DNA from: Planctomycetota bacterium
Lineage (GTDB): Bacteria > Planctomycetota > Planctomycetia > Pirellulales > Pirellulaceae
Assembly (NCBI GenBank): GCA_017303505.1
Contig: JAFLCP010000011.1
Location: 1 to 64,000 of the forward strand
Reading direction: 5' to 3'
DNA length: 64,000 nucleotides
The notes under the pieces were generated by a model. The model ran no database searches and had not been told where the DNA came from. It worked only from the letters and a program-made list of their open reading frames with translations. How positions within the stretch are numbered: position 1 is the stretch's first letter; every line of letters starts with the position of its first letter. The translations under genes and the position numbers were made by a program. Shown here piece by piece: positions 1-64,000 of this stretch.

Positions 1-1631
1 GTGACTTGCTTCCACATGATTCGGTGGACCAGCGAGACCAACAACGCATCGCCACGGGCTTTTTCTTATTGGGCCCCAAGGTCTTGCTAGGTAATGATCC
101 AGAAAATCAGAAGATGGAAATCGCCGATGAGCTTATCGACACGATAGGCCGCGTTTACCATGCCCAAACTCTCGGATGCGCTCGCTGTCACAATCACAAA
201 TTCGACCCAGTCCCCACACGCGACTATTATGCGCTAGCGGGTATCTTCACTTCGACACAAGTGATGGAACAACGCTTTATGCTCAATGAACAACGCGTCA
301 TGGAGCAGTTAATTGGATTAGGTGAAAATGGAATCGACAAAGATGAAGCCTACGAAAAGTACTGGCGCGAACGGAACCAACTGGGAACTCGCAAAGACAA
401 AGCTCGCGAGGCACTTGAAGCTCTCACCAAAGGCGACCAAGAAGCATTCAAAAAAATAGCCGAAGCGCATACGGATGCCATTGCACCAGAAGCATCCGAT
501 ACGGCTCGAACTTTGGATGAACGCAAAGGATCTCAACAGAAACTAGCCGATGAATTAACAAAAGCTTGGAATGAACCACCCACAATCCCACAAAGGGCAA
601 TGGTTTCTTTGGATCGACCGCAACCGAGCGATGAAGCGATTCGCATCGCTGGTCAATTCACACAAAAAGGAGAAACGGTCCCTCGCGGGTTTCTCACGGT
701 TCTTACCGATTCACAGGCCGATAATGCATCAGCTTTGCCTACCACTGGCAGCGGACGGTTGGAACTTTCGCAGTGGTTAACGGCTGGCAATCAGCGATCT
801 GGCCAAGCTACAGCCCGCGTTATTGCCAACCGAATTTGGTATCATCTCATGGGGCGCGGTTTAGTTCGTACGGTCGATAACTTTGGCCGTACTGGCGAGA
901 CGCCTTCGAATCCTCCCCTCCTTGATTATCTCGCGCGGCGACTGATCGAAAAAGATTGGTCTCTCAAAGAGCTTATACGCGAAATCGTCTTGAGCGACAC
1001 CTTTCGCTTGAGTTCTGAACTTGATGCGCGTAACTATGCTGTCGATCCCGACAACGTCTTCTTATGGCGTTACAACCGACGCAAGATTGATCCTGAAGCG
1101 TTTCGAGATTCGACCTTACAACTCGCAGGGCAATTGGATCTCAACGTCTATTTATCAACAGTTCATTACCTTGGTGATCAGGCAACAGCTGTTGGGCCCA
1201 ACACGGTTCGCCGGCGCACCGATTTTCCATGCCGCTCCGTTTATCTTCCCGTTATTCGCAATGACCTGCCAGAGATCTTCGAGATTCTAGACTTTACCGA
1301 TCCACAAGTAGCAACTGGAATCCGGCGACAAACGATCGTTCCGACGCAAGGTCTTTTCTTGCTCAATGACAATCAGGTAATGGATGCTGCAACGCAGATC
1401 GCGAAGATGGCTTACCAACAACCCGAACAAACGATCGAACAGAAAATAAGCTGGACCTTCAAGCACATTCTGGGCAATGCGCCATCGCCGGAAGAAAGCT
1501 CGACGCTGGTACAAGCGTATCAAACTTTGTTGAGTTCTATCTCTGCGGATAAACCCGATCGCGAAGTCCATGCATTTTCGATTGTCGTGCATGCAATGTT
1601 GGCATCTAGTCGCTTTCAATTTTACGAGTGA
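1..1631 (+). CDS. PSD1-type DUF1549/DUF1553 protein, 3' part (5' end outside window)
   Basis: The gene is already open at the left edge; the first in-window start-like codon is TTG at 6, but the frame continues upstream, so this is the C-terminal part (about 541 residues). The beginning matches the end of a DUF1549 domain: an RIATGF motif near residue 14 and the cysteine/histidine motif CARCHNHKFDP near residues 58-68 (CxxCH, haem-c-like). The rest, with RLELSQWL and ANRIWYHLMGRGLV, is the DUF1553 (PSD1) domain. These large exported proteins are expanded in planctomycetes and are usually paired with DUF1501 genes, as here. The biochemical role of the family is not settled; involvement in breaking down complex polysaccharides is often proposed. 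The stop overlaps the next gene by 4 bp (GTGA), indicating one operon. Confidence 0.9.
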   Translation, partial: DLLPHDSVDQRDQQRIATGFFLLGPKVLLGNDPENQKMEIADELIDTIGRVYHAQTLGCARCHNHKFDPVPTRDYYALAGIFTSTQVMEQRFMLNEQRVMEQLIGLGENGIDKDEAYEKYWRERNQLGTRKDKAREALEALTKGDQEAFKKIAEAHTDAIAPEASDTARTLDERKGSQQKLADELTKAWNEPPTIPQRAMVSLDRPQPSDEAIRIAGQFTQKGETVPRGFLTVLTDSQADNASALPTTGSGRLELSQWLTAGNQRSGQATARVIANRIWYHLMGRGLVRTVDNFGRTGETPSNPPLLDYLARRLIEKDWSLKELIREIVLSDTFRLSSELDARNYAVDPDNVFLWRYNRRKIDPEAFRDSTLQLAGQLDLNVYLSTVHYLGDQATAVGPNTVRRRTDFPCRSVYLPVIRNDLPEIFEILDFTDPQVATGIRRQTIVPTQGLFLLNDNQVMDAATQIAKMAYQQPEQTIEQKISWTFKHILGNAPSPEESSTLVQAYQTLLSSISADKPDREVHAFSIVVHAMLASSRFQFYE

Positions 1632-3055
1632 AAACAATGGCTTGCTTTCAATTCGACCGAATATCAACGCGACGAGATATGCTGCGTAGGAGTGGTGCTG
1701 GATTTGCGTCTCTCGCCTTTTCAGCCATGCTTGGCGGAGCATCTCAGGCACCGTTATTTGGAAGCGAAAGCCCACTTGCCGCAAAGCAACCTCATTTCAC
1801 ACCTCGCGCCAAGCGAATTATTTTTCTCTTTATGTGGGGTGGGCCAAGCCATGTCGATTTGTTTGACCCCAAGCCCGTTCTGAATGCCCATGCCGGCCAA
1901 CCGCTAAATGGTAACACGGTTGGCCATCCGAGCCCTAATCTCGGCACGCTGATGGGAACGCCCTTCAGGTTCCAACAACATGGAGAAGGTGGCATCTGGA
2001 TCAGTGAATTGTTCCCACACTTGGCCCAACACGCTGATCGATTATGTGTCGTTCGCTCCATGCACACCGAAGGGACAGCCCATGGTGAAGCACTGTTGCG
2101 ATTGCACACGGGCCACAGCAACCTTGTTCGCCCTAGTGTTGGATCTTGGATTAGTTATGGACTCGGTTCTGAAAGCGAAGAGCTACCCGCATTCGTCACG
2201 ATCTCTCCACCGCGCGGACATGGTGGTGTGCAGAACTATGGAAGTGCATTCCTCCCCGCAATACATCAAGGGACAGCAATAGGTTCTGCCGAAATTCCGA
2301 TTTCAAAAGCCCGTGTATCACACATTGGCAATTCAAAACTTGATGCTCCCACCCAAAGCGAACAATTGAAACTGATTCAAGCTCTCAATCAAAGCCATTT
2401 GCAGGCGGCCAAAACAGATCGTGGAATTGAAGGGCTCATTGCGAATTATGAATTGGCGTTTCGAATGCAATCTGCCATTCCAGCCACCATGAATCTTGAT
2501 TCTGAAACCGCAGAGACACATCGGCTTTATGGTATCAATGAAGATAAAACCGACAATTTTGGACGCCAGTGCTTGTTAGCCCGCAAACTTGCTGAATCGG
2601 GCGTTCGCTACATTCAAGTATCCACCGATTACACTTGGGATCATCATCAGAAGTTGCGCGATGGAATTGTGGGTGAGTGCAAACAGGTCGATAAACCGAT
2701 TGCCGGTTTGCTCGAAGACCTCGCTCGTCGAGGACTGTTGGAAGACACACTGGTTGTATGGGGCTCAGAATTCGGACGAACTCCTACGGCAGAAAACAAT
2801 GATGGCCGCGGTCATCACCCCCAAGCATTCACGATTTGGATGGCGGGCGGTGGAGTAAAAGGGGGCCTGACATACGGGGCGACCGATGATTTCGGATACA
2901 AGCCCGTTGAGAATGGCGTCCACATGCATGATTTGCATGCGTCGCTACTGTATGCCCTCGGTATGGACCATAAACGCCTAACCTATCGTTACGCCGGACG
3001 CGATTTCCGCTTGACCGACATTTATGGCAATGTTGTTGAAGCGTTGTGGTCCTGA
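1628..3055 (+). CDS. DUF1501 family secreted protein (sulfatase-like fold)
   Basis: A 475-residue protein with a twin-arginine export signal: TRRDMLRRSG at about residues 14-23, then a hydrophobic Ala/Gly-rich stretch. The mature part has typical DUF1501 motifs: FMWGGPSHVDLFDPKP near residue 70, EGTAHGEA near 145, and VVWGSEFGRTPTAEN near 380. The family has an alkaline-phosphatase/sulfatase-like fold but lacks the C-x-P-S-R formylglycine site of true sulfatases. The start is either GTG at 1628, overlapping the preceding stop, or ATG at 1637; both keep the Tat signal. Its partner is the upstream DUF1553 protein, the usual planctomycete pair. Substrate unknown; action outside the cytoplasm is inferred from the signal. 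Confidence 0.9.
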   Translation: MKTMACFQFDRISTRRDMLRRSGAGFASLAFSAMLGGASQAPLFGSESPLAAKQPHFTPRAKRIIFLFMWGGPSHVDLFDPKPVLNAHAGQPLNGNTVGHPSPNLGTLMGTPFRFQQHGEGGIWISELFPHLAQHADRLCVVRSMHTEGTAHGEALLRLHTGHSNLVRPSVGSWISYGLGSESEELPAFVTISPPRGHGGVQNYGSAFLPAIHQGTAIGSAEIPISKARVSHIGNSKLDAPTQSEQLKLIQALNQSHLQAAKTDRGIEGLIANYELAFRMQSAIPATMNLDSETAETHRLYGINEDKTDNFGRQCLLARKLAESGVRYIQVSTDYTWDHHQKLRDGIVGECKQVDKPIAGLLEDLARRGLLEDTLVVWGSEFGRTPTAENNDGRGHHPQAFTIWMAGGGVKGGLTYGATDDFGYKPVENGVHMHDLHASLLYALGMDHKRLTYRYAGRDFRLTDIYGNVVEALWS

Positions 3056-3108
3056 ACCAAATGATGTTTTGCCAAACGCGAAATCAACGCAACTCACTAT
3101 CTCTATTC

Positions 3109-4053
3109 ATGACGAAAACTATGAATCACCGCGCGGCTTTTGGTTTATTGTGCCTGACGTTCGCAGTTGCCGTTTCGCTTGATCCTGCTTATGGTCAAGC
3201 TCAAGAATTAGTCAAAAACTCAACACTTCCTCGTGGATTGGGGCTTGCTGCCGAGTATGTGCACGACGCACAGATCCAGCAACATCCCGCTGTGATTTTC
3301 GCAGACGATTTTGAGACAGGGGAAATCGCCAAACGCTGGGATGAACAAAACAACAAAGAGGGAAAGCCTCTTAGCTTCAGCGATTGTTCTGCAGATGGAG
3401 CCCCGACAGGAAAGCGATCTCTAAAGGTCACAGCAGATCTTGAGCAAAATCAGGGAGGTGGACTTACACGGTGGTTCGAGTCTGCCGACAAACTCTTCAT
3501 TCGCTTTTACACCAAGTTTGATGAAGACTGCCACTACGTTCATCATTTCTGTACCCTCAGAGCGAATCGAGCCTTGAGTGGCGGGGATCGTTGGAGCGGT
3601 TTTGGGGGCGCTGGCGCGCTACCCGATGGACAACGTCGTTTTTCTACCGCAATCGAGCCCTGGGGCAATTGGGGAGAATTTACGCCACCTGGAAAATGGA
3701 ATTTTTACAGCTATTGGCATGAAATGAAACCGAGCCCTGATAAAAAATACTGGGGTAATAGTTTCTTACCGGAGTCGCAAGCCAACATTGAAAGAGGACG
3801 TTGGCATTGCGTGGAATTCATGCTTCAACACAACACACCTTCTCAACCTGACGGTGAACAAGCCTTCTGGATCGATGGTGAACTTCAAGGCCATTGGAAA
3901 GGCTACAATTGGCGCACGGACGCCAAACTGAAAGCGAATGCCTTCACTCTCGAAAGCTACGTCACCAATCGTTGGACTAAGCAACGAGTCAATATCGTTT
4001 ACTTCGACAACGTAGTAATTGCTAAAGAATATATTGGTCCAGCTGGAAGATGA
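3109..4053 (+). CDS. Secreted concanavalin A-like beta-sandwich protein (possible polysaccharide lyase or binding protein)
   Basis: I place the start at ATG 3109, because translation from there begins MTKTMNHR followed by a signal peptide (AAFGLLCLTFAVAVSLDPAYGQAQ region); ATG 3121 is an alternative. The reading frame itself extends up to GTG 3046, overlapping the DUF1501 stop. The mature protein of about 290 residues has aromatic-rich beta-strand motifs (FADDFETGE, GKWNFYSYWHEM, GRWHCVEF, FWIDGEL, VYFDNVVI) typical of ConA-like jelly-roll lyases and carbohydrate-binding domains. I cannot assign a catalytic family. The next gene, convergent 17 bp away, is a pectate lyase-like enzyme, which supports a polysaccharide context. 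Confidence 0.6.
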   Translation: MTKTMNHRAAFGLLCLTFAVAVSLDPAYGQAQELVKNSTLPRGLGLAAEYVHDAQIQQHPAVIFADDFETGEIAKRWDEQNNKEGKPLSFSDCSADGAPTGKRSLKVTADLEQNQGGGLTRWFESADKLFIRFYTKFDEDCHYVHHFCTLRANRALSGGDRWSGFGGAGALPDGQRRFSTAIEPWGNWGEFTPPGKWNFYSYWHEMKPSPDKKYWGNSFLPESQANIERGRWHCVEFMLQHNTPSQPDGEQAFWIDGELQGHWKGYNWRTDAKLKANAFTLESYVTNRWTKQRVNIVYFDNVVIAKEYIGPAGR

Positions 4054-4070
4054 TGGGAAAGTGGAGAACG

Positions 4071-5573
4071 TTAACTTTGCTTTTCCCTTTTCCTAATAGC
4101 TGCCACCTGGATGAAATCCGAAAGTAAATTAACGTTCTTCACGAACTCGGCACTCGACACATAAACCTCGCCCAACTTGAACTTTGGCGAGCCCATCAGC
4201 TTCTCCCCCGCATACTGATGACTCCAAATTCCATCGCTATCGATTGCTTCTATAACGTCTTTTACAACTTCTTCTGACGGTCCATTTACTTTTGGCTTGT
4301 AAATCTGGCCTTGAACTACGGAATTGTAGCGATTCTCGATGGCATCGATTCGAGATGCGGCTTTCCAACCGTAGTGGGTCGGTACATTGGAATCATCGTA
4401 TGTCAATTGATATTGCCGATCCATATACAACGGTTTGTTGGATTTCAATTCATAGAATCTCGCCAGACGTCCATCTGCCAACGTACACTTGTTGCGGAAA
4501 TACTCGATACACCTCGGAACCGGCTCCATGTAGTGCATTTCCATGGTAATCTCGGCGATCCGAATCAATGTAAACATCGCGTCTTGCGACTCAACGCTTG
4601 CAATAGCGGGAGGTTCAAATTTGCGGGCCCAGATCGGTTGCATATTGTCATTGTATTGTTGGCACCATGCAGGTTGTGGCTCCGGCATTTGAGCCGCCAA
4701 AACAAAGTCACCCAATCTCTTAAGAGCCACAAGGAATTTTTCATCGGAATACACTTCCAGGGCCAAGATCAAAACTTCAGCGACATCACCCACCAGGCCG
4801 TCATTCAACGTCGGGTAGTCCCAATAATTTTTGACTTTTCCTTCACTCTTCCAGTCGTACTCAGGATAGCGTGCCAAAACTCGTTTGATGGATCGCGACG
4901 GTCCACGCCAACCTTGCGGAAATCCACCATTGGAAAACTGTGCCTTCAATAAAGCGTCTAGTGCAAACAAAGTGCATTCATGGATCGCCACATTCTCAAA
5001 TTCAAGAGCCTTATCCAGCTCTATCAAAAATAGCAACGCAGCTTGCGTTTGGTTATCGTCTAGGGAAGATTGGTTCCACTCACCACCGCTCCGTTTTCGA
5101 TAATCCCCCATTCGTCCTTGCTCTGGCTTTTCGAAATAGATCACTTGTGCCCATCCTCCTGACTTCAGTTGACCTTGCACAAGTGCATCTCCAATTTCCG
5201 TCGCCCAGGTGAGAAACTCTTCATCACCTGTCGCTTTATAGGCTTGAAGAAATGCGGTTCCAATCGAAGGAGTGCCAGGCGGTTGAACGATGGCGGCATC
5301 GATCAAGCGTTCATTTTCGCCCCACTGCGAGGTTCCATCTTTTGTGCTGAAGTAAGGATAGCCACCACGTTCTGAGACATGTTCACGGAAAAAACGGCAG
5401 GCGTCTTTTAGGGTTTTTATTGCCTCTTCTTCCAGCTTAGCACTTTGCTCGGTGGTAGTACGAATCTTCTCCTGAGCGATACATGGCTCATTGGTAGAAC
5501 TGAAATACGCAGCCAGCACGGCGCCGCAAATGCTAATCCGCCAGAAGAAAAACTTTGCTTTGAGCCGCAACAT
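4071..5573 (-). CDS. PL10-type pectate lyase
   Basis: A 500-residue exported enzyme with an N-terminal hydrophobic signal (ICGAVLAAYFSS) and the alpha/alpha-toroid motifs of polysaccharide lyase family 10: RGGYPYFS, SLDDNQTQAALLFLIELD around residue 180, FSNGGFPQGW around 220, and PAWCQQYNDNMQPIWARKFEPPA near 310-335. PL10 enzymes cleave polygalacturonate by beta-elimination with calcium. Most secreted PL10 proteins are about 350-500 residues, so this is full length. It converges on the beta-sandwich protein gene and is divergent from a sodium/solute symporter, consistent with a pectin- or uronate-use block. Family assignment is firm; substrate is inferred. Confidence 0.85.
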   Translation of the reverse strand: MLRLKAKFFFWRISICGAVLAAYFSSTNEPCIAQEKIRTTTEQSAKLEEEAIKTLKDACRFFREHVSERGGYPYFSTKDGTSQWGENERLIDAAIVQPPGTPSIGTAFLQAYKATGDEEFLTWATEIGDALVQGQLKSGGWAQVIYFEKPEQGRMGDYRKRSGGEWNQSSLDDNQTQAALLFLIELDKALEFENVAIHECTLFALDALLKAQFSNGGFPQGWRGPSRSIKRVLARYPEYDWKSEGKVKNYWDYPTLNDGLVGDVAEVLILALEVYSDEKFLVALKRLGDFVLAAQMPEPQPAWCQQYNDNMQPIWARKFEPPAIASVESQDAMFTLIRIAEITMEMHYMEPVPRCIEYFRNKCTLADGRLARFYELKSNKPLYMDRQYQLTYDDSNVPTHYGWKAASRIDAIENRYNSVVQGQIYKPKVNGPSEEVVKDVIEAIDSDGIWSHQYAGEKLMGSPKFKLGEVYVSSAEFVKNVNLLSDFIQVAAIRKREKQS

Positions 5574-5810
5574 TTCTGACTCCCATCATCGGGTTGTGTT
5601 TACAACGCCCGCGACAAACCAAAAACAAATGCAAATTTGAAAGCTCGATCCTACGAGAGTCATTGTATCAACCCCATTTTGCATCGTCTTCCAAACTTCT
5701 TCTTGCAATACACCTTTGTTCCATTATTCTTACAAAACAAATTCGGCTTACTTTCGGATTAGTGCAAAACCGGACGGTTCAGCCAGCAACTTGACTTGCT
5801 TCTCTTGGTA

Positions 5811-5814
5811 GGAG
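5811..5814 (+). promoter_or_regulatory. Shine-Dalgarno site that decides an ATT start
   Basis: GGAG (within TAGGAG) lies 9 nt before ATT 5824. In-frame stops TAG 5809-5811 and TGA 5818-5820 sit just upstream, so the symporter must start at or after 5821. No ATG, GTG or TTG occurs between 5821 and 5880, and the SD spacing points to ATT 5824. Confidence 0.55.
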
Positions 5815-5823
5815 TCGTGACCT

Positions 5824-7458
5824 ATTAACGCGCTCAGTATCCTCGACTATCTGGTCATCATCGCCTACCTCGTTGTTACGGTGGTACTGGGCTATCTGAT
5901 CGGTCGTCGTATCAAAACGGGTTCCGATTTTTTTCTGGCAGGTCGCCAGCTTCCCTGGTGGGCAGTCGGAATGTCGTTGGTCGCCACCGATATTGGCGGT
6001 ACGGATATTATTGGCGTCGGCGGCGCAGCTTACAAACATGGCCTGGCAGTTGCCAATTTTGAGTGGATTGGCTGTATACCGGCAATGATCATCGGCGCTT
6101 TCTTCTTCGTCCCATTTCTGTATCGCACTGGCATCTACACCATCCCTGAATACCTCGAACGTCGCTACAACCTCTCGGTGCGCACCATTATGGCCACTTG
6201 CTGGTTGGTCTTTATGGCCTGCAACATCGGCATCATGCTTTTAGCTTCAGCCAAAATGATGCAAAGCCTGTTCGGCTGGGAAATGTGGTTCTCGATCCTG
6301 TTGATGGCAACGTTAGTCGGTTTCTACACCAGCTTCGGCGGATTGGCGGCAGTTGTTTACACCGACGTTTTGCAATGTGTTATTCTTATCGGCGGTTGCC
6401 TTTTGTTGGTCGTCTTTGGTTTATGGCAGCTCGGCGGTATCGGCGAATTTAGAACGAAATTGCAAAATCGTTTTCAAGCCGAACAGATGGAAGATGTAAC
6501 TGCCAACGCTCTAGGTTCCGAATCATCCGAAGTAAATCGCCAGTCAACGTCGAGCAATAAAAAACCTGACCCGCATTTGGAACTCATCTTGCCAGTCGAC
6601 ACGCCGACACCTTTTCCCTGGCCAGGCATCTTGATGGGCCTCGCGCTAATTTTAAGTCCCGCTTATTGGATTGGAAACCAAGCGATCATTCAGCGATCTT
6701 TGGGCTCCAAAAGCGAGTTTGAAGCCAAAGCCTCTTATGTCTGGGGAGCGCTGCTTAAGAACGTTATTCCTATCGTGATTGCTGTTCCTGGACTCATCGC
6801 CATCGCACTCTTCCCCGATATCCAAGATGGCGATCAAGCAATCCCGACCCTAGTCACTCGTATCTTACCTTCCGGTGTTCGTGGTATCTTCTTCGCTGCA
6901 TTTTTAGCCGCGATGATGTCCAGCGTGGATTCGTATCTGAATAGTGCGGCCACTATTGTGTCCTACGATTTCATCCAACGCTTTTCGCGCGCGCCACTCT
7001 CTGAATCCCGCATTCTGAATCTCGGCCGCATTACGACCATTGCCGGCGTCACTTGGGGAGTTGGCTTTGCATTCTTGTTAACTCTCCTGAAAGAGGGCTC
7101 AGGAATCTATGCCATTTTCCAAACACTAATGGCATTCTTTCAAGGTCCTGCCCTTGCCATTTTGCTGACAGGAATGTTATGGCGAAAAGCTCATGGCAGA
7201 GCAGCGGTGGTTGCTTTGGTGCTGGGCATCATTACATCCATCTCACTGTATGCCCTGAATCAACCTGCGATTTATTCTTCACTAGGCTGGAAACCTCTCT
7301 TCCAAATTCAAGAACCTTTCCTCTATTTTTCGATTTGGTCGTTCCTGGTTTCACTGACAACACTGGTGGCTCTGAGTGTCACGCTAAAGTCCGCCGACAC
7401 TTCAAAGTCAGAACTGGTCATTTGGAATACTGCCAGAAAAGTGAATCACATTCAATAA
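5824..7458 (+). CDS. Sodium/solute symporter (SSF family)
   Basis: A multi-pass (about 13-helix) transporter with SSF landmarks: DYLVIIAYLVVTVVLGYLIGRR as helix 1, then DFFLAGRQLPWW, IGGTDIIGVGGAAYKHG and IPEYLERRYN. Family members couple sodium to uptake of sugars, carboxylates or amino acids. Starting at GTG 5881 would cut helix 1 in half; extending to ATT 5824 gives MNALSILDYLVII, the N-terminus expected of the family, with an SD (GGAG) 9 nt upstream. ATT is a rare start codon; a sequencing error for ATG is the alternative. A hydrophilic insert at about residues 205-260 is Ser/Asn/Asp rich. Divergent from the pectate lyase, so uptake of oligogalacturonide or uronate products is a reasonable guess. 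Confidence 0.85.
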   Translation: MNALSILDYLVIIAYLVVTVVLGYLIGRRIKTGSDFFLAGRQLPWWAVGMSLVATDIGGTDIIGVGGAAYKHGLAVANFEWIGCIPAMIIGAFFFVPFLYRTGIYTIPEYLERRYNLSVRTIMATCWLVFMACNIGIMLLASAKMMQSLFGWEMWFSILLMATLVGFYTSFGGLAAVVYTDVLQCVILIGGCLLLVVFGLWQLGGIGEFRTKLQNRFQAEQMEDVTANALGSESSEVNRQSTSSNKKPDPHLELILPVDTPTPFPWPGILMGLALILSPAYWIGNQAIIQRSLGSKSEFEAKASYVWGALLKNVIPIVIAVPGLIAIALFPDIQDGDQAIPTLVTRILPSGVRGIFFAAFLAAMMSSVDSYLNSAATIVSYDFIQRFSRAPLSESRILNLGRITTIAGVTWGVGFAFLLTLLKEGSGIYAIFQTLMAFFQGPALAILLTGMLWRKAHGRAAVVALVLGIITSISLYALNQPAIYSSLGWKPLFQIQEPFLYFSIWSFLVSLTTLVALSVTLKSADTSKSELVIWNTARKVNHIQ

Positions 7459-7481
7459 TCCCTCATTCGCGACAAAAATCC

Positions 7482-7724
7482 ATGTACGAAACTCCACTGC
7501 ATCATTTTGGCAATTTTGTCCGCAGCCTACTCCAGAACATTCCGCTAGAGGCCGCACGATACTTGTTCCTGTTCGTGATTGTTGCGGTGTTGATTCTAGT
7601 GTTGCGACTCCCCACGAGCGAAACAACGCCCGATCGACCGGGGCCATCGCGTTGGGACGAGAATCTTAAAGTCTGGGCAGCCTTGGCCCTTTTGATTCAA
7701 CTCGCAGTTTACTGGTTTATCTAA
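7482..7724 (+). CDS. Small two-helix membrane protein, unknown function
   Basis: An 80-residue protein starting at ATG 7482, 23 bp after the symporter stop, so probably cotranscribed with it. It has a membrane segment near residues 27-43 (YLFLFVIVAVLILVLRLP), a polar linker rich in Thr/Pro/Arg, and a second segment at the C-terminus (ALALLIQLAVYWFI). The frame is open much further upstream, but that part is antisense-free shadow inside the symporter gene in another frame. I do not recognise the family. Position suggests an accessory subunit of the symporter, which is inference only. Confidence 0.55.
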   Translation: MYETPLHHFGNFVRSLLQNIPLEAARYLFLFVIVAVLILVLRLPTSETTPDRPGPSRWDENLKVWAALALLIQLAVYWFI

Positions 7725-7768
7725 GCCAGTATCGTTGCCTCTATTCTAATTCCGATATGACGCTTCGC

Positions 7769-7972
7769 TTAGCTACGCCGCGAGTTTTCAAGTTCATCCC
7801 TTAGACGTGCATTTTCCTCTTGGAGTTGCTGTATCTCGGTCGGAGTTGTTGTTCTTTGATTTCTCCCCAACACAACAACAGCAAACACAACGGCAACCGG
7901 TACACCGATGAACAACCCGAAGAGCACCACGAGGATGAGGATCTCTGCCCAACCGATTCCAAAGCCACCCAT
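7769..7972 (-). CDS. Small membrane-anchored coiled-coil protein
   Basis: A 67-residue protein. I choose ATG 7972 because the sequence then begins MGGFGIGWAEILILVVLFGLF, a clean membrane anchor, and AAGGA lies about 8 nt upstream; longer in-frame starts only add a non-membrane leader. After the helix come a short basic stretch (GRNQRTTTP) and a heptad-like coiled coil (IQQLQEENARLRDELENS). Such PspB-like small proteins are common in planctomycetes without known function. Confidence 0.6.
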   Translation of the reverse strand: MGGFGIGWAEILILVVLFGLFIGVPVAVVFAVVVLGRNQRTTTPTEIQQLQEENARLRDELENSRRS

Positions 7973-8335
7973 AACTGAATCCTTTTCTGCGTGCCATGTG
8001 ATCCGAGCGATGGCTGACAACAGCCACAAGCAGGTGATAGCCAACGTAACCCACTACTTGTTTCATTAGAAAATCTTCGACGAAAATCTCCAGAAAAAAG
8101 ACGCTCCTCAAGTGATTTTTTTGTCAGGTTCTATACGCCCCTCATCTAAGATTTTGCAGAAAACCGAGCGATTTGTTGGCTTTTCCGGGAAAACCGCGTG
8201 CTCCTTCTTCATTTTTCAAAACTGGCCCAAAACCGAACGCAAAAGAGCGGATTTTGGGAACCCCAATATCTCGATCAACGTCTTTCCCACCATCTATTGT
8301 CCGTTTAGGTCTATTTCCAGGAAAAGTTTGAAACT
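7973..8335. other. Intergenic region without a supported gene
   Basis: This 363-bp stretch separates the coiled-coil protein from the next gene. Short open frames here lack family motifs or good ribosome sites. The string AAAACCG occurs three times (near 8160, 8190 and 8230) and there is a short inverted repeat TTTTCC-G-GGAAAA at 8181-8193. I see no convincing promoter or RNA. Confidence 0.4.
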
Positions 8336-8875
8336 ATGACTTTGCGAAAAGTAGCCTTCTTCGTGGTTGGTTGGATCGCCATTAGCTCGGTCTTGTGCCA
8401 AGCATCAGTAGCAAAAGCCCAAGATAAAAAATTGAAGCACGCAACACACGCTGGGCATTTCGAAAGAAACGACTCGGGGCTCCAAGGCAACAAATCGTTT
8501 TTAGTCTTTTCTCATTTGGAAGAGTTTGAAGCCCTATTTGGCGTTGCCGCATTGGGAGTCGGACCAACGAAAAAACAAAACTTTGTTACCCAAGAAACTC
8601 TTGATGAGAAACTCGTTATCGCCGCCATCTATCGCGGCAATTCCGAGCCAACGATCAGCAATGTACAAATCATTCAAAAAGGTGAAACGATCACGGTTGC
8701 ATACAGACTCAAACCAGGGCGCGACGCTGGCTTTGCCATGAACGTTCCCTTTATCTTTTCGATTCCCAAAGTTGATTATCAACAAATCGAGTTCTACGAA
8801 AACGACAAACTTGTTGCGACCGTCAAAGCCGAAACGGAAACCGATAAACGACTCGAAGCCCGCCCCAATCCATAG
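8336..8875 (+). CDS. Secreted hypothetical protein
   Basis: A 179-residue protein with a signal peptide (VAFFVVGWIAISSVLCQASVAKAQ, cleavage probably after AKA). The mature part of about 150 residues alternates beta-like strands (KSFLVFSHLEEFEALFG, KLVIAAIYRGN, ETITVAYRLKPG, PFIFSIPKVDY) and ends in a charged tail. It has no cysteines in the mature part and no catalytic motif I recognise. It converges on the polysaccharide deacetylase gene 36 bp away. A small secreted beta-sandwich is the best structural guess. Confidence 0.6.
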   Translation: MTLRKVAFFVVGWIAISSVLCQASVAKAQDKKLKHATHAGHFERNDSGLQGNKSFLVFSHLEEFEALFGVAALGVGPTKKQNFVTQETLDEKLVIAAIYRGNSEPTISNVQIIQKGETITVAYRLKPGRDAGFAMNVPFIFSIPKVDYQQIEFYENDKLVATVKAETETDKRLEARPNP

Positions 8876-8910
8876 CCGGTTAGGAATCTCAGCGATGTGA
8901 ACTCACCCTC

Positions 8911-9747
8911 TCAAGGATTCTGCAATTCAACAAACTTCGAAAGGTCTCTGAGCGCGATGACCTTAAAATGATTCATGGCCAGATAGCGTAGATACGCTTC
9001 AAACTTTTCGGTTGGCGAACTCACCCAACTATGAGCGGTGTCTGGAACGCCATGAAATTGTAGAATCGCGACCTTACCCTTCTCAGCTTGATTCACTGCT
9101 TGAACAAAGTTCTCTAATTCCCAATTGGGTCGTGCGTCTCCAGCGGAGGGAAGCAAGAACAGTTCATGTTTGCCCGCTTCAAATGGGACACCTCGTCCAC
9201 CGTCATACGGAAATTCAGGCTCACCACCTCGACGCGCGAATTGAATCCCATGTTGACGCAAAACGGGAAATGCCTTTTCAGTCCGAGCGTTTCCCGGCCA
9301 AGCGAACGACACAGGTTTCGTAATGCCGTACTTAGCACATTGCTCTTCAATACCCTTTAACTGATCATCCAATTGACCAAACGTTGCGTCGGTAATCGCC
9401 AGGTGGTCACGAGTGTGATTGCCGATTTCAAATCCGTCGCGGTGAAGTTCTTGGATTTCCTCCCAAGACATGTAGTCTTTTTTGTTGGTCGCAAAATCCC
9501 AGCCTTCGGTAATGAAGAATGTCGCTCCGAACTTGTACTTCAACAGCAGTGGGCGAGCAATTGTGTAGTGACTTTTCGATGAATCATCAAAAGTTAATAC
9601 AACGACTCTCTCATTCATCCCAGTGCGATCGCTGTCCCCCGTAACTTCAACCCTTTGTGCATAGAGGCCCGGAGAAAATAGGCTTAATGCGAAAAGCAGT
9701 CCCCAAAACGCGAGCCAAACATGGACACACGGCGTTGAATGTTTCAT
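8911..9747 (-). CDS. Polysaccharide deacetylase (NodB domain, CE4-like)
   Basis: A 278-residue exported protein: signal peptide about 1-30, then the NodB homology domain. Motif 1 is TFDD at 52-55 and motif 2 is HTRDH at 111-115, giving the Asp and the two His metal ligands expected of CE4 enzymes, which remove N- or O-acetyl groups from chitin, xylan or peptidoglycan glycans. A later motif FAWPGN (about residue 152) resembles the conserved FRPPYG-type loop. It lies 35 bp downstream of the GH2-like hydrolase in the same orientation, so the two are likely cotranscribed and act on the same glycan. Confidence 0.85.
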   Translation of the reverse strand: MKHSTPCVHVWLAFWGLLFALSLFSPGLYAQRVEVTGDSDRTGMNERVVVLTFDDSSKSHYTIARPLLLKYKFGATFFITEGWDFATNKKDYMSWEEIQELHRDGFEIGNHTRDHLAITDATFGQLDDQLKGIEEQCAKYGITKPVSFAWPGNARTEKAFPVLRQHGIQFARRGGEPEFPYDGGRGVPFEAGKHELFLLPSAGDARPNWELENFVQAVNQAEKGKVAILQFHGVPDTAHSWVSSPTEKFEAYLRYLAMNHFKVIALRDLSKFVELQNP

Positions 9748-9782
9748 GTATTCTTCCTCTGCAAAAGCCCTACAACAGTTCT

Positions 9783-11573
9783 TTAGGGAACGTATTGAAT
9801 GTCATCGAGATAAAATGTCACCTCGCTCCCCTGACTGGCAAGCGACCAACCAAAAGCCGTCTTGATGCGAGTCAAGTCAGACTTCGAAAACTCGATCCGG
9901 TACTTCTTCCACTCTTTGGTCAGCTTAACATCTTTCAATTCGCCTCGCGCGCTATCACCATACATCGCTTGGCTTTCGATCGCGCCTACGATGAAAGACA
10001 CCACTTCATTACCCTGTTCGCCGCGAGCCCAAAATTCGATGGCGGACGCCCCAGTGAAGTTAAGGCCTCCAGGAAACTCACCTTTCCAATCATTGGGAGG
10101 CGATTGCCACAGCACTCCGCCCCAATTCTCTCTCGCTTTATACATTACTTTCAGGCAATGTTCACCAGTATGGGGTTCCGTCGTATTCGCATCATCCATT
10201 TCGATCGCCGCCGCATTGCCCATGTAGCCTGACGGAACGAAGTCCTTTTGGGTTGTCGCTTCACGATAAACAAAATAAGGCAACTTAGCCTGCGGACTTA
10301 GCTTAGGTTTGAAAGGTGCATCTACATAAAACGGAACGTTTGCGACAGCCGCTCCACCTTTTTCGTCCGTGAGGTAGGCGAACAGCCTATAAGCGCCACC
10401 ACTGTCGGGGACCTGAAATTCCACTTCGTTTCCTTTGGAAACCAAAGGTACATCCATTTCAAGTTCCTCGTTTTGTCGATCGCCCCCGACTCCGTTTTGC
10501 AAGGTATCGGCGACGACTTTCCACTGCAGCACAACATTCTCCAAACCGCTAGGAGTCATTAAGTGGGCTTTGACTGTTTGCCCCGGTTTCAAGCCATCGT
10601 CCCGATCGATCTTTACACCATTAATCTTAGGGCATTCGGGAAGTTTAGTTTTTCCTCCCCATACGTTGGCCATTTCATCTACAGCCGCCAACCTTTCCCC
10701 TCCGGGCAATAACATGCCAAACCAAGTCGCAGTCGTTTCCTGCTTATGGCCCCATAGAAAAACAAAGGAACCTAAGCATTGAGAACTATTCTCGATCGCA
10801 TTGAGGCGGAAACCTTTGGCATATAGTTCACCCTTGGCGGTACTCGACGGTTCGATTGCCGCTTTCCAGCGGGTGCGTCCCGCTTCCCACGGACCCAATG
10901 GCCCATGTTCAGTTACAATATAAGGCTTGCGAAACCCTGCATCTTTCAGTCGCTGCGGAAGATTAAAAACGCCACCATACGAATTGATCCCGACGATATC
11001 CACGTTGGGACAATAGTTTTCAATTGCCTTTAACTTCTCTGCATTGGTTCCAATCTCTGCTATCACCGTGGCAGTGGGATGATTCGGATCAAGGCGTTTG
11101 ATTTCGCGTGCGATATGATCGATGGCATACCATATCGCTGGGTTGTTCCCCTCCCCTTCCATTTCATTACCGATTGCCCACATCAAAACGGCGGGATGAT
11201 CTTTGAATTTTGCGACATCCTGTAAACACGTATCGAGCTGCTTTTCAACTTGCACTCGATTTTGATAATCGAATCCATGTCGAACGTGCCCCACCCATAA
11301 CCCGACACAAACTTTTAAGTTGTTCTTATGAGCCGAATCGAGAACCACATCCAAGCCATCTGTACTCCAGGTGCGAATGCAGTTGCCACCAACGTCTGCG
11401 AGTAGATCAAGATTCGTTTGGCCACCAGCTCCTTGAATACGAAACGGCTTACCATTAACGATGAGTCGATATCCGGCCTTGTTTGTTTCCAAAGTGACCA
11501 TCGATTGAGCCAGGGCTGTTCCGGCTTGCCAAGTGAATATCGCAAGTAGACAAAGAGACTTCAGTGAAACCAC
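9783..11573 (-). CDS. Glycoside hydrolase, GH2-like TIM barrel with C-terminal carbohydrate-binding-type domain
   Basis: A 596-residue exported protein. After a signal peptide (about 1-23) comes a TIM barrel of the GH2/clan A type: LIVNGKPFRIQGAGG near 37-51, the acid/base motif IGNE with Glu137, and the nucleophile motif TEHG with Glu222. Residues about 330-420 form an Ig-like segment, and 430-596 resemble a beta-sandwich carbohydrate-binding domain (FTGASAIEFWARGEQG, FYLDDIQYV). The N-terminal sugar-binding domain of classical GH2 enzymes is absent, so specificity cannot be read off. Probably transcribed with the downstream deacetylase. Confidence 0.8.
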   Translation of the reverse strand: MVSLKSLCLLAIFTWQAGTALAQSMVTLETNKAGYRLIVNGKPFRIQGAGGQTNLDLLADVGGNCIRTWSTDGLDVVLDSAHKNNLKVCVGLWVGHVRHGFDYQNRVQVEKQLDTCLQDVAKFKDHPAVLMWAIGNEMEGEGNNPAIWYAIDHIAREIKRLDPNHPTATVIAEIGTNAEKLKAIENYCPNVDIVGINSYGGVFNLPQRLKDAGFRKPYIVTEHGPLGPWEAGRTRWKAAIEPSSTAKGELYAKGFRLNAIENSSQCLGSFVFLWGHKQETTATWFGMLLPGGERLAAVDEMANVWGGKTKLPECPKINGVKIDRDDGLKPGQTVKAHLMTPSGLENVVLQWKVVADTLQNGVGGDRQNEELEMDVPLVSKGNEVEFQVPDSGGAYRLFAYLTDEKGGAAVANVPFYVDAPFKPKLSPQAKLPYFVYREATTQKDFVPSGYMGNAAAIEMDDANTTEPHTGEHCLKVMYKARENWGGVLWQSPPNDWKGEFPGGLNFTGASAIEFWARGEQGNEVVSFIVGAIESQAMYGDSARGELKDVKLTKEWKKYRIEFSKSDLTRIKTAFGWSLASQGSEVTFYLDDIQYVP

Positions 11574-11651
11574 ACAAACTCCAGTTGCATAGCAGAATAG
11601 AACTTTAGCGATTAATCAGAACCAACTTCACGGACGAATGCTGGTCCGAAA

Positions 11652-12923
11652 CTAGGTGCGCTGGGCACGATAAATGCTCTCTTTGCCACTTGTGAGATAG
11701 GCCACAAAGCAGGCGACAGCCGCATATAGGAAGAAAGGACTCTCCAGTAAACCAGGACTATGCGGTGAGAATAACTCAATCCCCATCACCGTGCAGGCGA
11801 GAGGCGTTTTTGTCGCGCCGGCGAAAAGGGCGATGAAGCCCAAGCCCGCCATCAAATCAACGGGAGCCCCTAACCATACTCCCAGGGTATTACCCAACGC
11901 GGCTCCCATGAAAAACAGAGGAGTCACCTCGCCCCCCTTAAACGCCATGCCAACGGTTAACGCCGTCAATGACAGTTTTAGAAGCCAGCTCACGGGGGTC
12001 GCACCACCCTCGCGAAAGCAACTAGCGATCGTGATCGGATGAAGCGACGAAGGATTAGCGTTTACCCCCAACCCCAAGTACTCATGAGCATTGAACAGTG
12101 AGACGAAAGCGATAACCAATATCCCACCGACTGCGGGCCGAAGCCAAGGTTTTGAGATCCACTTTTTGGCCGCTTGCGAAATCCAATGACTGGTGAAAAC
12201 AAAACATTGACTCGCTAAACCAAACAGACAACCGGCCAAGAAGACTTTTATCCATGTGGCATATTCTCCATGCCACCAACCACTCACATTGCTGGATTTC
12301 AGCGACGCGAGTTGAATCGAATAAGCTGAATGTTCAATCCCCCACGCCAAAGTGACTTGATCTGCAACGATGGCGCAAAACAAACACGGCAGCATGGCTC
12401 GATGATCAATTCGCCCGCGCACCAACACCTCTAAAGCAAAAATGGCCCCAGCGATTGGCGTTCCAAATACCGCTCCAAATCCTGCCGCAATTCCAACCTT
12501 TAGGCAGCTTGATACCTCAGCCGGTTTTATTCCTAACCAAGCAGCAACCAGCCCCGCCAAACTTCCTCCCATTTGTACTGCGGTTCCTTCTCTACCCGCC
12601 GATCCGCCACCCAAATGTGTTAGCAGAGTTCCTATTAAAACTAAGGGTGCCATACGCGCGGGTACGCCCCCACCAGGTTCATGGATTTGGTCAATAATTA
12701 GGTTGCTCCCACCCTCAGCCTCTTGCCCCGCGAAATGGTAGAGAAGTCCCGACGCTAGGCCCAAGATAGGCAGGCACCACAAGAGCCATGGATATTGCCA
12801 ATGCAATTCGGTTACACGATCTAGAGACCACAAAAAGAAAGCCACCGCACTTCCGACCGCGATCGAAATCACTAGGTAGGCCAGCAACCTACGAAACGTT
12901 TCGTACAAATAAAGGGTGGACAT
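11652..12923 (-). CDS. CLC-family anion transporter, resembling the fluoride/proton antiporter (CLC-F) branch
   Basis: A 423-residue multi-pass protein with CLC signatures: EGGSNLIIDQIH near 70-81, GGGSAGREGTAVQMGGSLAG near 105-123 with the gating glutamate Glu112, and GGEVTPLFFMGAALG near residue 330. It has no C-terminal CBS domains. The GREGT variant (instead of GREGP) and the NLIID stretch where chloride-type CLCs have GSGIP are, as I recall them, features of the CLC-F branch that exports fluoride. This is family knowledge plus inference; a chloride or other anion role cannot be excluded. It stands alone between the GH2-like gene and a DUF1559 gene. Confidence 0.8.
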   Translation of the reverse strand: MSTLYLYETFRRLLAYLVISIAVGSAVAFFLWSLDRVTELHWQYPWLLWCLPILGLASGLLYHFAGQEAEGGSNLIIDQIHEPGGGVPARMAPLVLIGTLLTHLGGGSAGREGTAVQMGGSLAGLVAAWLGIKPAEVSSCLKVGIAAGFGAVFGTPIAGAIFALEVLVRGRIDHRAMLPCLFCAIVADQVTLAWGIEHSAYSIQLASLKSSNVSGWWHGEYATWIKVFLAGCLFGLASQCFVFTSHWISQAAKKWISKPWLRPAVGGILVIAFVSLFNAHEYLGLGVNANPSSLHPITIASCFREGGATPVSWLLKLSLTALTVGMAFKGGEVTPLFFMGAALGNTLGVWLGAPVDLMAGLGFIALFAGATKTPLACTVMGIELFSPHSPGLLESPFFLYAAVACFVAYLTSGKESIYRAQRT

Positions 12924-13254
12924 TTCGTTTGATCGCTCTCTTTATCCAGATCGGTGGGAGGGCTACAGGTGAAGCCACTCCTTTGCCCTTCTAGCAAGAC
13001 TTTCGCTGGCATCAGCAAGTGCTTGAATTCGAGTATAACACGCCACTTTGCTGGACCTGCCATTCTCTATCCACAGTTACAAACAAGAATATACGAACTT
13101 TGGCCCCCCTCACATTCGTCCGTTGCAATGAGGAATCAAATGGATTACAGTTACCCCTAGAATGGCTCCTAAAGGAACTCCCGCTTCCCTTATCTATCTT
13201 AATCCAAAATTTGGGCGGATTCACTCTCTTTCACTTCCCTGGAATCTGGATCTT
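12924..13254. other. Intergenic region between divergent CLC and DUF1559 genes
   Basis: This 331-bp region must hold promoters for both divergent genes. On the minus strand a TATACT box (RC of AGTATA near 13031-13036) could be a -10 element for the CLC gene. I looked for a fluoride riboswitch upstream of the CLC gene and did not find its conserved pairs. The reading frame of the DUF1559 gene extends into it (to 13162), but that extension is not pilin-like. Confidence 0.4.
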
Positions 13255-14241
13255 ATGCACAACCATAACCGTAATCGATGGAGTGGTTTTACTCTGGTCG
13301 AACTGTTGGTCGTTATTGCCATTATCGGGATCTTGGTAGGTCTGTTGCTTCCAGCCGTTCAAGCGGCTCGCGAGTCCGCTCGCCGAGTTCAATGTGTAAA
13401 CAATTTGAAGCAGATTGGATTGGCTTACCACAATCATCATGACACGTTCAAGACCTTTCCATCCGGTGGCTGGGGATGGTATTGGATGGGTGATGCGGAC
13501 CGAGGAACAGGTTTGCGACAGCCGGGTAGTTGGGCCTATGCCATTCTTCCTCAAATGGAGCAATTGAATCTTTACAATCTTTGCAGTGATGGCCAAGCGG
13601 ATGTGATCACCACTCAGCAGATGGCCAACACGGCCAAGGCAACTCAAACAGTTGTGTCAGCTTATATCTGCCCATCGCGACGGGCCGCCACACTTTATAA
13701 CCGCGCCATAACAGCGGGTGTTCCTGGCGGCCATGCCTATAACGCGGACCCCGTCGCGCAAACCAATCGCGCCGATTATGTAGCGAATGCAGGAGATACA
13801 AAAGTTATGTGGGGTGGAGGACCGAACGTGGCCAATGGATTCGCGGGAATTGGATTCGCTAATATGAACAATAGCAATGGCGTCTCTCATCAACGTTCTG
13901 TGATCAAAATGGCCGACATTATGGACGGCACATCGAACACATATATGGTTGGCGAAAAGTATCTCAACCCAGATAACTATGAAACAGGTTATGACTACGG
14001 CGACGATCACAGTTTCATGGCGGGGGATGATTACGATATGCACGCCTGGACTGATAACCCACCGTTGCAAGACCGAAAAGGGTACGCCGAGTTTTGGCGA
14101 TTTGGTAGCAGCCATAGCAGCGGATTCAATGTGACCTTTTGCGATGGATCTGTTCGTCACATCATTTACACGGTTGATCCAGTCGTGCATCGGTATTTGG
14201 GCAACCGCAAAGATCGACAGCCTATCCAACTTCCAGAGTAA
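13255..14241 (+). CDS. DUF1559 pilin-like protein with prepilin-type N-terminus
   Basis: A 328-residue protein if started at ATG 13255 ([12 protein letters not shown]); the longer frame from 13162 adds an unlikely leader. The prepilin peptidase site is [24 protein letters not shown] with Glu at +5 and a long hydrophobic helix, followed by [14 protein letters not shown] and [15 protein letters not shown], the hallmark DUF1559 start. The C-terminal H-x9-DG motif is present (H then SSGFNVTFC then DG). The family is hugely expanded in planctomycetes; members are thought to be type II secretion/pilus-related surface proteins. An EF-hand lipoprotein follows 18 bp later. Confidence 0.9.
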
Positions 14242-14259
14242 TTTGAAAGTGTCTATCGC

Positions 14260-14880
14260 ATGCGATTTAGTTTTGCTTTGTTGTCAATCGCAGTATTAGT
14301 AGTTTCAATAGGCTGCGGTGATGCACCGTCGCGTTTGCAACAGCAATCGTTCAGCTCTTCTTCTGCCGCTGCAGCAGCCATCAAGTTGTATGACAAAGAT
14401 GGTGATAGCAGTCTCGATGAAGCAGAGGTCGCAGCAATTGCGTCGATCGCCAATGACTTAGCTCAATTCGATTTGGACAACAATAAAGCTGTCAGCCAAA
14501 GCGAAATCCAGCAGCGATTCGATAAATGGCAAGAAATGAAGGTGGCACTCGTTCCATGCAGTTTTGTGGTGAAGGTCGACGGAAAACCACTGCCCGATGC
14601 CGAGGTCACGCTTGAACCGGAAGAATTTTTGAATACCACTCTAAAGCCATGCATCGGAAAAACAGATGTATCAGGAAGAGTGTCTCCAGCAAAAACGACA
14701 ACGCAAGGTGATCCCGACGCCGGCCTGACTGGAGTCCCTCCTGGACTTTATAAGGTTAAGATCGTGCATCCAAGACTAGAGAAGTTGACGAAATACAATT
14801 CAGACACAACTCTTGGACTTCAAGTTGCAGCGGACAACCAAAAATTGATGTTGCTTGAGTTTGACTTGCCCAGCAAATAA
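14260..14880 (+). CDS. Lipoprotein with EF-hand-like pair and carboxypeptidase-regulatory-like domain
   Basis: A 206-residue protein with a lipoprotein signal (LSIAVLVVSIGC, lipobox Cys at about residue 19). Two EF-hand-type calcium loops follow: YDKDGDSSLDEAE near 44-56 and FDLDNNKAVSQSE near 70-82. The C-terminal part (VKVDGKPLPDAEVTL, DVSGRVSPA, GVPPGLYKVKI) is a transthyretin-like beta-sandwich. Small lipoproteins of this type commonly sit directly after DUF1559 genes in planctomycetes, and the 18-bp gap supports one operon. Likely role: a surface partner of the pilin-like protein (inference). Confidence 0.75.
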   Translation: MRFSFALLSIAVLVVSIGCGDAPSRLQQQSFSSSSAAAAAIKLYDKDGDSSLDEAEVAAIASIANDLAQFDLDNNKAVSQSEIQQRFDKWQEMKVALVPCSFVVKVDGKPLPDAEVTLEPEEFLNTTLKPCIGKTDVSGRVSPAKTTTQGDPDAGLTGVPPGLYKVKIVHPRLEKLTKYNSDTTLGLQVAADNQKLMLLEFDLPSK

Positions 14881-14919
14881 AGCACTTTGTCGCGATCGAT
14901 TGGCCTGCCGGCGATTTCG

Positions 14920-16617
14920 CTAGATGTGCTTTTTCGCAGAGAGAGGATGGCCCGATAGAGACCGATGCTGCTCTAGGCCTATAACTTGCAACTCTTTACC
15001 ACACTGCTTCGCTTCGTTTGTGGTTAGATGGAGTTTCTCCATAACTGTGTGGTCAACAAAACGCGTCTTCGAGAAGTCTAATGTGACCAAATCATAGGTT
15101 TGGAAATTTGTCTGAATCACTTGATTGAGCCCAAGCCAGTTCGAGAAGATTGCTGCATCATTTACGATGAGCAGAACTTTTTTGTCGCTTTGGGCAATCC
15201 CTTCAACATCTGCTTTGAAGAAACTCTTGAGCTGCACACCATTCCATAAGTGAAATCCGATCTTCGTCGCGATGCCAATTCCAACGCCAATTAATAAGTC
15301 TGTGGCTAGGGTAGCAATGATGGTTACAACAAAGACGACCAGCTGCTCGCTTCCAAGTTTATAAATCCGCAAAAACTCGTAGGGATTCGCTAAACGAAAA
15401 CCAGTGTATACCAACATCGCTCCTAGAGCGGCCAATGGAATTCTATGAATAAGCGATGGCAGGAGAAGCACAAAGGCTAAGAGAAAAAGGCCGTGAAACA
15501 TATTGGCGTTTCTCGTCCGTCCACCACTGTCCAAATTGGCTTTGCTGCGGACGATCTCAGCGATCATGGGTAATCCGCCAATGAGAGACGATAACAGATT
15601 TGCAACACCTAAGGCGGCAAGCTCACGGTTGTAATTCGTCTTTCTTCGCCATGGATCTAGCAGTTCAATCGCTCTGGCACTAAGCAACGACTCTAAGCTC
15701 CCGACCAAACTAAATAGGATGATGTATTGAAGTCCGGTCTTGGTAGCTACCGCGCGAAAATCAGGAAAAGCGAAAGCTTGCGACGCATCTTGCAACACGT
15801 AGGGAATGTTGACCAAAAACGTCGGCCCAAGTTCAAAGCCAGAATTGGAACCTAACCAAGCGAAATCGAATGGCAGCTTGTATTGGTGCCATTGATTGAG
15901 ATCCATAAAGATGCCCATGCACAACGAGACGACCAACACGATGAATTGTGCGGGAATCGCTTTGAGTCGATCACCTCGCAAAAGCGGAAAACAGAACAAG
16001 ATCACCAAGCTGACAATTCCGATGAGTGCTATTGCTGGATTCATATGCCCAAGTGCATGTGGCAATTCGCTTAATAGCTCAAGTGGCTCAGCACCTTTCT
16101 TCGCTGCGACGCCAATCATTTCATAGGATTGTTTAGCAATAATGATCAGGCCAATCGCAGCCAACATGCCATGGACGGGAGTGAGCGGAAAAAAATCTAC
16201 CCATTTACCAACGCGCAGTAGGCCAAACAAGATCTGGATGATTGCGGCGCAAACGCCAACTCCAAGTGCCAGCTTATAACCAAGGTACAGTTTATCTGCT
16301 TCACTTAAGCCTTGACCAAATTCAGCACCCAAATCGGTTACGGCACCCAGCACGATCACAATCATTCCCGCTGCAGGGCCCTTGATCGTAAGTTCCGAGT
16401 TCCCCAAAAGCGTACAAATTACGCCGCCGATCACAGCCGTCCAAATGCCAGCGATGGGAGGAAAACCACTGGCTCGCGAAATCGCAAGACAAAGTGGCAA
16501 AGCAATCATGAATACAAGTAAGCCCGCAATAACGTCATTGCGTAAGCTCTTGGCTCGTGTTGGAACGTTGCGATCTGTTGTCGGTGATTCAGACATACTT
16601 GCCGTCTTTTTTCCCAT
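14920..16617 (-). CDS. SulP-family anion transporter with STAS domain (copy 1)
   Basis: A 565-residue transporter: a SulP/SLC26-type membrane domain (about residues 20-440) with the motifs LCLAISRASGFPPIAGIWTA, GPAAGMIVIVLG, FFPLTPVHGMLAAIGLIII and GGLPMIAEIVRSKANLDSGG, then a cytoplasmic STAS domain (about 450-555; LVTLDFSKTRFVDHTVMEKLH). SulP proteins move sulfate, bicarbonate or other anions; BicA-type members bring bicarbonate with sodium. It is a close paralogue of copy 2 (17087-18802), with near-identical membrane motifs. Start is ATG 16617 or ATG 16596 (MSESPTTD), the latter matching copy 2 better. The DabAB neighbourhood makes bicarbonate a good candidate substrate (inference). Confidence 0.88.
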   Translation of the reverse strand: MGKKTASMSESPTTDRNVPTRAKSLRNDVIAGLLVFMIALPLCLAISRASGFPPIAGIWTAVIGGVICTLLGNSELTIKGPAAGMIVIVLGAVTDLGAEFGQGLSEADKLYLGYKLALGVGVCAAIIQILFGLLRVGKWVDFFPLTPVHGMLAAIGLIIIAKQSYEMIGVAAKKGAEPLELLSELPHALGHMNPAIALIGIVSLVILFCFPLLRGDRLKAIPAQFIVLVVSLCMGIFMDLNQWHQYKLPFDFAWLGSNSGFELGPTFLVNIPYVLQDASQAFAFPDFRAVATKTGLQYIILFSLVGSLESLLSARAIELLDPWRRKTNYNRELAALGVANLLSSLIGGLPMIAEIVRSKANLDSGGRTRNANMFHGLFLLAFVLLLPSLIHRIPLAALGAMLVYTGFRLANPYEFLRIYKLGSEQLVVFVVTIIATLATDLLIGVGIGIATKIGFHLWNGVQLKSFFKADVEGIAQSDKKVLLIVNDAAIFSNWLGLNQVIQTNFQTYDLVTLDFSKTRFVDHTVMEKLHLTTNEAKQCGKELQVIGLEQHRSLSGHPLSAKKHI

Positions 16618-16922
16618 GGCAATAGCAAAACAACTAAAGAGATGTTGCTTTTTTTATCCATAGCGGCAAGAAAATTAAGATTACAATTGCGTAATTCGGG
16701 TTATAGCTAAGGATAGTAATGGACCGGAGAATACAAGCCCGCGTGCAGAAGATAGACTACGCGGCAGAAACGGCCCGTCTAATGACAGTTCTCTAGCTAT
16801 ATCCTTACTTCTATCACGATTTTACCGATTGCATCAATTCTCACGAATCTTTTGGTTTCTCCTTGATACGATCATTTCACTGAAACGCAAGCTTGAACGC
16901 ACAGAGGACCATGCGTTCAAGC
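16618..16922. other. Intergenic region between the small peptide gene and SulP copy 1
   Basis: About 300 bp with the hairpin 16889-16924 at its upstream end (minus strand). I searched for a second GCAA-N5-GTGCCA (minus-strand sigma-54 site) here and found none, so SulP copy 1 is either read through from the copy 2 promoter or has another promoter type. A TTGTAA...TATGGA pair on the minus strand (around 16660-16700) is a weak sigma-70-like candidate. Confidence 0.35.
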
Positions 16923-16924
16923 TT
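16889..16924 (-). terminator. 13-bp perfect hairpin after the small peptide gene
   Basis: AAGCTTGAACGCA (16889-16901) pairs perfectly with TGCGTTCAAGCTT (16912-16924) around a 10-nt loop. It overlaps the stop of the 41-residue peptide gene. The U-tract is weak, so it could be a terminator or a processing/stability element between the peptide and SulP copy 1. Confidence 0.5.
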
Positions 16925-17048
16925 AAAGCCGCCACCAGAGAACAGTGGGCAGGATAAAATCTCTCAACAAAATGGCAATCCCAATGACCAGGATAAGGAT
17001 TAGCAATCCTGAAATGTTTTTCTTGCCTGATAGTTGCGTGCTGCTCAT
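16923..17048 (-). CDS. 41-residue single-helix membrane peptide between two SulP genes
   Basis: Read directly from the minus strand: ATG at 17048, stop TAA at 16923-16925, with AGGG 6 nt before the ATG. The product starts MSSTQLSGKKNISG, has one membrane helix (LLILILVIGIAILL, about residues 15-28) and ends RDFILPTVLWWRL, a short amphipathic Trp-rich tail. It is 38 bp after the SulP copy 2 stop, so probably cotranscribed. Size and topology resemble small accessory subunits that stabilise or regulate transporters. I do not recognise the family; that it is a gene is inferred from start, SD, composition and position. Confidence 0.5.
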   Translation of the reverse strand: MSSTQLSGKKNISGLLILILVIGIAILLRDFILPTVLWWRL

Positions 17049-17086
17049 TGAACACCCTTTACTTAAGACGCTTTCATCCACGCAGA

Positions 17087-18802
17087 CTAAGAATTTCCGC
17101 TAACAATTTGAGTTCCATGTCCCTTCTTTGCAGAAAGAGGGTGACTAGATAAGGAGCGATGGCTTTCAAGACCAACGACCTTGAGTTCTTTTCCGGCCCG
17201 TTTGGCTTCATCGATGGCTTGGTGAAGCTTCTCCATCACGGTGTGATCGACCAATCGAGTTCGCGACAAATCCAACATCACAGAATCGTAGTGTTTGAAA
17301 TTTTCCTGAATGACTTGGCTTAATCCCAGCCAGTTTGAAAACACTGCGGCATGATTAACGATGAGCAACATATGCTGTTCATCTTGTGCAACGCCCTGGA
17401 CATCGGCCCGAAAAACATTCTGAATCGGAACGCCGTTCCACAAATGAAAAGCAAGTTTCGTGGCGATTCCAATTCCGACCCCAATCAATAGGTCGGTTGC
17501 CAGCGTGGCAACAATCGTCACAACAAACACAACAAACTGTTCGCTGCCAACTTTGAATACACGCACAAATTCATTTGGATTTGCAAGTCGGAAGCCGGTG
17601 TAAACCAACATCGCTCCCAGAGCGGCCAATGGAATCTTGTGGATTAATCCGGGCACCAATAAAACGAACGCCAGCAGGAATAAACCATGAAACAGGTTAG
17701 CGTTGCGAGTGCGTCCACCACTATCAACATTCGCCTTACTGCGGACAATTTCGGCAATCATTGGAAGACCACCGATCAACGATGCAAGCAGGTTAGCAAA
17801 GCCGACCGCTAACAATTCGCGGTTGTAATTGGTTTTGCGTTTCCAAGGGTCCAACAGTTCTATCGCACGTGCACTCAGGAGTGATTCGAGGCTTCCCACC
17901 AAACTGAATAGAATGATGTACTTGATTCCCGTCTGTGTCGTGATGCCACGAAAGTCGGGAAAAGCAAAGGCTTTGGAAGCGTCTTTTAGAACGTGGGGAA
18001 TATCGACTAGAAATCGAGGACCAAGTTCAAATTCGGTGTTAGCCGTTGCACCAGGAAACTGAAATGGCAAGCGATATTTGTGCCAATGATCTAGGTCCAT
18101 GAACAATCCCATGCACAACGCAACAACCAGCACGATGAATTGTGCAGGAACCGCTTTTAACTTATTTCCGCGAATGTAAGGAAAAGTAAAGAGGATGATC
18201 AAACTGATAACGCCAATCAATGCGATGCCAGGATTCATTTGTGTGAGAGCGTGCGGGAAATCCCTCAGAAGCTCCAGTGGCTCGGCCCCCTTGGTTGCAG
18301 AAACGCCGATGACCTCATAGGACTGCTTGGCGATAATGATCAAACCGATCGCGGCTAACATGCCATGAACCGGTGTTAATGGAAAGAAATCAACCCATTT
18401 GCCAACACGAAACAGTCCGAAGAGAATTTGAACGCCCGCGGCAACAACGCCGACCCCCAATGCAAGTTTGTATCCGAGCATCAACTTTTCAGTATCGCTC
18501 AAGCCTTGCCCGAATTGTCCCCCAAGGTCTGTTACCGCTCCTAACACGATCACGATCATCCCAGCGGCTGGACCTTTGATCGTTAGTTCCGAATTACCGA
18601 GCAAGGTACAGATGATACCGCCAATGACTGCCGTCCAAATTCCGGCAATCGGCGGAAAGCCGCTGGCACGAGCAATCGCCAAGCATAAAGGTAAGGCGAT
18701 TAGAAACACCAGAAACCCTGAAATCACATCGCTGCGCACACTCGACATACGAGTTGGTGCTACCTGTTCACTTGCCGAAGCTGGCGAGTTGCTTTCACTC
18801 AT
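17087..18802 (-). CDS. SulP-family anion transporter with STAS domain (copy 2)
   Basis: A 571-residue SulP/STAS protein, very similar throughout to copy 1 (shared motifs FPPIAGIWTAVIGG, LTPVHGMLAAIGLIIIAKQSYE, GGLPMIAEIVRSKAN; STAS segment DLSRTRLVDHTVMEKLH). ATG 18802 has a strong SD (GGAGGG, about 6 nt spacing). A consensus sigma-54 promoter lies about 33 nt upstream, directly after the NtrC-type regulator gene, so expression is probably under that regulator. Substrate could be bicarbonate, sulfate or another anion; co-location with DabA/DabB favours bicarbonate. The Ser/Thr normally phosphorylated in some STAS domains cannot be assigned with confidence. Confidence 0.88.
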   Translation of the reverse strand: MSESNSPASASEQVAPTRMSSVRSDVISGFLVFLIALPLCLAIARASGFPPIAGIWTAVIGGIICTLLGNSELTIKGPAAGMIVIVLGAVTDLGGQFGQGLSDTEKLMLGYKLALGVGVVAAGVQILFGLFRVGKWVDFFPLTPVHGMLAAIGLIIIAKQSYEVIGVSATKGAEPLELLRDFPHALTQMNPGIALIGVISLIILFTFPYIRGNKLKAVPAQFIVLVVALCMGLFMDLDHWHKYRLPFQFPGATANTEFELGPRFLVDIPHVLKDASKAFAFPDFRGITTQTGIKYIILFSLVGSLESLLSARAIELLDPWKRKTNYNRELLAVGFANLLASLIGGLPMIAEIVRSKANVDSGGRTRNANLFHGLFLLAFVLLVPGLIHKIPLAALGAMLVYTGFRLANPNEFVRVFKVGSEQFVVFVVTIVATLATDLLIGVGIGIATKLAFHLWNGVPIQNVFRADVQGVAQDEQHMLLIVNHAAVFSNWLGLSQVIQENFKHYDSVMLDLSRTRLVDHTVMEKLHQAIDEAKRAGKELKVVGLESHRSLSSHPLSAKKGHGTQIVSGNS

Positions 18803-18834
18803 TTTCTACCCTCCAAGATTGAAGAGCAGTTAAC

Positions 18835-18849
18835 GCAACTCCTGTGCCA
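18835..18849 (-). promoter_or_regulatory. Sigma-54 (-24/-12) promoter for SulP copy 2
   Basis: On the minus strand the sequence is TGGCAC AGGAG TTGC, an exact match to the TGGCAC-N5-TTGC core consensus with correct spacing. Predicted transcript start is about 18824, leaving a 5' UTR of about 20 nt with the SD GGAGGG. It lies between the stop of an NtrC-class activator gene and SulP copy 2. Confidence 0.8.
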
Positions 18850-18891
18850 TTGAAAAAAGAGGGCGTTTCCTCAGAAAATGGATACTACCGA

Positions 18892-18905
18892 CTCAAGCAA
18901 TTGAG
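18892..18905. promoter_or_regulatory. Inverted repeat upstream of the sigma-54 promoter (possible activator site)
   Basis: CTCAA-GCAA-TTGAG is a perfect inverted repeat about 43 bp upstream of the -24 element. A second, overlapping pair TGAGCA-N5-TGCTCA (18902-18918) covers the end of the regulator gene. Either could be an enhancer-type binding site or a weak terminator of the regulator gene. Confidence 0.3.
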
Positions 18906-18908
18906 CAT

Positions 18909-20360
18909 TTACTGCTCATCCTGGCCATCATCTGCCCAGACCGTCTTTTCAATCTGAAGCCCTAAGTTGCGAAGCTTGTGTCGCAAGCTCGTGCGAGTGA
19001 TTCCAAGTATTTTCGCCGCTTTGACACGATTCCCCTCAACATGATTCAGAACTCGCGTAATGACGTATTTCTCAATCAAGTCGATCGCTTCTTGATGAAG
19101 GTTCTCACTCCCTTCAACAAGTCGATCGGTCACAAATTGCTCCCAAGCGAATACGGCTTCTTTTCCTGGTTCTGGACTAGTGTTTTCGCGATCTGCACCG
19201 ACATGACTGGGGAGGAAATCAGGCAGTAAAACACTCCCATTCATCTTGAGAATCGCTTGCTTCAAAACACTCTGCAATTCGCGCACGTTTCCGGGCCAGC
19301 GATAGTTCGTTAAGCGTTCGAAGGCCCCATCCGTCACCTGAACGTCGCGTTTTCCCAATTCTTTCCCGATTTTGGCTCGATAATACTCAACCAACGTGGC
19401 TATGTCGTCACCTCGGTCTCGCAGCGGCGGGAGCATAATCGTGAATACATTCAAGCGATAAAAAAGGTCCCGCCTGAACTTGCCTGCCTGCACAAGTCGG
19501 TCAAGATTTGCATTGGTAGCTGCAATAATTCGCACATCGGTCGTTACGACTTCGCTCCCACCGACTCTTTGAAACGTTTGATCCTGTAGCAATCGTAATA
19601 TTTTGGCTTGCGTGGACAGAGGCATGTCACCAATCTCGTCTAAGAAGATTGTCCCGCCGTCACATTGCTCGAATTTTCCGATCCGCTGTTTATCCGCGCC
19701 AGTAAATGCCCCTTTTTCATTACCAAAAAGCTCACTTTCCAACAAATCTTCTGGTATCGCAGCGCAGTTAATCGCCAAGAAGGGTTTCTGGTTTCGCTGA
19801 CTGTGTTGATAAATGGCCCGAGCGACTAGCTCTTTACCCGTTCCACTTTCACCCAGCACCAGGACGGTCACGTTTTGACAAGCTACGCGTCCAATCGACT
19901 TGTATACTTCCTGCATAGCATTGCAACGACCATGCAGAATGTCGCCTTCCGTGGTGGAACTTGTTTCATCACCGAGCAAAGTTGGGGTCCGCATCAGACG
20001 GCTTGACTCCACGGCCTGCCGCACAATCCGGCGTAGCTCTTGAAGTTCCAACGGCTTCAACAGGTACTCGAATACCCCAAGCTTCATTGCCTCAATCGCC
20101 AATTCGCTCGTACCATGTCCGGTGATAAGGATCACCGGAACCCTTGAGTCAATCCGCTTCAAATCCTCAAAAAGAGTCAAGCCTTTCGAATCTGGCAGAT
20201 GAAAATCAAGCAAAACCACATCGGGGCGATTCGTCGTGAATTCTTTCAGGCCTTCTGCGGCGGTTGTTGCCGTTCGAACCCTCAAATCAGCATCCCTAAA
20301 GGCTTTTTGGAATGCGTGCCGAATAGAAGCTTCATCATCAATCAACAACAAATCAGCCAT
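18909..20360 (-). CDS. NtrC-class sigma-54-dependent response regulator
   Basis: Domains in order: receiver (about 1-120; LLLIDDEAS, phospho-acceptor Asp52, Lys of LLKPLEL), sigma-54 AAA+ domain (about 140-375; Walker A GESGTGKE, GAFTGA loop, Walker B FLDEIGDMP), and a Fis-type helix-turn-helix (about 430-475; NRVKAAKILGITRTSLRHKL). GAFTGA shows it can contact sigma-54. I chose ATG 20360 (MADLLLIDDE), which has AGGTGG about 6 nt upstream; GTG 20369 adds three residues. It begins within 15 bp of the sensor kinase stop, so the two form one operon. A consensus sigma-54 promoter directly downstream drives SulP copy 2, the probable target. Confidence 0.92.
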   Translation of the reverse strand: MADLLLIDDEASIRHAFQKAFRDADLRVRTATTAAEGLKEFTTNRPDVVLLDFHLPDSKGLTLFEDLKRIDSRVPVILITGHGTSELAIEAMKLGVFEYLLKPLELQELRRIVRQAVESSRLMRTPTLLGDETSSTTEGDILHGRCNAMQEVYKSIGRVACQNVTVLVLGESGTGKELVARAIYQHSQRNQKPFLAINCAAIPEDLLESELFGNEKGAFTGADKQRIGKFEQCDGGTIFLDEIGDMPLSTQAKILRLLQDQTFQRVGGSEVVTTDVRIIAATNANLDRLVQAGKFRRDLFYRLNVFTIMLPPLRDRGDDIATLVEYYRAKIGKELGKRDVQVTDGAFERLTNYRWPGNVRELQSVLKQAILKMNGSVLLPDFLPSHVGADRENTSPEPGKEAVFAWEQFVTDRLVEGSENLHQEAIDLIEKYVITRVLNHVEGNRVKAAKILGITRTSLRHKLRNLGLQIEKTVWADDGQDEQ

Positions 20361-20374
20361 CCGTACCACCTACT

Positions 20375-21802
20375 TCACTTGCCCAAAGGTAACCAGATAG
20401 TAAATGTTGCTCCACCGCCTGGCGTGTGCTGAGCACTGATGGCACCATTATGTTCCTCAATAATTCTGCGACAAATAACCAGTCCTAAACCGACCCCGGT
20501 ATCCTTGCTGCTACTGAAGGCTTGAAAAAGATTGGATAGTGCTTCATCGCTAAAGCCTACTCCATTATCGATGACATCGATTCGAACGCCACCACCGGCT
20601 AATTGGGTTCGCAGCGTCAGACTTCCACCATTAGGCATCGCATCCAATGCATTGATTGCCAAATTCACAAGTACCTGCTGCAATTGAGCCTTATCTACGA
20701 CAAATTCAATGTCACCGTTTAAGGTATCCACAGTCACCATGACGCGTTGACGTTTTGCTCTTCCCCCAATCAAATCCAGGGTGCAATCGAGCACATCGTT
20801 GAGCTCTACCAACCTTCGTTCAGGTTTGGGCAAGCGCGCAAACGCAAGGAATGTTTGTAGTGAGCGTTCCATCCGCCGCACTTCCGATTCAATGATCTTT
20901 AAGTCATTTCGGCTCAAAATCCCATCTTCCTCTAAGCCCGTTTGGACCAGCATTTTCACTGACGTGAGTGGGTTGCGAAGTTCATGTCCCACCCCAGCAG
21001 CCAGCTTTCCCAATGATGCGAGTTGTTCGGAACGAACCATTTGCGTTTCACGATGGTGTAGTTGACCGATTATGGCCACAATTCGTTCGTCGAGATCTTC
21101 TAACGCTTCGTGAAGACCGCTGAATCCCTCGTTTTCTTGCACCGCCACTTCGGGAGTTTCTGGCGACAATTTGCCAGCCACATCGTGAATTTGAATGCGC
21201 AGTTTGTGGATCGAACGAGTCAATAGTCGAGCGACTGTATATCCAAACATCAACCCCGCTATCCCACCTAGAATACTGACCATTGCAACGCCCCAAGCCA
21301 ATTGGCTTAGAACTCTCTCGTGCGCAGAAGTAACAGTTTCTATTTGTTGGTCATTGTAGGCTTCAATTTCGCGAACCGGCAACAGAACATTGGTCTGCAA
21401 GAATTTGATCGTACTTACTAACTCCTCATTCTTCACCGCTTCAGAGGTTGAGGTCGCCTTCTCCCATAAGCTCAAATACTGCGCAAAACCATCGACAATA
21501 ATCTGCACCAGTCGCTGCTCTTCCGCATGATCCGCATATTTTTGTATCGCCGAAATCTGCATGAGCGCTTTTGAATGAAGCTCAGCAACACCCTCAACTT
21601 GATTCGTTTCGAGGGCAACTAGCGTATTGAGCGTGCCACGAAAATCAGCAGCCGCAGCTCGGCTAGAGACGTTCTCGCGCAGCACCCGCGTGATCCGCGC
21701 TTGCTCAAACAGCAACCCCACCGCAGTATAGACCGTCAATCCTGTCAACAGGACGCCCGCGACCAACACCGGGTAAAGGTAGCGGATTCCAATGATCTTC
21801 AT
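20375..21802 (-). CDS. Membrane sensor histidine kinase
   Basis: A 475-residue kinase: TM1 about 10-32, an extracytoplasmic helical domain of about 135 residues (33-168; four-helix-bundle character), TM2 about 168-192, a linker, then HisKA with His273 in GHELRNPLTSV, and a HATPase_c domain (N box NALDAMPNGG, G1 DNGVGFS, G2 GVGLGLVICRRI). This is the NtrB-like partner of the downstream NtrC-class regulator. The stimulus is not evident; flanking DabAB and SulP genes suggest inorganic carbon, pH or an anion (inference). Confidence 0.9.
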   Translation of the reverse strand: MKIIGIRYLYPVLVAGVLLTGLTVYTAVGLLFEQARITRVLRENVSSRAAAADFRGTLNTLVALETNQVEGVAELHSKALMQISAIQKYADHAEEQRLVQIIVDGFAQYLSLWEKATSTSEAVKNEELVSTIKFLQTNVLLPVREIEAYNDQQIETVTSAHERVLSQLAWGVAMVSILGGIAGLMFGYTVARLLTRSIHKLRIQIHDVAGKLSPETPEVAVQENEGFSGLHEALEDLDERIVAIIGQLHHRETQMVRSEQLASLGKLAAGVGHELRNPLTSVKMLVQTGLEEDGILSRNDLKIIESEVRRMERSLQTFLAFARLPKPERRLVELNDVLDCTLDLIGGRAKRQRVMVTVDTLNGDIEFVVDKAQLQQVLVNLAINALDAMPNGGSLTLRTQLAGGGVRIDVIDNGVGFSDEALSNLFQAFSSSKDTGVGLGLVICRRIIEEHNGAISAQHTPGGGATFTIWLPLGK

Positions 21803-21818
21803 TCGAGCTCCAACCGAA

Positions 21819-21844
21819 CAGCCGCTTCATACTTGAAGCGGCTG
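21819..21844. terminator. 11-bp hairpin between dabA and the sensor kinase gene
   Basis: CAGCCGCTTCA (21819-21829) pairs perfectly with TGAAGCGGCTG (21834-21844) around a 4-nt loop. It is about 90 bp after the dabA stop and 17 bp before the kinase start on the minus strand. No clear U-tract follows, so it may be a terminator or a partial attenuator setting the ratio between dabBA and the two-component system. Confidence 0.5.
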
Positions 21845-21932
21845 CACTTGCTTACAAAATCTTTAATCAGGTCTCATACGATGTTTCCATCATCACCTAA
21901 ACTCCTCTGCGAATCTTGCGCCAAAACAATCC

Positions 21933-24461
21933 TTAATTCTTTGCAAGCTTCAGCCATCGACCTTCAGGTTCTCTTTCCAAGAGTCCTGAATTCCCCCAAC
22001 AAGTCAAGTGTATCCAACCATTGCGAACAAGATTCTGCACGATGGGATGCTTTTCAATCACCCGATCGATCGCTTCCGGTTTTGCATACAGGAAAACCGA
22101 CAAGCGTAGCGGTTCATGTTGGAACTTCTCCCCATCGTGCACAGACTGCCAAGGGAGTCCTGTTTTCAGGTCGCCACCATTACCTTCTACAACTCCCACA
22201 CCACCCATCACACTGTGCAGCACTTTGTTCCCGCTTCCAAATGATTTGGGATCAACGGTTGAGAAGTAGTATTGAGTATTAATCCAGTGAGCAACCACCA
22301 CCGGTGCGGTCAGGATCAATTCCAGGATGGTCCCCTCTTCATCAGTGGCTGGATCATAGCTATGCAAAAAGACTCGTCCATCAAGAGTTAGCCCCTTGGT
22401 CAAATCGCGTGGAGCCGCAATAAACGCTGCGTTGTTGACCAGTCCCCACTCAGGTCGCACCTCAGACCAATCCAGCGCCCGTCGGTAAACACTATCTTGC
22501 GCATTACTGCCAAAGCGATTGTTTCGTTCAACCTGAGCGCGATGCGTTGCTTGCGGTAATGCCTTTCGAAGTACAGCCAACTCCTCCTTAGCAGCTGACG
22601 AAATCCCATCTTCTTCAAAAAACGAGATCTCGTCTGTTGTGGTGTTGTGCAACGCAGCCATAAACCAACATTCTTCAGCGATGTCGATCCCATCTTGGCG
22701 AAGCACTTTTCTTACTTCTGGATCATTGAGCAATTGGGCTGCCATTCGAGCGTTGCTTTCTCCGGAATGACCGCCACATGCACCGCAATCCAAACTGGCT
22801 TGGAATGGATTATTTGTAGATTGGCTACCATGTCCCACAAAAACAACTAGAGTTCCCAGGCGTTTCTTGAGTCCCAGGTTATGCAAGATGCCTTTAGCCA
22901 AAGCAGCCCGCTCTGTTAACTCGATGTTCGCTTGCAGTCCCGAACTCTTTCGGATCAAGTTTGCCACCGTCTGGCCATCGTGAGTAAGCCGGTCCTTCTT
23001 CCAACGCCATGACCGAACCGAAGGTGAGAGTCGTTGTATGAGTTTGGGTAAGTACGTTAGACCAAGTGTCTCGACATAACCGAAGCAAGCCACAGCCGAC
23101 GAACCTAATTGCTCGATGAGAGAACGGACAGCAACAGGTTTCTTACAGGGCTGGCTAGCGTGGCAATCACACCCTGTACCTGAACTCGTTTCATGAACAT
23201 GAAACTTTGGACTTAAGAGCACAGGTAATTGATTCACCGATCCATCATTCTCAGCAGAATGAAGTTGGAACGGGAGGCCAAAGAACCCTGCGAAACCAAG
23301 AGTTTCCACCTCTGGCGAAACCCATTCAATTTGTCTTCGCAACACTTCAGATCGAACGTCAATACAAAAGACCATTTGTGTTGCACTCGCAGTTCGCTTA
23401 ACAACTGCTTCTGGTCTTTCATGAGGCAAGGCTAGGCTTAGATTCTGGCGATAACGTGCTTCGCAAGCAACTAGGCCTGCGAACCTTGCCAAATCCGTTA
23501 CTAGTCGCTCCCTTGTCTCAGTATCTTTTTCTTGACTCTCCGAATGGGTCGGCCACAGCTTGAAACTTTCACGATCTGGATACACTCGAGCCAAACATGC
23601 ATCGTACGCCAGCCGAACTGCCAACAATCCGACAAGTTCATCGTCGTCCAAATCCGCGATAGATTTCCCGAATTGTAAACCTTGGATATATGAGGCCCAA
23701 CCTACGACTGAATTCCACTGTGCGAGCAGAAATCCTCGCCAATGTTTTTGTGGAACTTCGAACCATCGCAAAAGTGCGACAATACAATCGACGGGTGATT
23801 CCGGGAGTTCGCCAATGGTCTGTCGAAAATCTCGAAGGCCAAGCCAGTCCATTCGGTAGTCGACTTGCTTGAGCGTCTGCCATGCGGAATATAGCCCACG
23901 ATTCTTATAGGGATGTTGCCAAGCTGTGTTCCCATCTGCATACAGTGAACCGCAGTGCCGAGAAATCTCCTCAACAATTACATTCTCCCAAGTTATCTCG
24001 CCAGAATAACTCACTTGCTCTGCAAAAGTTTGATACTCTTTCTGGTGTGTTACCTGCGAGTCAGCCTTCGAGGCCAACACGGAGAGAATCTCTTCTTCCG
24101 AAACAGAGTAAGCTTCAAGCAAGACTTCGAAGCGCTCGCGAACTTGCGAACACGCTTGGACAATATCCGCCTTCGACAACGTCCCTTGTGTCAGATGCTT
24201 TCGATAATGTTCGATGGGCATCAACAGCTCCGCATCCCGCACGCTTTGCACTTCTCGCATCGCTTGTAGCAGGTTCATGTCGTTGTAACCATGCAGTGGA
24301 TTCACCGCCACAAAGTCGCGCAATGGCCACTGTGGAGCTAGGCGAGCAATCAGCTTGGGCAGCAAATCCAATGCCTGTTGGCGCTCGTTCAATGAAACCA
24401 TGGGAAGGTCAAATTTGTTCTTCACAGTTTTTTCCGAGCTGGTGATGAATGAATTAGACAT
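21933..24461 (-). CDS. dabA: DabA, carbonic-anhydrase-like subunit of the DAB inorganic-carbon complex (DUF2309/UPF0753)
   Basis: An 842-residue protein of the DUF2309 family. DabA in Halothiobacillus binds zinc through a carbonic-anhydrase-like Cys-Asp-His-Cys set and, with DabB, converts CO2 to bicarbonate inside the cell, driven by the ion gradient. The equivalents are visible: Cys366 and Asp368 in FCIDVRSE, His544 in VGHGSQ, Cys559 in DCGACGG; the 15-residue His-to-Cys spacing matches the family. The N-terminus has LPKLIARLAPQWPLRDFVAVNPLHGY, also diagnostic. It overlaps dabB by 8 bp, so translation is coupled. The active-site set looks intact. Confidence 0.93.
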   Translation of the reverse strand: MSNSFITSSEKTVKNKFDLPMVSLNERQQALDLLPKLIARLAPQWPLRDFVAVNPLHGYNDMNLLQAMREVQSVRDAELLMPIEHYRKHLTQGTLSKADIVQACSQVRERFEVLLEAYSVSEEEILSVLASKADSQVTHQKEYQTFAEQVSYSGEITWENVIVEEISRHCGSLYADGNTAWQHPYKNRGLYSAWQTLKQVDYRMDWLGLRDFRQTIGELPESPVDCIVALLRWFEVPQKHWRGFLLAQWNSVVGWASYIQGLQFGKSIADLDDDELVGLLAVRLAYDACLARVYPDRESFKLWPTHSESQEKDTETRERLVTDLARFAGLVACEARYRQNLSLALPHERPEAVVKRTASATQMVFCIDVRSEVLRRQIEWVSPEVETLGFAGFFGLPFQLHSAENDGSVNQLPVLLSPKFHVHETSSGTGCDCHASQPCKKPVAVRSLIEQLGSSAVACFGYVETLGLTYLPKLIQRLSPSVRSWRWKKDRLTHDGQTVANLIRKSSGLQANIELTERAALAKGILHNLGLKKRLGTLVVFVGHGSQSTNNPFQASLDCGACGGHSGESNARMAAQLLNDPEVRKVLRQDGIDIAEECWFMAALHNTTTDEISFFEEDGISSAAKEELAVLRKALPQATHRAQVERNNRFGSNAQDSVYRRALDWSEVRPEWGLVNNAAFIAAPRDLTKGLTLDGRVFLHSYDPATDEEGTILELILTAPVVVAHWINTQYYFSTVDPKSFGSGNKVLHSVMGGVGVVEGNGGDLKTGLPWQSVHDGEKFQHEPLRLSVFLYAKPEAIDRVIEKHPIVQNLVRNGWIHLTCWGNSGLLEREPEGRWLKLAKN

Positions 24462-26067
24462 TGCTTTCCTTTCCGCTGATCAAGGCTGGGCCCAGGTAAT
24501 TTTGCTTGGCTTTGAAGAGTGCCACAAAACGATGCGCAATCAAGTCGAGATACAATTCGTTAGCCATGTGTGCATAGAGTCTTCTCGTAAACGGATGCTT
24601 TGGGGCTTGCTCAACCAGGACTTGAATCCCCCAGAGAGCAAAGAATGTCGTCGCCACATACGCTAGGTTGAACCATTGCCAAACCGTCATGCCATCCGTC
24701 GAATGAGGAACTGAATCTCTCAAGTACCATTGTGCCATCAACGTGACGCCGAAGTAGATCGATCCCATACCGACCGCAAGAGCGGCTGTTCGGATTGGGC
24801 TTTGGTAGGCTTGCCACACTCGCAGTACAAGCGTTTGAACCGCCAGAGCAAAGACCATTACCAGGGGAAGTTTCGCGATTGAGAACCAGTCCAGGTAAAC
24901 ACACACGGAGAAGGGGATAACCATTCCCACCAGACTGCACAACAAGATGCTCGCCGCATACCCCACTCCGCTATTTGTCTGCTTTGTGGCGGCCTGCGGG
25001 GAGATCGCCGGCGAGCGTAGGGTTCCCGCACTGAGAAAGGCGTACGATTTGTAAAGCGAATGGGCGATGATATGGAGGAAAGCCGCCGAGAAAGCTCCCA
25101 ACCCACACTGCAACATCATCATTCCCATTTGAGCAATCGTCGAATACGCCAAGCTACGTTTCACATTGGTTTGCGTCAACATAATCGCCGCCCCGATGAC
25201 CGCCGTAAGACCACCCAATATGACAAGGATCGTCATGGCAACTGGAGCCATTTCCAAAAGTGGACTGACTCGTATCAGTAGATAACCTCCGGCGTTGATA
25301 ACACCCGCATGCATAAGGGCTGAAACGGGAGTAGGTGTTTCCATCGTGTCGGGCAGCCAAGTGTGGAACGGAAATTGCGCTGATTTCGTCAGACCACCCA
25401 AGACCAGAAGGATCGCCGCCCACGTTAGCTCTGGACGCTGCGATAGCTCAGCGGCTGAAACATCAATCATTCGAAACAACTCAGCGTAGTCCAGTGTTCC
25501 GCAGACTCGATAAATGAGAGCGATAGCGCCAATCAAGAAGGCATCGCCGAATCGACTGATGACAAACTTCTTAAAGGCCACTCTCTGTGCATTCGGACGA
25601 TCACCGTAGTGCGTTAGCAATTGATGTAAACCGAAACTGGTAAGAACCCAAGCGACGAAAAAGACCATCAAGTTAGCAGCCAGGACCATCGTACAAACGG
25701 CGGCGAGAGTGAAACTTAACCAGCGTACAAAACGCCCCTGCCTTTTCTCACCTTGAAGATAGCGGCCAGAATAAAGGAGCACTGCCAAACCGACAAAGCT
25801 CACCAGCAAGTACATCGTGAGCGATAAGCGATCACAGAAAATGGCAATGGAGATTCCATTCCAATGCACAGGTTCAAAGGCATGGGGCAGGAAGGGCTCG
25901 ATGAAACTCATGATGCAGCCCCATAATGCGCATACGAGGTTGGCGACCATCGCACCTCGAGCGACGGTCAGCATCGCTCCTACATTTCCGTTAGCGATAC
26001 GCGACGGAATCGCCGCTACCCCCCATTGCAACAGGACAGCCATAAAAACCGCCGGCTCGAACCCCAT
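24454..26067 (-). CDS. dabB: DabB, NuoL-like membrane subunit of the DAB complex
   Basis: A protein of about 537 residues with roughly 13-14 helices, related to the proton-translocating subunits NuoL/MrpA: motifs FVGLAVLLYSGRYL, AWVLTSFGLHQLLTHY, FPFHTWLPDTMETPTPVSALMHAGVINAGGYLL and TQTNVKRSLAYSTIAQMG. In DAB complexes this subunit is thought to couple cation flux to DabA. I place the start at ATG 26067, which has GGAGG 8 nt upstream; the frame extends to ATG 26118 without a good SD. It precedes and overlaps dabA. A winged-helix regulator is divergent from it. Confidence 0.9.
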   Translation of the reverse strand: MGFEPAVFMAVLLQWGVAAIPSRIANGNVGAMLTVARGAMVANLVCALWGCIMSFIEPFLPHAFEPVHWNGISIAIFCDRLSLTMYLLVSFVGLAVLLYSGRYLQGEKRQGRFVRWLSFTLAAVCTMVLAANLMVFFVAWVLTSFGLHQLLTHYGDRPNAQRVAFKKFVISRFGDAFLIGAIALIYRVCGTLDYAELFRMIDVSAAELSQRPELTWAAILLVLGGLTKSAQFPFHTWLPDTMETPTPVSALMHAGVINAGGYLLIRVSPLLEMAPVAMTILVILGGLTAVIGAAIMLTQTNVKRSLAYSTIAQMGMMMLQCGLGAFSAAFLHIIAHSLYKSYAFLSAGTLRSPAISPQAATKQTNSGVGYAASILLCSLVGMVIPFSVCVYLDWFSIAKLPLVMVFALAVQTLVLRVWQAYQSPIRTAALAVGMGSIYFGVTLMAQWYLRDSVPHSTDGMTVWQWFNLAYVATTFFALWGIQVLVEQAPKHPFTRRLYAHMANELYLDLIAHRFVALFKAKQNYLGPALISGKESNV

Positions 26068-26136
26068 GACGCCCCCCTCCACTGCCGTGACTTTGTTTGC
26101 CGAACACCTCAGTCGCATTCACACGAACGCCGTATC

Positions 26137-26276
26137 GCGACTTCCAATTCACGAAATGTAATACACGACATTTTTTTCGTCAATTCCTTGTCGTATAATT
26201 TCTTGAATCTTTGCGGAAGTGTGCAAAAATAGACGTCGGGAACTTCGTAACTTGAAATTCGCGATTTGAAAGTCGC
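26137..26276. promoter_or_regulatory. Divergent promoter region with an inverted 13-bp operator-like pair
   Basis: GCGACTTCCAATT (26137-26149) and ATTTGAAAGTCGC (26264-26276) are inverted copies matching at 11 of 13 positions. Between them lie a TATAAT box at 26194-26199 (plus strand, towards the regulator) and on the minus strand TTGACG at 26178-26183 with a poor -10 (TTACAT, 26156-26161). Each copy would lie just downstream of one of the divergent promoters, a layout typical of repressor operators. Confidence 0.35.
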
Positions 26277-26344
26277 CCTTTTCCTGATACATTAGTCCCA
26301 ATAACCACTCATCTGGGCTATATTCCCCACCTAGGACCACGGGT

Positions 26345-26782
26345 ATGGCAAACAAAAATGCAGGAAAAACGGACCCATCGACTGCGATCGACAAGAAAAA
26401 ACGGTCCTCCAGCGAATTAACCTCGCTCCCCACCGCCACCGTTGCAATTGCAACTCCTGGGACTGCAACGGAAGGGCTAGCCAGTGAATCAAGCACCAAA
26501 AAAACCGGCTGGACTTTCCTGACCAATCACTCCCATGTCATCATTCTGTTGGCCCGCCAACCTGATATGGTTCTGCGAGAGGTCGCTTCAGAAATCGGAA
26601 TCACCGAACGAGCCGTCCAACGAATTATTGCGGACTTAGAAGAAGATGGATTTCTGATCCGTGAAAAGATTGGCCGCCAAAACCACTACCGCGTCGTCCG
26701 TGACTTGCCTCTTCGCCACCCGATCGAAGGGCATAAATTCATTGGCGATCTTGTCGATCTTATCCTTTTGCGCAAGAAATAA
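26345..26782 (+). CDS. Winged helix-turn-helix regulator divergent from dabB
   Basis: A 145-residue protein. The first 55 residues are Ser/Thr/Ala rich and probably disordered. Residues about 57-125 form a MarR/ArsR-like winged helix: [20 protein letters not shown], then the helix-turn-helix [33 protein letters not shown] and wing QNHYRVV. ATG 26345 has TAGGA about 8 nt upstream. Divergent placement over dabBA with an operator-like pair between suggests it controls dabBA and itself (inference). No ligand domain is visible. Confidence 0.75.
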
Positions 26783-26893
26783 TCTCAATCATTACCCAGA
26801 CCTGATCAGAGCGACTTTTTGCCTCACAACCTCAAGCAGGATAATATAGGATAATCAAGTACGATTTATCCCGCCTCCTGCAGTGAGCCCCCC

Positions 26894-28201
26894 GTGTCCC
26901 CCCGAAAAATGCTCACCCAAAAAATACTCACGCCCATTTGGACCTTCGTGCTTTTATTGGCCAGCCAAGTTCCTGGAAATTGCCAACTCGAAACTCCCGT
27001 TCCGCTCGAAGAGCCACCGATTCGATACAGCGACACGCCCGACAACAACCGCGTTTCGCAATGGGCAGCCAAACTCAACTCTGGCCAATCGAAACTTGAA
27101 GAAGATCCTGAATACGGCTATCTACCAGCTGTGTTACAAGCTCTTGAAATTCCAGTTGATTCGCAAACCTTGGTCTACTCCAAGACCAGCCTTCAGATTC
27201 GCCACATCTCGCCTCGAAACCCTCGTGCGATTTACTTCAACGATGACACTTACCTGGGATGGGTGCGCGGAAGTTCCTTGATGGAACTCTCTACTGCCGA
27301 TCCTAAACTGGGCGCCGCTTTCTATCTCTTGGATGCAACCGGAACTCGCCCTCGAATCAAACGGGCTGGCTATGATTGCCTTGGATGTCATGCTACTTCA
27401 ATGACACTCAACGTGCCAGGACACGCCATGAGAAGCGTCATGGCCAACGGCGATGGGCGGGTCGAAACTCGCCACAAATCGTTCCTCACGGAACTCAAAA
27501 CTCCTTTTGAACAACGCTTTGGGGGTTGGTATGTTACCGGACAATTGGGCAATCAAAAACACCTTGGCAATGCATTTGTACGAGGTGAGACCATCGATCT
27601 ATCGCGTCCCACAAACATCGATCGACTTGAATACGAGTTCGATACCCGGCGTTACCTGAAGCCTCACAGCGATGTGATTGCATTGATGGTACTCTCTCAC
27701 CAAATTGAACTGCACAACAAGTTTACGAAAGCGGACTTTCAGATTCGCAAACTTCAGCATGACGAAGAGTCAGGAAAGCTAAAGCTACTCCCGGCCGAAC
27801 GCACTCTCCTTATCCAGAAACTTGCGGAATCTGTCGTTGAAACAATGCTATTTTGTGACGAACAAATCTGGAGTGAGCCCATTCAGGGTCATGTTGATTT
27901 TCAAAAGCAGTTTGCCGCTTCCAGCCAACGAGACTCACAAGGTCGATCTTTGCGAGATTTTGATTTGCAAACACGACTTTTCCGCTATCCATGCAGTTAC
28001 CTGATTTACTCGGCAGCGTTTGATGACCTGACACTCGAGTTGCGACAGGAGATCTTACGGCAACTTGGTTCTGCACTTCACGGATCAGCGGACAAGCCAT
28101 CGCTTGTGCATATTTCCCCCGAAACCCAAAAAGCGATCTACGAAATCCTCCTGGAAACCCATCCAGAATTCAAACAATCCGAAGTAGATCGCGTTAAATA
28201 A
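26894..28201 (+). CDS. Exported protein with a single CxxCH haem-type motif
   Basis: A 435-residue protein starting at GTG 26894, or ATG 26909 (MLTQKILTP), with a signal peptide (WTFVLLLASQVPGNCQ). One haem-c attachment motif, CLGCH, lies near residue 160 in YDCLGCHATSMTLNVPGHAMRS. The N-terminal half is beta-rich (TDGT-type motifs absent), the C-terminal half helical (about 255-435). I know similar planctomycete proteins annotated as cytochrome-domain or hypothetical. With one haem site and no recognisable catalytic domain, an electron-transfer or redox-sensing role outside the cytoplasm is a guess. No obvious operon partner; converges on the esterase gene. Confidence 0.65.
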   Translation: MSPRKMLTQKILTPIWTFVLLLASQVPGNCQLETPVPLEEPPIRYSDTPDNNRVSQWAAKLNSGQSKLEEDPEYGYLPAVLQALEIPVDSQTLVYSKTSLQIRHISPRNPRAIYFNDDTYLGWVRGSSLMELSTADPKLGAAFYLLDATGTRPRIKRAGYDCLGCHATSMTLNVPGHAMRSVMANGDGRVETRHKSFLTELKTPFEQRFGGWYVTGQLGNQKHLGNAFVRGETIDLSRPTNIDRLEYEFDTRRYLKPHSDVIALMVLSHQIELHNKFTKADFQIRKLQHDEESGKLKLLPAERTLLIQKLAESVVETMLFCDEQIWSEPIQGHVDFQKQFAASSQRDSQGRSLRDFDLQTRLFRYPCSYLIYSAAFDDLTLELRQEILRQLGSALHGSADKPSLVHISPETQKAIYEILLETHPEFKQSEVDRVK

Positions 28202-28236
28202 AAATCGTTGGAGAAGCCAGAATCCAAAGACACTCT

Positions 28237-29151
28237 CTATTTCGATTCAACCTTCAAATGTTCATCGAACCAATCGGCGAATTTTTCTAGATCGAGAATC
28301 ATCGATGGCCAACCATGGGCACCGCCGGGATGCACGACCAATTTTGTTGTGCAACCCATTTCATTTGCCGCTTTACAGAATCGTTCACTTTGATCAAGCG
28401 GAACCAACGTATCGGCATCCCCATGATAAATGAGAGTTGGTGGGAGATCTTTTTCGATGAAGTAGATCGGCGAGCATTCACGTCCGACACTCTTCCAAAG
28501 TTCGATGTTAGTTCCAGCCTCCCCAAAGGCCTTCACAAAACTTTTGGGTGGACCACCATCACCCAAGTTTTCCGTCGACGTTCCCAGATTCAACAAATCG
28601 GTTACTGGATAAAAAATGGCAACCGCTTGAACGGCACTGCTTTCTCGATCCACGGGATCTTCTGCATCTGCTTTACCGGCGCCCCCACGAGTTGCCAACA
28701 TTAAACTCAAGTGGCCCCCTGCACTGCCACCGGTGACACCCAGTCTTCGTGGATCAATACCATAGTCTTTAGCATGCAACCGAATGAATCGGATGGATCG
28801 ATGCATATCCTCGATGATTTCTGGAACGGTCGAATCTGGTTGACTGACATGGCAGACAGCAAAAATGGTGTAGCCGCGATTCAACAATGGAGCCATGAGC
28901 CACGCTGGGGGCTCACCCGCTTTTTGTGACTTCCAACCACCACTTACCATGAAGGCCACCCCCAATCCGTTAGGACTTGCGGGGCGAATGACGTCCATGG
29001 TCAATTCAACACCATTGCGATGGCCGTAGACAATACCATCAGTGCGCTGGGTTGTCGGTGAATAGTAGCTCCACAATCGCCATGCAGTTACAGCAACCAA
29101 TAGAACTGCTACTCCGAGGGCAATTCCCAATCTTTTCAACCATTTCCTCAC
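28237..29151 (-). CDS. Alpha/beta hydrolase (esterase/lipase, BD-FAE-like)
   Basis: A 304-residue protein with an N-terminal membrane anchor or signal (about 8-24). The catalytic triad can be read: Ser143 in TGGSAGGH, Asp247 in HGDADTLVP and His279 in PGGAHGW. The region VAFMVSGGW (about 65-73) is the oxyanion loop. The family includes carbohydrate esterases and short-chain lipases; planctomycete members often carry the same anchor. Its start overlaps the stop of the upstream WD40 protein by 4 bp (ATGA), so the two genes are translationally coupled. Confidence 0.85.
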   Translation of the reverse strand: MRKWLKRLGIALGVAVLLVAVTAWRLWSYYSPTTQRTDGIVYGHRNGVELTMDVIRPASPNGLGVAFMVSGGWKSQKAGEPPAWLMAPLLNRGYTIFAVCHVSQPDSTVPEIIEDMHRSIRFIRLHAKDYGIDPRRLGVTGGSAGGHLSLMLATRGGAGKADAEDPVDRESSAVQAVAIFYPVTDLLNLGTSTENLGDGGPPKSFVKAFGEAGTNIELWKSVGRECSPIYFIEKDLPPTLIYHGDADTLVPLDQSERFCKAANEMGCTTKLVVHPGGAHGWPSMILDLEKFADWFDEHLKVESK

Positions 29152-31529
29152 GGGCTCGTCTCACCAATTTCATAAATGCGGATCGGCGTTTTCTCGGAAT
29201 CTGAGGCTACCGCCAGCTTCTTACCATCATCCGAGAATGCCACCAGCTTATCATAGAAATCGGTGCCCGATTGGATCTGTCCCACAAGTTTTCCGGTTCC
29301 GATCTCCCAAAGCGCTGTTCTCCCTTTTACCCCCAATGCACACCATTTATTGTTTGGATGAAATTGGAGGCTATGAACTTGTTCACGATTCGGGATTGCC
29401 AAGGTGGCAAGTTTCGCGTGAGTTATCGCGTCGAATAGATACACGTTATCAAAGTCGGCGACCAAAAGCTTGGAACCATCGGGGCTGAACGCCGCAAGTT
29501 GCGGGTACTTTACCGCTAGATCGGTTGTTTCAATAACACTTGCATCCTTCAAAGAGAACTTGGCAACGACCTTGCCGTCGGTCGCGAAAGCTTCGGTACC
29601 TTGTTGCGGCAACCACAGCGTTAGAACTTCCCGCTCGAAGCCAGTAAACTTGCGGCTTTTCTTTTCCGCGTCCCGAAAAGGAAACCAAGCCACAACTCCT
29701 TCGGTATCACTCGCCATCAAATAACCGAAGGCAGGGCTCGCCAAAGTCCTTCGAATTTCATTTTTGAATGGCCGGGTCCATTGTTGCTCTTGCAACTTCC
29801 CATCTTTATCAAGTTGCCACGTAAAGAACGCACCTGAGTCACAACCTGCAGCCAACAACTGATTATCAAAACTGACGGCCACAGAAACGATGGCCGGTGC
29901 GTCAGGCAATCCGTCGACTTTGCCAAGTAACGTACCGCTGTCAACTTCAAACAGTTGTACGGCAGCATCTTCTTTACCACCGACAATCCACTTGCCATCA
30001 CCACTAAAGTCCAACGATCTAAACGCTTGACTATCGTTCTGAAGGGTCGAAAGCAACTTGAAGCTTAAAGCAGCCTTTGAGTCCTCTGCGGACTTGTTCA
30101 TCTCAGCATCGTCATCACTCTTCTCTCCTGACAAATCAGAATTTGCGATATCCTTGGCTTTTGCTGAATCATCAATAGCGATTGAGCCCGCCCCGAAGGG
30201 TGATTCTTCGCTACCAGCATCCCCTGCGGCTTTCTTTTCGGTCGGTTTTGATTCAAAGGGATTGTCGTACTCCATCGTCGAATACTCTTCTTCGCCCTCT
30301 GTTGAGCCAACCTTATTCGGGAAGGTCGGCTCTGTAAAAGAAGAAGAAGAAGAAGAAGAAGGACCATCAACAGATGTCACAGGGGTGGAGGGAGAAACAG
30401 GAGTTGATGACTCGGCCAACGTCGGCGGCTCAGTTTCTGGAAAAGAGGGCTCTGCAGGTATAGATGGCTCCATATCCACATCGGGAACTTCCTCGATGAA
30501 AAAAGAAAGCAAGTCCTCTTTTTCTGCCGGCGTTCCATCCGTTAACTCTTCGGTATTGGGTGGCGATCGCCCTACGATAATATCCCCGTAGAGAATCGTA
30601 CCACGCAAACCAACACCTAATCTGGAATCGGCTGGCAATTCGTCTGCCACAATCAACTGCGCATTGATCCAAGCAATTTGCGCTAAGGTTTCTTTAGCGT
30701 CATCTGTGAAATTGCGATACGAGGGAACATGTACCAGAAACAAGCACCGATCCTCATGCAATTCGCAATAGGTGAGAAACTCTCCTCCCGACAATTGTAT
30801 GATCGGCTTACCACTTCGAGTAAACGCCTCATCGCTTGCTCGTTTCATGATCTCTGCATAATTGTTAGCCAAACGCACTGCATCGGGATTGTTTCCGCGA
30901 CCGGGCGGCAAGTCTTGTTTGGTAGCGATCATCAGCTCCGCTGCTCGGAGCGCACGTTCTGGTGAAAAACGACCACCATCTTCACCACTAGCCAATTCTC
31001 CAATGCCGGTGCCGTTATTGTTTGGATCAGGGAGAAATCTTGGTCCTATAAAAAAGAGTAGCGCTATCATCGAAGAGATGGTTAACGCCGTATAGCCGAC
31101 CACCAAAGCGGTAACCGCTTGCCAGCCACCTTCCAAATAAGGCTGATTTTTTCGAACCGCACTATAGCCTAGGTGTCCCATGATCACTGCGGCTATCGAT
31201 AGCGGCAGCGAAATGAAAAAAACGCAAACCGTAATCAGCGCTGCAAACGAAACCAACATGCTCACCAAAGCTAGTGCCGAAAGCGAGGTTCTCCCCGGTG
31301 CGATACCTTGACTCATGGGGAGCGAGTCTCGGCTAAACACGTTGTTGCACTGGTGACAGCCTACGAACTCCTGGGGACTTGTGATGGGAAAAAGGGGGAT
31401 AAAAAAGAGGCTGAACCATCGCCTTTGGCTATAGTGAATGTAATCCGTGCGAGTTCGACATACAGGGCAACTAAAACTACCACTTGCAATTGGCTTTTGA
31501 CGGTTACCCCAACCATAAATGAGAAACAT
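29148..31529 (-). CDS. Zinc-ribbon membrane protein with acidic linker and WD40-like propeller
   Basis: A 793-residue protein. Order: N-terminal zinc ribbon (two CxxC pairs, FSCPVC near 20 and GCHQC near 60) on a basic segment, membrane helices at about 80-112 and 135-165 (ITVCVFFISLPLSIAAVIMG; LTISSMIALLFFIG), a region about 185-330 with YCELHEDRCLFLVHVP, a low-complexity Pro/Ser/Glu linker (about 345-470) containing a Ser run encoded by repeated TCT (30340-30360 on the plus strand as GAA repeats), and a C-terminal propeller (about 480-793; LDFSGDGKWIVGG, FSPDGSKLLVAD, FSDDGKKLAVAS). A scaffold role is likely. Cotranscribed with the esterase. Confidence 0.7.
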   Translation of the reverse strand: MFLIYGWGNRQKPIASGSFSCPVCRTRTDYIHYSQRRWFSLFFIPLFPITSPQEFVGCHQCNNVFSRDSLPMSQGIAPGRTSLSALALVSMLVSFAALITVCVFFISLPLSIAAVIMGHLGYSAVRKNQPYLEGGWQAVTALVVGYTALTISSMIALLFFIGPRFLPDPNNNGTGIGELASGEDGGRFSPERALRAAELMIATKQDLPPGRGNNPDAVRLANNYAEIMKRASDEAFTRSGKPIIQLSGGEFLTYCELHEDRCLFLVHVPSYRNFTDDAKETLAQIAWINAQLIVADELPADSRLGVGLRGTILYGDIIVGRSPPNTEELTDGTPAEKEDLLSFFIEEVPDVDMEPSIPAEPSFPETEPPTLAESSTPVSPSTPVTSVDGPSSSSSSSFTEPTFPNKVGSTEGEEEYSTMEYDNPFESKPTEKKAAGDAGSEESPFGAGSIAIDDSAKAKDIANSDLSGEKSDDDAEMNKSAEDSKAALSFKLLSTLQNDSQAFRSLDFSGDGKWIVGGKEDAAVQLFEVDSGTLLGKVDGLPDAPAIVSVAVSFDNQLLAAGCDSGAFFTWQLDKDGKLQEQQWTRPFKNEIRRTLASPAFGYLMASDTEGVVAWFPFRDAEKKSRKFTGFEREVLTLWLPQQGTEAFATDGKVVAKFSLKDASVIETTDLAVKYPQLAAFSPDGSKLLVADFDNVYLFDAITHAKLATLAIPNREQVHSLQFHPNNKWCALGVKGRTALWEIGTGKLVGQIQSGTDFYDKLVAFSDDGKKLAVASDSEKTPIRIYEIGETSP

Positions 31530-31706
31530 GTCGCTACCTTTTTGGGTTCACTTTCAGTGTGCCATACGCCTATCAGCACTCCCTTAATAAGCTACCCAAC
31601 CTCCACCACCACCTCAAGGTAATCCAACCAATTGAGTATAAAACTTTGAGACTTTATTTCGTAATTCTTCTTACCCTGCTCTTTTTCAGATTCGAGCACC
31701 TCATCC
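31530..31706. other. Divergent intergenic region
   Basis: 177 bp between two divergent genes (WD40 protein and methyltransferase). It is AT-rich in part and should hold both promoters, but I see no strong consensus. Confidence 0.3.
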
Positions 31707-32411
31707 ATGTCATGGCGAATATCGCAAATCGAATCCCGCATCCTGTATCTTCACAAATACACCGCCGACGAAGTTGCCGCGTATGACAAGTGGGTCAAGA
31801 TTTTGTCCCCCGAAGACAACCTTGCCTACCTGCAAGATGTACTTGAACACTGCGTCGTTCGGCCCGGCCACAATGTCCTCGATATGGGTGCCGGAACAGG
31901 CGGTTTTTCGTTGGTGCTGAAACTCATCGAGGGAATTCAACTTACTCTGCTTGAACCTAGCCCCGAAATGATTCGCTGCCTACGAAACAAGCCTCTACTA
32001 AAAGACGTGCCCGTAGTGCAAGGCTTTTGTGATCACCCACAGGACCGAGATTTGCTTCCAGTCGAGTCCTTTGACGTCATCGCATCGCGCCAGTTGTTTA
32101 ACGGCCTGTTTGATCCGTTGGCTGCATTAGAAAACTCATGGGCTTGGCTAAAGCCAGGCGGCCTGCTCCTTGTTACCGATGGCTTCTATGACCGAAACGC
32201 TTGGACAGGCATGTGGGAGGAAGAGGTCGACCGCCTACCACTTTCCGCCTGTCGCAACATGGCGATGGTCCCTTATCTTGCCGAGAAATGTGGCTTCGAA
32301 ATCAAAGCTGTTCAAGCCATGACACGTACCAATCAACGGCCCAGCATACGAACCCCGCGTTATATGATCGTTGGCCAAAAAGTGACTCGATCAGGAACGA
32401 TAACAAATTAG
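31707..32411 (+). CDS. SAM-dependent class I methyltransferase
   Basis: A 234-residue protein with the SAM-binding motif I VLDMGAGTGGF (about 57-67), an acidic residue after strand 2 (LTLLEPSPEM), motif FDVIASRQLFNGLFDP and the post-motif WLKPGGLLLVTDGF. These place it among small class I (Ubie/Methyltransf_11-like) enzymes. Substrate unknown. It is divergent from the WD40 protein and converges, with an overlap of a few bases, on a bPH2 gene. Confidence 0.8.
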   Translation: MSWRISQIESRILYLHKYTADEVAAYDKWVKILSPEDNLAYLQDVLEHCVVRPGHNVLDMGAGTGGFSLVLKLIEGIQLTLLEPSPEMIRCLRNKPLLKDVPVVQGFCDHPQDRDLLPVESFDVIASRQLFNGLFDPLAALENSWAWLKPGGLLLVTDGFYDRNAWTGMWEEEVDRLPLSACRNMAMVPYLAEKCGFEIKAVQAMTRTNQRPSIRTPRYMIVGQKVTRSGTITN

Positions 32412-33175
32412 TTTGCCGTTTTTGCTAATTGAGCGATCAACTCATTGATCTCGCGCAATAGCTCCAGGTTGCGTTGCTGATGTAGAGTCGGCAGAGTGTT
32501 AATTCGATGTTGATCCGCAGCACATTCCTCGCCTAATCCGGCCCCTGCCTGATTTCCGCAGCGGGCCAAAATGCGCTCACGGATTTCCTGAGCATTGGCT
32601 AGTCCCACCAGAACTCCAATATGCATCAGTGAGCCAGCCGCATGTTTTCCGCCGCCAGCTCCACCTCCACCACCAGCCGTTTGCACCACAAGATTTGAGA
32701 AACCAAACCAACGTTGTAATGGACCTTGTTGAATGTTGATGTTTTGAATGTTCTCAAACGTAATCGTCGTCTCATGCAAAGTCCAAACACCCTGCCGCAG
32801 CCGCATGCTTCGATCACTTAACACATACCAAGTTGTGTCGTAGTTCAAGTGAATACCGATATACGCGAAAATATCGGGCAAAATAATGATGGCCAGAGCT
32901 AACGGAGTGATTAGAATCCCCAGCCATGGAACCGCTATGATCAAAGCGATCCATGCGACCGAAAGTGCGATATCCACAATAAAAAGCACAACCCAAAACT
33001 CGAATTTGCGATACTTCAAATACTCTTCCGATGGATGCAAGTACTCGACATGCTCCCCTTCTAAACTCGGCAAATTGGGTGGCGTTTTGGGTAACTTGAA
33101 GTAAGAGGCGAGGATGCCCCACAGTCCTTGATAACACCATTCCGTAGCTTTATGAACCAAACCGTTTTCGTTCAT
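32408..33175 (-). CDS. bPH2-domain membrane protein (YdbS/YdbT-like), longer copy
   Basis: A 255-residue protein with two membrane helices (about 65-105; FWVVLFIVDIALSVAWIALIIAVPWLGILITPLALAII) followed by a bacterial PH domain (about 115-200; DTTWYVLSDRSMRLRQGVWTLHETTITFENIQNINIQQGPLQRWFG) containing a glycine-rich stretch GGGGGAGGG, then a C-terminal helical tail. Such proteins occur in pairs like YdbS/YdbT. It overlaps the upstream bPH2 gene by 4 bp. Role in membrane-stress signalling is suggested by the family. Confidence 0.78.
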   Translation of the reverse strand: MNENGLVHKATEWCYQGLWGILASYFKLPKTPPNLPSLEGEHVEYLHPSEEYLKYRKFEFWVVLFIVDIALSVAWIALIIAVPWLGILITPLALAIIILPDIFAYIGIHLNYDTTWYVLSDRSMRLRQGVWTLHETTITFENIQNINIQQGPLQRWFGFSNLVVQTAGGGGGAGGGKHAAGSLMHIGVLVGLANAQEIRERILARCGNQAGAGLGEECAADQHRINTLPTLHQQRNLELLREINELIAQLAKTAN

Positions 33176-33720
33176 GATCGCGAATCCTGTTTCCTAACCA
33201 GCTCAGCTAAATTGCCACGAATCGAGGTAAGCAACTGAGTCGTTTCGTCTCCCCTGCCGGCCTCATGCTCGATGTGATCTGCTGATGCAATCGCATTCGA
33301 CGACGCGTTTCTGGGCTTTTCTCCTTTCGCTCCCCGCAAACGTTCATAAAGCCAATCTCTTAGTTTCTCTGGTTCTTTCACCCCTTCAATCACTATCTCG
33401 GGAGTTGCGCTTCCTGAGGCTGTTTGAATTGAAATCGTTGAAATCCCCAGCCAGCGTTGGATCACATTGCTGGAAACATGAATGTCTTGAATCCGGCGGT
33501 AAGCCGTTACAGACTCGCGGCGAAACAAAACGCCAACGTTCATCCGCAGTCCCGTGTCCTCAAAGGAATATTTCAACGTCGAGTACCGAAACCAAAGCGC
33601 GGGAAGCGTAATGAGAATGAATGGTCCGCTGGTAATCGCCCCCAACAGATAATAAGTAAACAACTCATGGGCAGGGAGGTCCAAATGATTTGGATCAAAG
33701 GACGATTCTTCTGAGTTCAT
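33172..33720 (-). CDS. bPH2-domain membrane protein, shorter copy
   Basis: A 182-residue partner of the next gene: two helices (about 16-46) and a bPH2 domain (about 60-140; LKYSFEDTGLRMNVGVLFRRESVTAYRRIQDIHVSSNVIQRWLGISTISIQT). The motifs IQRWLGIS and TAYRRIQDIHV match the paired protein, showing duplication. Translational coupling (ATGA) means they are made together, probably as a heteromeric membrane complex. Confidence 0.8.
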   Translation of the reverse strand: MNSEESSFDPNHLDLPAHELFTYYLLGAITSGPFILITLPALWFRYSTLKYSFEDTGLRMNVGVLFRRESVTAYRRIQDIHVSSNVIQRWLGISTISIQTASGSATPEIVIEGVKEPEKLRDWLYERLRGAKGEKPRNASSNAIASADHIEHEAGRGDETTQLLTSIRGNLAELVRKQDSRS

Positions 33721-33933
33721 CGTTATAGCTTTGCAAAAAGACGCACCTGAGTGGAAGCCATCACTGTTCCGATATTGTTGCTACTTACATTCGGAGAACG
33801 AGCGGGTAGGAGAAATCGACGGAAGGAAATAGAATGTAGTGGTGCCGAATCTGCTAGTCTATGTCCCGTGTCACTTGTCCTCCATCTGTTTACTAACACA
33901 AAACATCATAATTCTCCGACGGGGCCGACGGCC

Positions 33934-35343
33934 ATGTTCTTCAACAAGCTTCGATCCTTATGGCTCTTATCGATGTTCCTTCTGGCGAGTGTCTGGGCAA
34001 ATTGGCTAACCGCAGACACCCCCACACTCCCCCCCAACTTCATCTTTGTTCTCGTAGACGATATGGGCTGGTCGGACCTTTCTTGCTTTGGTGGTATTCG
34101 TGCCCAAACTCCAAATATTGATCGATTAGCAGAAAGAGGACTGAGGTTTAGGAACTTTTATGTCAATGCACCTATCTGTTCACCGTCCCGCGTCGCCTTC
34201 ACCACCGGCCAGTACCCACATCGCTGGCAAATTACATCCTATTTGGATAATCGGCAACAGAACGTGAACCGGCAGATGGCTCAGTGGCTCGATCCCACTG
34301 CCCCTGTTCTAGCTCGAGAATTGAAAGCCGCCGGATATCGCACAGGGCACTTTGGAAAATGGCATATGGGAGGCCAACGCGATGTGGCTGAGGCCCCAAC
34401 CATCGATCAATATGGCTTTGATGTAAGCCTCACCAATTTTGAAGGCATGGGGCCTAAATTGCTCCCGCTCACCCAACAACCGAACTGGAAGGAGCCTCGC
34501 AAAATCTGGGAAAAAGCCGAAATACTCGGCGGACCAGTTACTTGGTTGGAGCGTTCAAAAATCACATCTGGCTACGTTCAAGCGGCAATACAGTTTATCG
34601 ATAAAGCCCAAACGGCTCACCAACCGTTTTACATCAATGTTTGGCCCGACGACGTCCACTCCCCGTTCTTCCCCAGCCTCGAGCGCTGGTCGGACGATAA
34701 ACCCAAACGGTACGACGCGGTACTCGAACAAATGGATGCACAACTTCAACCACTCTTTGAACGAATTTTTACAGATGATGCTTTGAATTCAAATACCATC
34801 ATCATTCTGTGCTCAGATAATGGGCATGAACATGGTGCAGGAAATTCAAAACCACTGCGCGGTTCAAAGACTTGGCTCTATGAAGGAGGCGTTAGATCGC
34901 CATTGATTATCTACGCCCCCAACAGAATCCCCAAAGACAAAGAAGGCACCTGGAATGATACTTCTGTCTTTTGCGCCCTCGATATCAATCGCTCACTCTA
35001 TTCACTTACCAACATTAAGCCACCAGCCAAACTCGATGGAGAAGATCTAAGCGAAACCATCATGGGCCAAAAACAAACAAGCCGAGAGAGCCCCATCTTT
35101 TGGCAACGTCCCCCGGATCGACCAGGATTTGGTCACGGCCTCAACGAACCTAATCCCGACCTCGCAGTACGGGATCAACAATGGAAAGGTTACATGAGCT
35201 TCGCTGGTGAAAACGTTCAGCTCTATGACTTATCTCGTGACCCATCCGAGACCAAAGATCTGGCTGCTGATTATCCAGACGTCGTCAAACGCCTTCGCGA
35301 CTTAACGCTCCAGTGGCACCAATCTGTGCAAACACCACCTTGA
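33934..35343 (+). CDS. Type I sulfatase
   Basis: A 469-residue exported sulfatase. The open frame begins at 33751, but ATG 33934 gives a proper signal peptide (MFFNKLRSLWLLSMFLLASVWA). Metal-site motif FIFVLVDDMGWSD, active-site Cys82 in ICSPSR (the residue converted to formylglycine), and the later GHFGKWHMGG and CSDNGHEHG motifs are all present. The C-terminal segment YDLSRDPSETKDLA is typical. Type I sulfatases remove sulfate esters from glycans; planctomycetes carry many. No transporter or lyase is adjacent, so the substrate is unknown. Confidence 0.92.
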   Translation: MFFNKLRSLWLLSMFLLASVWANWLTADTPTLPPNFIFVLVDDMGWSDLSCFGGIRAQTPNIDRLAERGLRFRNFYVNAPICSPSRVAFTTGQYPHRWQITSYLDNRQQNVNRQMAQWLDPTAPVLARELKAAGYRTGHFGKWHMGGQRDVAEAPTIDQYGFDVSLTNFEGMGPKLLPLTQQPNWKEPRKIWEKAEILGGPVTWLERSKITSGYVQAAIQFIDKAQTAHQPFYINVWPDDVHSPFFPSLERWSDDKPKRYDAVLEQMDAQLQPLFERIFTDDALNSNTIIILCSDNGHEHGAGNSKPLRGSKTWLYEGGVRSPLIIYAPNRIPKDKEGTWNDTSVFCALDINRSLYSLTNIKPPAKLDGEDLSETIMGQKQTSRESPIFWQRPPDRPGFGHGLNEPNPDLAVRDQQWKGYMSFAGENVQLYDLSRDPSETKDLAADYPDVVKRLRDLTLQWHQSVQTPP

Positions 35344-35360
35344 ACTTGTAAACTTTGGTC

Positions 35361-36296
35361 TCATTTCAGCGGCAAATAAATCTCCGTCATCAATTCGTTG
35401 TCGGGAGTCTCGGGAGGTGTGGTCACATACACCTCATAAGTGCCACAACTATGCTGCTTCAATTTCTTGTGACGCACCAACTGATTTGCCACACTCCAAC
35501 CGTTGCCCAAATGATAATAGGGCCCAACATGAGTTACCTTGAATGCGTTCGGAGCAACCATAGCCCACTCTTTGAGGTTCGAGTTAGCAGGCACTGGCGT
35601 ATTCTCCGGGACAATAAAGCCGCTGATGTATTCAAACACTCCTTCACCCATGCGAAACCGAGTGTAGACGGAGACCATTTTTCCATCCACAGGCAAACCA
35701 TGTTGCTTGAACTCTTGACGAGCTTTCTTGAAGGCTTCTTCCATCGACGCCCCTACCGATTCGACGGGGCACTGTGAGGCAATACCAAGCATCTTAAATT
35801 TCTTGGCAGCTTGTTTCCCATGCACCTCAACTTTCGAGTTGATAGTGCCGGTTTCAATGAGCTCCTTTAACATTCGCAATCCACGCGAATAGTCCATGCC
35901 GATGAACGTCTTCATCATCGGTATCATCCAAAACATGAACCAAGGCATGCTCCCATCCATATGCCAAGATACCTTTGTTCCCGATGATTCGCTCGATAGA
36001 TAAAACGCAGTGCAACAGACCGACTTAAACGGCTTGATGAAGCAGAGTTCATCTTCGATCTTCTTGCCAGGTTCCAAAACCTTATGGGTTAACTTACCCT
36101 CTCCGGTACAATCACCCACCCATGCATACGTGGAACCCACCGAATTTGGGTTGTCGGAAACCGTTACCTTTGCAGTCGGTTCAGCAATCAGCCAAGGCGA
36201 CCACACTGTCCATTGCCCATAATTCGCAATGACATTAAAGACGGTGATCGGATCAGCTTGAATCGTGATCGATTTTTCAACATGGTACTTCGGCAT
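35361..36296 (-). CDS. SRPBCC-GyrI fusion protein
   Basis: A 311-residue cytoplasmic protein with two ligand-binding domains: an SRPBCC polyketide-cyclase-like domain (about 1-145; EKSITIQADPITVFNVIANYGQWTVWSPW, KVSWHMDGSMPWFMFW) and a GyrI/AraC-effector-binding-like domain (about 155-311; FKVTHVGPYYHLGNGWSVANQLV, YEVYVTTPPETP). Fusions of these folds are known in planctomycetes and other bacteria and probably bind small hydrophobic ligands. It converges on the sulfatase gene. Confidence 0.8.
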   Translation of the reverse strand: MPKYHVEKSITIQADPITVFNVIANYGQWTVWSPWLIAEPTAKVTVSDNPNSVGSTYAWVGDCTGEGKLTHKVLEPGKKIEDELCFIKPFKSVCCTAFYLSSESSGTKVSWHMDGSMPWFMFWMIPMMKTFIGMDYSRGLRMLKELIETGTINSKVEVHGKQAAKKFKMLGIASQCPVESVGASMEEAFKKARQEFKQHGLPVDGKMVSVYTRFRMGEGVFEYISGFIVPENTPVPANSNLKEWAMVAPNAFKVTHVGPYYHLGNGWSVANQLVRHKKLKQHSCGTYEVYVTTPPETPDNELMTEIYLPLK

Positions 36297-36646
36297 GACT
36301 TTTTCTCAATTTCGTACGGGCGGACAGAGTTTCGCAATGAGTATTCCGTCAAACATTCCAGACAATTGCCAATGCGGATTGTGCCACACGCACTAAATCC
36401 TTGGCAAGAACCCGTCTCATTCTGACAACCCAAGAGTCACAATAAACGCTGCTCGCGACGTTTTTGAGCCGAATTATCGGCAAAAAACGCAAAATCGCAC
36501 TACAGATTGGTCACTTTTTCGCCGTTTCAAAGCCCCTGAGCCGGCAGTCAATCCACTAAGATTCTGATCGTCCTTTGCCAAATAGCACTGGGGCTCGCAT
36601 GAGCTATACTTCCTCAAAAGGGCGTTTATCCGTTGAGCACAAACCT
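36297..36646. other. Intergenic region upstream of two orphan genes
   Basis: 350 bp. A longer frame of the following gene starts at 36575 but its extra residues are not membrane- or motif-like. Promoters for the SRPBCC-GyrI gene (minus) and the small membrane gene (plus) should lie here. I see no strong consensus; a TAGCAC-N5-CTCGC string at 36584 resembles a sigma-54 site but the -24 GG is TAGC, so I do not call it. Confidence 0.35.
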
Positions 36647-36862
36647 ATGCCGCTGAAACGAATCTTCTACTCGCGAATTTTCACCTGCGTCATCATACTC
36701 ATCGCGGGTGGCGCTTCGGCTTACCGTTATATGGAACGGCAAAAACGCTGGAATGACGCGCGCGACAAGCAGCGCATTGAAGCAGACGTAAAAGAATCCA
36801 TCGATGATTTAAACCTGGATAACGTAATCAAACCACTAGTAGAGGCAGGCACAGAGCGTTAG
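36647..36862 (+). CDS. Small single-helix membrane protein
   Basis: A 71-residue protein from ATG 36647: MPLKRIFYSRI, one helix (FTCVIILIAGGASAYRYM), then a charged tail (KRWNDARDKQRIEADVKESIDDL) likely helical. It is 26 bp before the next gene in the same direction, so a two-gene operon. No family recognised. Confidence 0.5.
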   Translation: MPLKRIFYSRIFTCVIILIAGGASAYRYMERQKRWNDARDKQRIEADVKESIDDLNLDNVIKPLVEAGTER

Positions 36863-36888
36863 TCCCTACGCACATCATTAAGGCCATT

Positions 36889-37818
36889 ATGTCCGTTCCC
36901 CACGACGGTTCACCCGAACATTTACGCGAAATGCTCCTTGGAAAATCGGGGCCTTATGCCGACCCGCGCGATGCAATCGATGAACTGGACAATGTCCACT
37001 TTTGGCTTTCAACCTGCAGTCGCGAGTTGTACCCACACATTCTGAAGTCATTGCTGACTTTATCCAATGATCCGGACATAACTGTAGCGACTGGAGCCGT
37101 ACTTGCGTTGGATTCCATCCCTGCAGAATTCGCTAGCGGCCAAGTACTGTTTAACTTAATCGATAAACCACAAGGCCTCGATCGGAAGCCCTCTGGTTTT
37201 CGTAGGTCGTCGCTTGGAACCTTAGGCAGCCAGCTTTTACGCTTCGTGGCGCGCACGAATTCCGATGTATCACCTTCCAATTGGCTCAAAGCGTTTGAAC
37301 TTCCATTTATCCGGCCAGATGCACCCGCGATCCTATCGCTTCTAGCGTTTCATCAACCTCACTTCGTTTTGCATGTTGCGCGCAAGTACCTCACACATTC
37401 CAATACCGATGTACTCATCAATCTTCCCAAACATTGGATGCGGATCGCGTTAGCAACACAGTTTACTCCATGGCCTTCGGTATCCAGCGAAGTTCTCGGT
37501 AAAGCCGCGCGATGGATGAAGTGGGATATCAGCGACTGGGCTGCACTGGAAAGGGTACTGCGGGATGACTATCCGTGTCTCACTCATCCACCAGATACTC
37601 CACGGAACAAACGTTGGTGGATTATCGATGGTGACGGCGCCGAATGGTCGCTCTGGGAATCAGTGGATCAAGAATTTTGTATCGAAGTCCTACAACCCGG
37701 GTATGCCTACGAGTTTCGCCCCTTCCCTTTCGATCATGCTCTCCTTGAACCATTGCGGAACCAAGGGCATAGTGCAATCGCTTCCCAATTAAAACAGTGG
37801 AAGTCGGGAAAGCGTTAG
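36889..37818 (+). CDS. Cytoplasmic protein of unknown function, alpha-helical
   Basis: A 309-residue protein with no signal or membrane segment. The central part (about 25-205) has regularly spaced helices (PRDAIDELDNVHFWL, YPHILKSLLTLSNDPDITVATGAVLALDSI, SQLLRFVAR, PAILSLLAFHQPHFVLHVARKYL) suggestive of an ARM/HEAT-like repeat; the C-terminus has Trp/Pro-rich WWIIDGDGAEWSLWES. I do not recognise it. Downstream of a small membrane protein; it converges on the NtrC-class regulator with a short overlap. Confidence 0.5.
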   Translation: MSVPHDGSPEHLREMLLGKSGPYADPRDAIDELDNVHFWLSTCSRELYPHILKSLLTLSNDPDITVATGAVLALDSIPAEFASGQVLFNLIDKPQGLDRKPSGFRRSSLGTLGSQLLRFVARTNSDVSPSNWLKAFELPFIRPDAPAILSLLAFHQPHFVLHVARKYLTHSNTDVLINLPKHWMRIALATQFTPWPSVSSEVLGKAARWMKWDISDWAALERVLRDDYPCLTHPPDTPRNKRWWIIDGDGAEWSLWESVDQEFCIEVLQPGYAYEFRPFPFDHALLEPLRNQGHSAIASQLKQWKSGKR

Positions 37819-39248
37819 TTGTCTTCCAACTGATAATACTTCAACCTTTCCCTAAGTGTACCACGATGGATGCCAAGCAACTCTGCCGCCTTTACACGGT
37901 TCCCACTGCATTGGCTCATTGCAAAACGCAATAGTGTCGGTTCGACTCGATCCAAAAAAGCCTGCTGTAGCCCCTTCGCTCCAATCTCATCCGTCCCCAT
38001 TAAGTTTCGCAATAGATCTTCCAGAAGAGTGTTGAGATTCGCCTCAGGTACAGCCCCCTGATTGTCTCCCTCTTCTTCGGCAGGAAAATCGCTGATGACC
38101 AACGGTCTGCCTCGCGCTACAACCGCCGCATGTTCGATGGCGTTGCGAAGTTCGCGAATGTTTCCACGCCATGGTCTTTGCTGCAATAATTCTAACAGCT
38201 CCTTCCCCACGGCTGTCTCAGCGTTAGGGTATCCGATTGCAGTCAAAAAGTATTGGCAGAGCAACCCAACGTCTTCACCCCTTTCTCGTAGAGGTGGAAG
38301 TTGGATATGCAAACCATTGAGCCGATAGTACAAATCCTCACGGAAATTCCCAGCTCGCACCGCCTGTCGTAAATCGCGATTGGTGGCGGCCAATATGCGA
38401 ACATCACACCGCCGCGGTCGCACATCTCCTACTCGGAAAAAGTCGCCCTGTTCCAGCACACGCAACAATTTTGCTTGCGTCCCTAGCGGCAATTCACCAA
38501 TCTCATCAAGCAATACCGTGCCTCCCTCGGCTTTTTCGAAAAGCCCAATTTTGTCATCGGTCGCCCCCGTAAATGCCCCCTTCACATGTCCGAACAATTC
38601 ACTTTCGATCAAATCGGGATTAAGTGTCACAGGAGCAATCGGAAAATAGGGTTTGTCCTTTCGCAAACTGTGCTGATGAATGGCCATCGCCACAAGTTCT
38701 TTACCGGTTCCTGTCTCTCCTGTGATCAAAACGGATAAGTCGCTACCAGCCACCAAAGCAATTTGCCGAAACGCCGACTGAATCGCAATCGATCTCCCTA
38801 CCAATGTTGGCTTGAATGCCTCTGGTCTGCGTACCGCGACAAACGAACCTTTCGGACCATGACTGAGTACTTGTCGACACTTCGCTAAGACATCTTCGAG
38901 TTTGAAGGGCTTGGTGATGTAGTCTGCAGCGCCGCGCGCGACCGCGGTAACAGCGGTATCCAAATCACCAAAGGCGGTCATCACGATGACGGGAACATTG
39001 TTGGCCGTGGCACGAAATTTGGGTAATGCGGATAGCCCATCTTCCTTGGGCAAGCGAACGTCGAGAAAGACCAACGAAGGTTTTATACTGGCGGCAATTC
39101 TTAGCCCTTCTTCCGCAGACGATGCAGTAAAGGCTTGATAACCTTCACTCTTGAGCATTTTCTCAAACGCCCAACATATCGATGCTTCATCATCAACGAC
39201 GAGCACAGTCGGCTTGGGCTGATTCTCTTGACTTAGACCTTGCGACAT
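37815..39248 (-). CDS. NtrC-class sigma-54-dependent response regulator (second)
   Basis: About 477 residues from ATG 39248 ([10 protein letters not shown]); a longer frame to TTG 39293 overlaps the kinase gene. Domains: receiver (about 12-128; VLVVDDEAS, Asp63 in FLDVRLP, TKPF Lys), sigma-54 AAA+ (about 148-385; Walker [15 protein letters not shown], Walker [10 protein letters not shown]), Fis HTH at the C-terminus ([21 protein letters not shown]). Paired with the sensor kinase upstream. The nearest sigma-54 promoter is in front of the DUF1559 gene at 42009-42023, so that gene is the probable target (inference). Confidence 0.92.
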
Positions 39249-39264
39249 ATCTTTTATCTTTCCA

Positions 39265-40680
39265 TCATCCTTCAGATTCGTGATAAATGGCAACTATCAG
39301 CTCAAAGCACGTTTTGCCCCCCGCCCGATACCATCTCACATCTCCCCCAAGCGATTCAGCCGCTCGTTTTACAAGAGCCAATCCCAAACCGGCACCTTCC
39401 GGCTTCGTGCTAACCAAAGGCTCGAATAACGTTGCGGCCACATCTTCGCGAACCCCCGGTCCATTATCCAGTACCGATATCGCAATGCGTTCGTTATCCA
39501 AAACCTCGATTTGAATCGAAACTTCATCGGCTGCCTGAATAGCATTAATGCCCAAATTGCTCACCGCTGCAATCAAGCTCGCGCCGTCGCGTACTCGCAG
39601 CGATTTGGCTGGCTCAGCGATTTGCCAAGTTAAGCGAACACCTAAATGCGCCGCCATCACATTCAAACTTGCATCAACATGCTGCATACATGCGTCAATG
39701 GCTGCAGGTTGTTCGGCTTCGCGTTCTCCCTTACCCACTCGCAATAGTCGCTTAATGTATTCTTCGGCCTGCTGCATTTCGCGTAAGGCAACATCTATCT
39801 CTTCTTCGTTAACCGTTTGTCGTCGTTGGAAGAGCTCAAGCGCCATTCGCGCTCCCGTCAGAGTATTGCGCAATTGGTGGGCGAGTCCGCTAGCAAGCTG
39901 ATTCAATACCCGAGAACTTTGCTGTTGCCGAATCATCCCCCATAGCTGCTTTAGTTCTGATGACATCTTGTTGACGGATTGTTGCAATCCGCCAACTTCA
40001 TCGCTTTCCAATTCAGTTTCGATCTGGCTGTCAAAGTTTCCCGTGGCGACTCGGCCAACATGTTGTTGCAAAATTCTTAGGCGACCAATCCATCGATTGG
40101 ACAAATAGTAGGCCACGCTTGCGAGTATAACGATGGTTGGCAAGGCTGCTAGAAGCGGCAAAAGTGCGGCGCGAAAACTGAGCGCCGATACGGCTTGATG
40201 ATCAAAGAACACGAGAATAATCGCCGTACTATCGCTGTTCTTCAACGATGGATCGCGGGTGACACGATACACATGATACGTGCGACCGCTTAGCTCCATT
40301 AACTGACCATTTTCGAACTTTGGTCCCGCAATCGAAAGCCGTTCTTGAGAGTTCGTAGAATGGTCCAGCCAACCAGGCAGTTCAGTTCCAGCGAACGTCG
40401 AATGCAATCGATCTCCAGCATGATCATAGCTAATGAGTTGCGATTGAGTTAACTCCGCCAGCAACCTTAGAACTGGCTCGGTCATTGGAAACGAAGACTT
40501 GCGCAGAGTCTGCTCCATACCGACAAACTGGGCGTCAACCGATCTCTTTCCCCATTGCGATCCAAGCCAAGCCGAAACGACCGCCACCAAGATGGCTATT
40601 CCGATCGAAGTTGTTAACAAGGGAATCAACAATCGAATGCGCAGCGAGCGAAAAGGGCGTGCCATGCGATTGTCGTTCAT
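39265..40680 (-). CDS. HAMP-containing sensor histidine kinase (second)
   Basis: A 471-residue kinase: TM1 about 17-38, extracytoplasmic sensor about 40-170, TM2 about 171-193, HAMP about 194-245 (GRLRILQQHVGRVATGNFD), HisKA with His268 in GLAHQLRNTLTGA, HATPase_c with DNGPGVRED and GAGLGLALVKR. It is just downstream of the DUF1559 gene, separated by about 240 bp, and probably cotranscribed with the response regulator. Confidence 0.88.
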   Translation of the reverse strand: MNDNRMARPFRSLRIRLLIPLLTTSIGIAILVAVVSAWLGSQWGKRSVDAQFVGMEQTLRKSSFPMTEPVLRLLAELTQSQLISYDHAGDRLHSTFAGTELPGWLDHSTNSQERLSIAGPKFENGQLMELSGRTYHVYRVTRDPSLKNSDSTAIILVFFDHQAVSALSFRAALLPLLAALPTIVILASVAYYLSNRWIGRLRILQQHVGRVATGNFDSQIETELESDEVGGLQQSVNKMSSELKQLWGMIRQQQSSRVLNQLASGLAHQLRNTLTGARMALELFQRRQTVNEEEIDVALREMQQAEEYIKRLLRVGKGEREAEQPAAIDACMQHVDASLNVMAAHLGVRLTWQIAEPAKSLRVRDGASLIAAVSNLGINAIQAADEVSIQIEVLDNERIAISVLDNGPGVREDVAATLFEPLVSTKPEGAGLGLALVKRAAESLGGDVRWYRAGGKTCFELIVAIYHESEG

Positions 40681-40919
40681 GTCGTTAAATGGGGCCGCTC
40701 ACTCCACAGCTATTCGGCGGGTGATGCGGGTCTTTAGAGAAAGAAATGGTCCAGCTACGGAAATCTACGTATCAGTATGTTTCTACTACCATTCCTTCTG
40801 CAAGGGAGCCCAGGGGCGTCACCACAAAACAAGCCGCAAATTCGTGGAGAACGGTTCGAATCATCCCCGCGAGTGCGGCTAACCGATAACAGAATCTTCG
40901 CAGTGGCGTGAAATCCAGC
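40681..40919. other. Intergenic region after DUF1559
   Basis: 239 bp between the DUF1559 gene and the sensor kinase gene on the minus strand. I found no sigma-54 site or strong hairpin here. Read-through from the upstream promoter is possible. Confidence 0.3.
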
Positions 40920-41942
40920 CTAAGGAATCTCGCCTGTCACTTCCCCAAATGCACGTGTTGCCATGGCTCGCCAAGTTGCCAAATCGATCGTCTCGGCCAC
41001 CGATGTTACCGAGCCATCGACTCGCAAGACGTTCACGACTCCGGGGTGGTAGCTGCGCGAAGTAATTGCGGCATAGGTTGGCAACCCCGCATTGCCATTG
41101 CGTCCTTCTTGCCAAGAGTTGTAATCTGCTTGAGGATAAAGCACGCCAGCGTTGGTATAGTTCACTAAACTGTTGGGGGGCAGCGTAGCAGTAAAGCCAG
41201 TGTGATGCACACGACCATCGGGCCATTCAGTATGCCCTGTATCTTTGAAATCGGTAGCACTGGCAACGTTGGCCTCTACCGCTGCTCGGTTGGCTGGAAT
41301 AGCAATCGAAGCGGGACCGCCGTTGCGAGTGTAAGGGGTCCACGCTTTGACCTCTGCCGCAAACAAAGTGTTGCTGGTACCATCAACACAGTCAGCGATT
41401 CGTAGGAAAGAGTTGGGGAAAAACATCCCATCACCACCTGAGCGATTCGTGGGGTTATAGACAAACCAAGTACCAAAGTTGAAGCCATACGTTGTGGGAT
41501 AGAGATTGGGGCGTCCCGAACCTGTCACTCGCACTTGAGTACCTTTGGCATCGCTGGGACAAATGTAAGTTGGGATCCTAAGCTCGTTAATTGCCAATTG
41601 GAAGTCCCAAGCGATACTTAAATCCACCACGTTGTAGACGTTGCTTTGTTCTAAGTACGGGAGAATTCTTCCATGCACACCCCAAGAACCGTTATTGCCT
41701 GTCGATGAAACATTGAGATTGACAATAACCGATGGTGGGAATTTTTTGTAGGAACCCTCATAGTTCAATAATGCCAAGCCGATCTGCTTGAGATTATTCG
41801 AGCATTGCATGCGTCGTGCTGCTTCGCGAGCTGCTTGAACGGCGGGGAGCAACAAGCCTACCAAGATTCCAATGATCGCGATAACAACCAATAGCTCGAC
41901 TAACGTAAATCCGCGACTTCTTCCGACCGATTTCTTCGTCAC
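40920..41942 (-). CDS. DUF1559 pilin-like protein preceding a two-component system
   Basis: A 340-residue protein starting at GTG 41942 with GAGGA about 8 nt upstream. Prepilin-type N-terminus: [24 protein letters not shown] with Glu at +5, then AAREAARRMQC and [16 protein letters not shown], and the C-terminal H-x9-DG motif (H, PGVVNVLRV, DG). Unlike the other DUF1559 gene in the window it is preceded by a sigma-54 promoter and followed by an NtrC-class two-component system, a setting like the PilS/PilR control of pilin genes in proteobacteria (analogy, not homology). Confidence 0.9.
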   Translation of the reverse strand: MTKKSVGRSRGFTLVELLVVIAIIGILVGLLLPAVQAAREAARRMQCSNNLKQIGLALLNYEGSYKKFPPSVIVNLNVSSTGNNGSWGVHGRILPYLEQSNVYNVVDLSIAWDFQLAINELRIPTYICPSDAKGTQVRVTGSGRPNLYPTTYGFNFGTWFVYNPTNRSGGDGMFFPNSFLRIADCVDGTSNTLFAAEVKAWTPYTRNGGPASIAIPANRAAVEANVASATDFKDTGHTEWPDGRVHHTGFTATLPPNSLVNYTNAGVLYPQADYNSWQEGRNGNAGLPTYAAITSRSYHPGVVNVLRVDGSVTSVAETIDLATWRAMATRAFGEVTGEIP

Positions 41943-42008
41943 TTCTCTTTCCTCGTACCGTGGCTCTTAACCAGTTCATTTTTATGATGACTGCCACGGG
42001 CTGAGTTA

Positions 42009-42023
42009 GCAAATACCGCGCCA
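42009..42023 (-). promoter_or_regulatory. Sigma-54 (-24/-12) promoter for the DUF1559 gene
   Basis: Minus strand: TGGCGC GGTAT TTGC followed by T. This fits TGGCAC-N5-TTGC with one change (A to G at -22 position) and correct spacing; the following T and the G after the -24 box also fit the extended consensus. Predicted start near 41997, giving a 5' UTR of about 55 nt. Confidence 0.7.
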
Positions 42024-42131
42024 AAGCTTCCAAAATGCAGAAAGATAGACTTCGATTTGGCCCACAAAATCGCTTGAATGTTTGATTTTTCGTGAGAAAT
42101 CCTTAGCTTTTTTACTGATAGGCGGGCCGAT

Positions 42132-42167
42132 CCCGTCGGAGGACTGGCGAATTTTCCGCCAACGGGG
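42132..42167. promoter_or_regulatory. Inverted repeat upstream of the sigma-54 promoter
   Basis: CCCGT...ACGGG surrounds TGGCG-N7-CGCCA (42145-42161). It lies 120-140 bp upstream of the -24 element, a usual distance for enhancer-binding sites, but also 25-55 nt after the kinase stop, so a terminator is the alternative. No U-tract follows. Confidence 0.35.
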
Positions 42168-42189
42168 GCCAAAATCACGCCAACAATCA

Positions 42190-44445
42190 TCACGACTCAG
42201 TCTTGTCCGTCGCTTCGTTGTCTGCAGTTTCGTTATCACCAGTTTCGATGCCACCTTCCAGTGAAGGGGGAGGTTCTGCTGGCGACTTAGGTTCATCGGC
42301 TTCTTTGCCTGAACTCTGCTCCGCAGGCGGAAACGCATTTACCTCTGCGGCGCCCCCTTCTTCAGCCTTTGAAGCATCTCCCTTTGCCTTTCCGATTCCC
42401 GAATGCACGTAAACGCCATCCATGCCAAACGCTATACTCTTCCCTTCGGAATTAAAGAAGACGATGATGCGTAACGCTGACACTTCATCGCGTTCATTCC
42501 AACTCGTACCGCGTGGATTAGACGGAATCGTCGGCCTTTGAGCCGACCCAGGTCCAGTTGTGTTGATAGTCAAAGGGGACACTTGTATTGTGGCATAGGC
42601 CACCCCGTTATCTCCCAGTTCATTTGAAATAGCAACCGCTCGCTCTGACGATAAGGGGTTCAAAAAACCTGGGGGAAAGTTACAGAGTATGTTTCCATTG
42701 ATATCTCGTTCCAACTCGTGCTCCCCGAATGCCTCAACCTGCAAGCCGCGATACGACCGAGTATTGGTGTACTTTCGCAACGCAGCTGCAATTTGTGTAT
42801 AAGTCTGCTCCGCAGAGACGCTCTCTTCGACGACCTTCAGATATTCATTTTCCCACTCTGCTCGTCCAACCTCATTCAGCCTTCCATCCCCGTATGTCAT
42901 CGACCTATTCTCAAGTTGAGCAACCTCATATTCCATTTGCCTTCTGCTTTCGGCCTCTGCTTGCGATCTTCTTATTCCCCAAACCGGGACCATGACAATT
43001 GCCGTCAATATGCCACCCATCACGGCGGCCCCTGTGATGATGAGCACAATGCGACTGAAAAGTTCTTTGCGACTGATGATCGCAAATACCACCGAAAATC
43101 CCAAAGCAATCGCAGCAAACAACAGCAGATGTTCCTCTCGTACGGCAACGCCTGCCAATAAGAATGGGACCAACACTGCAGCCAAGAACAACATCAATCC
43201 AATGATAGATAAGACTTTTTTGTCATTCATAAAACTACGTACACTCCTAATCGGAAACAATCGTTGCAGTAAAGTTCGCTGGCACCGTTTCGGCAACGGA
43301 TGCCGCAACGGCTCCTGAACATGAGCCAGACATGCCTCAAAGATGGTGGCAACCTCTGCAGCGGATTGGAATCGATCCTCGATTCGCTTTGCCATCAGCT
43401 TCTCTACCAAACCTTCCAACCATTCCGGAATGGCTGGATTGATCTCTCGAATTGGAGCGGGCTCCGTATCGGTGATTTTGCGCAGAATTCCCAGCGAAGT
43501 TTCAGCTCTGAAAGGCGGGCGTCCTGTACACATCACATACAGGACACTTCCCAAACTAAACAAATCGCTTCGCGCATCCATACCATCGCCGCGGGCTTGT
43601 TCGGGCGACATATATTGCGGTGTGCCGGGATGAAATCCAGTGCGAGTTAGCGATGCATCATCGGCTGCTCGCGCTAATCCAAAATCGGTAAGCAAAGCCC
43701 TTTCAATCCCTTTTTCTAGCAATACGTTGCTGGGCTTGATATCGCGATGCACTAAGCCTTGAGCATGTGCGGCCGCCAGACCTGAAGCGATCTGACGCGC
43801 AATACGCAAGATTTCACAAACATCAAGCGATCCTTCCCGATCGAGCCGACTCTGCAAAGATTCCCCGGCAACAAAGTGCATGACCATGTAAGGTTTTTCG
43901 TGTTCGGTCTCCACGTTATAAATGGGAACGACATGTTCATGCACTATAGCAGCTGCAGCTTTAGCCTCACGTGAAAATCGCTTGCGTCCTGCTCCACTTG
44001 CCGCCAAATGGGGAGCCAACAATTTGATTGCAACGGGGCGACTCAATTCTGTGTCGAAGGCTTTGAATACGATTCCCATCCCTCCAGCACCCAATAGTCG
44101 CTCCACTTCATAACGTCCAATTCGACCCAGCATTTCCGGATGCGATGGCGAGTCAAGCAATTGCTTTGCCATCGACTCCGTCCATTCCATCGGATACTCG
44201 CGCCACACATCGGGTTGAATTGCCGCTTGCTTAGAGTTTCCCATGGAAGCCAAACTCAAGCTCCCTACTCCATTCAACGAGTCGACCGCATCGCTCCACT
44301 CGTCCTGTGATGCCGCCAATTCCTCTAAGCGAGCGCGACATTTCTGGCACTTCTCCATGTGCGAATTTTGATCTTCATTCAGTAAGACTTCTTCATCAGA
44401 TTCAAGAACGTTTCGAAGTACCTCGTCGCTTATATGTTCTATCAT
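42190..44445 (-). CDS. Ser/Thr protein kinase with N-terminal anti-sigma-type zinc-finger motif
   Basis: A 751-residue membrane kinase. At the N-terminus the ZAS-like HxxxCxxC motif appears (His29, Cys33, Cys36). Then the kinase domain: GAGGMG loop 119-124, Lys141, HRDIKPSN with Asp235, DFG Asp254, PQYMSPEQ and DLFSLG. After about residue 390 come membrane helices (VLSIIGLMLFLAAVLVPFLLAG; LLLFAAIALGFSVVFAII; IVLIITGAAVMGGILTAIVMVPVWG) and a C-terminal extracytoplasmic or cytoplasmic part of about 230 residues ending in a Pro/Glu-rich acidic tail. Overlaps the ECF sigma gene by 4 bp. Likely it binds or phosphorylates that sigma factor (inference). Confidence 0.88.
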   Translation of the reverse strand: MIEHISDEVLRNVLESDEEVLLNEDQNSHMEKCQKCRARLEELAASQDEWSDAVDSLNGVGSLSLASMGNSKQAAIQPDVWREYPMEWTESMAKQLLDSPSHPEMLGRIGRYEVERLLGAGGMGIVFKAFDTELSRPVAIKLLAPHLAASGAGRKRFSREAKAAAAIVHEHVVPIYNVETEHEKPYMVMHFVAGESLQSRLDREGSLDVCEILRIARQIASGLAAAHAQGLVHRDIKPSNVLLEKGIERALLTDFGLARAADDASLTRTGFHPGTPQYMSPEQARGDGMDARSDLFSLGSVLYVMCTGRPPFRAETSLGILRKITDTEPAPIREINPAIPEWLEGLVEKLMAKRIEDRFQSAAEVATIFEACLAHVQEPLRHPLPKRCQRTLLQRLFPIRSVRSFMNDKKVLSIIGLMLFLAAVLVPFLLAGVAVREEHLLLFAAIALGFSVVFAIISRKELFSRIVLIITGAAVMGGILTAIVMVPVWGIRRSQAEAESRRQMEYEVAQLENRSMTYGDGRLNEVGRAEWENEYLKVVEESVSAEQTYTQIAAALRKYTNTRSYRGLQVEAFGEHELERDINGNILCNFPPGFLNPLSSERAVAISNELGDNGVAYATIQVSPLTINTTGPGSAQRPTIPSNPRGTSWNERDEVSALRIIVFFNSEGKSIAFGMDGVYVHSGIGKAKGDASKAEEGGAAEVNAFPPAEQSSGKEADEPKSPAEPPPSLEGGIETGDNETADNEATDKTES

Positions 44446-45050
44446 GGCAACTCCCCTTGCTCTTCGAGTTGCCGAACCACTTTCTTCAGCCTCGCCATCA
44501 CTCGACTTCGCGCGAAATAAATGTTCGCTTCTCGTAGGTTCAGTCGTCGCGATGCTTGTTCAACACTCACGCCTTCAATACTTGTCAACCAAAATGCCAA
44601 CCAGTTATGCTCCGCAGTCTCCTCGCGAACTTTCTGTGCAGCCAGGACAAATAACCTACGGCGATATTCGATCTCGAAATGTGATTCGATTCCTTCGCGG
44701 CTAACAACTCGGGCCAATTCACGTTCTACTTCGCTCCCACCCTGGGCCCATGGGCGAGTCGCTTTGCGAGTGAGTAAATTCACGGCTTGATTGTTGGCGA
44801 TTCGCCGCAACCATGCGCGAAAGTCACCACGATCCTTACGATCCAGCCATTCACCAATATTTTGTGCAACCGTAATCCAAACCTCTTGGACCAAATTGTC
44901 GATGTCAGCTGGTTGCATTCCCCGTTTCGCAGCCACTCGCTCAATCACTGGGGTATAAATCGAAACAAAGCTCTCCCATGCCATTAGATCTCTCGGATCG
45001 TGAAGACGTCCGATGAGGCTATATTGCGTCTTGGGGGAACTGTCAGCCAT
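44442..45050 (-). CDS. ECF-type RNA polymerase sigma factor
   Basis: A 202-residue sigma factor. The frame opens at GTG 45134, but ATG 45050 gives MADSSPKTQYSLIGRL, the usual N-terminus. Region 2 is seen in WESFVSIYTPVIERVAAKRGMQPADIDNLVQEVWITVAQNI, region 4 in EGVSVEQASRRLNLREANIYFARSRVMARLKKVV. Members next to Ser/Thr kinases belong to the STK-linked ECF groups typical of planctomycetes. Coupled translation (ATGA) to the kinase gene. Confidence 0.9.
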   Translation of the reverse strand: MADSSPKTQYSLIGRLHDPRDLMAWESFVSIYTPVIERVAAKRGMQPADIDNLVQEVWITVAQNIGEWLDRKDRGDFRAWLRRIANNQAVNLLTRKATRPWAQGGSEVERELARVVSREGIESHFEIEYRRRLFVLAAQKVREETAEHNWLAFWLTSIEGVSVEQASRRLNLREANIYFARSRVMARLKKVVRQLEEQGELP

Positions 45051-45134
45051 GGAGATGGACAATCTGCTCTGGACATCGATAAGGAAAACGACTTGGTTAA
45101 AACTAAGACACAGGCTGAATCCAAAATCTAGCAC

Positions 45135-46709
45135 TCAGCCGCCAGATTTTCTCGTAAATGCTTCTCCGTGCTTCTTATCGCGGAGACTAATCCCCCACTT
45201 TAACGCCTGAATCGCCCCCGCTTGGTCCTTGGGGGCCCAAAATCCTCGGTAACACCAAAGTAGCTTCTTACGATCCGGAATGTAGAAACTACCCAATCTA
45301 ATTCCATTATCCCGTCGTGAAACTTCAAAACGAACCAAGTCATCCCCATCGATGACATCACATGCAGCTTCGTTCGGCGTCACCCCGCCTCGATTGTCCC
45401 AAATAACTCCATTGAGTATTAAAGCTCTACGGTCGGTAACTGCATACAGAGTTTTTGAAAGCAAGTGTTGATATCTCCATGGTGCGGTCCAATTGTAAAG
45501 TCCCACACCGACAAAACAGAGACCTACTACCGCTGCAATCCAAATGCCGTCCCCACCACGCATGAACGCTAGTAAACCCAGCGCCGCAAAAATGCTCCCC
45601 ATCACAATAAGAATCAATCCGAAAAGAATCTCGGCCAAGACTCGGTCTAAAGCAGCACGAGGCTTTGGGCGTCCAACCCAGAGCACATCTTCATCTTCCT
45701 GCAAGTAAGGTTTGAGCCGCTGCATATCATCCACTTGCTCAATCGTTTGCGCTCGGAATGAAAAGACTGGTACGGTAATTGCTCGATTAAAATGTTGCTG
45801 AAGTGATTCAACGACTTCCCGCCCATTCGGAATAAAAGCAGTAAGAATCTTGAAACGAACCCTATCTTTCATCGTTATCCAAAAAACAATTCCACTCTCA
45901 ATCGTGGGAGCATTTTCGTGAGTTGAGAAGATCGATTCGATATCGCTGATCGAATATTCCCGAACTCTCCGACTTCCCACTTTTCGCAAACGTATGGTTT
46001 TCCCATCCCAATTGTAGTACACCACCACTTGGCCCCAGCGGTTTTGGATAGCGATATACACAAAAGCCAAGGGAAAAAACATCGTCGCCACCAAGATCCA
46101 ACCGAGAGGGCCACCATTCCCAATGGCTTGTCTTTGTGCGAGTACTCCAATCAGCGCGAAAATCGTCAGTACCAACACACCAATCGTCGAAGGTACGACA
46201 TTGGGTGCCGCTACCTTTGCCAAAGCTAAAACATTGATGTGCCCCTCCAATAGACTCTCGTTTCGCATTTGTCGCTTTAACGATTCGATTACGCTGTGCG
46301 CTTTGGGCAACGACTTAAAACAAAATTGAAAGGTGCTCCCATCTCTCAACCACAACGATGAAACAGAACCCAAGTTATCGCTTCGCACCAAAGTGATATC
46401 TAGTGGCGTGATCTGGCGCTGCCGTCGTCCGAAGCGACGTACAGTTAATCTCTCACCGTCATATCGAAAATAAGTGACAAGAGTAAATAAGGAGACGCAA
46501 AAGTAAACCAGCCCGCCAAGCCCGACCAAAAAGAGAACCAGCTGAATCGCGTGAATCCCTTGTCGCCACACGAAAAGGCTGAAAAATGAATACATCAACG
46601 TTGCAGCCGAAATAACACTCGCAATCAAATGTGTTCTGACGAAGACCGACCATAGCACATGTTCTTCGACAATATTTGACTCAACATCTGAAGAGGAGTT
46701 TGGGTTCAT
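45135..46709 (-). CDS. Six-helix membrane protein with PH-like segments
   Basis: A 524-residue protein. Hydrophobic helices lie near 28-48, 56-80, 172-190, 204-225, 358-385 and 393-412 in three pairs; each pair is followed by a soluble, PH-like segment (RYDGERLTVRRFGRRQRQITPLDITLV; NWDGKTIRLRKVGSRRVREYSISDIESI; YAVTDRRALILNGVIWDN). The third resembles bPH domains (EDVLWVGRPKPR then two helices). It lies directly upstream of the ECF/kinase pair in the same orientation with an 84-bp gap. I infer a triplicated helix-pair/PH unit; function unknown, perhaps part of the same signalling system. Confidence 0.6.
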   Translation of the reverse strand: MNPNSSSDVESNIVEEHVLWSVFVRTHLIASVISAATLMYSFFSLFVWRQGIHAIQLVLFLVGLGGLVYFCVSLFTLVTYFRYDGERLTVRRFGRRQRQITPLDITLVRSDNLGSVSSLWLRDGSTFQFCFKSLPKAHSVIESLKRQMRNESLLEGHINVLALAKVAAPNVVPSTIGVLVLTIFALIGVLAQRQAIGNGGPLGWILVATMFFPLAFVYIAIQNRWGQVVVYYNWDGKTIRLRKVGSRRVREYSISDIESIFSTHENAPTIESGIVFWITMKDRVRFKILTAFIPNGREVVESLQQHFNRAITVPVFSFRAQTIEQVDDMQRLKPYLQEDEDVLWVGRPKPRAALDRVLAEILFGLILIVMGSIFAALGLLAFMRGGDGIWIAAVVGLCFVGVGLYNWTAPWRYQHLLSKTLYAVTDRRALILNGVIWDNRGGVTPNEAACDVIDGDDLVRFEVSRRDNGIRLGSFYIPDRKKLLWCYRGFWAPKDQAGAIQALKWGISLRDKKHGEAFTRKSGG

Positions 46710-46754
46710 TTGCGACGTTGACTACCTCAACTGAATGATCAAACAGCCCTTTCG

Positions 46755-49151
46755 CTACTTGTCACCAACTGGCACGACTTGCACAGCGTCGATATGCACG
46801 ATTCCCTTGGCCCCTTCGGTGGAAAAGAGCACAGAAAAGTTGCGGCTACTGTCAAACTCAAAAGTCCCTACACTCTCGAAATGATTTTCACCTTTGGGTG
46901 CCCGCGATTGGTCGACTTCAACCACGCTGGTTCCGCGAAGATGTTCTATTTGAACCTTTGCAGCTTTGGCGCGATTCGCATGTGGAGCCCACGCAATACG
47001 AACCTCATACTTTCCTTCTCGGGTTACCGAAAACAGAAACTTGGCTGTGGTGTTTGCCGCACCCGAGTATCGATATCCATCGCCCACAAAATTCTCTAGG
47101 CTTCCTTGCGTATCCCAAGTCCCCGTCAATACGGCAGCTTCATCGTCAATCACAATGCCGGGCAGCTTGCCTGGGTTGATCCCGCGAGTGGCAATATCGG
47201 GAACCACCACACCCTCAGGTACTTCCAACTCAGCATCGACGCTTTTCCTGCGCATCACCCCAGGCTGCTTCATGAGTTCGTGAAGTTCGGAAAGGTGCTT
47301 TTCATAAACGCCGCGAGGCGAGGTATTGAAGCGAACACAAATCCAAGCCGCCTTGCCGACAACTTCGCCCATCATTCCGCATGTTCGCATAACGCGAATG
47401 GGTCCAATCGCTTCGCGCTCGACACTGATATCGCGACCTGCCATGAAAAGGTTGCCGATATTGCGACTGTAAAGACAGCGATAGGGGGCCCAGTAAGGGC
47501 CTTTGTAACTATATTCCTTACCTGTAGTGGCGACGGAGATGAATTCCTCACCATTGAGGCCATTTTTAAAATCGGGATGGGGCACGTGAATATCGATATG
47601 CCACGTATTTGGGAATGCAGCATCCGGCCAGTCGGTTCCATTTCGAAAGTCGTCGGCTTTCAAGATAATATCGCCCAGCAAACGACGGGACTCTCGTTTT
47701 CCAGCAATGAACGCTGACCAACCTAAACGGTGATTCGGATACTGTGCATCAATGTTCTTGAGCGTATCCCAGGCCCCATACATAGCCCGCATGTTCAAAT
47801 CGCGAATTTGTTCAATATCCTTGATCGGATCCTTATCGAATCCGCTTTCCCAAAACCAACCACCGAGATTGGCCAGCGGGGCATCTGCCCACTGACCTTT
47901 GAACTTCGATCTACCTGGGAATGGCTTCTTCGACAAATCGATTGCCCATTCAAGTCGTGGGAATGGAGCAGCAATCTTCCCCCCATCGACCAAGACCGAA
48001 AGAGCATCTTTATCTTTACACTCACAATGTAAAACCTGATTGCGATCGGCTTGGTCGAGTACATTCCACATGTTGCTCGCCCCCATATTCCCTTCGGCAG
48101 AGACTTCATAGTCGGCACCTGCCAGAAATCCAACGGTCCCGTCACCGGTGCAATCCGCAAAGAACTTTCCCGTAACTCGTATGCGTTTCGCAGAGCGAAT
48201 ATTCTGTGCAACAACGGCCTTAATGCGATTGCCATCCATTTCAACCGCGTTCGCTCGATGTTCGAGCAACAAGGTAATGTTCGGTTCGTTTTCTACGACA
48301 TTGAGCTTTCTTTCATCTTCATAAATAGCTCCACCCTTTGCGTTTCCCTTCCCAGGTCCCTTTTGCGGACACAGCTCTTCAACGATCTCACCGATCCGTT
48401 GAAAAGGCTTTTGTCTTGTGTGCCCTTCTGGCCACACTCGAACTTCACTGCTCGAATTCCCTCCCAAAACAGGACGATCTTGGATCAACGCCACAGTAAG
48501 TCCGTTTCTAGCTGCCGATACCGCCGCAGAAGTTCCCGCCACACCGCCACCAACAATGACGAGATCAAAAGCCCCACCTTCACTGGGAGGCCCTTCTAAG
48601 GCTAAAAGCTTCCGGCGAAACTGGCTCATTTCGGGATCTGCATTCGGTGGGACAAACTGAGAGTCTTTCGTTAGCACAATAGCATCACAGCGTCCTTCAA
48701 AGCCGGTCAAATCATGCAGAGCGACCGCAACCTTGCCACTGAGCTCAACCGTACCGCCGTTCTGCCAATGCCACTCAGCTCCTTCGGTTCCAAAAACGGT
48801 CTTCAGCGGATTGCCATCGAAGATCACTTGAAACTTGCCAGGTGCACCAGGAACTTTCCATGGAGCAACCCAATCTCGCGTACGAACCCATACATGAAAC
48901 TCGCCACCGTCGCCTACATCGAGTTGGGTTGTAGCATCCTTGACCGGAACACCTAAGCCATGGGCTAACAAATAGGGAGACCCCATCTGATCCATCGATT
49001 GCTGATCGAGATCCCAGCCCCCCAAGGAAGCAAACTGCTCAGCTTCCAACAGTATGGTTTGCGCCGTAGCTGGCACGCTGAGAAAAACCATAGCGGCCAA
49101 GCTCAGCAAGACACGGCTACCGCTGCAGAAAATCGCACAATGAGTTTTCAT
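46755..49151 (-). CDS. Exported FAD-dependent oxidoreductase with flanking beta-sandwich domains
   Basis: A 798-residue protein. A signal peptide (about 1-30) is followed by a golvesin/Xly-like beta domain (about 33-165), the FAD domain (about 195-620) with FDLVIVGGGVAGTSAA (dinucleotide fold, 195-210) and NSSSEVRVWPEG, GFLAGADYEV, NLFMAGRDIS motifs, and a second beta domain (about 650-795). This is the FAD_oxidored family common in planctomycetes, thought to act on sugars or polyketide-like compounds. It lies 45 bp downstream of the sulfatase gene in the same orientation. Confidence 0.8.
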   Translation of the reverse strand: MKTHCAIFCSGSRVLLSLAAMVFLSVPATAQTILLEAEQFASLGGWDLDQQSMDQMGSPYLLAHGLGVPVKDATTQLDVGDGGEFHVWVRTRDWVAPWKVPGAPGKFQVIFDGNPLKTVFGTEGAEWHWQNGGTVELSGKVAVALHDLTGFEGRCDAIVLTKDSQFVPPNADPEMSQFRRKLLALEGPPSEGGAFDLVIVGGGVAGTSAAVSAARNGLTVALIQDRPVLGGNSSSEVRVWPEGHTRQKPFQRIGEIVEELCPQKGPGKGNAKGGAIYEDERKLNVVENEPNITLLLEHRANAVEMDGNRIKAVVAQNIRSAKRIRVTGKFFADCTGDGTVGFLAGADYEVSAEGNMGASNMWNVLDQADRNQVLHCECKDKDALSVLVDGGKIAAPFPRLEWAIDLSKKPFPGRSKFKGQWADAPLANLGGWFWESGFDKDPIKDIEQIRDLNMRAMYGAWDTLKNIDAQYPNHRLGWSAFIAGKRESRRLLGDIILKADDFRNGTDWPDAAFPNTWHIDIHVPHPDFKNGLNGEEFISVATTGKEYSYKGPYWAPYRCLYSRNIGNLFMAGRDISVEREAIGPIRVMRTCGMMGEVVGKAAWICVRFNTSPRGVYEKHLSELHELMKQPGVMRRKSVDAELEVPEGVVVPDIATRGINPGKLPGIVIDDEAAVLTGTWDTQGSLENFVGDGYRYSGAANTTAKFLFSVTREGKYEVRIAWAPHANRAKAAKVQIEHLRGTSVVEVDQSRAPKGENHFESVGTFEFDSSRNFSVLFSTEGAKGIVHIDAVQVVPVGDK

Positions 49152-49196
49152 TTCAACAATCCAATCGTTCTATTCAAAATCAATTCGCAGCCGAGC

Positions 49197-51248
49197 CTAC
49201 TTCTCGTCACCACCAAGCAAAAACTGCACGCTCTGAATTTGGCCTTTAAACCCACCTAATTCGTTCTCTAGCACTTTCGATCCTTCGTCGCCTCCAATCT
49301 GCATCCCATCGTTGGGATCTCGCGACATTAAGAGATCCACTACCTTCCTCGACTTTTCTGCGTTGTCCACACTCAGGACCAACTCTTTCTTGGCGGTTAA
49401 CTGCACCTTGATTTTGGTCCACTTCCCAATGCACGCAACCGGAGAAGTTACAGTCGCTACCGTTTCGCCAGACCGATAAACGAACGTGGGCTTACCATTC
49501 CTGACGAACATGCAGAAGCCCTGGTTCCTGCCACCTCTCGCAATGATCACACCATCTCCATCGGCCCGAACTTCGGCTTCCAATGTAAATGCACTTAATG
49601 CAGGGTTCAGCATCTTACTTCGTGGTACCTCAACGACAGCGTTGCCATCGAAGCATCCTACGGAACGTCCATCCTCTGCTTTCTTGGATTCAACCCGCAT
49701 TAACAAACCATGCAATTTGTTTTCCGTTTGATCGAGAATCTTGTTTTCCTCGACCCGATCAAATTGATAACGCAACACAATCTGGTTTGGTCTCAAAACG
49801 GGAGGTAACTCGCGAGCAGGATCTGCGGGCTTGTGTTCGTCCGCGTAAGCGGGAACATGATAGCCGACTTCTTGGGAAAGGTGATCATATTCGCGAGCCA
49901 GCAATTGCTTCAGCTCGTCCGCCTCAGGGGCATCCATTAAGTTCCTAGTTTCATACGGATCATTTTCGAGATCAAAAATCTCTGTCCATTCCGGATGAGA
50001 CGGATATTGAATGAGCTTACCTTTGGTAGTTCGCACTGCCGTCACCGATGGCACCTTGAACGGTCGTTCAAAGAAATAGGTGAAGAAAAACGAAGTTCTC
50101 CAATCCGCAGGCGTTTCTTCGCTTTCCAGGAGTTTCTTCCAGCTTTTGCCTTGCATTTCCTTTGGAACTTCAACGCCTGCCAGTTCCAAGATTGTTGGGG
50201 CTACGTCGATGTTGAGTACCATCTCATCACGCGTCTTGCCAGCTGCCAGTTTCTTTGGATAACGGACCAGCATGGGAATTCGCATAGACTCCTCGTACGC
50301 AGATCGCTTGTCGCCCAACCCGTGCTCGCCGAGATAGAAACCGTTGTCACTGGTGTAAATGACAACAGTGTTCTCGGTTAAGCCTAATTCGTCCAGCGTC
50401 TTCATCAGTTTGCCGACGTTTTCATCGATTGCCTTCAACCCACGCAACATTCCCAGGTTGGTCTTTACTGTATCTTTCCCTGGTTCGGCATTCACTGGCT
50501 TACTGCCGGTAAAGCCTTCGACTACATTTCGATAAATGGCTGGCGTCGCTAAGTTGGGTACCTTCTTTGCTTCCGCTTCACCATAGGTCTGTGCATGTCG
50601 CTCAGGTGGAGTAAATGGTCCATGGCAAGTCTTGTAACCGAGCACCAGTGAAAAGGGCTTATCTTTGTTCGACTTGATAAAGTCAATTGCGTAGTCCGTG
50701 GAAACATCATCGATCCACCCCTTGGTTGCTGTCTTGGTACCATTGATTTCCACGGGGCAATCAAAATACACCCCCTGCCCTACAAAGCTGGCCGAGTAGT
50801 CAAAGCCTGGGCGTTTTCCACTTTGCGGACCCATGTGCCATTTGCCAATGTAACCTGTTGTGTAACCTGCAGCACGAAGCAACGAAGCGTGTGTTACGCT
50901 TTGCTCTGGAAATGGAGTATGGTTATCGATGATGCCATTTCGATGACCGTATTGGCCTGTTAAGAACGACGCCCGACTTGGAGAACAAAGAGCCAATACA
51001 ACAAAAGCGTTTCTAAAACGCACTCCTTCGCTCGCCAATCTATCGAGGTTCGGAGATTCAAGCCACGGAAATCTTCCCTTATCTCCTTGCTCTTTCTGCA
51101 CACAACTAAGCGTGTCCCAACGTTGATCGTCCGTGTATATAAAAACAAAATTGGGCCTCTCATCGGCCAACGTATGTTTTGGCCCAATTACACCCAAACA
51201 TACCAAGCCCAATACAAACCCTACAAATCGTCGGTAAATCACGCTCAT
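49197..51248 (-). CDS. Type I sulfatase with C-terminal LamG-like domain
   Basis: A 683-residue exported sulfatase. ATG 51248 is preferred to GTG 51263 because it leads directly into the signal peptide (FVGFVLGLVCLGVIG). Key motifs: NFVFIYTDDQRWD (metal site), Cys88 in LCSPSR (formylglycine), YTTGYIGKWHMGP and TSDNGFYLGEHG. After about residue 470 a ConA/LamG-type beta-sandwich follows (VGCFDGNAVVEVPRSKMLNP, FTLEAEVRADGDGVIIARGG), a likely glycan-binding module. Cotranscribed with the downstream FAD oxidoreductase (45-bp gap), suggesting a joint catabolic step on a sulfated substrate. Confidence 0.92.
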   Translation of the reverse strand: MSVIYRRFVGFVLGLVCLGVIGPKHTLADERPNFVFIYTDDQRWDTLSCVQKEQGDKGRFPWLESPNLDRLASEGVRFRNAFVVLALCSPSRASFLTGQYGHRNGIIDNHTPFPEQSVTHASLLRAAGYTTGYIGKWHMGPQSGKRPGFDYSASFVGQGVYFDCPVEINGTKTATKGWIDDVSTDYAIDFIKSNKDKPFSLVLGYKTCHGPFTPPERHAQTYGEAEAKKVPNLATPAIYRNVVEGFTGSKPVNAEPGKDTVKTNLGMLRGLKAIDENVGKLMKTLDELGLTENTVVIYTSDNGFYLGEHGLGDKRSAYEESMRIPMLVRYPKKLAAGKTRDEMVLNIDVAPTILELAGVEVPKEMQGKSWKKLLESEETPADWRTSFFFTYFFERPFKVPSVTAVRTTKGKLIQYPSHPEWTEIFDLENDPYETRNLMDAPEADELKQLLAREYDHLSQEVGYHVPAYADEHKPADPARELPPVLRPNQIVLRYQFDRVEENKILDQTENKLHGLLMRVESKKAEDGRSVGCFDGNAVVEVPRSKMLNPALSAFTLEAEVRADGDGVIIARGGRNQGFCMFVRNGKPTFVYRSGETVATVTSPVACIGKWTKIKVQLTAKKELVLSVDNAEKSRKVVDLLMSRDPNDGMQIGGDEGSKVLENELGGFKGQIQSVQFLLGGDEK

Positions 51249-51263
51249 GGTCCGCCGTTCCAC

Positions 51264-51603
51264 AATTCCGAATCTTCAAGGTCAACCGGTAACTCAATTA
51301 TCGTAAATCCGAGCGATTTGAACAAGCCAACGCTTTAGGTCCAAATTTCCTCGTTTTTCCATTGAAAATCGCCTCAATTCGAGAACCGCCCCCATTTTCG
51401 GCCGCCGCTCCCCTTGCGTTATGCGCATCACACTAACGCGATACACTGTTACGCAAGAATGTTATACTCATCCCAGTTGGATTCCCGTACAACTCTCGCC
51501 TTTTTGATTCGCTTCGGCTTCGATTGCCACCCGACTAATGCCCCTTACGCAACAAGTTGGACGACAAGGCTCTATAAACTTTAACTCCATCCGATCTCAA
51601 ACT
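51264..51603. other. Intergenic region with a possible promoter
   Basis: 340 bp between divergent genes. On the plus strand TTATACT near 51461 resembles a -10 box, with no strong -35 at the right spacing. The frame of the next gene opens at 51538 but the residues before 51604 are not informative. Nothing else recognised. Confidence 0.35.
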
Positions 51604-53184
51604 ATGCCCTCAACCACTCCCAGTACATTGAATTTTCATATCAAAGTTCTGCGGGGCTCTCCAACAATCTCCAAAGGAACCTATGCCGCCGAATTGACAA
51701 CCGAGTGTTTGATACTTCGTTCGATCAAATCCAAACAAATCGTCGCTGAGATCCGTCCACCAACTCAAGTACAAGTCAAAACGTCTAACACTCTTACGCT
51801 CAAACTTGAATCTGGGCTTGTTACTCTGCAACCGCTTAAACTCAACGGTTATCCGGACCTCATTGCAACCGCTGTGGAAAAAGTACTAAACGGAACTGCG
51901 ACCTCGCTGCAGCCGAGCGATTATGAAATCCCGCGTCTCTTGATGTTTGCTACCGCTGTCCCTATTTCATTGGCGGCAATCGGTGGCTTGATCGGCGGCA
52001 TGGTCGGTGGTGCGGCGACTGGACTAAATCTTTACATTGCCCGAAGACACTCTTGGCCAATCCTTGCTCGTATCGGTTCCATGTTTGCCTTGACCCTCGC
52101 AACTTTTGCTCTCTATTTTGTTGCTGTCAGCGCGATGGGTTCAGCGCAAACGCAACCACAAATTGTTCAAGCCCCCGCACCTACAACTCCAACAACTCCC
52201 TCGGTCGTTCAACCAGAACTACCTCAGCCACCTAAGCCCGCTGCCATCGAAGCTCTGACATCCACCGGTACATTTCAATTTCAAGCTCCCGGCTCCGATA
52301 TCACTGCAGCGATAGTTCGAGATGATCGCGCGTCGACGCTCATTGGCTGTCAAGACGGTACGCTTCAAACTCTGGCGTTGCTCGAGCCCACCCCAATGTG
52401 GAAAGTTGTGGCCAAACTTCCATCGGTTCCCAATACCATCCGCAAACTTACTGCTGACTACTATCTGATTTCTTGTCCTTCAGAGAAATTCCTCCTCACT
52501 CCTACCTACAAATTACTGAGGCTTAGTTGGAAATGGGAGTGTATTCCAAGTACCTCCTTCCTGTGCGTTGCTGACGATACAGACATAAAATTGGGAGCCG
52601 TCAATTTTGGAACCGTCGAACGTGCCGCAGACACATCCAACAACGGCTTAGACAACCTTGCGATACCAACGCTCCCCATGGATTTTCTTGAATCGAAAGC
52701 TGGGCCTGCCATGTCGATCGATACACCGCCCCAACTCTCCCTTTCGGATATCACTGCCAGCGGTTTGAACCCGATCGGATTTGGTTTTCGCGACGGAACC
52801 ATTGCGATCAAAGCAAGCGGGGAATGGACCCTTGAGAAATCCCGTTCTGCCTCTGTAACTTGCATCGGCGCGGGCAATGGTTTTGGATTTGAAGATGGAA
52901 CAGTTGATACTGGGCTTATCGACGAAAAGCTAAGGTACCGACCTTGTGGTGAATCCCCGATAGAACGCCTGATCAGCTGGCAAGTTTGGACACTCGCCAT
53001 CAATCAAAAAGGGGAATGCTGGTCATTCATATCACAAGATCCTGCTGCGCCGCAACAAAAGCTTCCTGTCAGCGAATTTGGGATAATCCGCGACATCATC
53101 CCACTGGATTATGCAATCGCCATCGTCAGCCAAAACCAAGTGACGTTTCTATCCTCTCCCACATTGACATCAAGGCTAAAATAG
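51604..53184 (+). CDS. Membrane protein with Pro-rich linker and repeat-type C-terminal domain, unknown function
   Basis: A 526-residue protein from ATG 51604 (MPSTTPSTLNF). N-terminal soluble segment about 1-105, two helices (about 113-143 and 152-180; LLMFATAVPISLAAIGGLIGGMVGG; RIGSMFALTLATFALYFVAVSAMG), then a Pro/Gln-rich linker (AQTQPQIVQAPAPTTPTTPS) and a beta-rich domain of about 300 residues with repeated FGFRDGTIAIK- and FGFEDGTVDTG-type units, suggestive of a propeller. I do not recognise a family. Divergent from the sulfatase; no operon partners. Confidence 0.5.
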   Translation: MPSTTPSTLNFHIKVLRGSPTISKGTYAAELTTECLILRSIKSKQIVAEIRPPTQVQVKTSNTLTLKLESGLVTLQPLKLNGYPDLIATAVEKVLNGTATSLQPSDYEIPRLLMFATAVPISLAAIGGLIGGMVGGAATGLNLYIARRHSWPILARIGSMFALTLATFALYFVAVSAMGSAQTQPQIVQAPAPTTPTTPSVVQPELPQPPKPAAIEALTSTGTFQFQAPGSDITAAIVRDDRASTLIGCQDGTLQTLALLEPTPMWKVVAKLPSVPNTIRKLTADYYLISCPSEKFLLTPTYKLLRLSWKWECIPSTSFLCVADDTDIKLGAVNFGTVERAADTSNNGLDNLAIPTLPMDFLESKAGPAMSIDTPPQLSLSDITASGLNPIGFGFRDGTIAIKASGEWTLEKSRSASVTCIGAGNGFGFEDGTVDTGLIDEKLRYRPCGESPIERLISWQVWTLAINQKGECWSFISQDPAAPQQKLPVSEFGIIRDIIPLDYAIAIVSQNQVTFLSSPTLTSRLK

Positions 53185-53236
53185 CTTCGCCGTCAACGAT
53201 GGGAAAACGCAATCTGCAGATCGTAAAAGAAATGTG

Positions 53237-54394
53237 TTAGAGATTTGAGCTCTCTAGATCTTCGATGTAGACATCGACTTGCTGCCCAATGGCAGCTTTC
53301 AGTTTCGAAGGCGAGACGGAGTAAATGATCTGCATCACGCGAGTATCAACACGCTCACTCACCGAGCCAGTAAGGGTCCGCTTTGGCGAAACGAGCGGTT
53401 CAGTGCGAACATATTCTAATTCGACCATATTGTCAGGCTTACCTCGCAAAGAAGCATAAGCCTTCGCGCCTGCACGAAAGCGTGGAATCTCGGTCTCATC
53501 GATGTCGACTCGAATGTGTAACGGATCAACAACTCCCATCGACAAATAGGGTGTCGAGACGATCGAAGCGGGCACAAACTCTCCCGACCGAACCACTACG
53601 CTCAAAATCGTTCCATCGATAGGAGCCTTAACCGTACGTATTTCCATGAGTGTCTGTGCTTTCAATAGATTGGCTTCCGCGAGAGCCACCGCAGCCCTTT
53701 GCACTGCAATACTTGGAGGGTTATCTCCCTCCGCCAGCAATCGTAGCCCCGCTTCGGCTTCCAGCAGTCGCGCCTTGGCTTCCAAGGTTCGTACCTGGCT
53801 GGTATCGCGACTCAAGGTTCGAGTATCCATCTCTTCCTGCGAAACCGCGTTTTGCGTTCTCAATTGTCTGGCTCGTTCATATTCTCGAGCCGCGTTCGCT
53901 TCACTTAGTGTGGCCTCTTGAACGCTAACTTCTGCGGCTTTAACTCGAGCTTTCTGAATGTCCACCTGCGCGAGCAATTCACTGAGCCTTGCTTGCTGAG
54001 CGAGCAACTCGCTTTGAGCCACCTGAACATCGGCTTTGGTTTGCCGCTGATCAAGTTGCAGCAACACTTGCCCCTTCACCACCACATCACCAGGCCGAAC
54101 CATGACCTTTTCAACCACCCCAGGTACTTCCGATCCGATCGCAATGATTTCGCTCTGCGGTTCAATGATACCTACACCACCAATGTACGACTGCTTGCCA
54201 GCAATAGAAGCTGGCTGCGTATCTTGATCAGCAACCAAGGCTCCCTTGGGCTGTTGAGGTGGGAGCTTCAACGCTTCCGTCACGACAGGTTTTGGCGTAT
54301 TCTTCTGGATTAACTGCGCAGCAATGTACAGCATACCTGCAGCACCGAGGCAAACACCAAACGCGAACAAAGTTTTAAACCAACGTTGTATCAC
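53237..54394 (-). CDS. HlyD/DevB-type membrane fusion protein
   Basis: A 385-residue protein: one N-terminal membrane anchor (about 10-28), lipoyl half-domain (IGSEVPGVVEKVMVRPGDVVVKGQVLLQLD), long coiled-coil hairpin (about 115-225; rich in Ala/Gln/Glu/Arg), the second lipoyl half (APIDGTILSVVVRSGEFV) and a beta-barrel domain. It is 8 bp downstream of the ATPase gene. DevB-like fusion proteins work with DevC and DevA to export lipids or other compounds through the envelope; the outer-membrane partner is not in the window. Confidence 0.88.
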   Translation of the reverse strand: MIQRWFKTLFAFGVCLGAAGMLYIAAQLIQKNTPKPVVTEALKLPPQQPKGALVADQDTQPASIAGKQSYIGGVGIIEPQSEIIAIGSEVPGVVEKVMVRPGDVVVKGQVLLQLDQRQTKADVQVAQSELLAQQARLSELLAQVDIQKARVKAAEVSVQEATLSEANAAREYERARQLRTQNAVSQEEMDTRTLSRDTSQVRTLEAKARLLEAEAGLRLLAEGDNPPSIAVQRAAVALAEANLLKAQTLMEIRTVKAPIDGTILSVVVRSGEFVPASIVSTPYLSMGVVDPLHIRVDIDETEIPRFRAGAKAYASLRGKPDNMVELEYVRTEPLVSPKRTLTGSVSERVDTRVMQIIYSVSPSKLKAAIGQQVDVYIEDLESSNL

Positions 54395-54402
54395 AACTGC
54401 CT

Positions 54403-55152
54403 CTAAACCAATGAAGGAATGATCTCTTCTGCTCGCCCTGTCTTAACAACTTGCCCGTCAGACATACTGGCGATGTAGTTCGCAAAACTATAAATACGAC
54501 TATCGTGAGTAACCACAACCACCGCGCGATTTTCGGTTCCAGCCACATCCCGCAATAACTCCATCACCGTTCGACCTGTCTCGGCATCCAATGAGGCCGT
54601 CGGTTCATCACATATCACAATCTGTGGTTTGTGAGCCAACGCTCTCGCGATTGCCACTCTTTGCTGCTGTCCACCTGAGAGCTGATTGGGGTACTTGTTT
54701 TTGAATTTCCCCAGCCCTAACTGATCCAGTAAGTTATCACTCACCCGTCTCGCCGAAGTTAGAGTGTAACCCTTGACAACTAAAGAGACGGCAGCGTTTT
54801 CGGAAGCCGTCAACGCGGGGATCAAATTGAACTGCTGAAAAATGAAACCCAAATATCTAGCGCGAAAACCAATGACACGCCGCTTCGACATCGAGGAAAT
54901 TTTCTGACCCAGTATCTCAATAGTCCCCGCGTCGGCTGTCAATAATCCCGCGATCGTGGAAATGAGTGTCGTTTTTCCGCACCCACTTGGCCCCACCAAA
55001 AACGTGGTCGCGCCTAAAGGCACATCGAGATTCACACCGCGCAGTACCTTCACTTCAGCACTGCCGCGTCCAAAGGATTTGGTCACCTCGCGACAGCGAA
55101 TGGCCACGCCGTCCTGCGCCACACTTTCATTCTTGGTGTAGATAGAAAACAT
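54403..55152 (-). CDS. ABC transporter ATPase (DevA/LolD-type)
   Basis: A 249-residue ATPase with Walker A GPSGCGKTT (54-62), the Q-loop FQQFNLIP, signature LSGGQQQRVAIARALA, Walker B IVICDEPTASLD and the His switch THD. The short form without extra domains is that of MacB/LolD/DevA-type exporters. Three bp separate it from the permease gene upstream on the same strand, so it is part of the exporter operon. Confidence 0.92.
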   Translation of the reverse strand: MFSIYTKNESVAQDGVAIRCREVTKSFGRGSAEVKVLRGVNLDVPLGATTFLVGPSGCGKTTLISTIAGLLTADAGTIEILGQKISSMSKRRVIGFRARYLGFIFQQFNLIPALTASENAAVSLVVKGYTLTSARRVSDNLLDQLGLGKFKNKYPNQLSGGQQQRVAIARALAHKPQIVICDEPTASLDAETGRTVMELLRDVAGTENRAVVVVTHDSRIYSFANYIASMSDGQVVKTGRAEEIIPSLV

Positions 55153-55155
55153 GAC

Positions 55156-56295
55156 TTAGCCTCGAAACACAATCGCAGGGTCAACGAACAATAAACGGCG
55201 CAGAGCCACAAGCGATGCCAACAAAATGATTCCAGCGGCAACTGCTCCTGAGCCAACGCCCACTTGCCAAGGTAGGAAGAAGCCTGCGAAATTTGGATTG
55301 CGACCGGCGAACTCGAAAAAACAGGCAGCACCAAACAGTCCGACGCTATAGCCCACAAAACCGATTACCACAGCCTGAATTGCCACCATGCCAATCAGGC
55401 GACCATTTCGAGTTCCCAATGCTTTGAGCACCGCAAAATGCTTGAGATTCTCTAAAACGAACAGGTTGAACATGAGCGCGACCACGCACACACCCACAAT
55501 AATGCCAAGCCCCACGACGGTCCCAAAACTGACCGGAATCCCTGTATTGTCAATGATGTATTGGATCGATCTTTGTCGGTACTCTTCCGAAGTAAGAGCC
55601 AAAAGACCTGTGCGATTCCGGATCTCGCCTGCCACATCTTCAGGCGCCCGTCCTCTTTCGGCCCGAGCTACGATAAAGGACATTTGGTTCCGGCCATTGT
55701 TGGTGTACTGCAAAGCTTGCGAGTAGCGAGTAAAGAATGTAATGCCGGATGTAAATTTCGGTGAATCCTTAACGATGGCAACTAGTACGGCTCTTCGATC
55801 ATTGAGCTCCACAACTTTGCCCAATTCGAGTTCTTGATTCCGCCAAACTTTGTCGTAACCGTCCAAGCCCACCGCCACAGCATCGGGCTGCTTCAGATCC
55901 TCAATGTTCCCCAATACCGGTCGTTGCGGAATACCAATCAACGATGCGTCATCCACACCCAATAATGTCGCCGATTCGAGTTGGCCATCAGCTGTACGAA
56001 TCGTTGCCATCGATTTGAAGAAGGGGACGGCCCAGCTCACTCCCGGCACACCGCGAACTCGCCCGAGTTCTGTATCTCGTAAGGGGAAAATCGTCTCAAG
56101 GTTCTTTACACCTGGGTCCATTACCCAAAGATCTGCTTCAGGCACGTCGCTGATAACCGCTCCAGCCCGGTTCAGCAACCCAAGAAAAATCCCAAGCTGT
56201 TGGTTGATTAGCAATGTTGAGAAAGCAACACCAACAACCAACCCCAGAAATTTCACGCGATCATGAAACAGCATTTTGAGGGCGATGACCCACAT
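55156..56295 (-). CDS. FtsX/DevC-type ABC permease
   Basis: A 379-residue permease: TM1 about 15-35 followed by a large extracytoplasmic (MacB-PCD-like) domain (about 40-255; ADLWVMDPGVKNLETIF, LLGVDDASLIGIP), then three C-terminal helices (about 265-295, 312-330, 345-365; LGIIVGVCVVALMFNLF; LKALGTRNGRLIGMVAIQAVVIGFVGYS). This is the DevC layout. It lies 19 bp downstream of the lipoprotein gene. Confidence 0.9.
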   Translation of the reverse strand: MWVIALKMLFHDRVKFLGLVVGVAFSTLLINQQLGIFLGLLNRAGAVISDVPEADLWVMDPGVKNLETIFPLRDTELGRVRGVPGVSWAVPFFKSMATIRTADGQLESATLLGVDDASLIGIPQRPVLGNIEDLKQPDAVAVGLDGYDKVWRNQELELGKVVELNDRRAVLVAIVKDSPKFTSGITFFTRYSQALQYTNNGRNQMSFIVARAERGRAPEDVAGEIRNRTGLLALTSEEYRQRSIQYIIDNTGIPVSFGTVVGLGIIVGVCVVALMFNLFVLENLKHFAVLKALGTRNGRLIGMVAIQAVVIGFVGYSVGLFGAACFFEFAGRNPNFAGFFLPWQVGVGSGAVAAGIILLASLVALRRLLFVDPAIVFRG

Positions 56296-56314
56296 TATAA
56301 ATTGCCCCGCTCTA

Positions 56315-56983
56315 TCATCGAAGTCGGACCTCTCCTCCGGTGCTATTTACGATAGCTTCTGCAATTTTAACACGAGCGTCGGACCAAACCGAGGATTGTG
56401 CAAACGCCTGAAGACGATCTTTAGCGGACTCGTTCTGTTTGAATGTATACGAAACTTGTTCAGCTGGAATCGCTTCGACTACATACGAGGCGACAATCGT
56501 TAACGTATCGAGTTCGAAGACGAAACCATCCACTCTTACCGGCGCTGCTACAAATTCTTGTTCCGACACCGCTATAGGCAATTGACTTTCATCAATGCGA
56601 TGCACAATCAAATACTTCGCTTTCGTTGCTCCATCCATTACTCGCTTCATAAAGGCCTGATCACCACCGCTCGGTGCTTGGTTTTCCCAATACAGGGTCG
56701 TCGACAAATTAGTGGTTAACATCAGATCAATCGCTCCCTTATCCCCCTGTAGAGCCGAAACCATGATGGTCTCGCAGTTGTGATCTGGTGACTCTTCATT
56801 CAGGATTAACTTGGGAGACAACTCAGCCGTAACATTCTCTGCAGTTTGAGGAATCTTGTCCTGGATTTGTTTAAGCTGGTCGCGTAATCGATTGATCGCT
56901 GGCCGATATTCGTCGATAACAGCCTCCGTCGACTTGCCGCAACCGATACTTACGACGAGAAACAGTAAAACAAAAAAACGCAT
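56315..56983 (-). CDS. Lipoprotein of unknown function in the DevBCA-like operon
   Basis: A 222-residue lipoprotein from ATG 56983 (MRFFVLLFLVVSIGC; lipobox Cys at 15); the longer frame to 57019 overlaps the Ycf48-like gene and is not signal-like. The mature part starts with a helix of about 40 residues (EAVIDEYRPAINRLRDQLKQIQDKI) and continues as mixed alpha/beta (FVFELDTLTIVASYVV). I do not recognise a family. Its location between a Ycf48-like protein and an exporter permease suggests an envelope-associated partner of the exporter. Confidence 0.6.
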   Translation of the reverse strand: MRFFVLLFLVVSIGCGKSTEAVIDEYRPAINRLRDQLKQIQDKIPQTAENVTAELSPKLILNEESPDHNCETIMVSALQGDKGAIDLMLTTNLSTTLYWENQAPSGGDQAFMKRVMDGATKAKYLIVHRIDESQLPIAVSEQEFVAAPVRVDGFVFELDTLTIVASYVVEAIPAEQVSYTFKQNESAKDRLQAFAQSSVWSDARVKIAEAIVNSTGGEVRLR

Positions 56984-57011
56984 CGTTATGCTCCGACGGA
57001 GTGAGACAACG

Positions 57012-58157
57012 TCATTCAATTTTGGGAACTTGGTTCGTGGGAACTTTCTCGTCTAATTCTAATCGGTGCACATCGACTCCAATAGCATGCAAGTACGTGC
57101 CGGTGGAATGCTTAAGTACGCGAATCTTATTCACCGCATTCCCAAACTCTTCTTTTTGCCATGTGAGCCCCCCATCTTCCGTCACAAATCCATGCGGCGT
57201 TGCCCCAACCCAACCTCTTTTCTCGTCGATAAACGCGATCCCAAATTCGCGGACTTTGAAGTCATCAACCAATAGCTGCTCATTCCAAGACTTTCCGCCA
57301 TCCACTGTTTTGAGAACATAGCGCTTGGTCAACATAGGGTCCGGATTGTAGGATTGCACTGACACGAATCCAATCTCTTTTGTGGGGAATGACATTTTCC
57401 AAGTGAGCTCGAAGGTTCGCGTACCCTTGTAGACTTCTTGCCAACTTTTCCCGCCGTCTTCCGTTGCCAAAATCAACGCAGTTGAATCTTGCACGTTCTT
57501 ATCCGACGCGCACGCCAGAAAACCGCGATCAGCATCTAAGAAGTGGACGTCCAATACCATGGCACACGACTCAGGCAGCGCCATGTGCTTCCACGTCTCT
57601 CCAAGATCATCCGAATAGATGGAAGCGGTTGGCCCGCCAACTCGACCAACCGCGATGAGTCGAATGCGCTCATCAAGATTCCCTGCGTTGATGTAAGGGA
57701 TCTTCAGGACTTGCATCGAGCACAGTCCGACAACCTTGGGCGCGTCGATCTGTTCCACTACTTCCCATGTATTACCACCATCGCGTGTGCGATATAGCGG
57801 CACCGAATCCGTCACATTCGGAAAATAGTCAGGGCCAATGTTTCCTGCAAAGCCCAGTCGCTCGTCAACGAACATCAAACAGCGAAAGTAAGTTCCCGGC
57901 TTGTGCAATTTCAGTTCCCACGTGACGCCACCATCGCTCGTCTTGAATATCTTACCGCTTCCATTGACATACCATCCTACTTGTGGCGATACAAAATAGA
58001 TGTCATCTTGCTTACCCCGATATGCCTCGGTTTCGAGCTTCTTCCAAACATAGTCTTCCGTGTAGCCGATCGACTGAAGAACAAAAACGAAAAAAAGAAA
58101 CCACAAGCGGTTACATGACGTGAAATCGCCTAAGTTCATATATCCCCAAACTTTCAT
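57012..58157 (-). CDS. Ycf48-like exported beta-propeller protein
   Basis: A 381-residue protein with a signal peptide (LWFLFFVFVLQSIG). It is made of Ycf48/BNR-type repeats: GKIFKTSDGGVTWE, PLYRTRDGGNTWE, SIYSDDLGETWKH, ILATEDGGKSWQE, VLKTVDGGKSWNE and FVTEDGGLTWQKE, each a propeller blade. Ycf48 (HCF136) helps assemble photosystem II in oxygenic phototrophs; homologous propellers are common in non-photosynthetic bacteria and act as extracytoplasmic assembly or binding proteins. First gene of the exporter unit. Confidence 0.78.
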   Translation of the reverse strand: MKVWGYMNLGDFTSCNRLWFLFFVFVLQSIGYTEDYVWKKLETEAYRGKQDDIYFVSPQVGWYVNGSGKIFKTSDGGVTWELKLHKPGTYFRCLMFVDERLGFAGNIGPDYFPNVTDSVPLYRTRDGGNTWEVVEQIDAPKVVGLCSMQVLKIPYINAGNLDERIRLIAVGRVGGPTASIYSDDLGETWKHMALPESCAMVLDVHFLDADRGFLACASDKNVQDSTALILATEDGGKSWQEVYKGTRTFELTWKMSFPTKEIGFVSVQSYNPDPMLTKRYVLKTVDGGKSWNEQLLVDDFKVREFGIAFIDEKRGWVGATPHGFVTEDGGLTWQKEEFGNAVNKIRVLKHSTGTYLHAIGVDVHRLELDEKVPTNQVPKIE

Positions 58158-58581
58158 ATATCTCTTTTTGAGTTGCCTGAATCTAGTTAGCGAATTGCTT
58201 CCACAAATCGCTTTTTGACATGCTTCAAAGTGGATCTACGTTCCCTCTATGGACTGTGTTCTGTACAGCACCCATAGTTTAATCGGGTGTAAAGTGTGAA
58301 CCGACGAGGCAGAAAGGAAGCGACTTCTTACTCCTATCGCCCCTCACCAAGAAACTGAACGCACGAACACCACACTTTACAAACAGCTCACTTAGCCTGC
58401 TTGAATCCCGAATTTCGTGGCTTTTGAACAATCAGTGCGAACGGTTTTCCGCTAAATACGTCGTCCGCATTTACTCCTTCTGAGTTCGCATTGATTGTAG
58501 AAAGTGGGTTGGCCCAGTACCATCTACACATCAAATCCCAAGCGATAGCGAACTAGTAACGCGACTGAATCGGAAGGCAAA
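58158..58581. other. Intergenic region without a supported gene
   Basis: 424 bp between divergent genes. Short frames within are shadows of the TPR gene on the other strand or lack motifs. The SD GGAAGG (4 nt before ATG 58582) is the only clear element. No tRNA or sigma-54 site seen. Confidence 0.4.
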
Positions 58582-59817
58582 ATGGCCAACAATCTTGATG
58601 AGTGGTTCAACGAAGCGATCCATTTTCTCAACGAGGACAACGTTCCAGAAGCTCGCAAATTTTTGGCCAAAATGAAATCGACCGCCCCCAATGATTCGCG
58701 AACCCTCGAAATCGAAGGGGATTGTGCCAAAGCCGAAGGGGATTTCGAACTTGCCACACAGCACTACCGAAAACTGATTAACGGTTCAGATTCTCAAGCG
58801 GCAGCCCGTGGCAATTTGAGCCTTGGCTTTCTTCTCATGGAACGCGGTGACCGACAGGATGCCCTGAAGGCACTAATCGCCGCAGCACCATTCCTGGATA
58901 ATCGAGAAAGCCCCTATGAGCACATGAATGCGATGTCATCCATCGCGGCCTTGGAGTACGAACTTGGTGACTTTGCACAGTCCGCCCAAACTCTGCTCGG
59001 TGTGCTTGAAAAGTATGAAGAATACGAGCTCGATGATGATTGCAGTTTGATTTATCTGAGTTGTGCTACCCAGCGCGGCGATGCCCTTCGATCGCTTGGC
59101 AAACTCGATGAAGCCCAAGAAGCTTATCAGATCGTTGCCGATATCACCGAAGAACTTGAAATCATGGACGAGCATGCCAACGCCCTCGACGGCATTGGTG
59201 TCGTTCATCAGATGCGTGGCAATTTCAAGGAAGCTACCAAATTTCATTTGAAATCGGTGGAAATCAATGAAGAGATTGAGTCGATCCCTGGACTGTGCGC
59301 CAACATGGCTAATCTCGCCAGAGTTTACTTACACCTAGAAGACTGGCCTGTTGGTAGGAAATATGCACTTCGTTTACTACAACTCGAAACCGATGAAGAA
59401 TCGGTGGAAGGAGTAGGGTTCGCTAAACTTCTTCTGGCTGAATGCGATATCGGCATGAAGAAGTACAAAGAGGCGGATCAAACATTGCAATCGCTTTTGA
59501 AGATCTTCACCCGATCTGGAGAAGCGGATACGTATGTGAATTTGATTAGTGTCTTGGGCAACCTTCGTCGCCTACAAGGCAATCTCGAAGAAGCAGAACG
59601 TTACCAAAATGAAGCTCTAAAGATCTCGTTGGAAATGAACAATCGGGATTTCCTGCTCTCTAGCTACGATGAACTCGCTGAAATCAAGACGGCCCAGAAG
59701 CGTTACGACGAAGCCCGTGACCTTTGGGAGCAAGCCTTGGAAATTGCCGAAGAATTGAAATCTGCCAAGATGCTTAAGTCGATCAAAAAGCGATTATCGG
59801 ACATCTCCAAGCAATAA
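58582..59817 (+). CDS. TPR-repeat protein
   Basis: A 411-residue cytoplasmic protein with SD GGAAGG. It is composed of helical TPR-type repeats (for example ALIAAAPFLDNRESPYEHMNAMSSIAALEYELGDFAQ; LGKLDEAQEAYQIVADI; MRGNFKEATKFHLKSVEIN; LRRLQGNLEEAERYQNEALKIS; QKRYDEARDLWEQALEIAEEL). The pattern of alternating Gly/Ala and Asp/Glu repeats over the whole length suggests a scaffold for protein contacts. No catalytic domain. Partners cannot be inferred from neighbours, which are convergent. Confidence 0.85.
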   Translation: MANNLDEWFNEAIHFLNEDNVPEARKFLAKMKSTAPNDSRTLEIEGDCAKAEGDFELATQHYRKLINGSDSQAAARGNLSLGFLLMERGDRQDALKALIAAAPFLDNRESPYEHMNAMSSIAALEYELGDFAQSAQTLLGVLEKYEEYELDDDCSLIYLSCATQRGDALRSLGKLDEAQEAYQIVADITEELEIMDEHANALDGIGVVHQMRGNFKEATKFHLKSVEINEEIESIPGLCANMANLARVYLHLEDWPVGRKYALRLLQLETDEESVEGVGFAKLLLAECDIGMKKYKEADQTLQSLLKIFTRSGEADTYVNLISVLGNLRRLQGNLEEAERYQNEALKISLEMNNRDFLLSSYDELAEIKTAQKRYDEARDLWEQALEIAEELKSAKMLKSIKKRLSDISKQ

Positions 59818-59884
59818 ACCGCCTGTATTTGCCTCACAAAGATACGTTGCTGGCACCTTCATAACACACAGCTAAATGACGTGC

Positions 59885-59906
59885 TAAGCCTATGCGCGAA
59901 GGCTTA
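59885..59906. terminator. Weak 7-bp hairpin between convergent genes
   Basis: TAAGCCT pairs with AGGCTTA around an 8-nt loop, overlapping the stop of the PepSY-type gene and 68 bp after the TPR stop. No U-tract on either strand; a possible bidirectional terminator. Confidence 0.3.
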
Positions 59907-60581
59907 ACCGAGCATGGCTTGACGGATGAACCACATCAACAAGATCGTGCCGAGAATGGATAGCGTAACGCGCAAAGAGCGTTTCAATCTCAAGTAGAAT
60001 ACCAAAACGAAACCGCTGATTGCGACTAAGGTCGAAATTACCGCAGACACATCAATGATCACCTTCCATAGATCGCCGGTGTGTCGACCTTTATGCAAGT
60101 CATTCATGATCGAGATCAGATCATTGCAGGTTGTGGTCAATTCATACTTGCCGTCCGAGCGCGATATTCGCGCGGTTGCGGCGTACCCAGGTCCCTGAAA
60201 AGTTACTTCACAAGAATCTTCGAAGCACAAAAAGTCCGCCACATGGCCGGTAAGCAAATGCGTGGATCGCAGATGCTCGGCAACGGCAAGCTTGTCCACT
60301 TCGTGACCAAAGTCACTTCCATCCCAACCTTCCGGCGCCTGCGTCTTGAGCTTCAACCACGACGCGTCTAAACTCCCCTCAGACACCTGGGTATCTTCTT
60401 GGAAGAACCAATCTGGATGATTGAGGGTTAAGCCAGTAACACTAAAAAACAAAATAGCAGCCAACGAAATCATCGACAAATAGATGTGGAGCCACCTACT
60501 CCACTTGGCTAATGCTCGATGAATATGCCGCGAAGCATGAGGCTTCTCTTTGGTTGAAGAAGGGGATTGCAAAGGAATCAT
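59904..60581 (-). CDS. PepSY-associated TM-helix protein
   Basis: A 225-residue membrane protein. TM1 about 32-54 (LHIYLSMISLAAILFFSVTGLTLNH), a periplasmic domain about 55-160 with the conserved LNDLHKGRHTG-type motif (MNDLHKGRHTGDLWKVIID), then TM2 and TM3 (about 170-195; 204-222). These are typical of PepSY_TM_like proteins linked to iron or flavin electron-transfer systems. It follows the ApbE-DUF2271 gene by 9 bp, indicating one operon. Confidence 0.82.
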   Translation of the reverse strand: MIPLQSPSSTKEKPHASRHIHRALAKWSRWLHIYLSMISLAAILFFSVTGLTLNHPDWFFQEDTQVSEGSLDASWLKLKTQAPEGWDGSDFGHEVDKLAVAEHLRSTHLLTGHVADFLCFEDSCEVTFQGPGYAATARISRSDGKYELTTTCNDLISIMNDLHKGRHTGDLWKVIIDVSAVISTLVAISGFVLVFYLRLKRSLRVTLSILGTILLMWFIRQAMLG

Positions 60582-60590
60582 TCCTGACTG

Positions 60591-62087
60591 TTATGGCTTC
60601 TTGCTGAATTGTACTTTGGCCGTCTTGATTTCGACATTTCCCTTTAGCTCTTCTTCGAATGATTTTGCACCCAATTCAAAAGGATATTTAATGAGCTGAT
60701 ACGTCCCATGTTCACGGGCAGCTTCGATATAGAGTGTGTATTTACCTTCCTTCAATACTTTGCCATGGTCATCCTTGCCATCCCAAGCAACTTTGTAATT
60801 TCCCGCATTTCGCGTCGGTTTCGATACAGTTCCGATCAGTTTCATTTCATCGCTCAATAAACGCAATTGATCGCTCGCATACCAGCGACGCAAGTCGCGG
60901 TGCCAGCGCGGACCAGGATTGTTGGCCATCAAGAAAAGGCTCAATGTCTTAACGGGATATTCATCCTGGTCCTCAATCCAAACAGCGACATATGGTCGGC
61001 GCCAACGTCCACTGTTCTCAGGTTTGGTGATCTCGAATTCGACATTCATTTCATACGGTGTTGCTGACTCTTCCGTTGCTGTTTCCTGGGTCGCTTCAAC
61101 CCAATTCACGGAACAAAACACCGTCTCATCTTCTAACATCAAGCAACAACTGCAACCTGGAATAGACTCAACCAAGTGAAGCGCCTCTGCTGGATTCATG
61201 ACAGAACAAATCGTAGCCAGCACATCGGCGGTTTCTGCAGTGGGAGCCATTACCGTAGCGGACACAACGTTGGTTGCTGGCATCCCTGTACGCGGATCGA
61301 TGATGTGCGAAAGCCGTTGTCCGCCGATCGTAAAGTAGCGTTCGGAGTTTCCGCTGGTGGCGATGGCGGCATCTTTGATGGAGAGTTTCTTCCAGATCTT
61401 GCCACCAATTGCATCATGAAATGGGTGTGGAATCGATACGTTTTCTGCAAGTGTTCCAGCTACGCGCAGATCACCACCGATGTTAACCATACAACCATCG
61501 ACAGTGGGACAATCCCGTTCGATCACATTGATTACTGCATCCAGAATCGTCCCCTTAGCGATTGCGTTAAGCGTTAGTTTTTGGCTGCTCAAACGCGTCA
61601 CCGACGCGTTATCCTCGGCAATAGACCAGTGCTTTGTAACAGCCAATTCGCGCGCACGTTCAATCGCTTCGCTGGTTGGCATGGTCGAAGATTCAGCGGC
61701 ATTTTTCCAGAGCTGCGTTAGCCCTTGAACGCCGGGTTGAAAGGCACCGTGACTCACTTGATTCCATTCATCACAACGTTTGAGCAGTTCGCGCAAATCG
61801 TGAGATAATGTGCTAATCGTCCCAGGTTTCGCGTTGACAAACTTAGAGAACTCGCTCGAAGGATCGTAATGGCTGAAGATCTTTTCAAGTCGTTCAATCT
61901 GTTGAAGGGTCCGTTCCTCGGCCTCACGCGCCGCGGCTTCGGTGTCGCACTGTACGTGCAATTCAAGCGAAGTGCCAAGTACGTTTTCATGATGAAAGGT
62001 AAAATCGTCGGCACTGCTAGATCGAGCCAGCATACTGAATAGAAATAGACTAAGACTCAAGGTGCAGAAGCGCAGACACCATTGCAT
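60591..62087 (-). CDS. apbE: FAD:protein FMN transferase fused to DUF2271
   Basis: A 498-residue exported protein from ATG 62087 (MQWCLRFCTLSLSLFLFSMLA signal); the frame runs to 62234 but the leader is not signal-like. ApbE domain about 30-310 with LNAIAKGTILDAVI, VNIGGDLRVAGT and the active-site-associated HIIDPRTGMPA. The C-terminal DUF2271 domain about 330-498 (VAVWIEDQDEYPVKTLSLFLMANNPGPRWHRDL, YTLYIEAAREHGTYQLIKYPF). ApbE attaches FMN to Ser/Thr of periplasmic proteins; DUF2271 and PepSY proteins are recurrent partners. The acceptor protein is not evident in the window. Confidence 0.85.
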   Translation of the reverse strand: MQWCLRFCTLSLSLFLFSMLARSSSADDFTFHHENVLGTSLELHVQCDTEAAAREAEERTLQQIERLEKIFSHYDPSSEFSKFVNAKPGTISTLSHDLRELLKRCDEWNQVSHGAFQPGVQGLTQLWKNAAESSTMPTSEAIERARELAVTKHWSIAEDNASVTRLSSQKLTLNAIAKGTILDAVINVIERDCPTVDGCMVNIGGDLRVAGTLAENVSIPHPFHDAIGGKIWKKLSIKDAAIATSGNSERYFTIGGQRLSHIIDPRTGMPATNVVSATVMAPTAETADVLATICSVMNPAEALHLVESIPGCSCCLMLEDETVFCSVNWVEATQETATEESATPYEMNVEFEITKPENSGRWRRPYVAVWIEDQDEYPVKTLSLFLMANNPGPRWHRDLRRWYASDQLRLLSDEMKLIGTVSKPTRNAGNYKVAWDGKDDHGKVLKEGKYTLYIEAAREHGTYQLIKYPFELGAKSFEEELKGNVEIKTAKVQFSKKP

Positions 62088-62157
62088 AGTTGGGTTCCGG
62101 TGCGAGAAGGGGCATAGGTCAACGGGGTTCCAACACCATTGACTCGAATTAGTTTCG

Positions 62158-62203
62158 AAAAAAAGAAAAGTGCGACAAAGACAATACCATCTTCGTCGCA
62201 CTT
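62158..62203 (-). terminator. Rho-independent terminator of the Gly-rich EF-hand gene
   Basis: Minus strand: AAGTGCGAC (62195-62203 as complement) pairs with GTCGCACTT (62168-62176 as complement) around an 18-nt loop that contains a further AAGA/TCTT pair; it is followed by a T-rich run (complement of the A-tract at 62158-62170). Good terminator for the gene at 62305-63129. Confidence 0.7.
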
Positions 62204-62304
62204 CGTTTACAAGTCTGTAGTAACTTGCAAGCACATGGCGTTAGGAGCATGCGCTGGACATTACAATTTAGTAAAGTGTCGACGTAATGTTTGCGGTGTC
62301 CGAG

Positions 62305-63129
62305 CTAGATCGGCTGACCTTCGCCATCACCCGCTGGACGGCGACGTTCGCCACCACGTCCACCTTGGAAACCTTCGCCGCCAGGACCACCAGGTCCGCC
62401 TTGAAACCCAGGACCGCCTTGCCCGCCAGGGCCTCCCTGAAATCCAGGCCCACCTTCGCCGCCAGGTCCACCACGGAATCCCATTGGTTGCTTGAATTGT
62501 TGCAATTGTTCGGCGGTAAGGATTTTTGCCAACTCAGCGTCTACAGTTTCTTGAAGCTTAGCGATCTGATTGCGTTGCTCTTCCGATAGGTTCAACTGTT
62601 GCATCATAAATTCGGGGACGACACGACCAGGTTGCATCATCGGCCCGCGTCCTCGTCCTCCGCGGCCCATCTCGCCGCCACGACCGCCTGGCCCACCGAA
62701 TTCACCACCCATAGGCGGTTGACCACCAAAACCACCTGGTCCACCAGGACCGCCACCGAAGCCACCTGGTCCGCCGGGGCCACCAGGTCCTCCTCCGAAT
62801 CCACCGCGGCCTCCAGGCCCACCTTCGCCACCGCGACCAGCCATTTCCTTTTGAACCAATTGCGCGACTTCTTCGCGAGTAACCTCTTTGTTCTTATCCG
62901 CGTCAGCTCGCTCGACCAAGCCTTTAAGACGACTCTCGGAGTATTCATCTTCAGTGAGTACTCCATCTTGGTTTTTGTCGAGGCTCATCACTCGTGTTAT
63001 CGTTTCTTCCCCACCTCCGCCACCTTGCCGTGGACCACGTCCTTCTCCTTGCTGACCACCAGGAGGTTGTAGGAACGCGAAGCCTGCTAACATACCACTC
63101 ATGATCAAAGAACTAAAAACAAATTTCAT
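62305..63129 (-). CDS. Secreted Gly-rich protein with EF-hand pair
   Basis: A 274-residue protein with a signal peptide (about 1-20) and EF-hand calcium loops: LDKNQDGVLTEDEY near 49-62 and ADADKNKEVTREE near 74-86. Two long Gly/Pro-rich repeat regions (about 98-165 and 225-265; GGPGG, GGFGG units) flank a helical segment of about 50 residues (MQQLNLSEEQRNQIAKLQETVDAELAKILTAEQLQQFKQ) resembling Spy/CpxP-type helices. It likely forms an extended extracytoplasmic calcium-binding protein. The repeat DNA is GC-rich and internally redundant. Terminated at 62158-62203; other genes upstream are separately oriented. Confidence 0.75.
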   Translation of the reverse strand: MKFVFSSLIMSGMLAGFAFLQPPGGQQGEGRGPRQGGGGGEETITRVMSLDKNQDGVLTEDEYSESRLKGLVERADADKNKEVTREEVAQLVQKEMAGRGGEGGPGGRGGFGGGPGGPGGPGGFGGGPGGPGGFGGQPPMGGEFGGPGGRGGEMGRGGRGRGPMMQPGRVVPEFMMQQLNLSEEQRNQIAKLQETVDAELAKILTAEQLQQFKQPMGFRGGPGGEGGPGFQGGPGGQGGPGFQGGPGGPGGEGFQGGRGGERRRPAGDGEGQPI

Positions 63130-63171
63130 GGGACACCTCTTTGAATTGCTAAACGATTCTATTGGAAATTT

Positions 63172-63858
63172 TTACGATTTGAAGTTTCGATCGTCGGGTG
63201 TGAGTCCCAAGACGATGTCGAATTTTGCTGTGTATTCTGGGGTTTTCGTACCCTGCATAAGAACCCAATCTGCCTGTACTAACTCCTGATCGACCAAGTC
63301 GCCTGCCTGAGCGAATATACCGTCGCGACGATTGTTTTCATGACCACGGATCATGACCTGCGTGGTCAAAATTTCTTTGCCACCTCGACTCAGCTTGATA
63401 TGAATGTGAGGTGCGGGGCGGCCAGGGTAAGGAACAGGTTTCACAGTGCGAAAGCGGTATTCGCCGGTTGCTCCAGTTTCGAACTTACCATAGCCTTGAA
63501 AGTTCTTATCCTGAATGTTCTTTTTGGTGTTACTATCATTCGAATGAAGATAGACACCCTTCGCATCACATTGCCAAATTTCCATGGTGACATTGCGAAG
63601 TGGTGAACCGTTGAGGCTCAAGATTCGACCATGCAGATGGGTGATCTCACCTATGGCAGGTGTTAGCGAGTCATTAACAATGATCAAGTCGTTATCTTGA
63701 TCGAGCGGCAAATGGTCAGGATAAAACGGCCCCTCAGTTAATCGTGGGGTCCGAAACAGCTCCTCGGCAAACAGTCCCTTTTGCGTGAAAAACAGGAGCC
63801 CTGTCGTGGCTGAGGCGGTCAGCCATTGTCGTCGCCCAATAAATCTGCTTTCGTTCAT
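63172..63858 (-). CDS. Exported intradiol ring-cleavage dioxygenase-like protein
   Basis: A 228-residue protein from ATG 63858 with AAGGGG about 8 nt upstream; the frame continues to 63981 but the earlier codons are not informative. N-terminus is Tat-type: IGRRQWLTASATTGLLFF. The fold and iron ligands of protocatechuate 3,4-dioxygenase-type enzymes can be read: Tyr103 (DAKGVYLH), Tyr144 (PVPYPGRP), His151 and His153 (HIHIK). Secreted members are known and may act on catechol-like aromatics. It is shorter than the cytoplasmic alpha/beta subunits but similar to single-subunit exported forms. Confidence 0.85.
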   Translation of the reverse strand: MNESRFIGRRQWLTASATTGLLFFTQKGLFAEELFRTPRLTEGPFYPDHLPLDQDNDLIIVNDSLTPAIGEITHLHGRILSLNGSPLRNVTMEIWQCDAKGVYLHSNDSNTKKNIQDKNFQGYGKFETGATGEYRFRTVKPVPYPGRPAPHIHIKLSRGGKEILTTQVMIRGHENNRRDGIFAQAGDLVDQELVQADWVLMQGTKTPEYTAKFDIVLGLTPDDRNFKS

Positions 63859-64000
63859 CCGTAAGCCCCTTAAGACCATGGAACTTTGTGTACTATTCTG
63901 GATACAATCAACTATCCCGTAAAACCGGGGATTTTGTTCGCAACACTGAGACATGCGAGAATGAGCCCAAGCGGGGGCCACGCATTTTCTAAAATTCCTT

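Follow-up and report, generated by a model that had tools for sequence, protein, structure and literature searches.

Between two SulP-family transporter genes of a Planctomycetota bacterium (Pirellulaceae; contig JAFLCP010000011.1), a frame of 41 codons plus TAA lies on the minus strand at 16923..17048 of the window, which is the whole stretch of 64,000 nucleotides analysed here. Its hydrophobicity, a start signal, its place after the first SulP gene (SulP1) and a hairpin at its stop codon give moderate support to a small membrane-protein gene. Its product is most likely a lineage-restricted single-pass membrane peptide, ordinary in kind and orphan in sequence. The regulatory surroundings of SulP1, marked by a sigma-54 promoter-like box, are a firmer result than the role of the peptide, and a part as SulP subunit is only suggested by position.

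Position, start site and hydropathy of the frame

The frame runs from ATG at 17048 to TAA at 16923, encodes MSSTQLSGKKNISGLLILILVIGIAILLRDFILPTVLWWRL and begins 38 nt past the SulP1 stop on the same strand, the order of transcription being the SulP gene at 18802-17087, the peptide frame and the SulP gene at 16617-14920 (SulP2). A sequence-only reading of this DNA had placed a membrane-peptide frame of 41 residues between two SulP genes, and it is present there. From the ORF listing and hydropathy we obtained one predicted membrane helix, which by eye covers about residues 12-28 and is followed by RDFILPTVLWWRL. The best 19-residue Kyte-Doolittle mean is 2.84 in a single strongly hydrophobic stretch, which agrees with the one helix claimed earlier. 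Lys-Lys lies N-terminal of the helix, and Arg-Asp, the single proline and Trp-Trp-Arg lie C-terminal of it, at the predicted membrane edge. The tail had been called Trp-rich; it does contain Trp, though only two, in ...VLWWRL. The AGGG that had been seen ahead of the ATG is found at 17055..17058 (minus strand), a Shine-Dalgarno-like sequence with a spacing of 6 nt (context CGTCTTAAGTAAAGGGTGTTCA-ATG). For the start-site statistics we used a genome sample of 482 kb of the same genome, window included, of which 117 kb lie outside ORFs of at least 200 codons. In this sample a 4-mer of this kind was found ahead of 68 of the 151 long ATG ORFs vs 78 of the 892 internal ATGs. An alternative start, GTG at 17081, would give 52 codons, and on inspection no Shine-Dalgarno-like sequence was seen ahead of it. 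A search of the genome for a second copy of the peptide found none.

Hairpin at the stop codon

Repeat search and RNA folding gave a perfect 13-bp inverted repeat at 16889..16924 (minus strand) overlapping the stop codon of the peptide, with arms at 16889-16901 and 16912-16924, 13 of 13 pairs and a loop of 10 nt. The last two bases of the TAA are inside the stem, so the perfect hairpin that had been described at the stop indeed begins in it. As RNA the stem extends to 16-17 pairs, the fold of the 101-nt stretch has a z of -4.5 (0 of 200 shuffles were as good), and the genome contains the exact repeat only at this place. In the 482-kb sample 16 stems pair perfectly over 11 bp or more with a loop of 3-14, and 14 of them were outside long ORFs; therefore, such hairpins mostly mark spacers, like terminators or processing sites. 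The hairpin is terminator-like but has a weak T tract (GCGTTTC); it did not pass our terminator scan, in which the hits in the region (4) did not exceed the expected 6.0. Its position would suit the close of a transcript of SulP1 and the peptide, and equally the 3′ end of SulP1 with no translated peptide.

Gene or chance

The latter case leads to the strongest alternative, namely that the frame is untranslated, the 163 nt from the SulP1 stop to the hairpin being a 3′ untranslated stretch in which a hydrophobic frame arose by chance. To this we give a considerable probability that still falls short of even. As chance model we took 5000 dinucleotide shuffles of the 469-nt spacer between SulP1 and SulP2 and counted same-strand ORFs. 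An ORF of at least 35 codons was found in 82.5% of the shuffles, which makes the length of the peptide ORF uninformative and suits an untranslated stretch. Against it, an ORF with a 19-residue hydrophobicity of at least 2.8 was found in only 0.1%; hydrophobicity, unlike length, is beyond chance. Outside ORFs of at least 200 codons, small ORFs (30-90 codons, hydrophobicity at least 2.5) numbered 3 in 117 kb with the peptide included, and another of these, with 67 codons, could be a normal short gene. In the shadow of long ORFs the 482-kb sample has one frame of hydrophobicity at least 2.8. It may be noted that this genome has about 4000 spacers of such size, which by scaling from the 0.1% gives an estimated 4-8 chance frames genome-wide on both strands, and hence the hydrophobicity is support and not proof.

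Codon usage was inconclusive and decides neither way, which leaves room for an untranslated frame. In codon score, 9% of shadow ORFs and 81% of real gene fragments stood above the peptide, and when synonymous choice alone was scored the values were 32% and 76%. Among 71 membrane fragments taken from long genes, the peptide ranks at the 13th percentile by the full score and the 20th by synonymous choice. Its codon score is the best of the four spacer frames compared, one rival being an overlapping frame of 73 codons (16834-17055, minus strand) that scores worse. The Shine-Dalgarno-like site at the right distance from the ATG and a hairpin that starts exactly at the peptide stop speak against an untranslated stretch, and together these two signals favour a translated last gene.

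Searches for relatives of the peptide

The lack of relatives also speaks for an untranslated frame. Three overlapping samples, with the own genome included, were searched by tblastn: 60 relatives, 241 genomes of the family and 392 of the phylum. The genus sample is this genome alone, and the comparisons reach from other genera to the phylum level. None of the three yielded a credible homologue. At E up to 1, 13 of the 60 genomes had a match, own genome included, the best other having an E of 0.051. At E up to 0.05 there were matches in 2 of the 241 (the other at 0.0035) and 5 of the 392 (best other 0.0023), again with the own genome counted. By eye the weak matches are pieces of longer frames, several of them plainly membrane proteins, and we took them as chance; they include, as labelled by eye, a prepilin-like N-terminus and a frame among ribosomal-protein genes. 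One match was rejected for a stop codon inside the aligned part, the short frames in L002 and L005 for a likeness in helix composition only, and an alignment in L046 (17 residues, E 0.049) for lying outside every listed ORF. Plasmids gave no match at E up to 1, the PDB sequence search gave a single match at E 0.43 that was taken as chance, and Pfam, NCBIfam and PHROGs gave none. That the peptide might be the start of an AI-2E-type transporter, which it resembles, we rejected as Pfam gave no match. Prepilin motifs usually carry Glu at position 5, and a prepilin-like start was dropped since the peptide has no Glu there.

The two short frames in L002 and L005, which come from different genera, look like a separate small membrane-protein family: the L005 one (1432-1581, +) and the final 53 codons of L002 1507-1929 (-) both start with MLM.NPE and have an alike end, L.GQV...AI.LR.L. 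By eye, the L005 frame stands directly ahead of a histidine-kinase-like gene.

We also searched 700 nt downstream of SulP in 43 loci, which became 40 after leaving out the window's own two SulP genes and the incomplete L054. None of the 40 has a homologue of the peptide, and L045, with the closest full-length SulP outside the own genome (61%), has no such frame after SulP. L046 alone has a short hydrophobic frame no more than 60 nt from its SulP stop. This frame (6733-7002, +) has 89 aa with one hydrophobic stretch, begins 14 nt past the SulP stop, and shows neither sequence relation to the peptide nor a Pfam or NCBIfam match. Therefore, SulP loci do not conserve a small frame at this place, and conserved small frames at the same place in relatives, which the sequence-only reading had proposed to look for, were absent from the 40 loci, spanning other genera up to the phylum. 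At these distances the outcome is the lack of conservation that the reading had named as refuting its proposal. This too agrees with an untranslated frame. Co-duplication of the peptide with SulP was rejected on finding no copy after SulP2; the next gene, which is convergent, ends only 39 nt further on.

An accessory or regulatory SulP subunit, as first proposed, thus found no direct support, there being no credible homologue and no recurrent small frame in relatives. A stronger form of the proposal is that the peptide is a dedicated small SulP subunit of a sigma-54-controlled inorganic-carbon locus and that other planctomycete SulP loci have unrelated small helices in that position, such as the 89-aa frame of L046. 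Among the four other loci with a histidine kinase, an NtrC-type regulator and SulP in this order, L046 is the one that also carries a small one-helix frame after SulP, unrelated in sequence, which counts too in favour of the gene reading preferred below. We regard the stronger form as improbable; if true, small SulP partners would evolve fast and escape homology searches.

In our view it is unlikely that the frame encodes a free-standing membrane-active protein with no relation to SulP, such as a type I toxin-like or stress peptide. Small size, one helix and a strong hairpin are typical of such genes and are all found here, and a minus-strand promoter-like match lies inside the frame at 16978-16951, in a region with 4 such matches found vs 5.3 expected in shuffles. 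On the other side, an Rfam search of 10000-28000 gave nothing up to E 1, the protein-family databases named above gave no match, the peptide has one copy in the genome, and no plus-strand promoter-like site is found over the frame to drive an antisense RNA. Equally improbable is that a larger gene or transposon decayed here and left a fragment still reading as a helix. In favour of this, the spacer is long (469 nt) with no other gene found inside; against it, the peptide aligns to longer proteins only in ways that look like chance, and neither the sequence upstream of SulP1 nor that downstream of SulP2 has clear similarity to the spacer (best piece 23 nt, E 0.022).

SulP genes and their neighbourhood

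On the minus strand the order is DabB-like gene, DabA, histidine kinase, NtrC-type regulator, SulP1, peptide, hairpin and SulP2. The first (24454..26118) encodes a NuoL-like protein by family match and is named DabB for its place beside DabA. DabA (21933..24461; Pfam PF10070, E 8.4e-242) is a probable inorganic-carbon transporter subunit. Pfam matches also identify the sensor histidine kinase (20375..21802) and the NtrC-type response regulator (18909..20369), which has a receiver, a sigma-54 interaction domain and a Fis-type HTH. SulP1 (17087..18802, 571 aa) is a SulP-family anion transporter (Pfam PF00916, E 3.8e-62), and SulP2 (14920..16617, 565 aa) was assigned by Pfam and by comparison with SulP1. 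The two share 77-78% of protein and 68% of DNA positions, so the pair is not a recent duplication. All 10 named relatives of SulP1 are planctomycete records. Its best solved relative by sequence is 6ki1, which we take to be BicA. Against the NCBIfam BicA equivalog SulP1 scores 153 bits where the cut-off is 880, and for this reason it is assigned to the SulP family with no substrate given; that the substrate is bicarbonate we infer. Several relatives have a SulP frame that extends about 100-130 codons past the matched part. Thirteen loci (L021, L023, L025, L027-L035, L037) have alike hydrophobic frames of about 400-500 codons upstream of SulP, NuoL-like by eye, to which the window's DabB-like protein gives no match at E 1e-8.

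Sigma-54 box before SulP1

A motif scan found the sigma-54 promoter-like box TGGCACAGGAGTTGCG at 18834..18849 (minus strand), 32 nt upstream of the SulP1 ATG and within the 107-nt gap between the NtrC-type gene and SulP1. Sigma-54-like sites are common in the window when up to 2 mismatches are allowed (51 vs 37.6 expected); a single box is therefore weak evidence, and only its recurrence speaks for it. The four other loci with the kinase, NtrC and SulP order (L045, L046, L048 and L052) are 56-60% identical to the window in NtrC and 54-61% in SulP, and with the window included all 5 of 5 have a box in the gap between NtrC and SulP. Of 11 positions the boxes score 10 (L045), 10 (L046), 9 (L048), 11 (L052) and 10 (window). 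Sites scoring at least 10 with GG and GC kept number 6 in the window, so that about 0.005 would be expected per 107-nt gap. We also scanned 39 rows of other SulP loci, of which L049 is void with no sequence before SulP, giving 35 distinct places; a box scoring at least 9 within 300 nt of SulP was found in 5 of them (L029, L051, L053, L061, L062). Three of these (L053, L061, L062) have an identical sigma-54-like 16-mer, TGGCGTGGCAGTTGCA, about 172 nt ahead of the estimated SulP start, and no kinase and NtrC pair like that of the window was matched in them.

The NtrC gene had 21 matches in the 392 phylum genomes, 20 of them with loci. After setting aside the window's own L095 and L096, which ends at the gene, none of these loci had SulP within 1.5 kb of the NtrC match. 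Found in five loci and absent beside other NtrC matches, the order of kinase, NtrC and SulP is thus rare but recurrent. Four of the NtrC-match loci (L103, L106, L107, L112), from four genomes of one genus and with close NtrC relatives, share a small protein with one helix, IIVLIIVAVVAM..GGW.SF......IHK, encoded some 700 nt downstream of NtrC. Ahead of SulP2, the spacer contains no sigma-54-like site with up to 2 mismatches, and as a result SulP2 is not obviously under control of the SulP1 type. A weaker site with 2 mismatches, TGGCGCAAGATTCGCA, lies at 21908-21923 (minus strand) between the DabA and histidine kinase genes. Judged from sequence and gene order, the recurrence suggests that SulP expression may be controlled by sigma-54 through the kinase and NtrC pair.

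Proposed role of the peptide

The reading that we prefer, tentatively and at a little under an even chance, is that of a real small gene, restricted to its lineage, which closes the SulP1 transcription unit and whose peptide tunes SulP1. Starting from the observed sequence features, gene order and recurrence of the box, we infer transcription, translation, membrane insertion and SulP1 binding as follows. The kinase and NtrC-type activator would act at the sigma-54 promoter 18849-18834, and the transcript would carry SulP1 and then the 41-residue peptide. The hairpin starting in the peptide stop codon would end or stabilise the transcript, with SulP2 beyond it; the peptide is thus probably read together with SulP1 under sigma-54 and ended by the hairpin. 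It would then insert in the membrane as a single helix, bind the SulP1 made with it and tune the activity or stability of SulP1, as AcrZ and KdpF do with their partners. If translated, it would be another orphan among the small membrane proteins missed by annotation and a candidate SulP partner. The surroundings suggest that some planctomycetes use sigma-54 to switch on a SulP transporter, which in this window belongs to one gene row with a DAB-type CO2 system.

Comparison with known systems

Among the matches listed from the open-licence literature (titles and abstract starts), none describes a small SulP subunit and none a sigma-54-controlled SulP in planctomycetes. No open-licence paper was found that joins sigma-54, planctomycetes and bicarbonate. 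We regard this silence as weak absence evidence. The BicA-type SulP bicarbonate transporters are related to the possible partner, SulP1, through PF00916 and 6ki1, and differ in that SulP1 lies far below the equivalog cut-off given above.

The DAB1 complex has three subunits, one being a small hypothetical transmembrane protein, hneap_0908 (PMC13144422). The likeness is a small transmembrane protein in an inorganic-carbon system, as the window's row has DabA and DabB-like genes. However, hneap_0908 is numbered between DabA1 (0907) and DabB1 (0909), whereas in the window DabA and the DabB-like gene share 24454-24461 and no gene separates them, and the place of the third DAB1 subunit has no counterpart. 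The peptide adjoins SulP1, with three genes and about 5 kb separating it from DabA, and is set apart by this gene position.

The analogy for the proposed role is with AcrZ and KdpF, small proteins of one helix that each modulate a transporter. As described in PMC7267776, AcrZ, a protein of 49 residues, is regulated together with acrAB and attaches to AcrB within the membrane, and a bend at its proline matters. The peptide differs in that no sequence relation was found to either, its putative partner is SulP, it is known from sequence alone, and conservation with the transporter was seen in 0 of the 40 other SulP loci. It shares with them the small size, a short ORF with one hydrophobic helix (from hydropathy only), one proline and a gene beside a transporter gene. 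As for being made with the transporter, it follows SulP1 at 38 nt on the same strand with the box before and the hairpin after, and by analogy with AcrZ and KdpF it would plausibly be a helix that binds SulP1.

Follow-up and report, generated by a model that had tools for sequence, protein, structure and literature searches.

A predicted sigma-54 promoter and tandem operator probably tie a SulP transporter gene to its neighbouring kinase and NtrC-type regulator in a planctomycete

In the 64-kb stretch of planctomycete DNA analysed here (the window), a gene for a SulP-family anion transporter (SulP2) lies directly behind the genes of a histidine kinase and an NtrC-class response regulator, raising the question of whether the transporter is expressed from a sigma-54 promoter under the control of these neighbours. 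Based on the sequence, we estimate at roughly 0.85 the probability that a functional sigma-54 promoter drives SulP2 and is activated by the adjacent kinase and regulator through tandem palindromes; the binding, activation, substrate and signal in this model are ones that we infer. DUF1559 also points to a planctomycete source. The features concerned are listed in Table 1.

Table 1. Positions of the genes and predicted control elements in the window.
Feature	Positions	Strand	Details
DabB-like	24454..26118	-	
DabA	21933..24461	-	
Membrane histidine kinase	20375..21802	-	PF00512 HisKA, PF02518 HATPase_c
NtrC-class response regulator	18909..20369	-	Pfam PF00072, PF00158, PF25601, PF02954
Predicted operator, promoter-distal, TGGGCAGATGATGGCCA	18922..18938	-	centre ~-107; PWM rank 1/63,984
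Predicted operator, promoter-proximal, TGAGCAGTAAATGCTCA	18902..18918	-	centre ~-87; PWM rank 5/63,984; contains regulator TAA stop
Predicted sigma-54 (-24/-12) promoter, TGGCACAGGAGTTGC	18835..18849	-	only exact window match; intergenic
SulP2, SulP-family anion transporter, predicted target	17087..18802	-	PF00916, E=3.8e-62
SulP1, paralogue of SulP2 (77% identical)	14920..16617	-	possible read-through target

The genes are transcribed from the minus strand in the order DabB-like, DabA, kinase, regulator, SulP2 and SulP1, and their Pfam domains bear out the first-pass annotation of an NtrC-class regulator, a two-component system and SulP. The regulator combines Response_reg, Sigma54_activat and HTH_8 domains, with a receiver Asp, Walker A and B motifs, the sigma-54-contacting GAFTGA loop at 220 and a Fis-type HTH, and thus has the receiver, AAA+ and DNA-binding modules of an NtrC-class enhancer-binding protein. 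Its best NCBIfam matches (NtrC, AtoC and a PEP-CTERM regulator) all fall below their cut-offs, that to the NtrC model TIGR01818 reaching 480.5 bits against a cut-off of 558.6. The kinase contains the H-box GHELRNPL and two hydrophobic segments (residues 12-30 and 168-186) separated by about 137 residues, suggesting that its sensor is probably extracytoplasmic. SulP2 matches the Sulfate_transp domain with 210.7 bits (gathering threshold 23.2) and resembles the DauA, sulP and BicA models, each below cut-off (153.1 bits against 880 for the BicA model NF050096); the best SulP match by sequence in the PDB is 6ki1, which we take to be BicA.

We identified the candidate promoter, TGGCAC-AGGAG-TTGC (18849-18835; tttttcaaTGGCACAGGAGTTGCgttaactgctcttcaatcttGGAGGGtagaaaATG on the minus strand), within the 106 bp that separate the SulP2 ATG (18802) from the stop codon of the regulator (18909), correctly oriented and 47 bp upstream of the ATG, with a Shine-Dalgarno sequence, GGAGGG, in between. 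The core follows TGGCAC-N5-TTGC with GG and GC 10 bp apart and occurs once in the window, compared with 0.21 +/- 0.48 times in dinucleotide shuffles. The core, spacing, strand, placement and strong Shine-Dalgarno sequence initially proposed for this site are confirmed. The earlier description as an exact consensus holds for the core and fails for the extended consensus, YTGGCACGrNNNTTGCW, from which three flanking positions deviate (A before TGG, A after CAC and G after TTGC). Counting from the GC at -13/-12, the transcript is predicted to start at about 18823 (18824 in the first-pass annotation). The genome encodes a single copy of rpoN (PF04552, E=3.4e-60), with an intact RpoN box, ARRTITKYR.

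A match of this kind is weak evidence when taken alone. Exact matches number 26 in the whole genome, with 13 for the reversed pattern as a control, and some 16 of the 26 are located within ORFs, indicating that around half of such matches are false; the site at 18835-18849 is credible because of its position and the operator described below. It could be asked whether the element is there by chance, SulP2 sharing a transcript with the kinase and regulator that begins at a housekeeping promoter further upstream. The three genes share a strand, with gaps of only 6 bp (kinase to regulator) and 106 bp (regulator to SulP2), and the 13 reversed matches show how readily the motif arises; against this stand the position of the site, the operator pair and the recurrence of the arrangement in relatives, and a scan for sigma-70 sites returned no more than in shuffles. 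We thus consider a chance match very unlikely, although read-through could occur alongside the sigma-54 promoter.

The operator was found through palindromes spotted by eye in three loci (L136, L158 and the window), from which we derived the search pattern NGRACAGNNNCTGTYCN. Among 37 regions upstream of the kinase genes in other genomes, strong palindromes of this pattern occur 6 times, against 0.05 in shuffles, and are often tandem, 20-22 bp apart. A symmetric position weight matrix was built from ten sites, none of them from the window, although the copy at 18902 is one of the palindromes that prompted the search and is not fully independent, whereas that at 18922 is. The two 17-bp palindromes of the window, 20 bp apart and reaching from 53 to 89 bp ahead of the -24 element, score 25.7 as a pair at this spacing, compared with 11.4 for the next unrelated pair in the window, and none of 1000 column-permuted matrices reached 25.7 in the operator stretch. 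More broadly, kinase/regulator loci totalling 0.67 Mb, some of which gave training sites, yielded 10 operator pairs, against 0.8 in shuffles and 4 in 1.12 Mb of control loci.

As sequence, the pair has the form of an upstream activating sequence, and it falls within 18850-18960, the stretch that had been singled out for footprinting of the regulator. Its centres lie within the usual range for enhancer-binding proteins, and the operators overlap the stop codon and the poorly conserved C-terminal tail of the regulator. Outside the training set, the order of regulator end, operator pair, -24/-12-like site and target recurs in L133 and L166, and with a single operator in L165. The distance from operator to promoter varies from about 53 to 180 bp, and in L132 and L148 the operator pairs lie downstream of the nearest sigma-54-like site, contrary to the model. 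Two other approaches were discarded: GAGCA-N5-TGCTC alone as a regulon marker, which has 18 occurrences genome-wide, none of them close to another exact sigma-54 site, and de novo enumeration of palindromes without control for composition, which was swamped by GC-rich coding repeats. We additionally noted a nearly perfect operator copy, TGGACAGAATCTGTCCA, ahead of an RND efflux operon near a kinase/regulator pair of this family (L176, 13538-13554), and, in the window, GAGCAGTTAACGC (read on the opposite strand; 18822-18836, minus strand), which overlaps the -12 element and the start site, resembles the operator half GAGCAGTAAATGC and might act as a repressing site.

The sigma-54 promoter might also be real and the main activator of SulP2 another regulator, the neighbour providing one input only. 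The genome holds at least 14 matches to the regulator (E<=1e-60), one of them in the window at 37827-39206. Yet the operator in front of SulP2 matches that accompanying the closest homologues of the kinase and regulator, no second such pair exists in the window and the kinase/regulator genes recur next to SulP genes, making a different main activator quite unlikely.

This recurrence was found in several genomes, in which the same kinase/regulator family adjoins SulP genes (L117, L136, L158, L159, L172 and the near relatives L163 and L164), where rough arithmetic from about three SulP genes per genome predicts some 0.3 adjacencies by chance. In L136 (CGGCACGCCGGTTGC), L172 (TGGCGCAAGCTTTGC) and L159 (TGGCATGGGAGTTGC and TGGCATGCGCATTGC, one before each of two SulPs), an element with one mismatch precedes the SulP start by about 57-69 bp. 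No site within one mismatch was found for the SulP genes of L158 and L163/L164, and that of L117 has only a site with two. In total, 4 of 7 linked SulP loci have a -24/-12 element upstream, against none of 31 unlinked SulPs at up to one mismatch (one-sided P=5e-4); a general sigma-54 control of SulP genes was rejected on the same 0/31 count. The tie between transporter and two-component system put forward in the first-pass annotation thus gains support, at the level of sequence, from the recurring neighbourhood, the elements before linked SulPs and the tandem operator. The nearest counterpart of the window arrangement is L159, where two tandem SulPs (2468-6474), each preceded by TGGCAT-N5-TTGC, are divergent from the closest kinase homologue that we found.

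We further examined the surroundings of the regulator stop, from 60 bp upstream to 350 bp downstream, in 59 loci of the closest regulator homologues. In the sense direction these contain four exact sites and five with one mismatch, and none of either for the reversed motif. The genome rate predicts 0.039 exact sites, compared with three observed when the window is excluded (P ~1e-5), and 20 further loci, picked by kinase similarity, added four one-mismatch sites (control 0). This excess suggests that placing the activator directly before its sigma-54 target is a recurrent habit of the family, although 50 of the 59 regulators have no such site right after the gene. Separately, large surface-protein genes with a LEPLEAR/LESLETR-type motif lie downstream of family regulators in L032 and L041, with near-consensus sigma-54 sites in front.

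In the mechanism that we propose, the adjacent membrane kinase would phosphorylate the regulator, which would then bind the two palindromes (at ~-87 and ~-107), which overlap the 3' end of the regulator gene. Looping of the DNA would bring the GAFTGA loop to RNA polymerase-sigma54 at the promoter, and the regulator ATPase would open it for SulP2 transcription, so that an envelope-side signal would induce SulP2, most likely an importer of bicarbonate or a related anion. Domain order, GAFTGA loop, paired upstream sites and -24/-12 promoter are shared with NtrB/NtrC-type systems (NtrC, AtoC, ZraR), from which this locus differs in its predicted SulP target. The predicted operator, TGRRCAG-N3-MTGYYCA, also differs from the NtrC site, TGCACY-N5-GGTGCA.

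The DabA and DabB genes just upstream of the kinase raise the possibility that dabB-dabA-kinase-regulator-SulP2-SulP1 is a single sigma-54-controlled inorganic-carbon regulon. DabAB are inorganic carbon accumulation complexes (PF10070; PMC13144422). All these genes lie on one strand, both DAB and SulP are tied to inorganic carbon, and SulP homologues in relatives often flank a longer kind of DabA. However, a strong hairpin (21819-21845, -19.1 kcal/mol) parts dabA from the kinase, and neither dabB nor the kinase is preceded by an operator or a good -24/-12 site; a candidate at 21909-21923 upstream of the kinase (TGGCGCAAGATTCGC, two mismatches) was dropped as unsupported, with no operator nearby. 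At 40 other loci, DabA homologues are kept together with DabB and a divergently oriented MarR-like HTH gene as a conserved unit, and kinase or regulator genes of this family are represented only by stray weak matches, leading us to reject a conserved dabBA-kinase-regulator-SulP cluster; a DabA search of the genome contigs returned one distant locus only. These neighbourhoods suggest that the dab genes form one unit and the kinase-regulator-SulP genes another, the two adjoining here by chance, and the single regulon appears unlikely. Direct control of dabAB by the predicted circuit is not supported, the DabAB genes of the window belonging to the separate HTH-dabB-dabA unit with no sign of sigma-54 control. 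A MarR-like winged-helix gene (26345-26782, plus strand) is divergent from dabB and is a likely regulator of dabBA; most of the other loci examined have a counterpart next to dabBA, with about 50-70% identity.

Returning to the sigma-54 circuit of SulP2, the SulPs beside the family kinase/regulator in L172 and L163 carry a fused carbonic anhydrase (Pro_CA) domain. The window SulPs share the SulP fold with BicA and with these fusions and lack the carbonic anhydrase domain of the latter. Together with the dabAB genes upstream, the fusions point to bicarbonate as the likely substrate of SulP2, and bicarbonate or similar anions would, as far as sequence can suggest, be the theme of the targets. 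In L166 (4991-6260), a family regulator is separated from a bestrophin gene by operator sites and a -24/-12 site with one mismatch, and a UspA-like gene comes after the bestrophin gene; this bestrophin would be a second kind of anion-channel target. It is a tentative proposal, to which we give slightly less than even odds, that this planctomycete kinase/NtrC-type regulator family senses the status of inorganic carbon, pH or anions and switches on bicarbonate-handling membrane proteins, namely SulPs, SulP-carbonic anhydrase fusions and bestrophins from sigma-54 promoters via the tandem operator.

The type of mechanism is already known, and the operator and the wiring to SulP are apparently undescribed: in the limited library of open literature searched, we found no description of sigma-54/RpoN control of SulP or bicarbonate transporters, nor of this operator. 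If true, the proposal for the family would provide a sigma-54 route to bicarbonate uptake, unlike the LysR-type regulators of cyanobacteria, in a group in which sigma-54 regulation has hardly been studied. The present analysis develops an isolated promoter match into a regulatory circuit that is open to testing and has a defined operator, suggests that SulP transport, probably of bicarbonate, is under sigma-54 control, and offers an operator model for finding the regulon in related genomes.

Finally, for SulP1, we looked for a sigma-54 site of its own in 16618-17086 and found none, and direct control by the predicted circuit is not supported. SulP1 may be reached by read-through from SulP2, with a 41-codon ORF and a strong hairpin lying in between. 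The ORF (16923-17048, minus strand) encodes a one-helix membrane peptide, and the hairpin behind it (16891-16922, -21 kcal/mol), a perfect 14-bp stem without a clear T-run, could be a terminator, an attenuator or an mRNA stabiliser.
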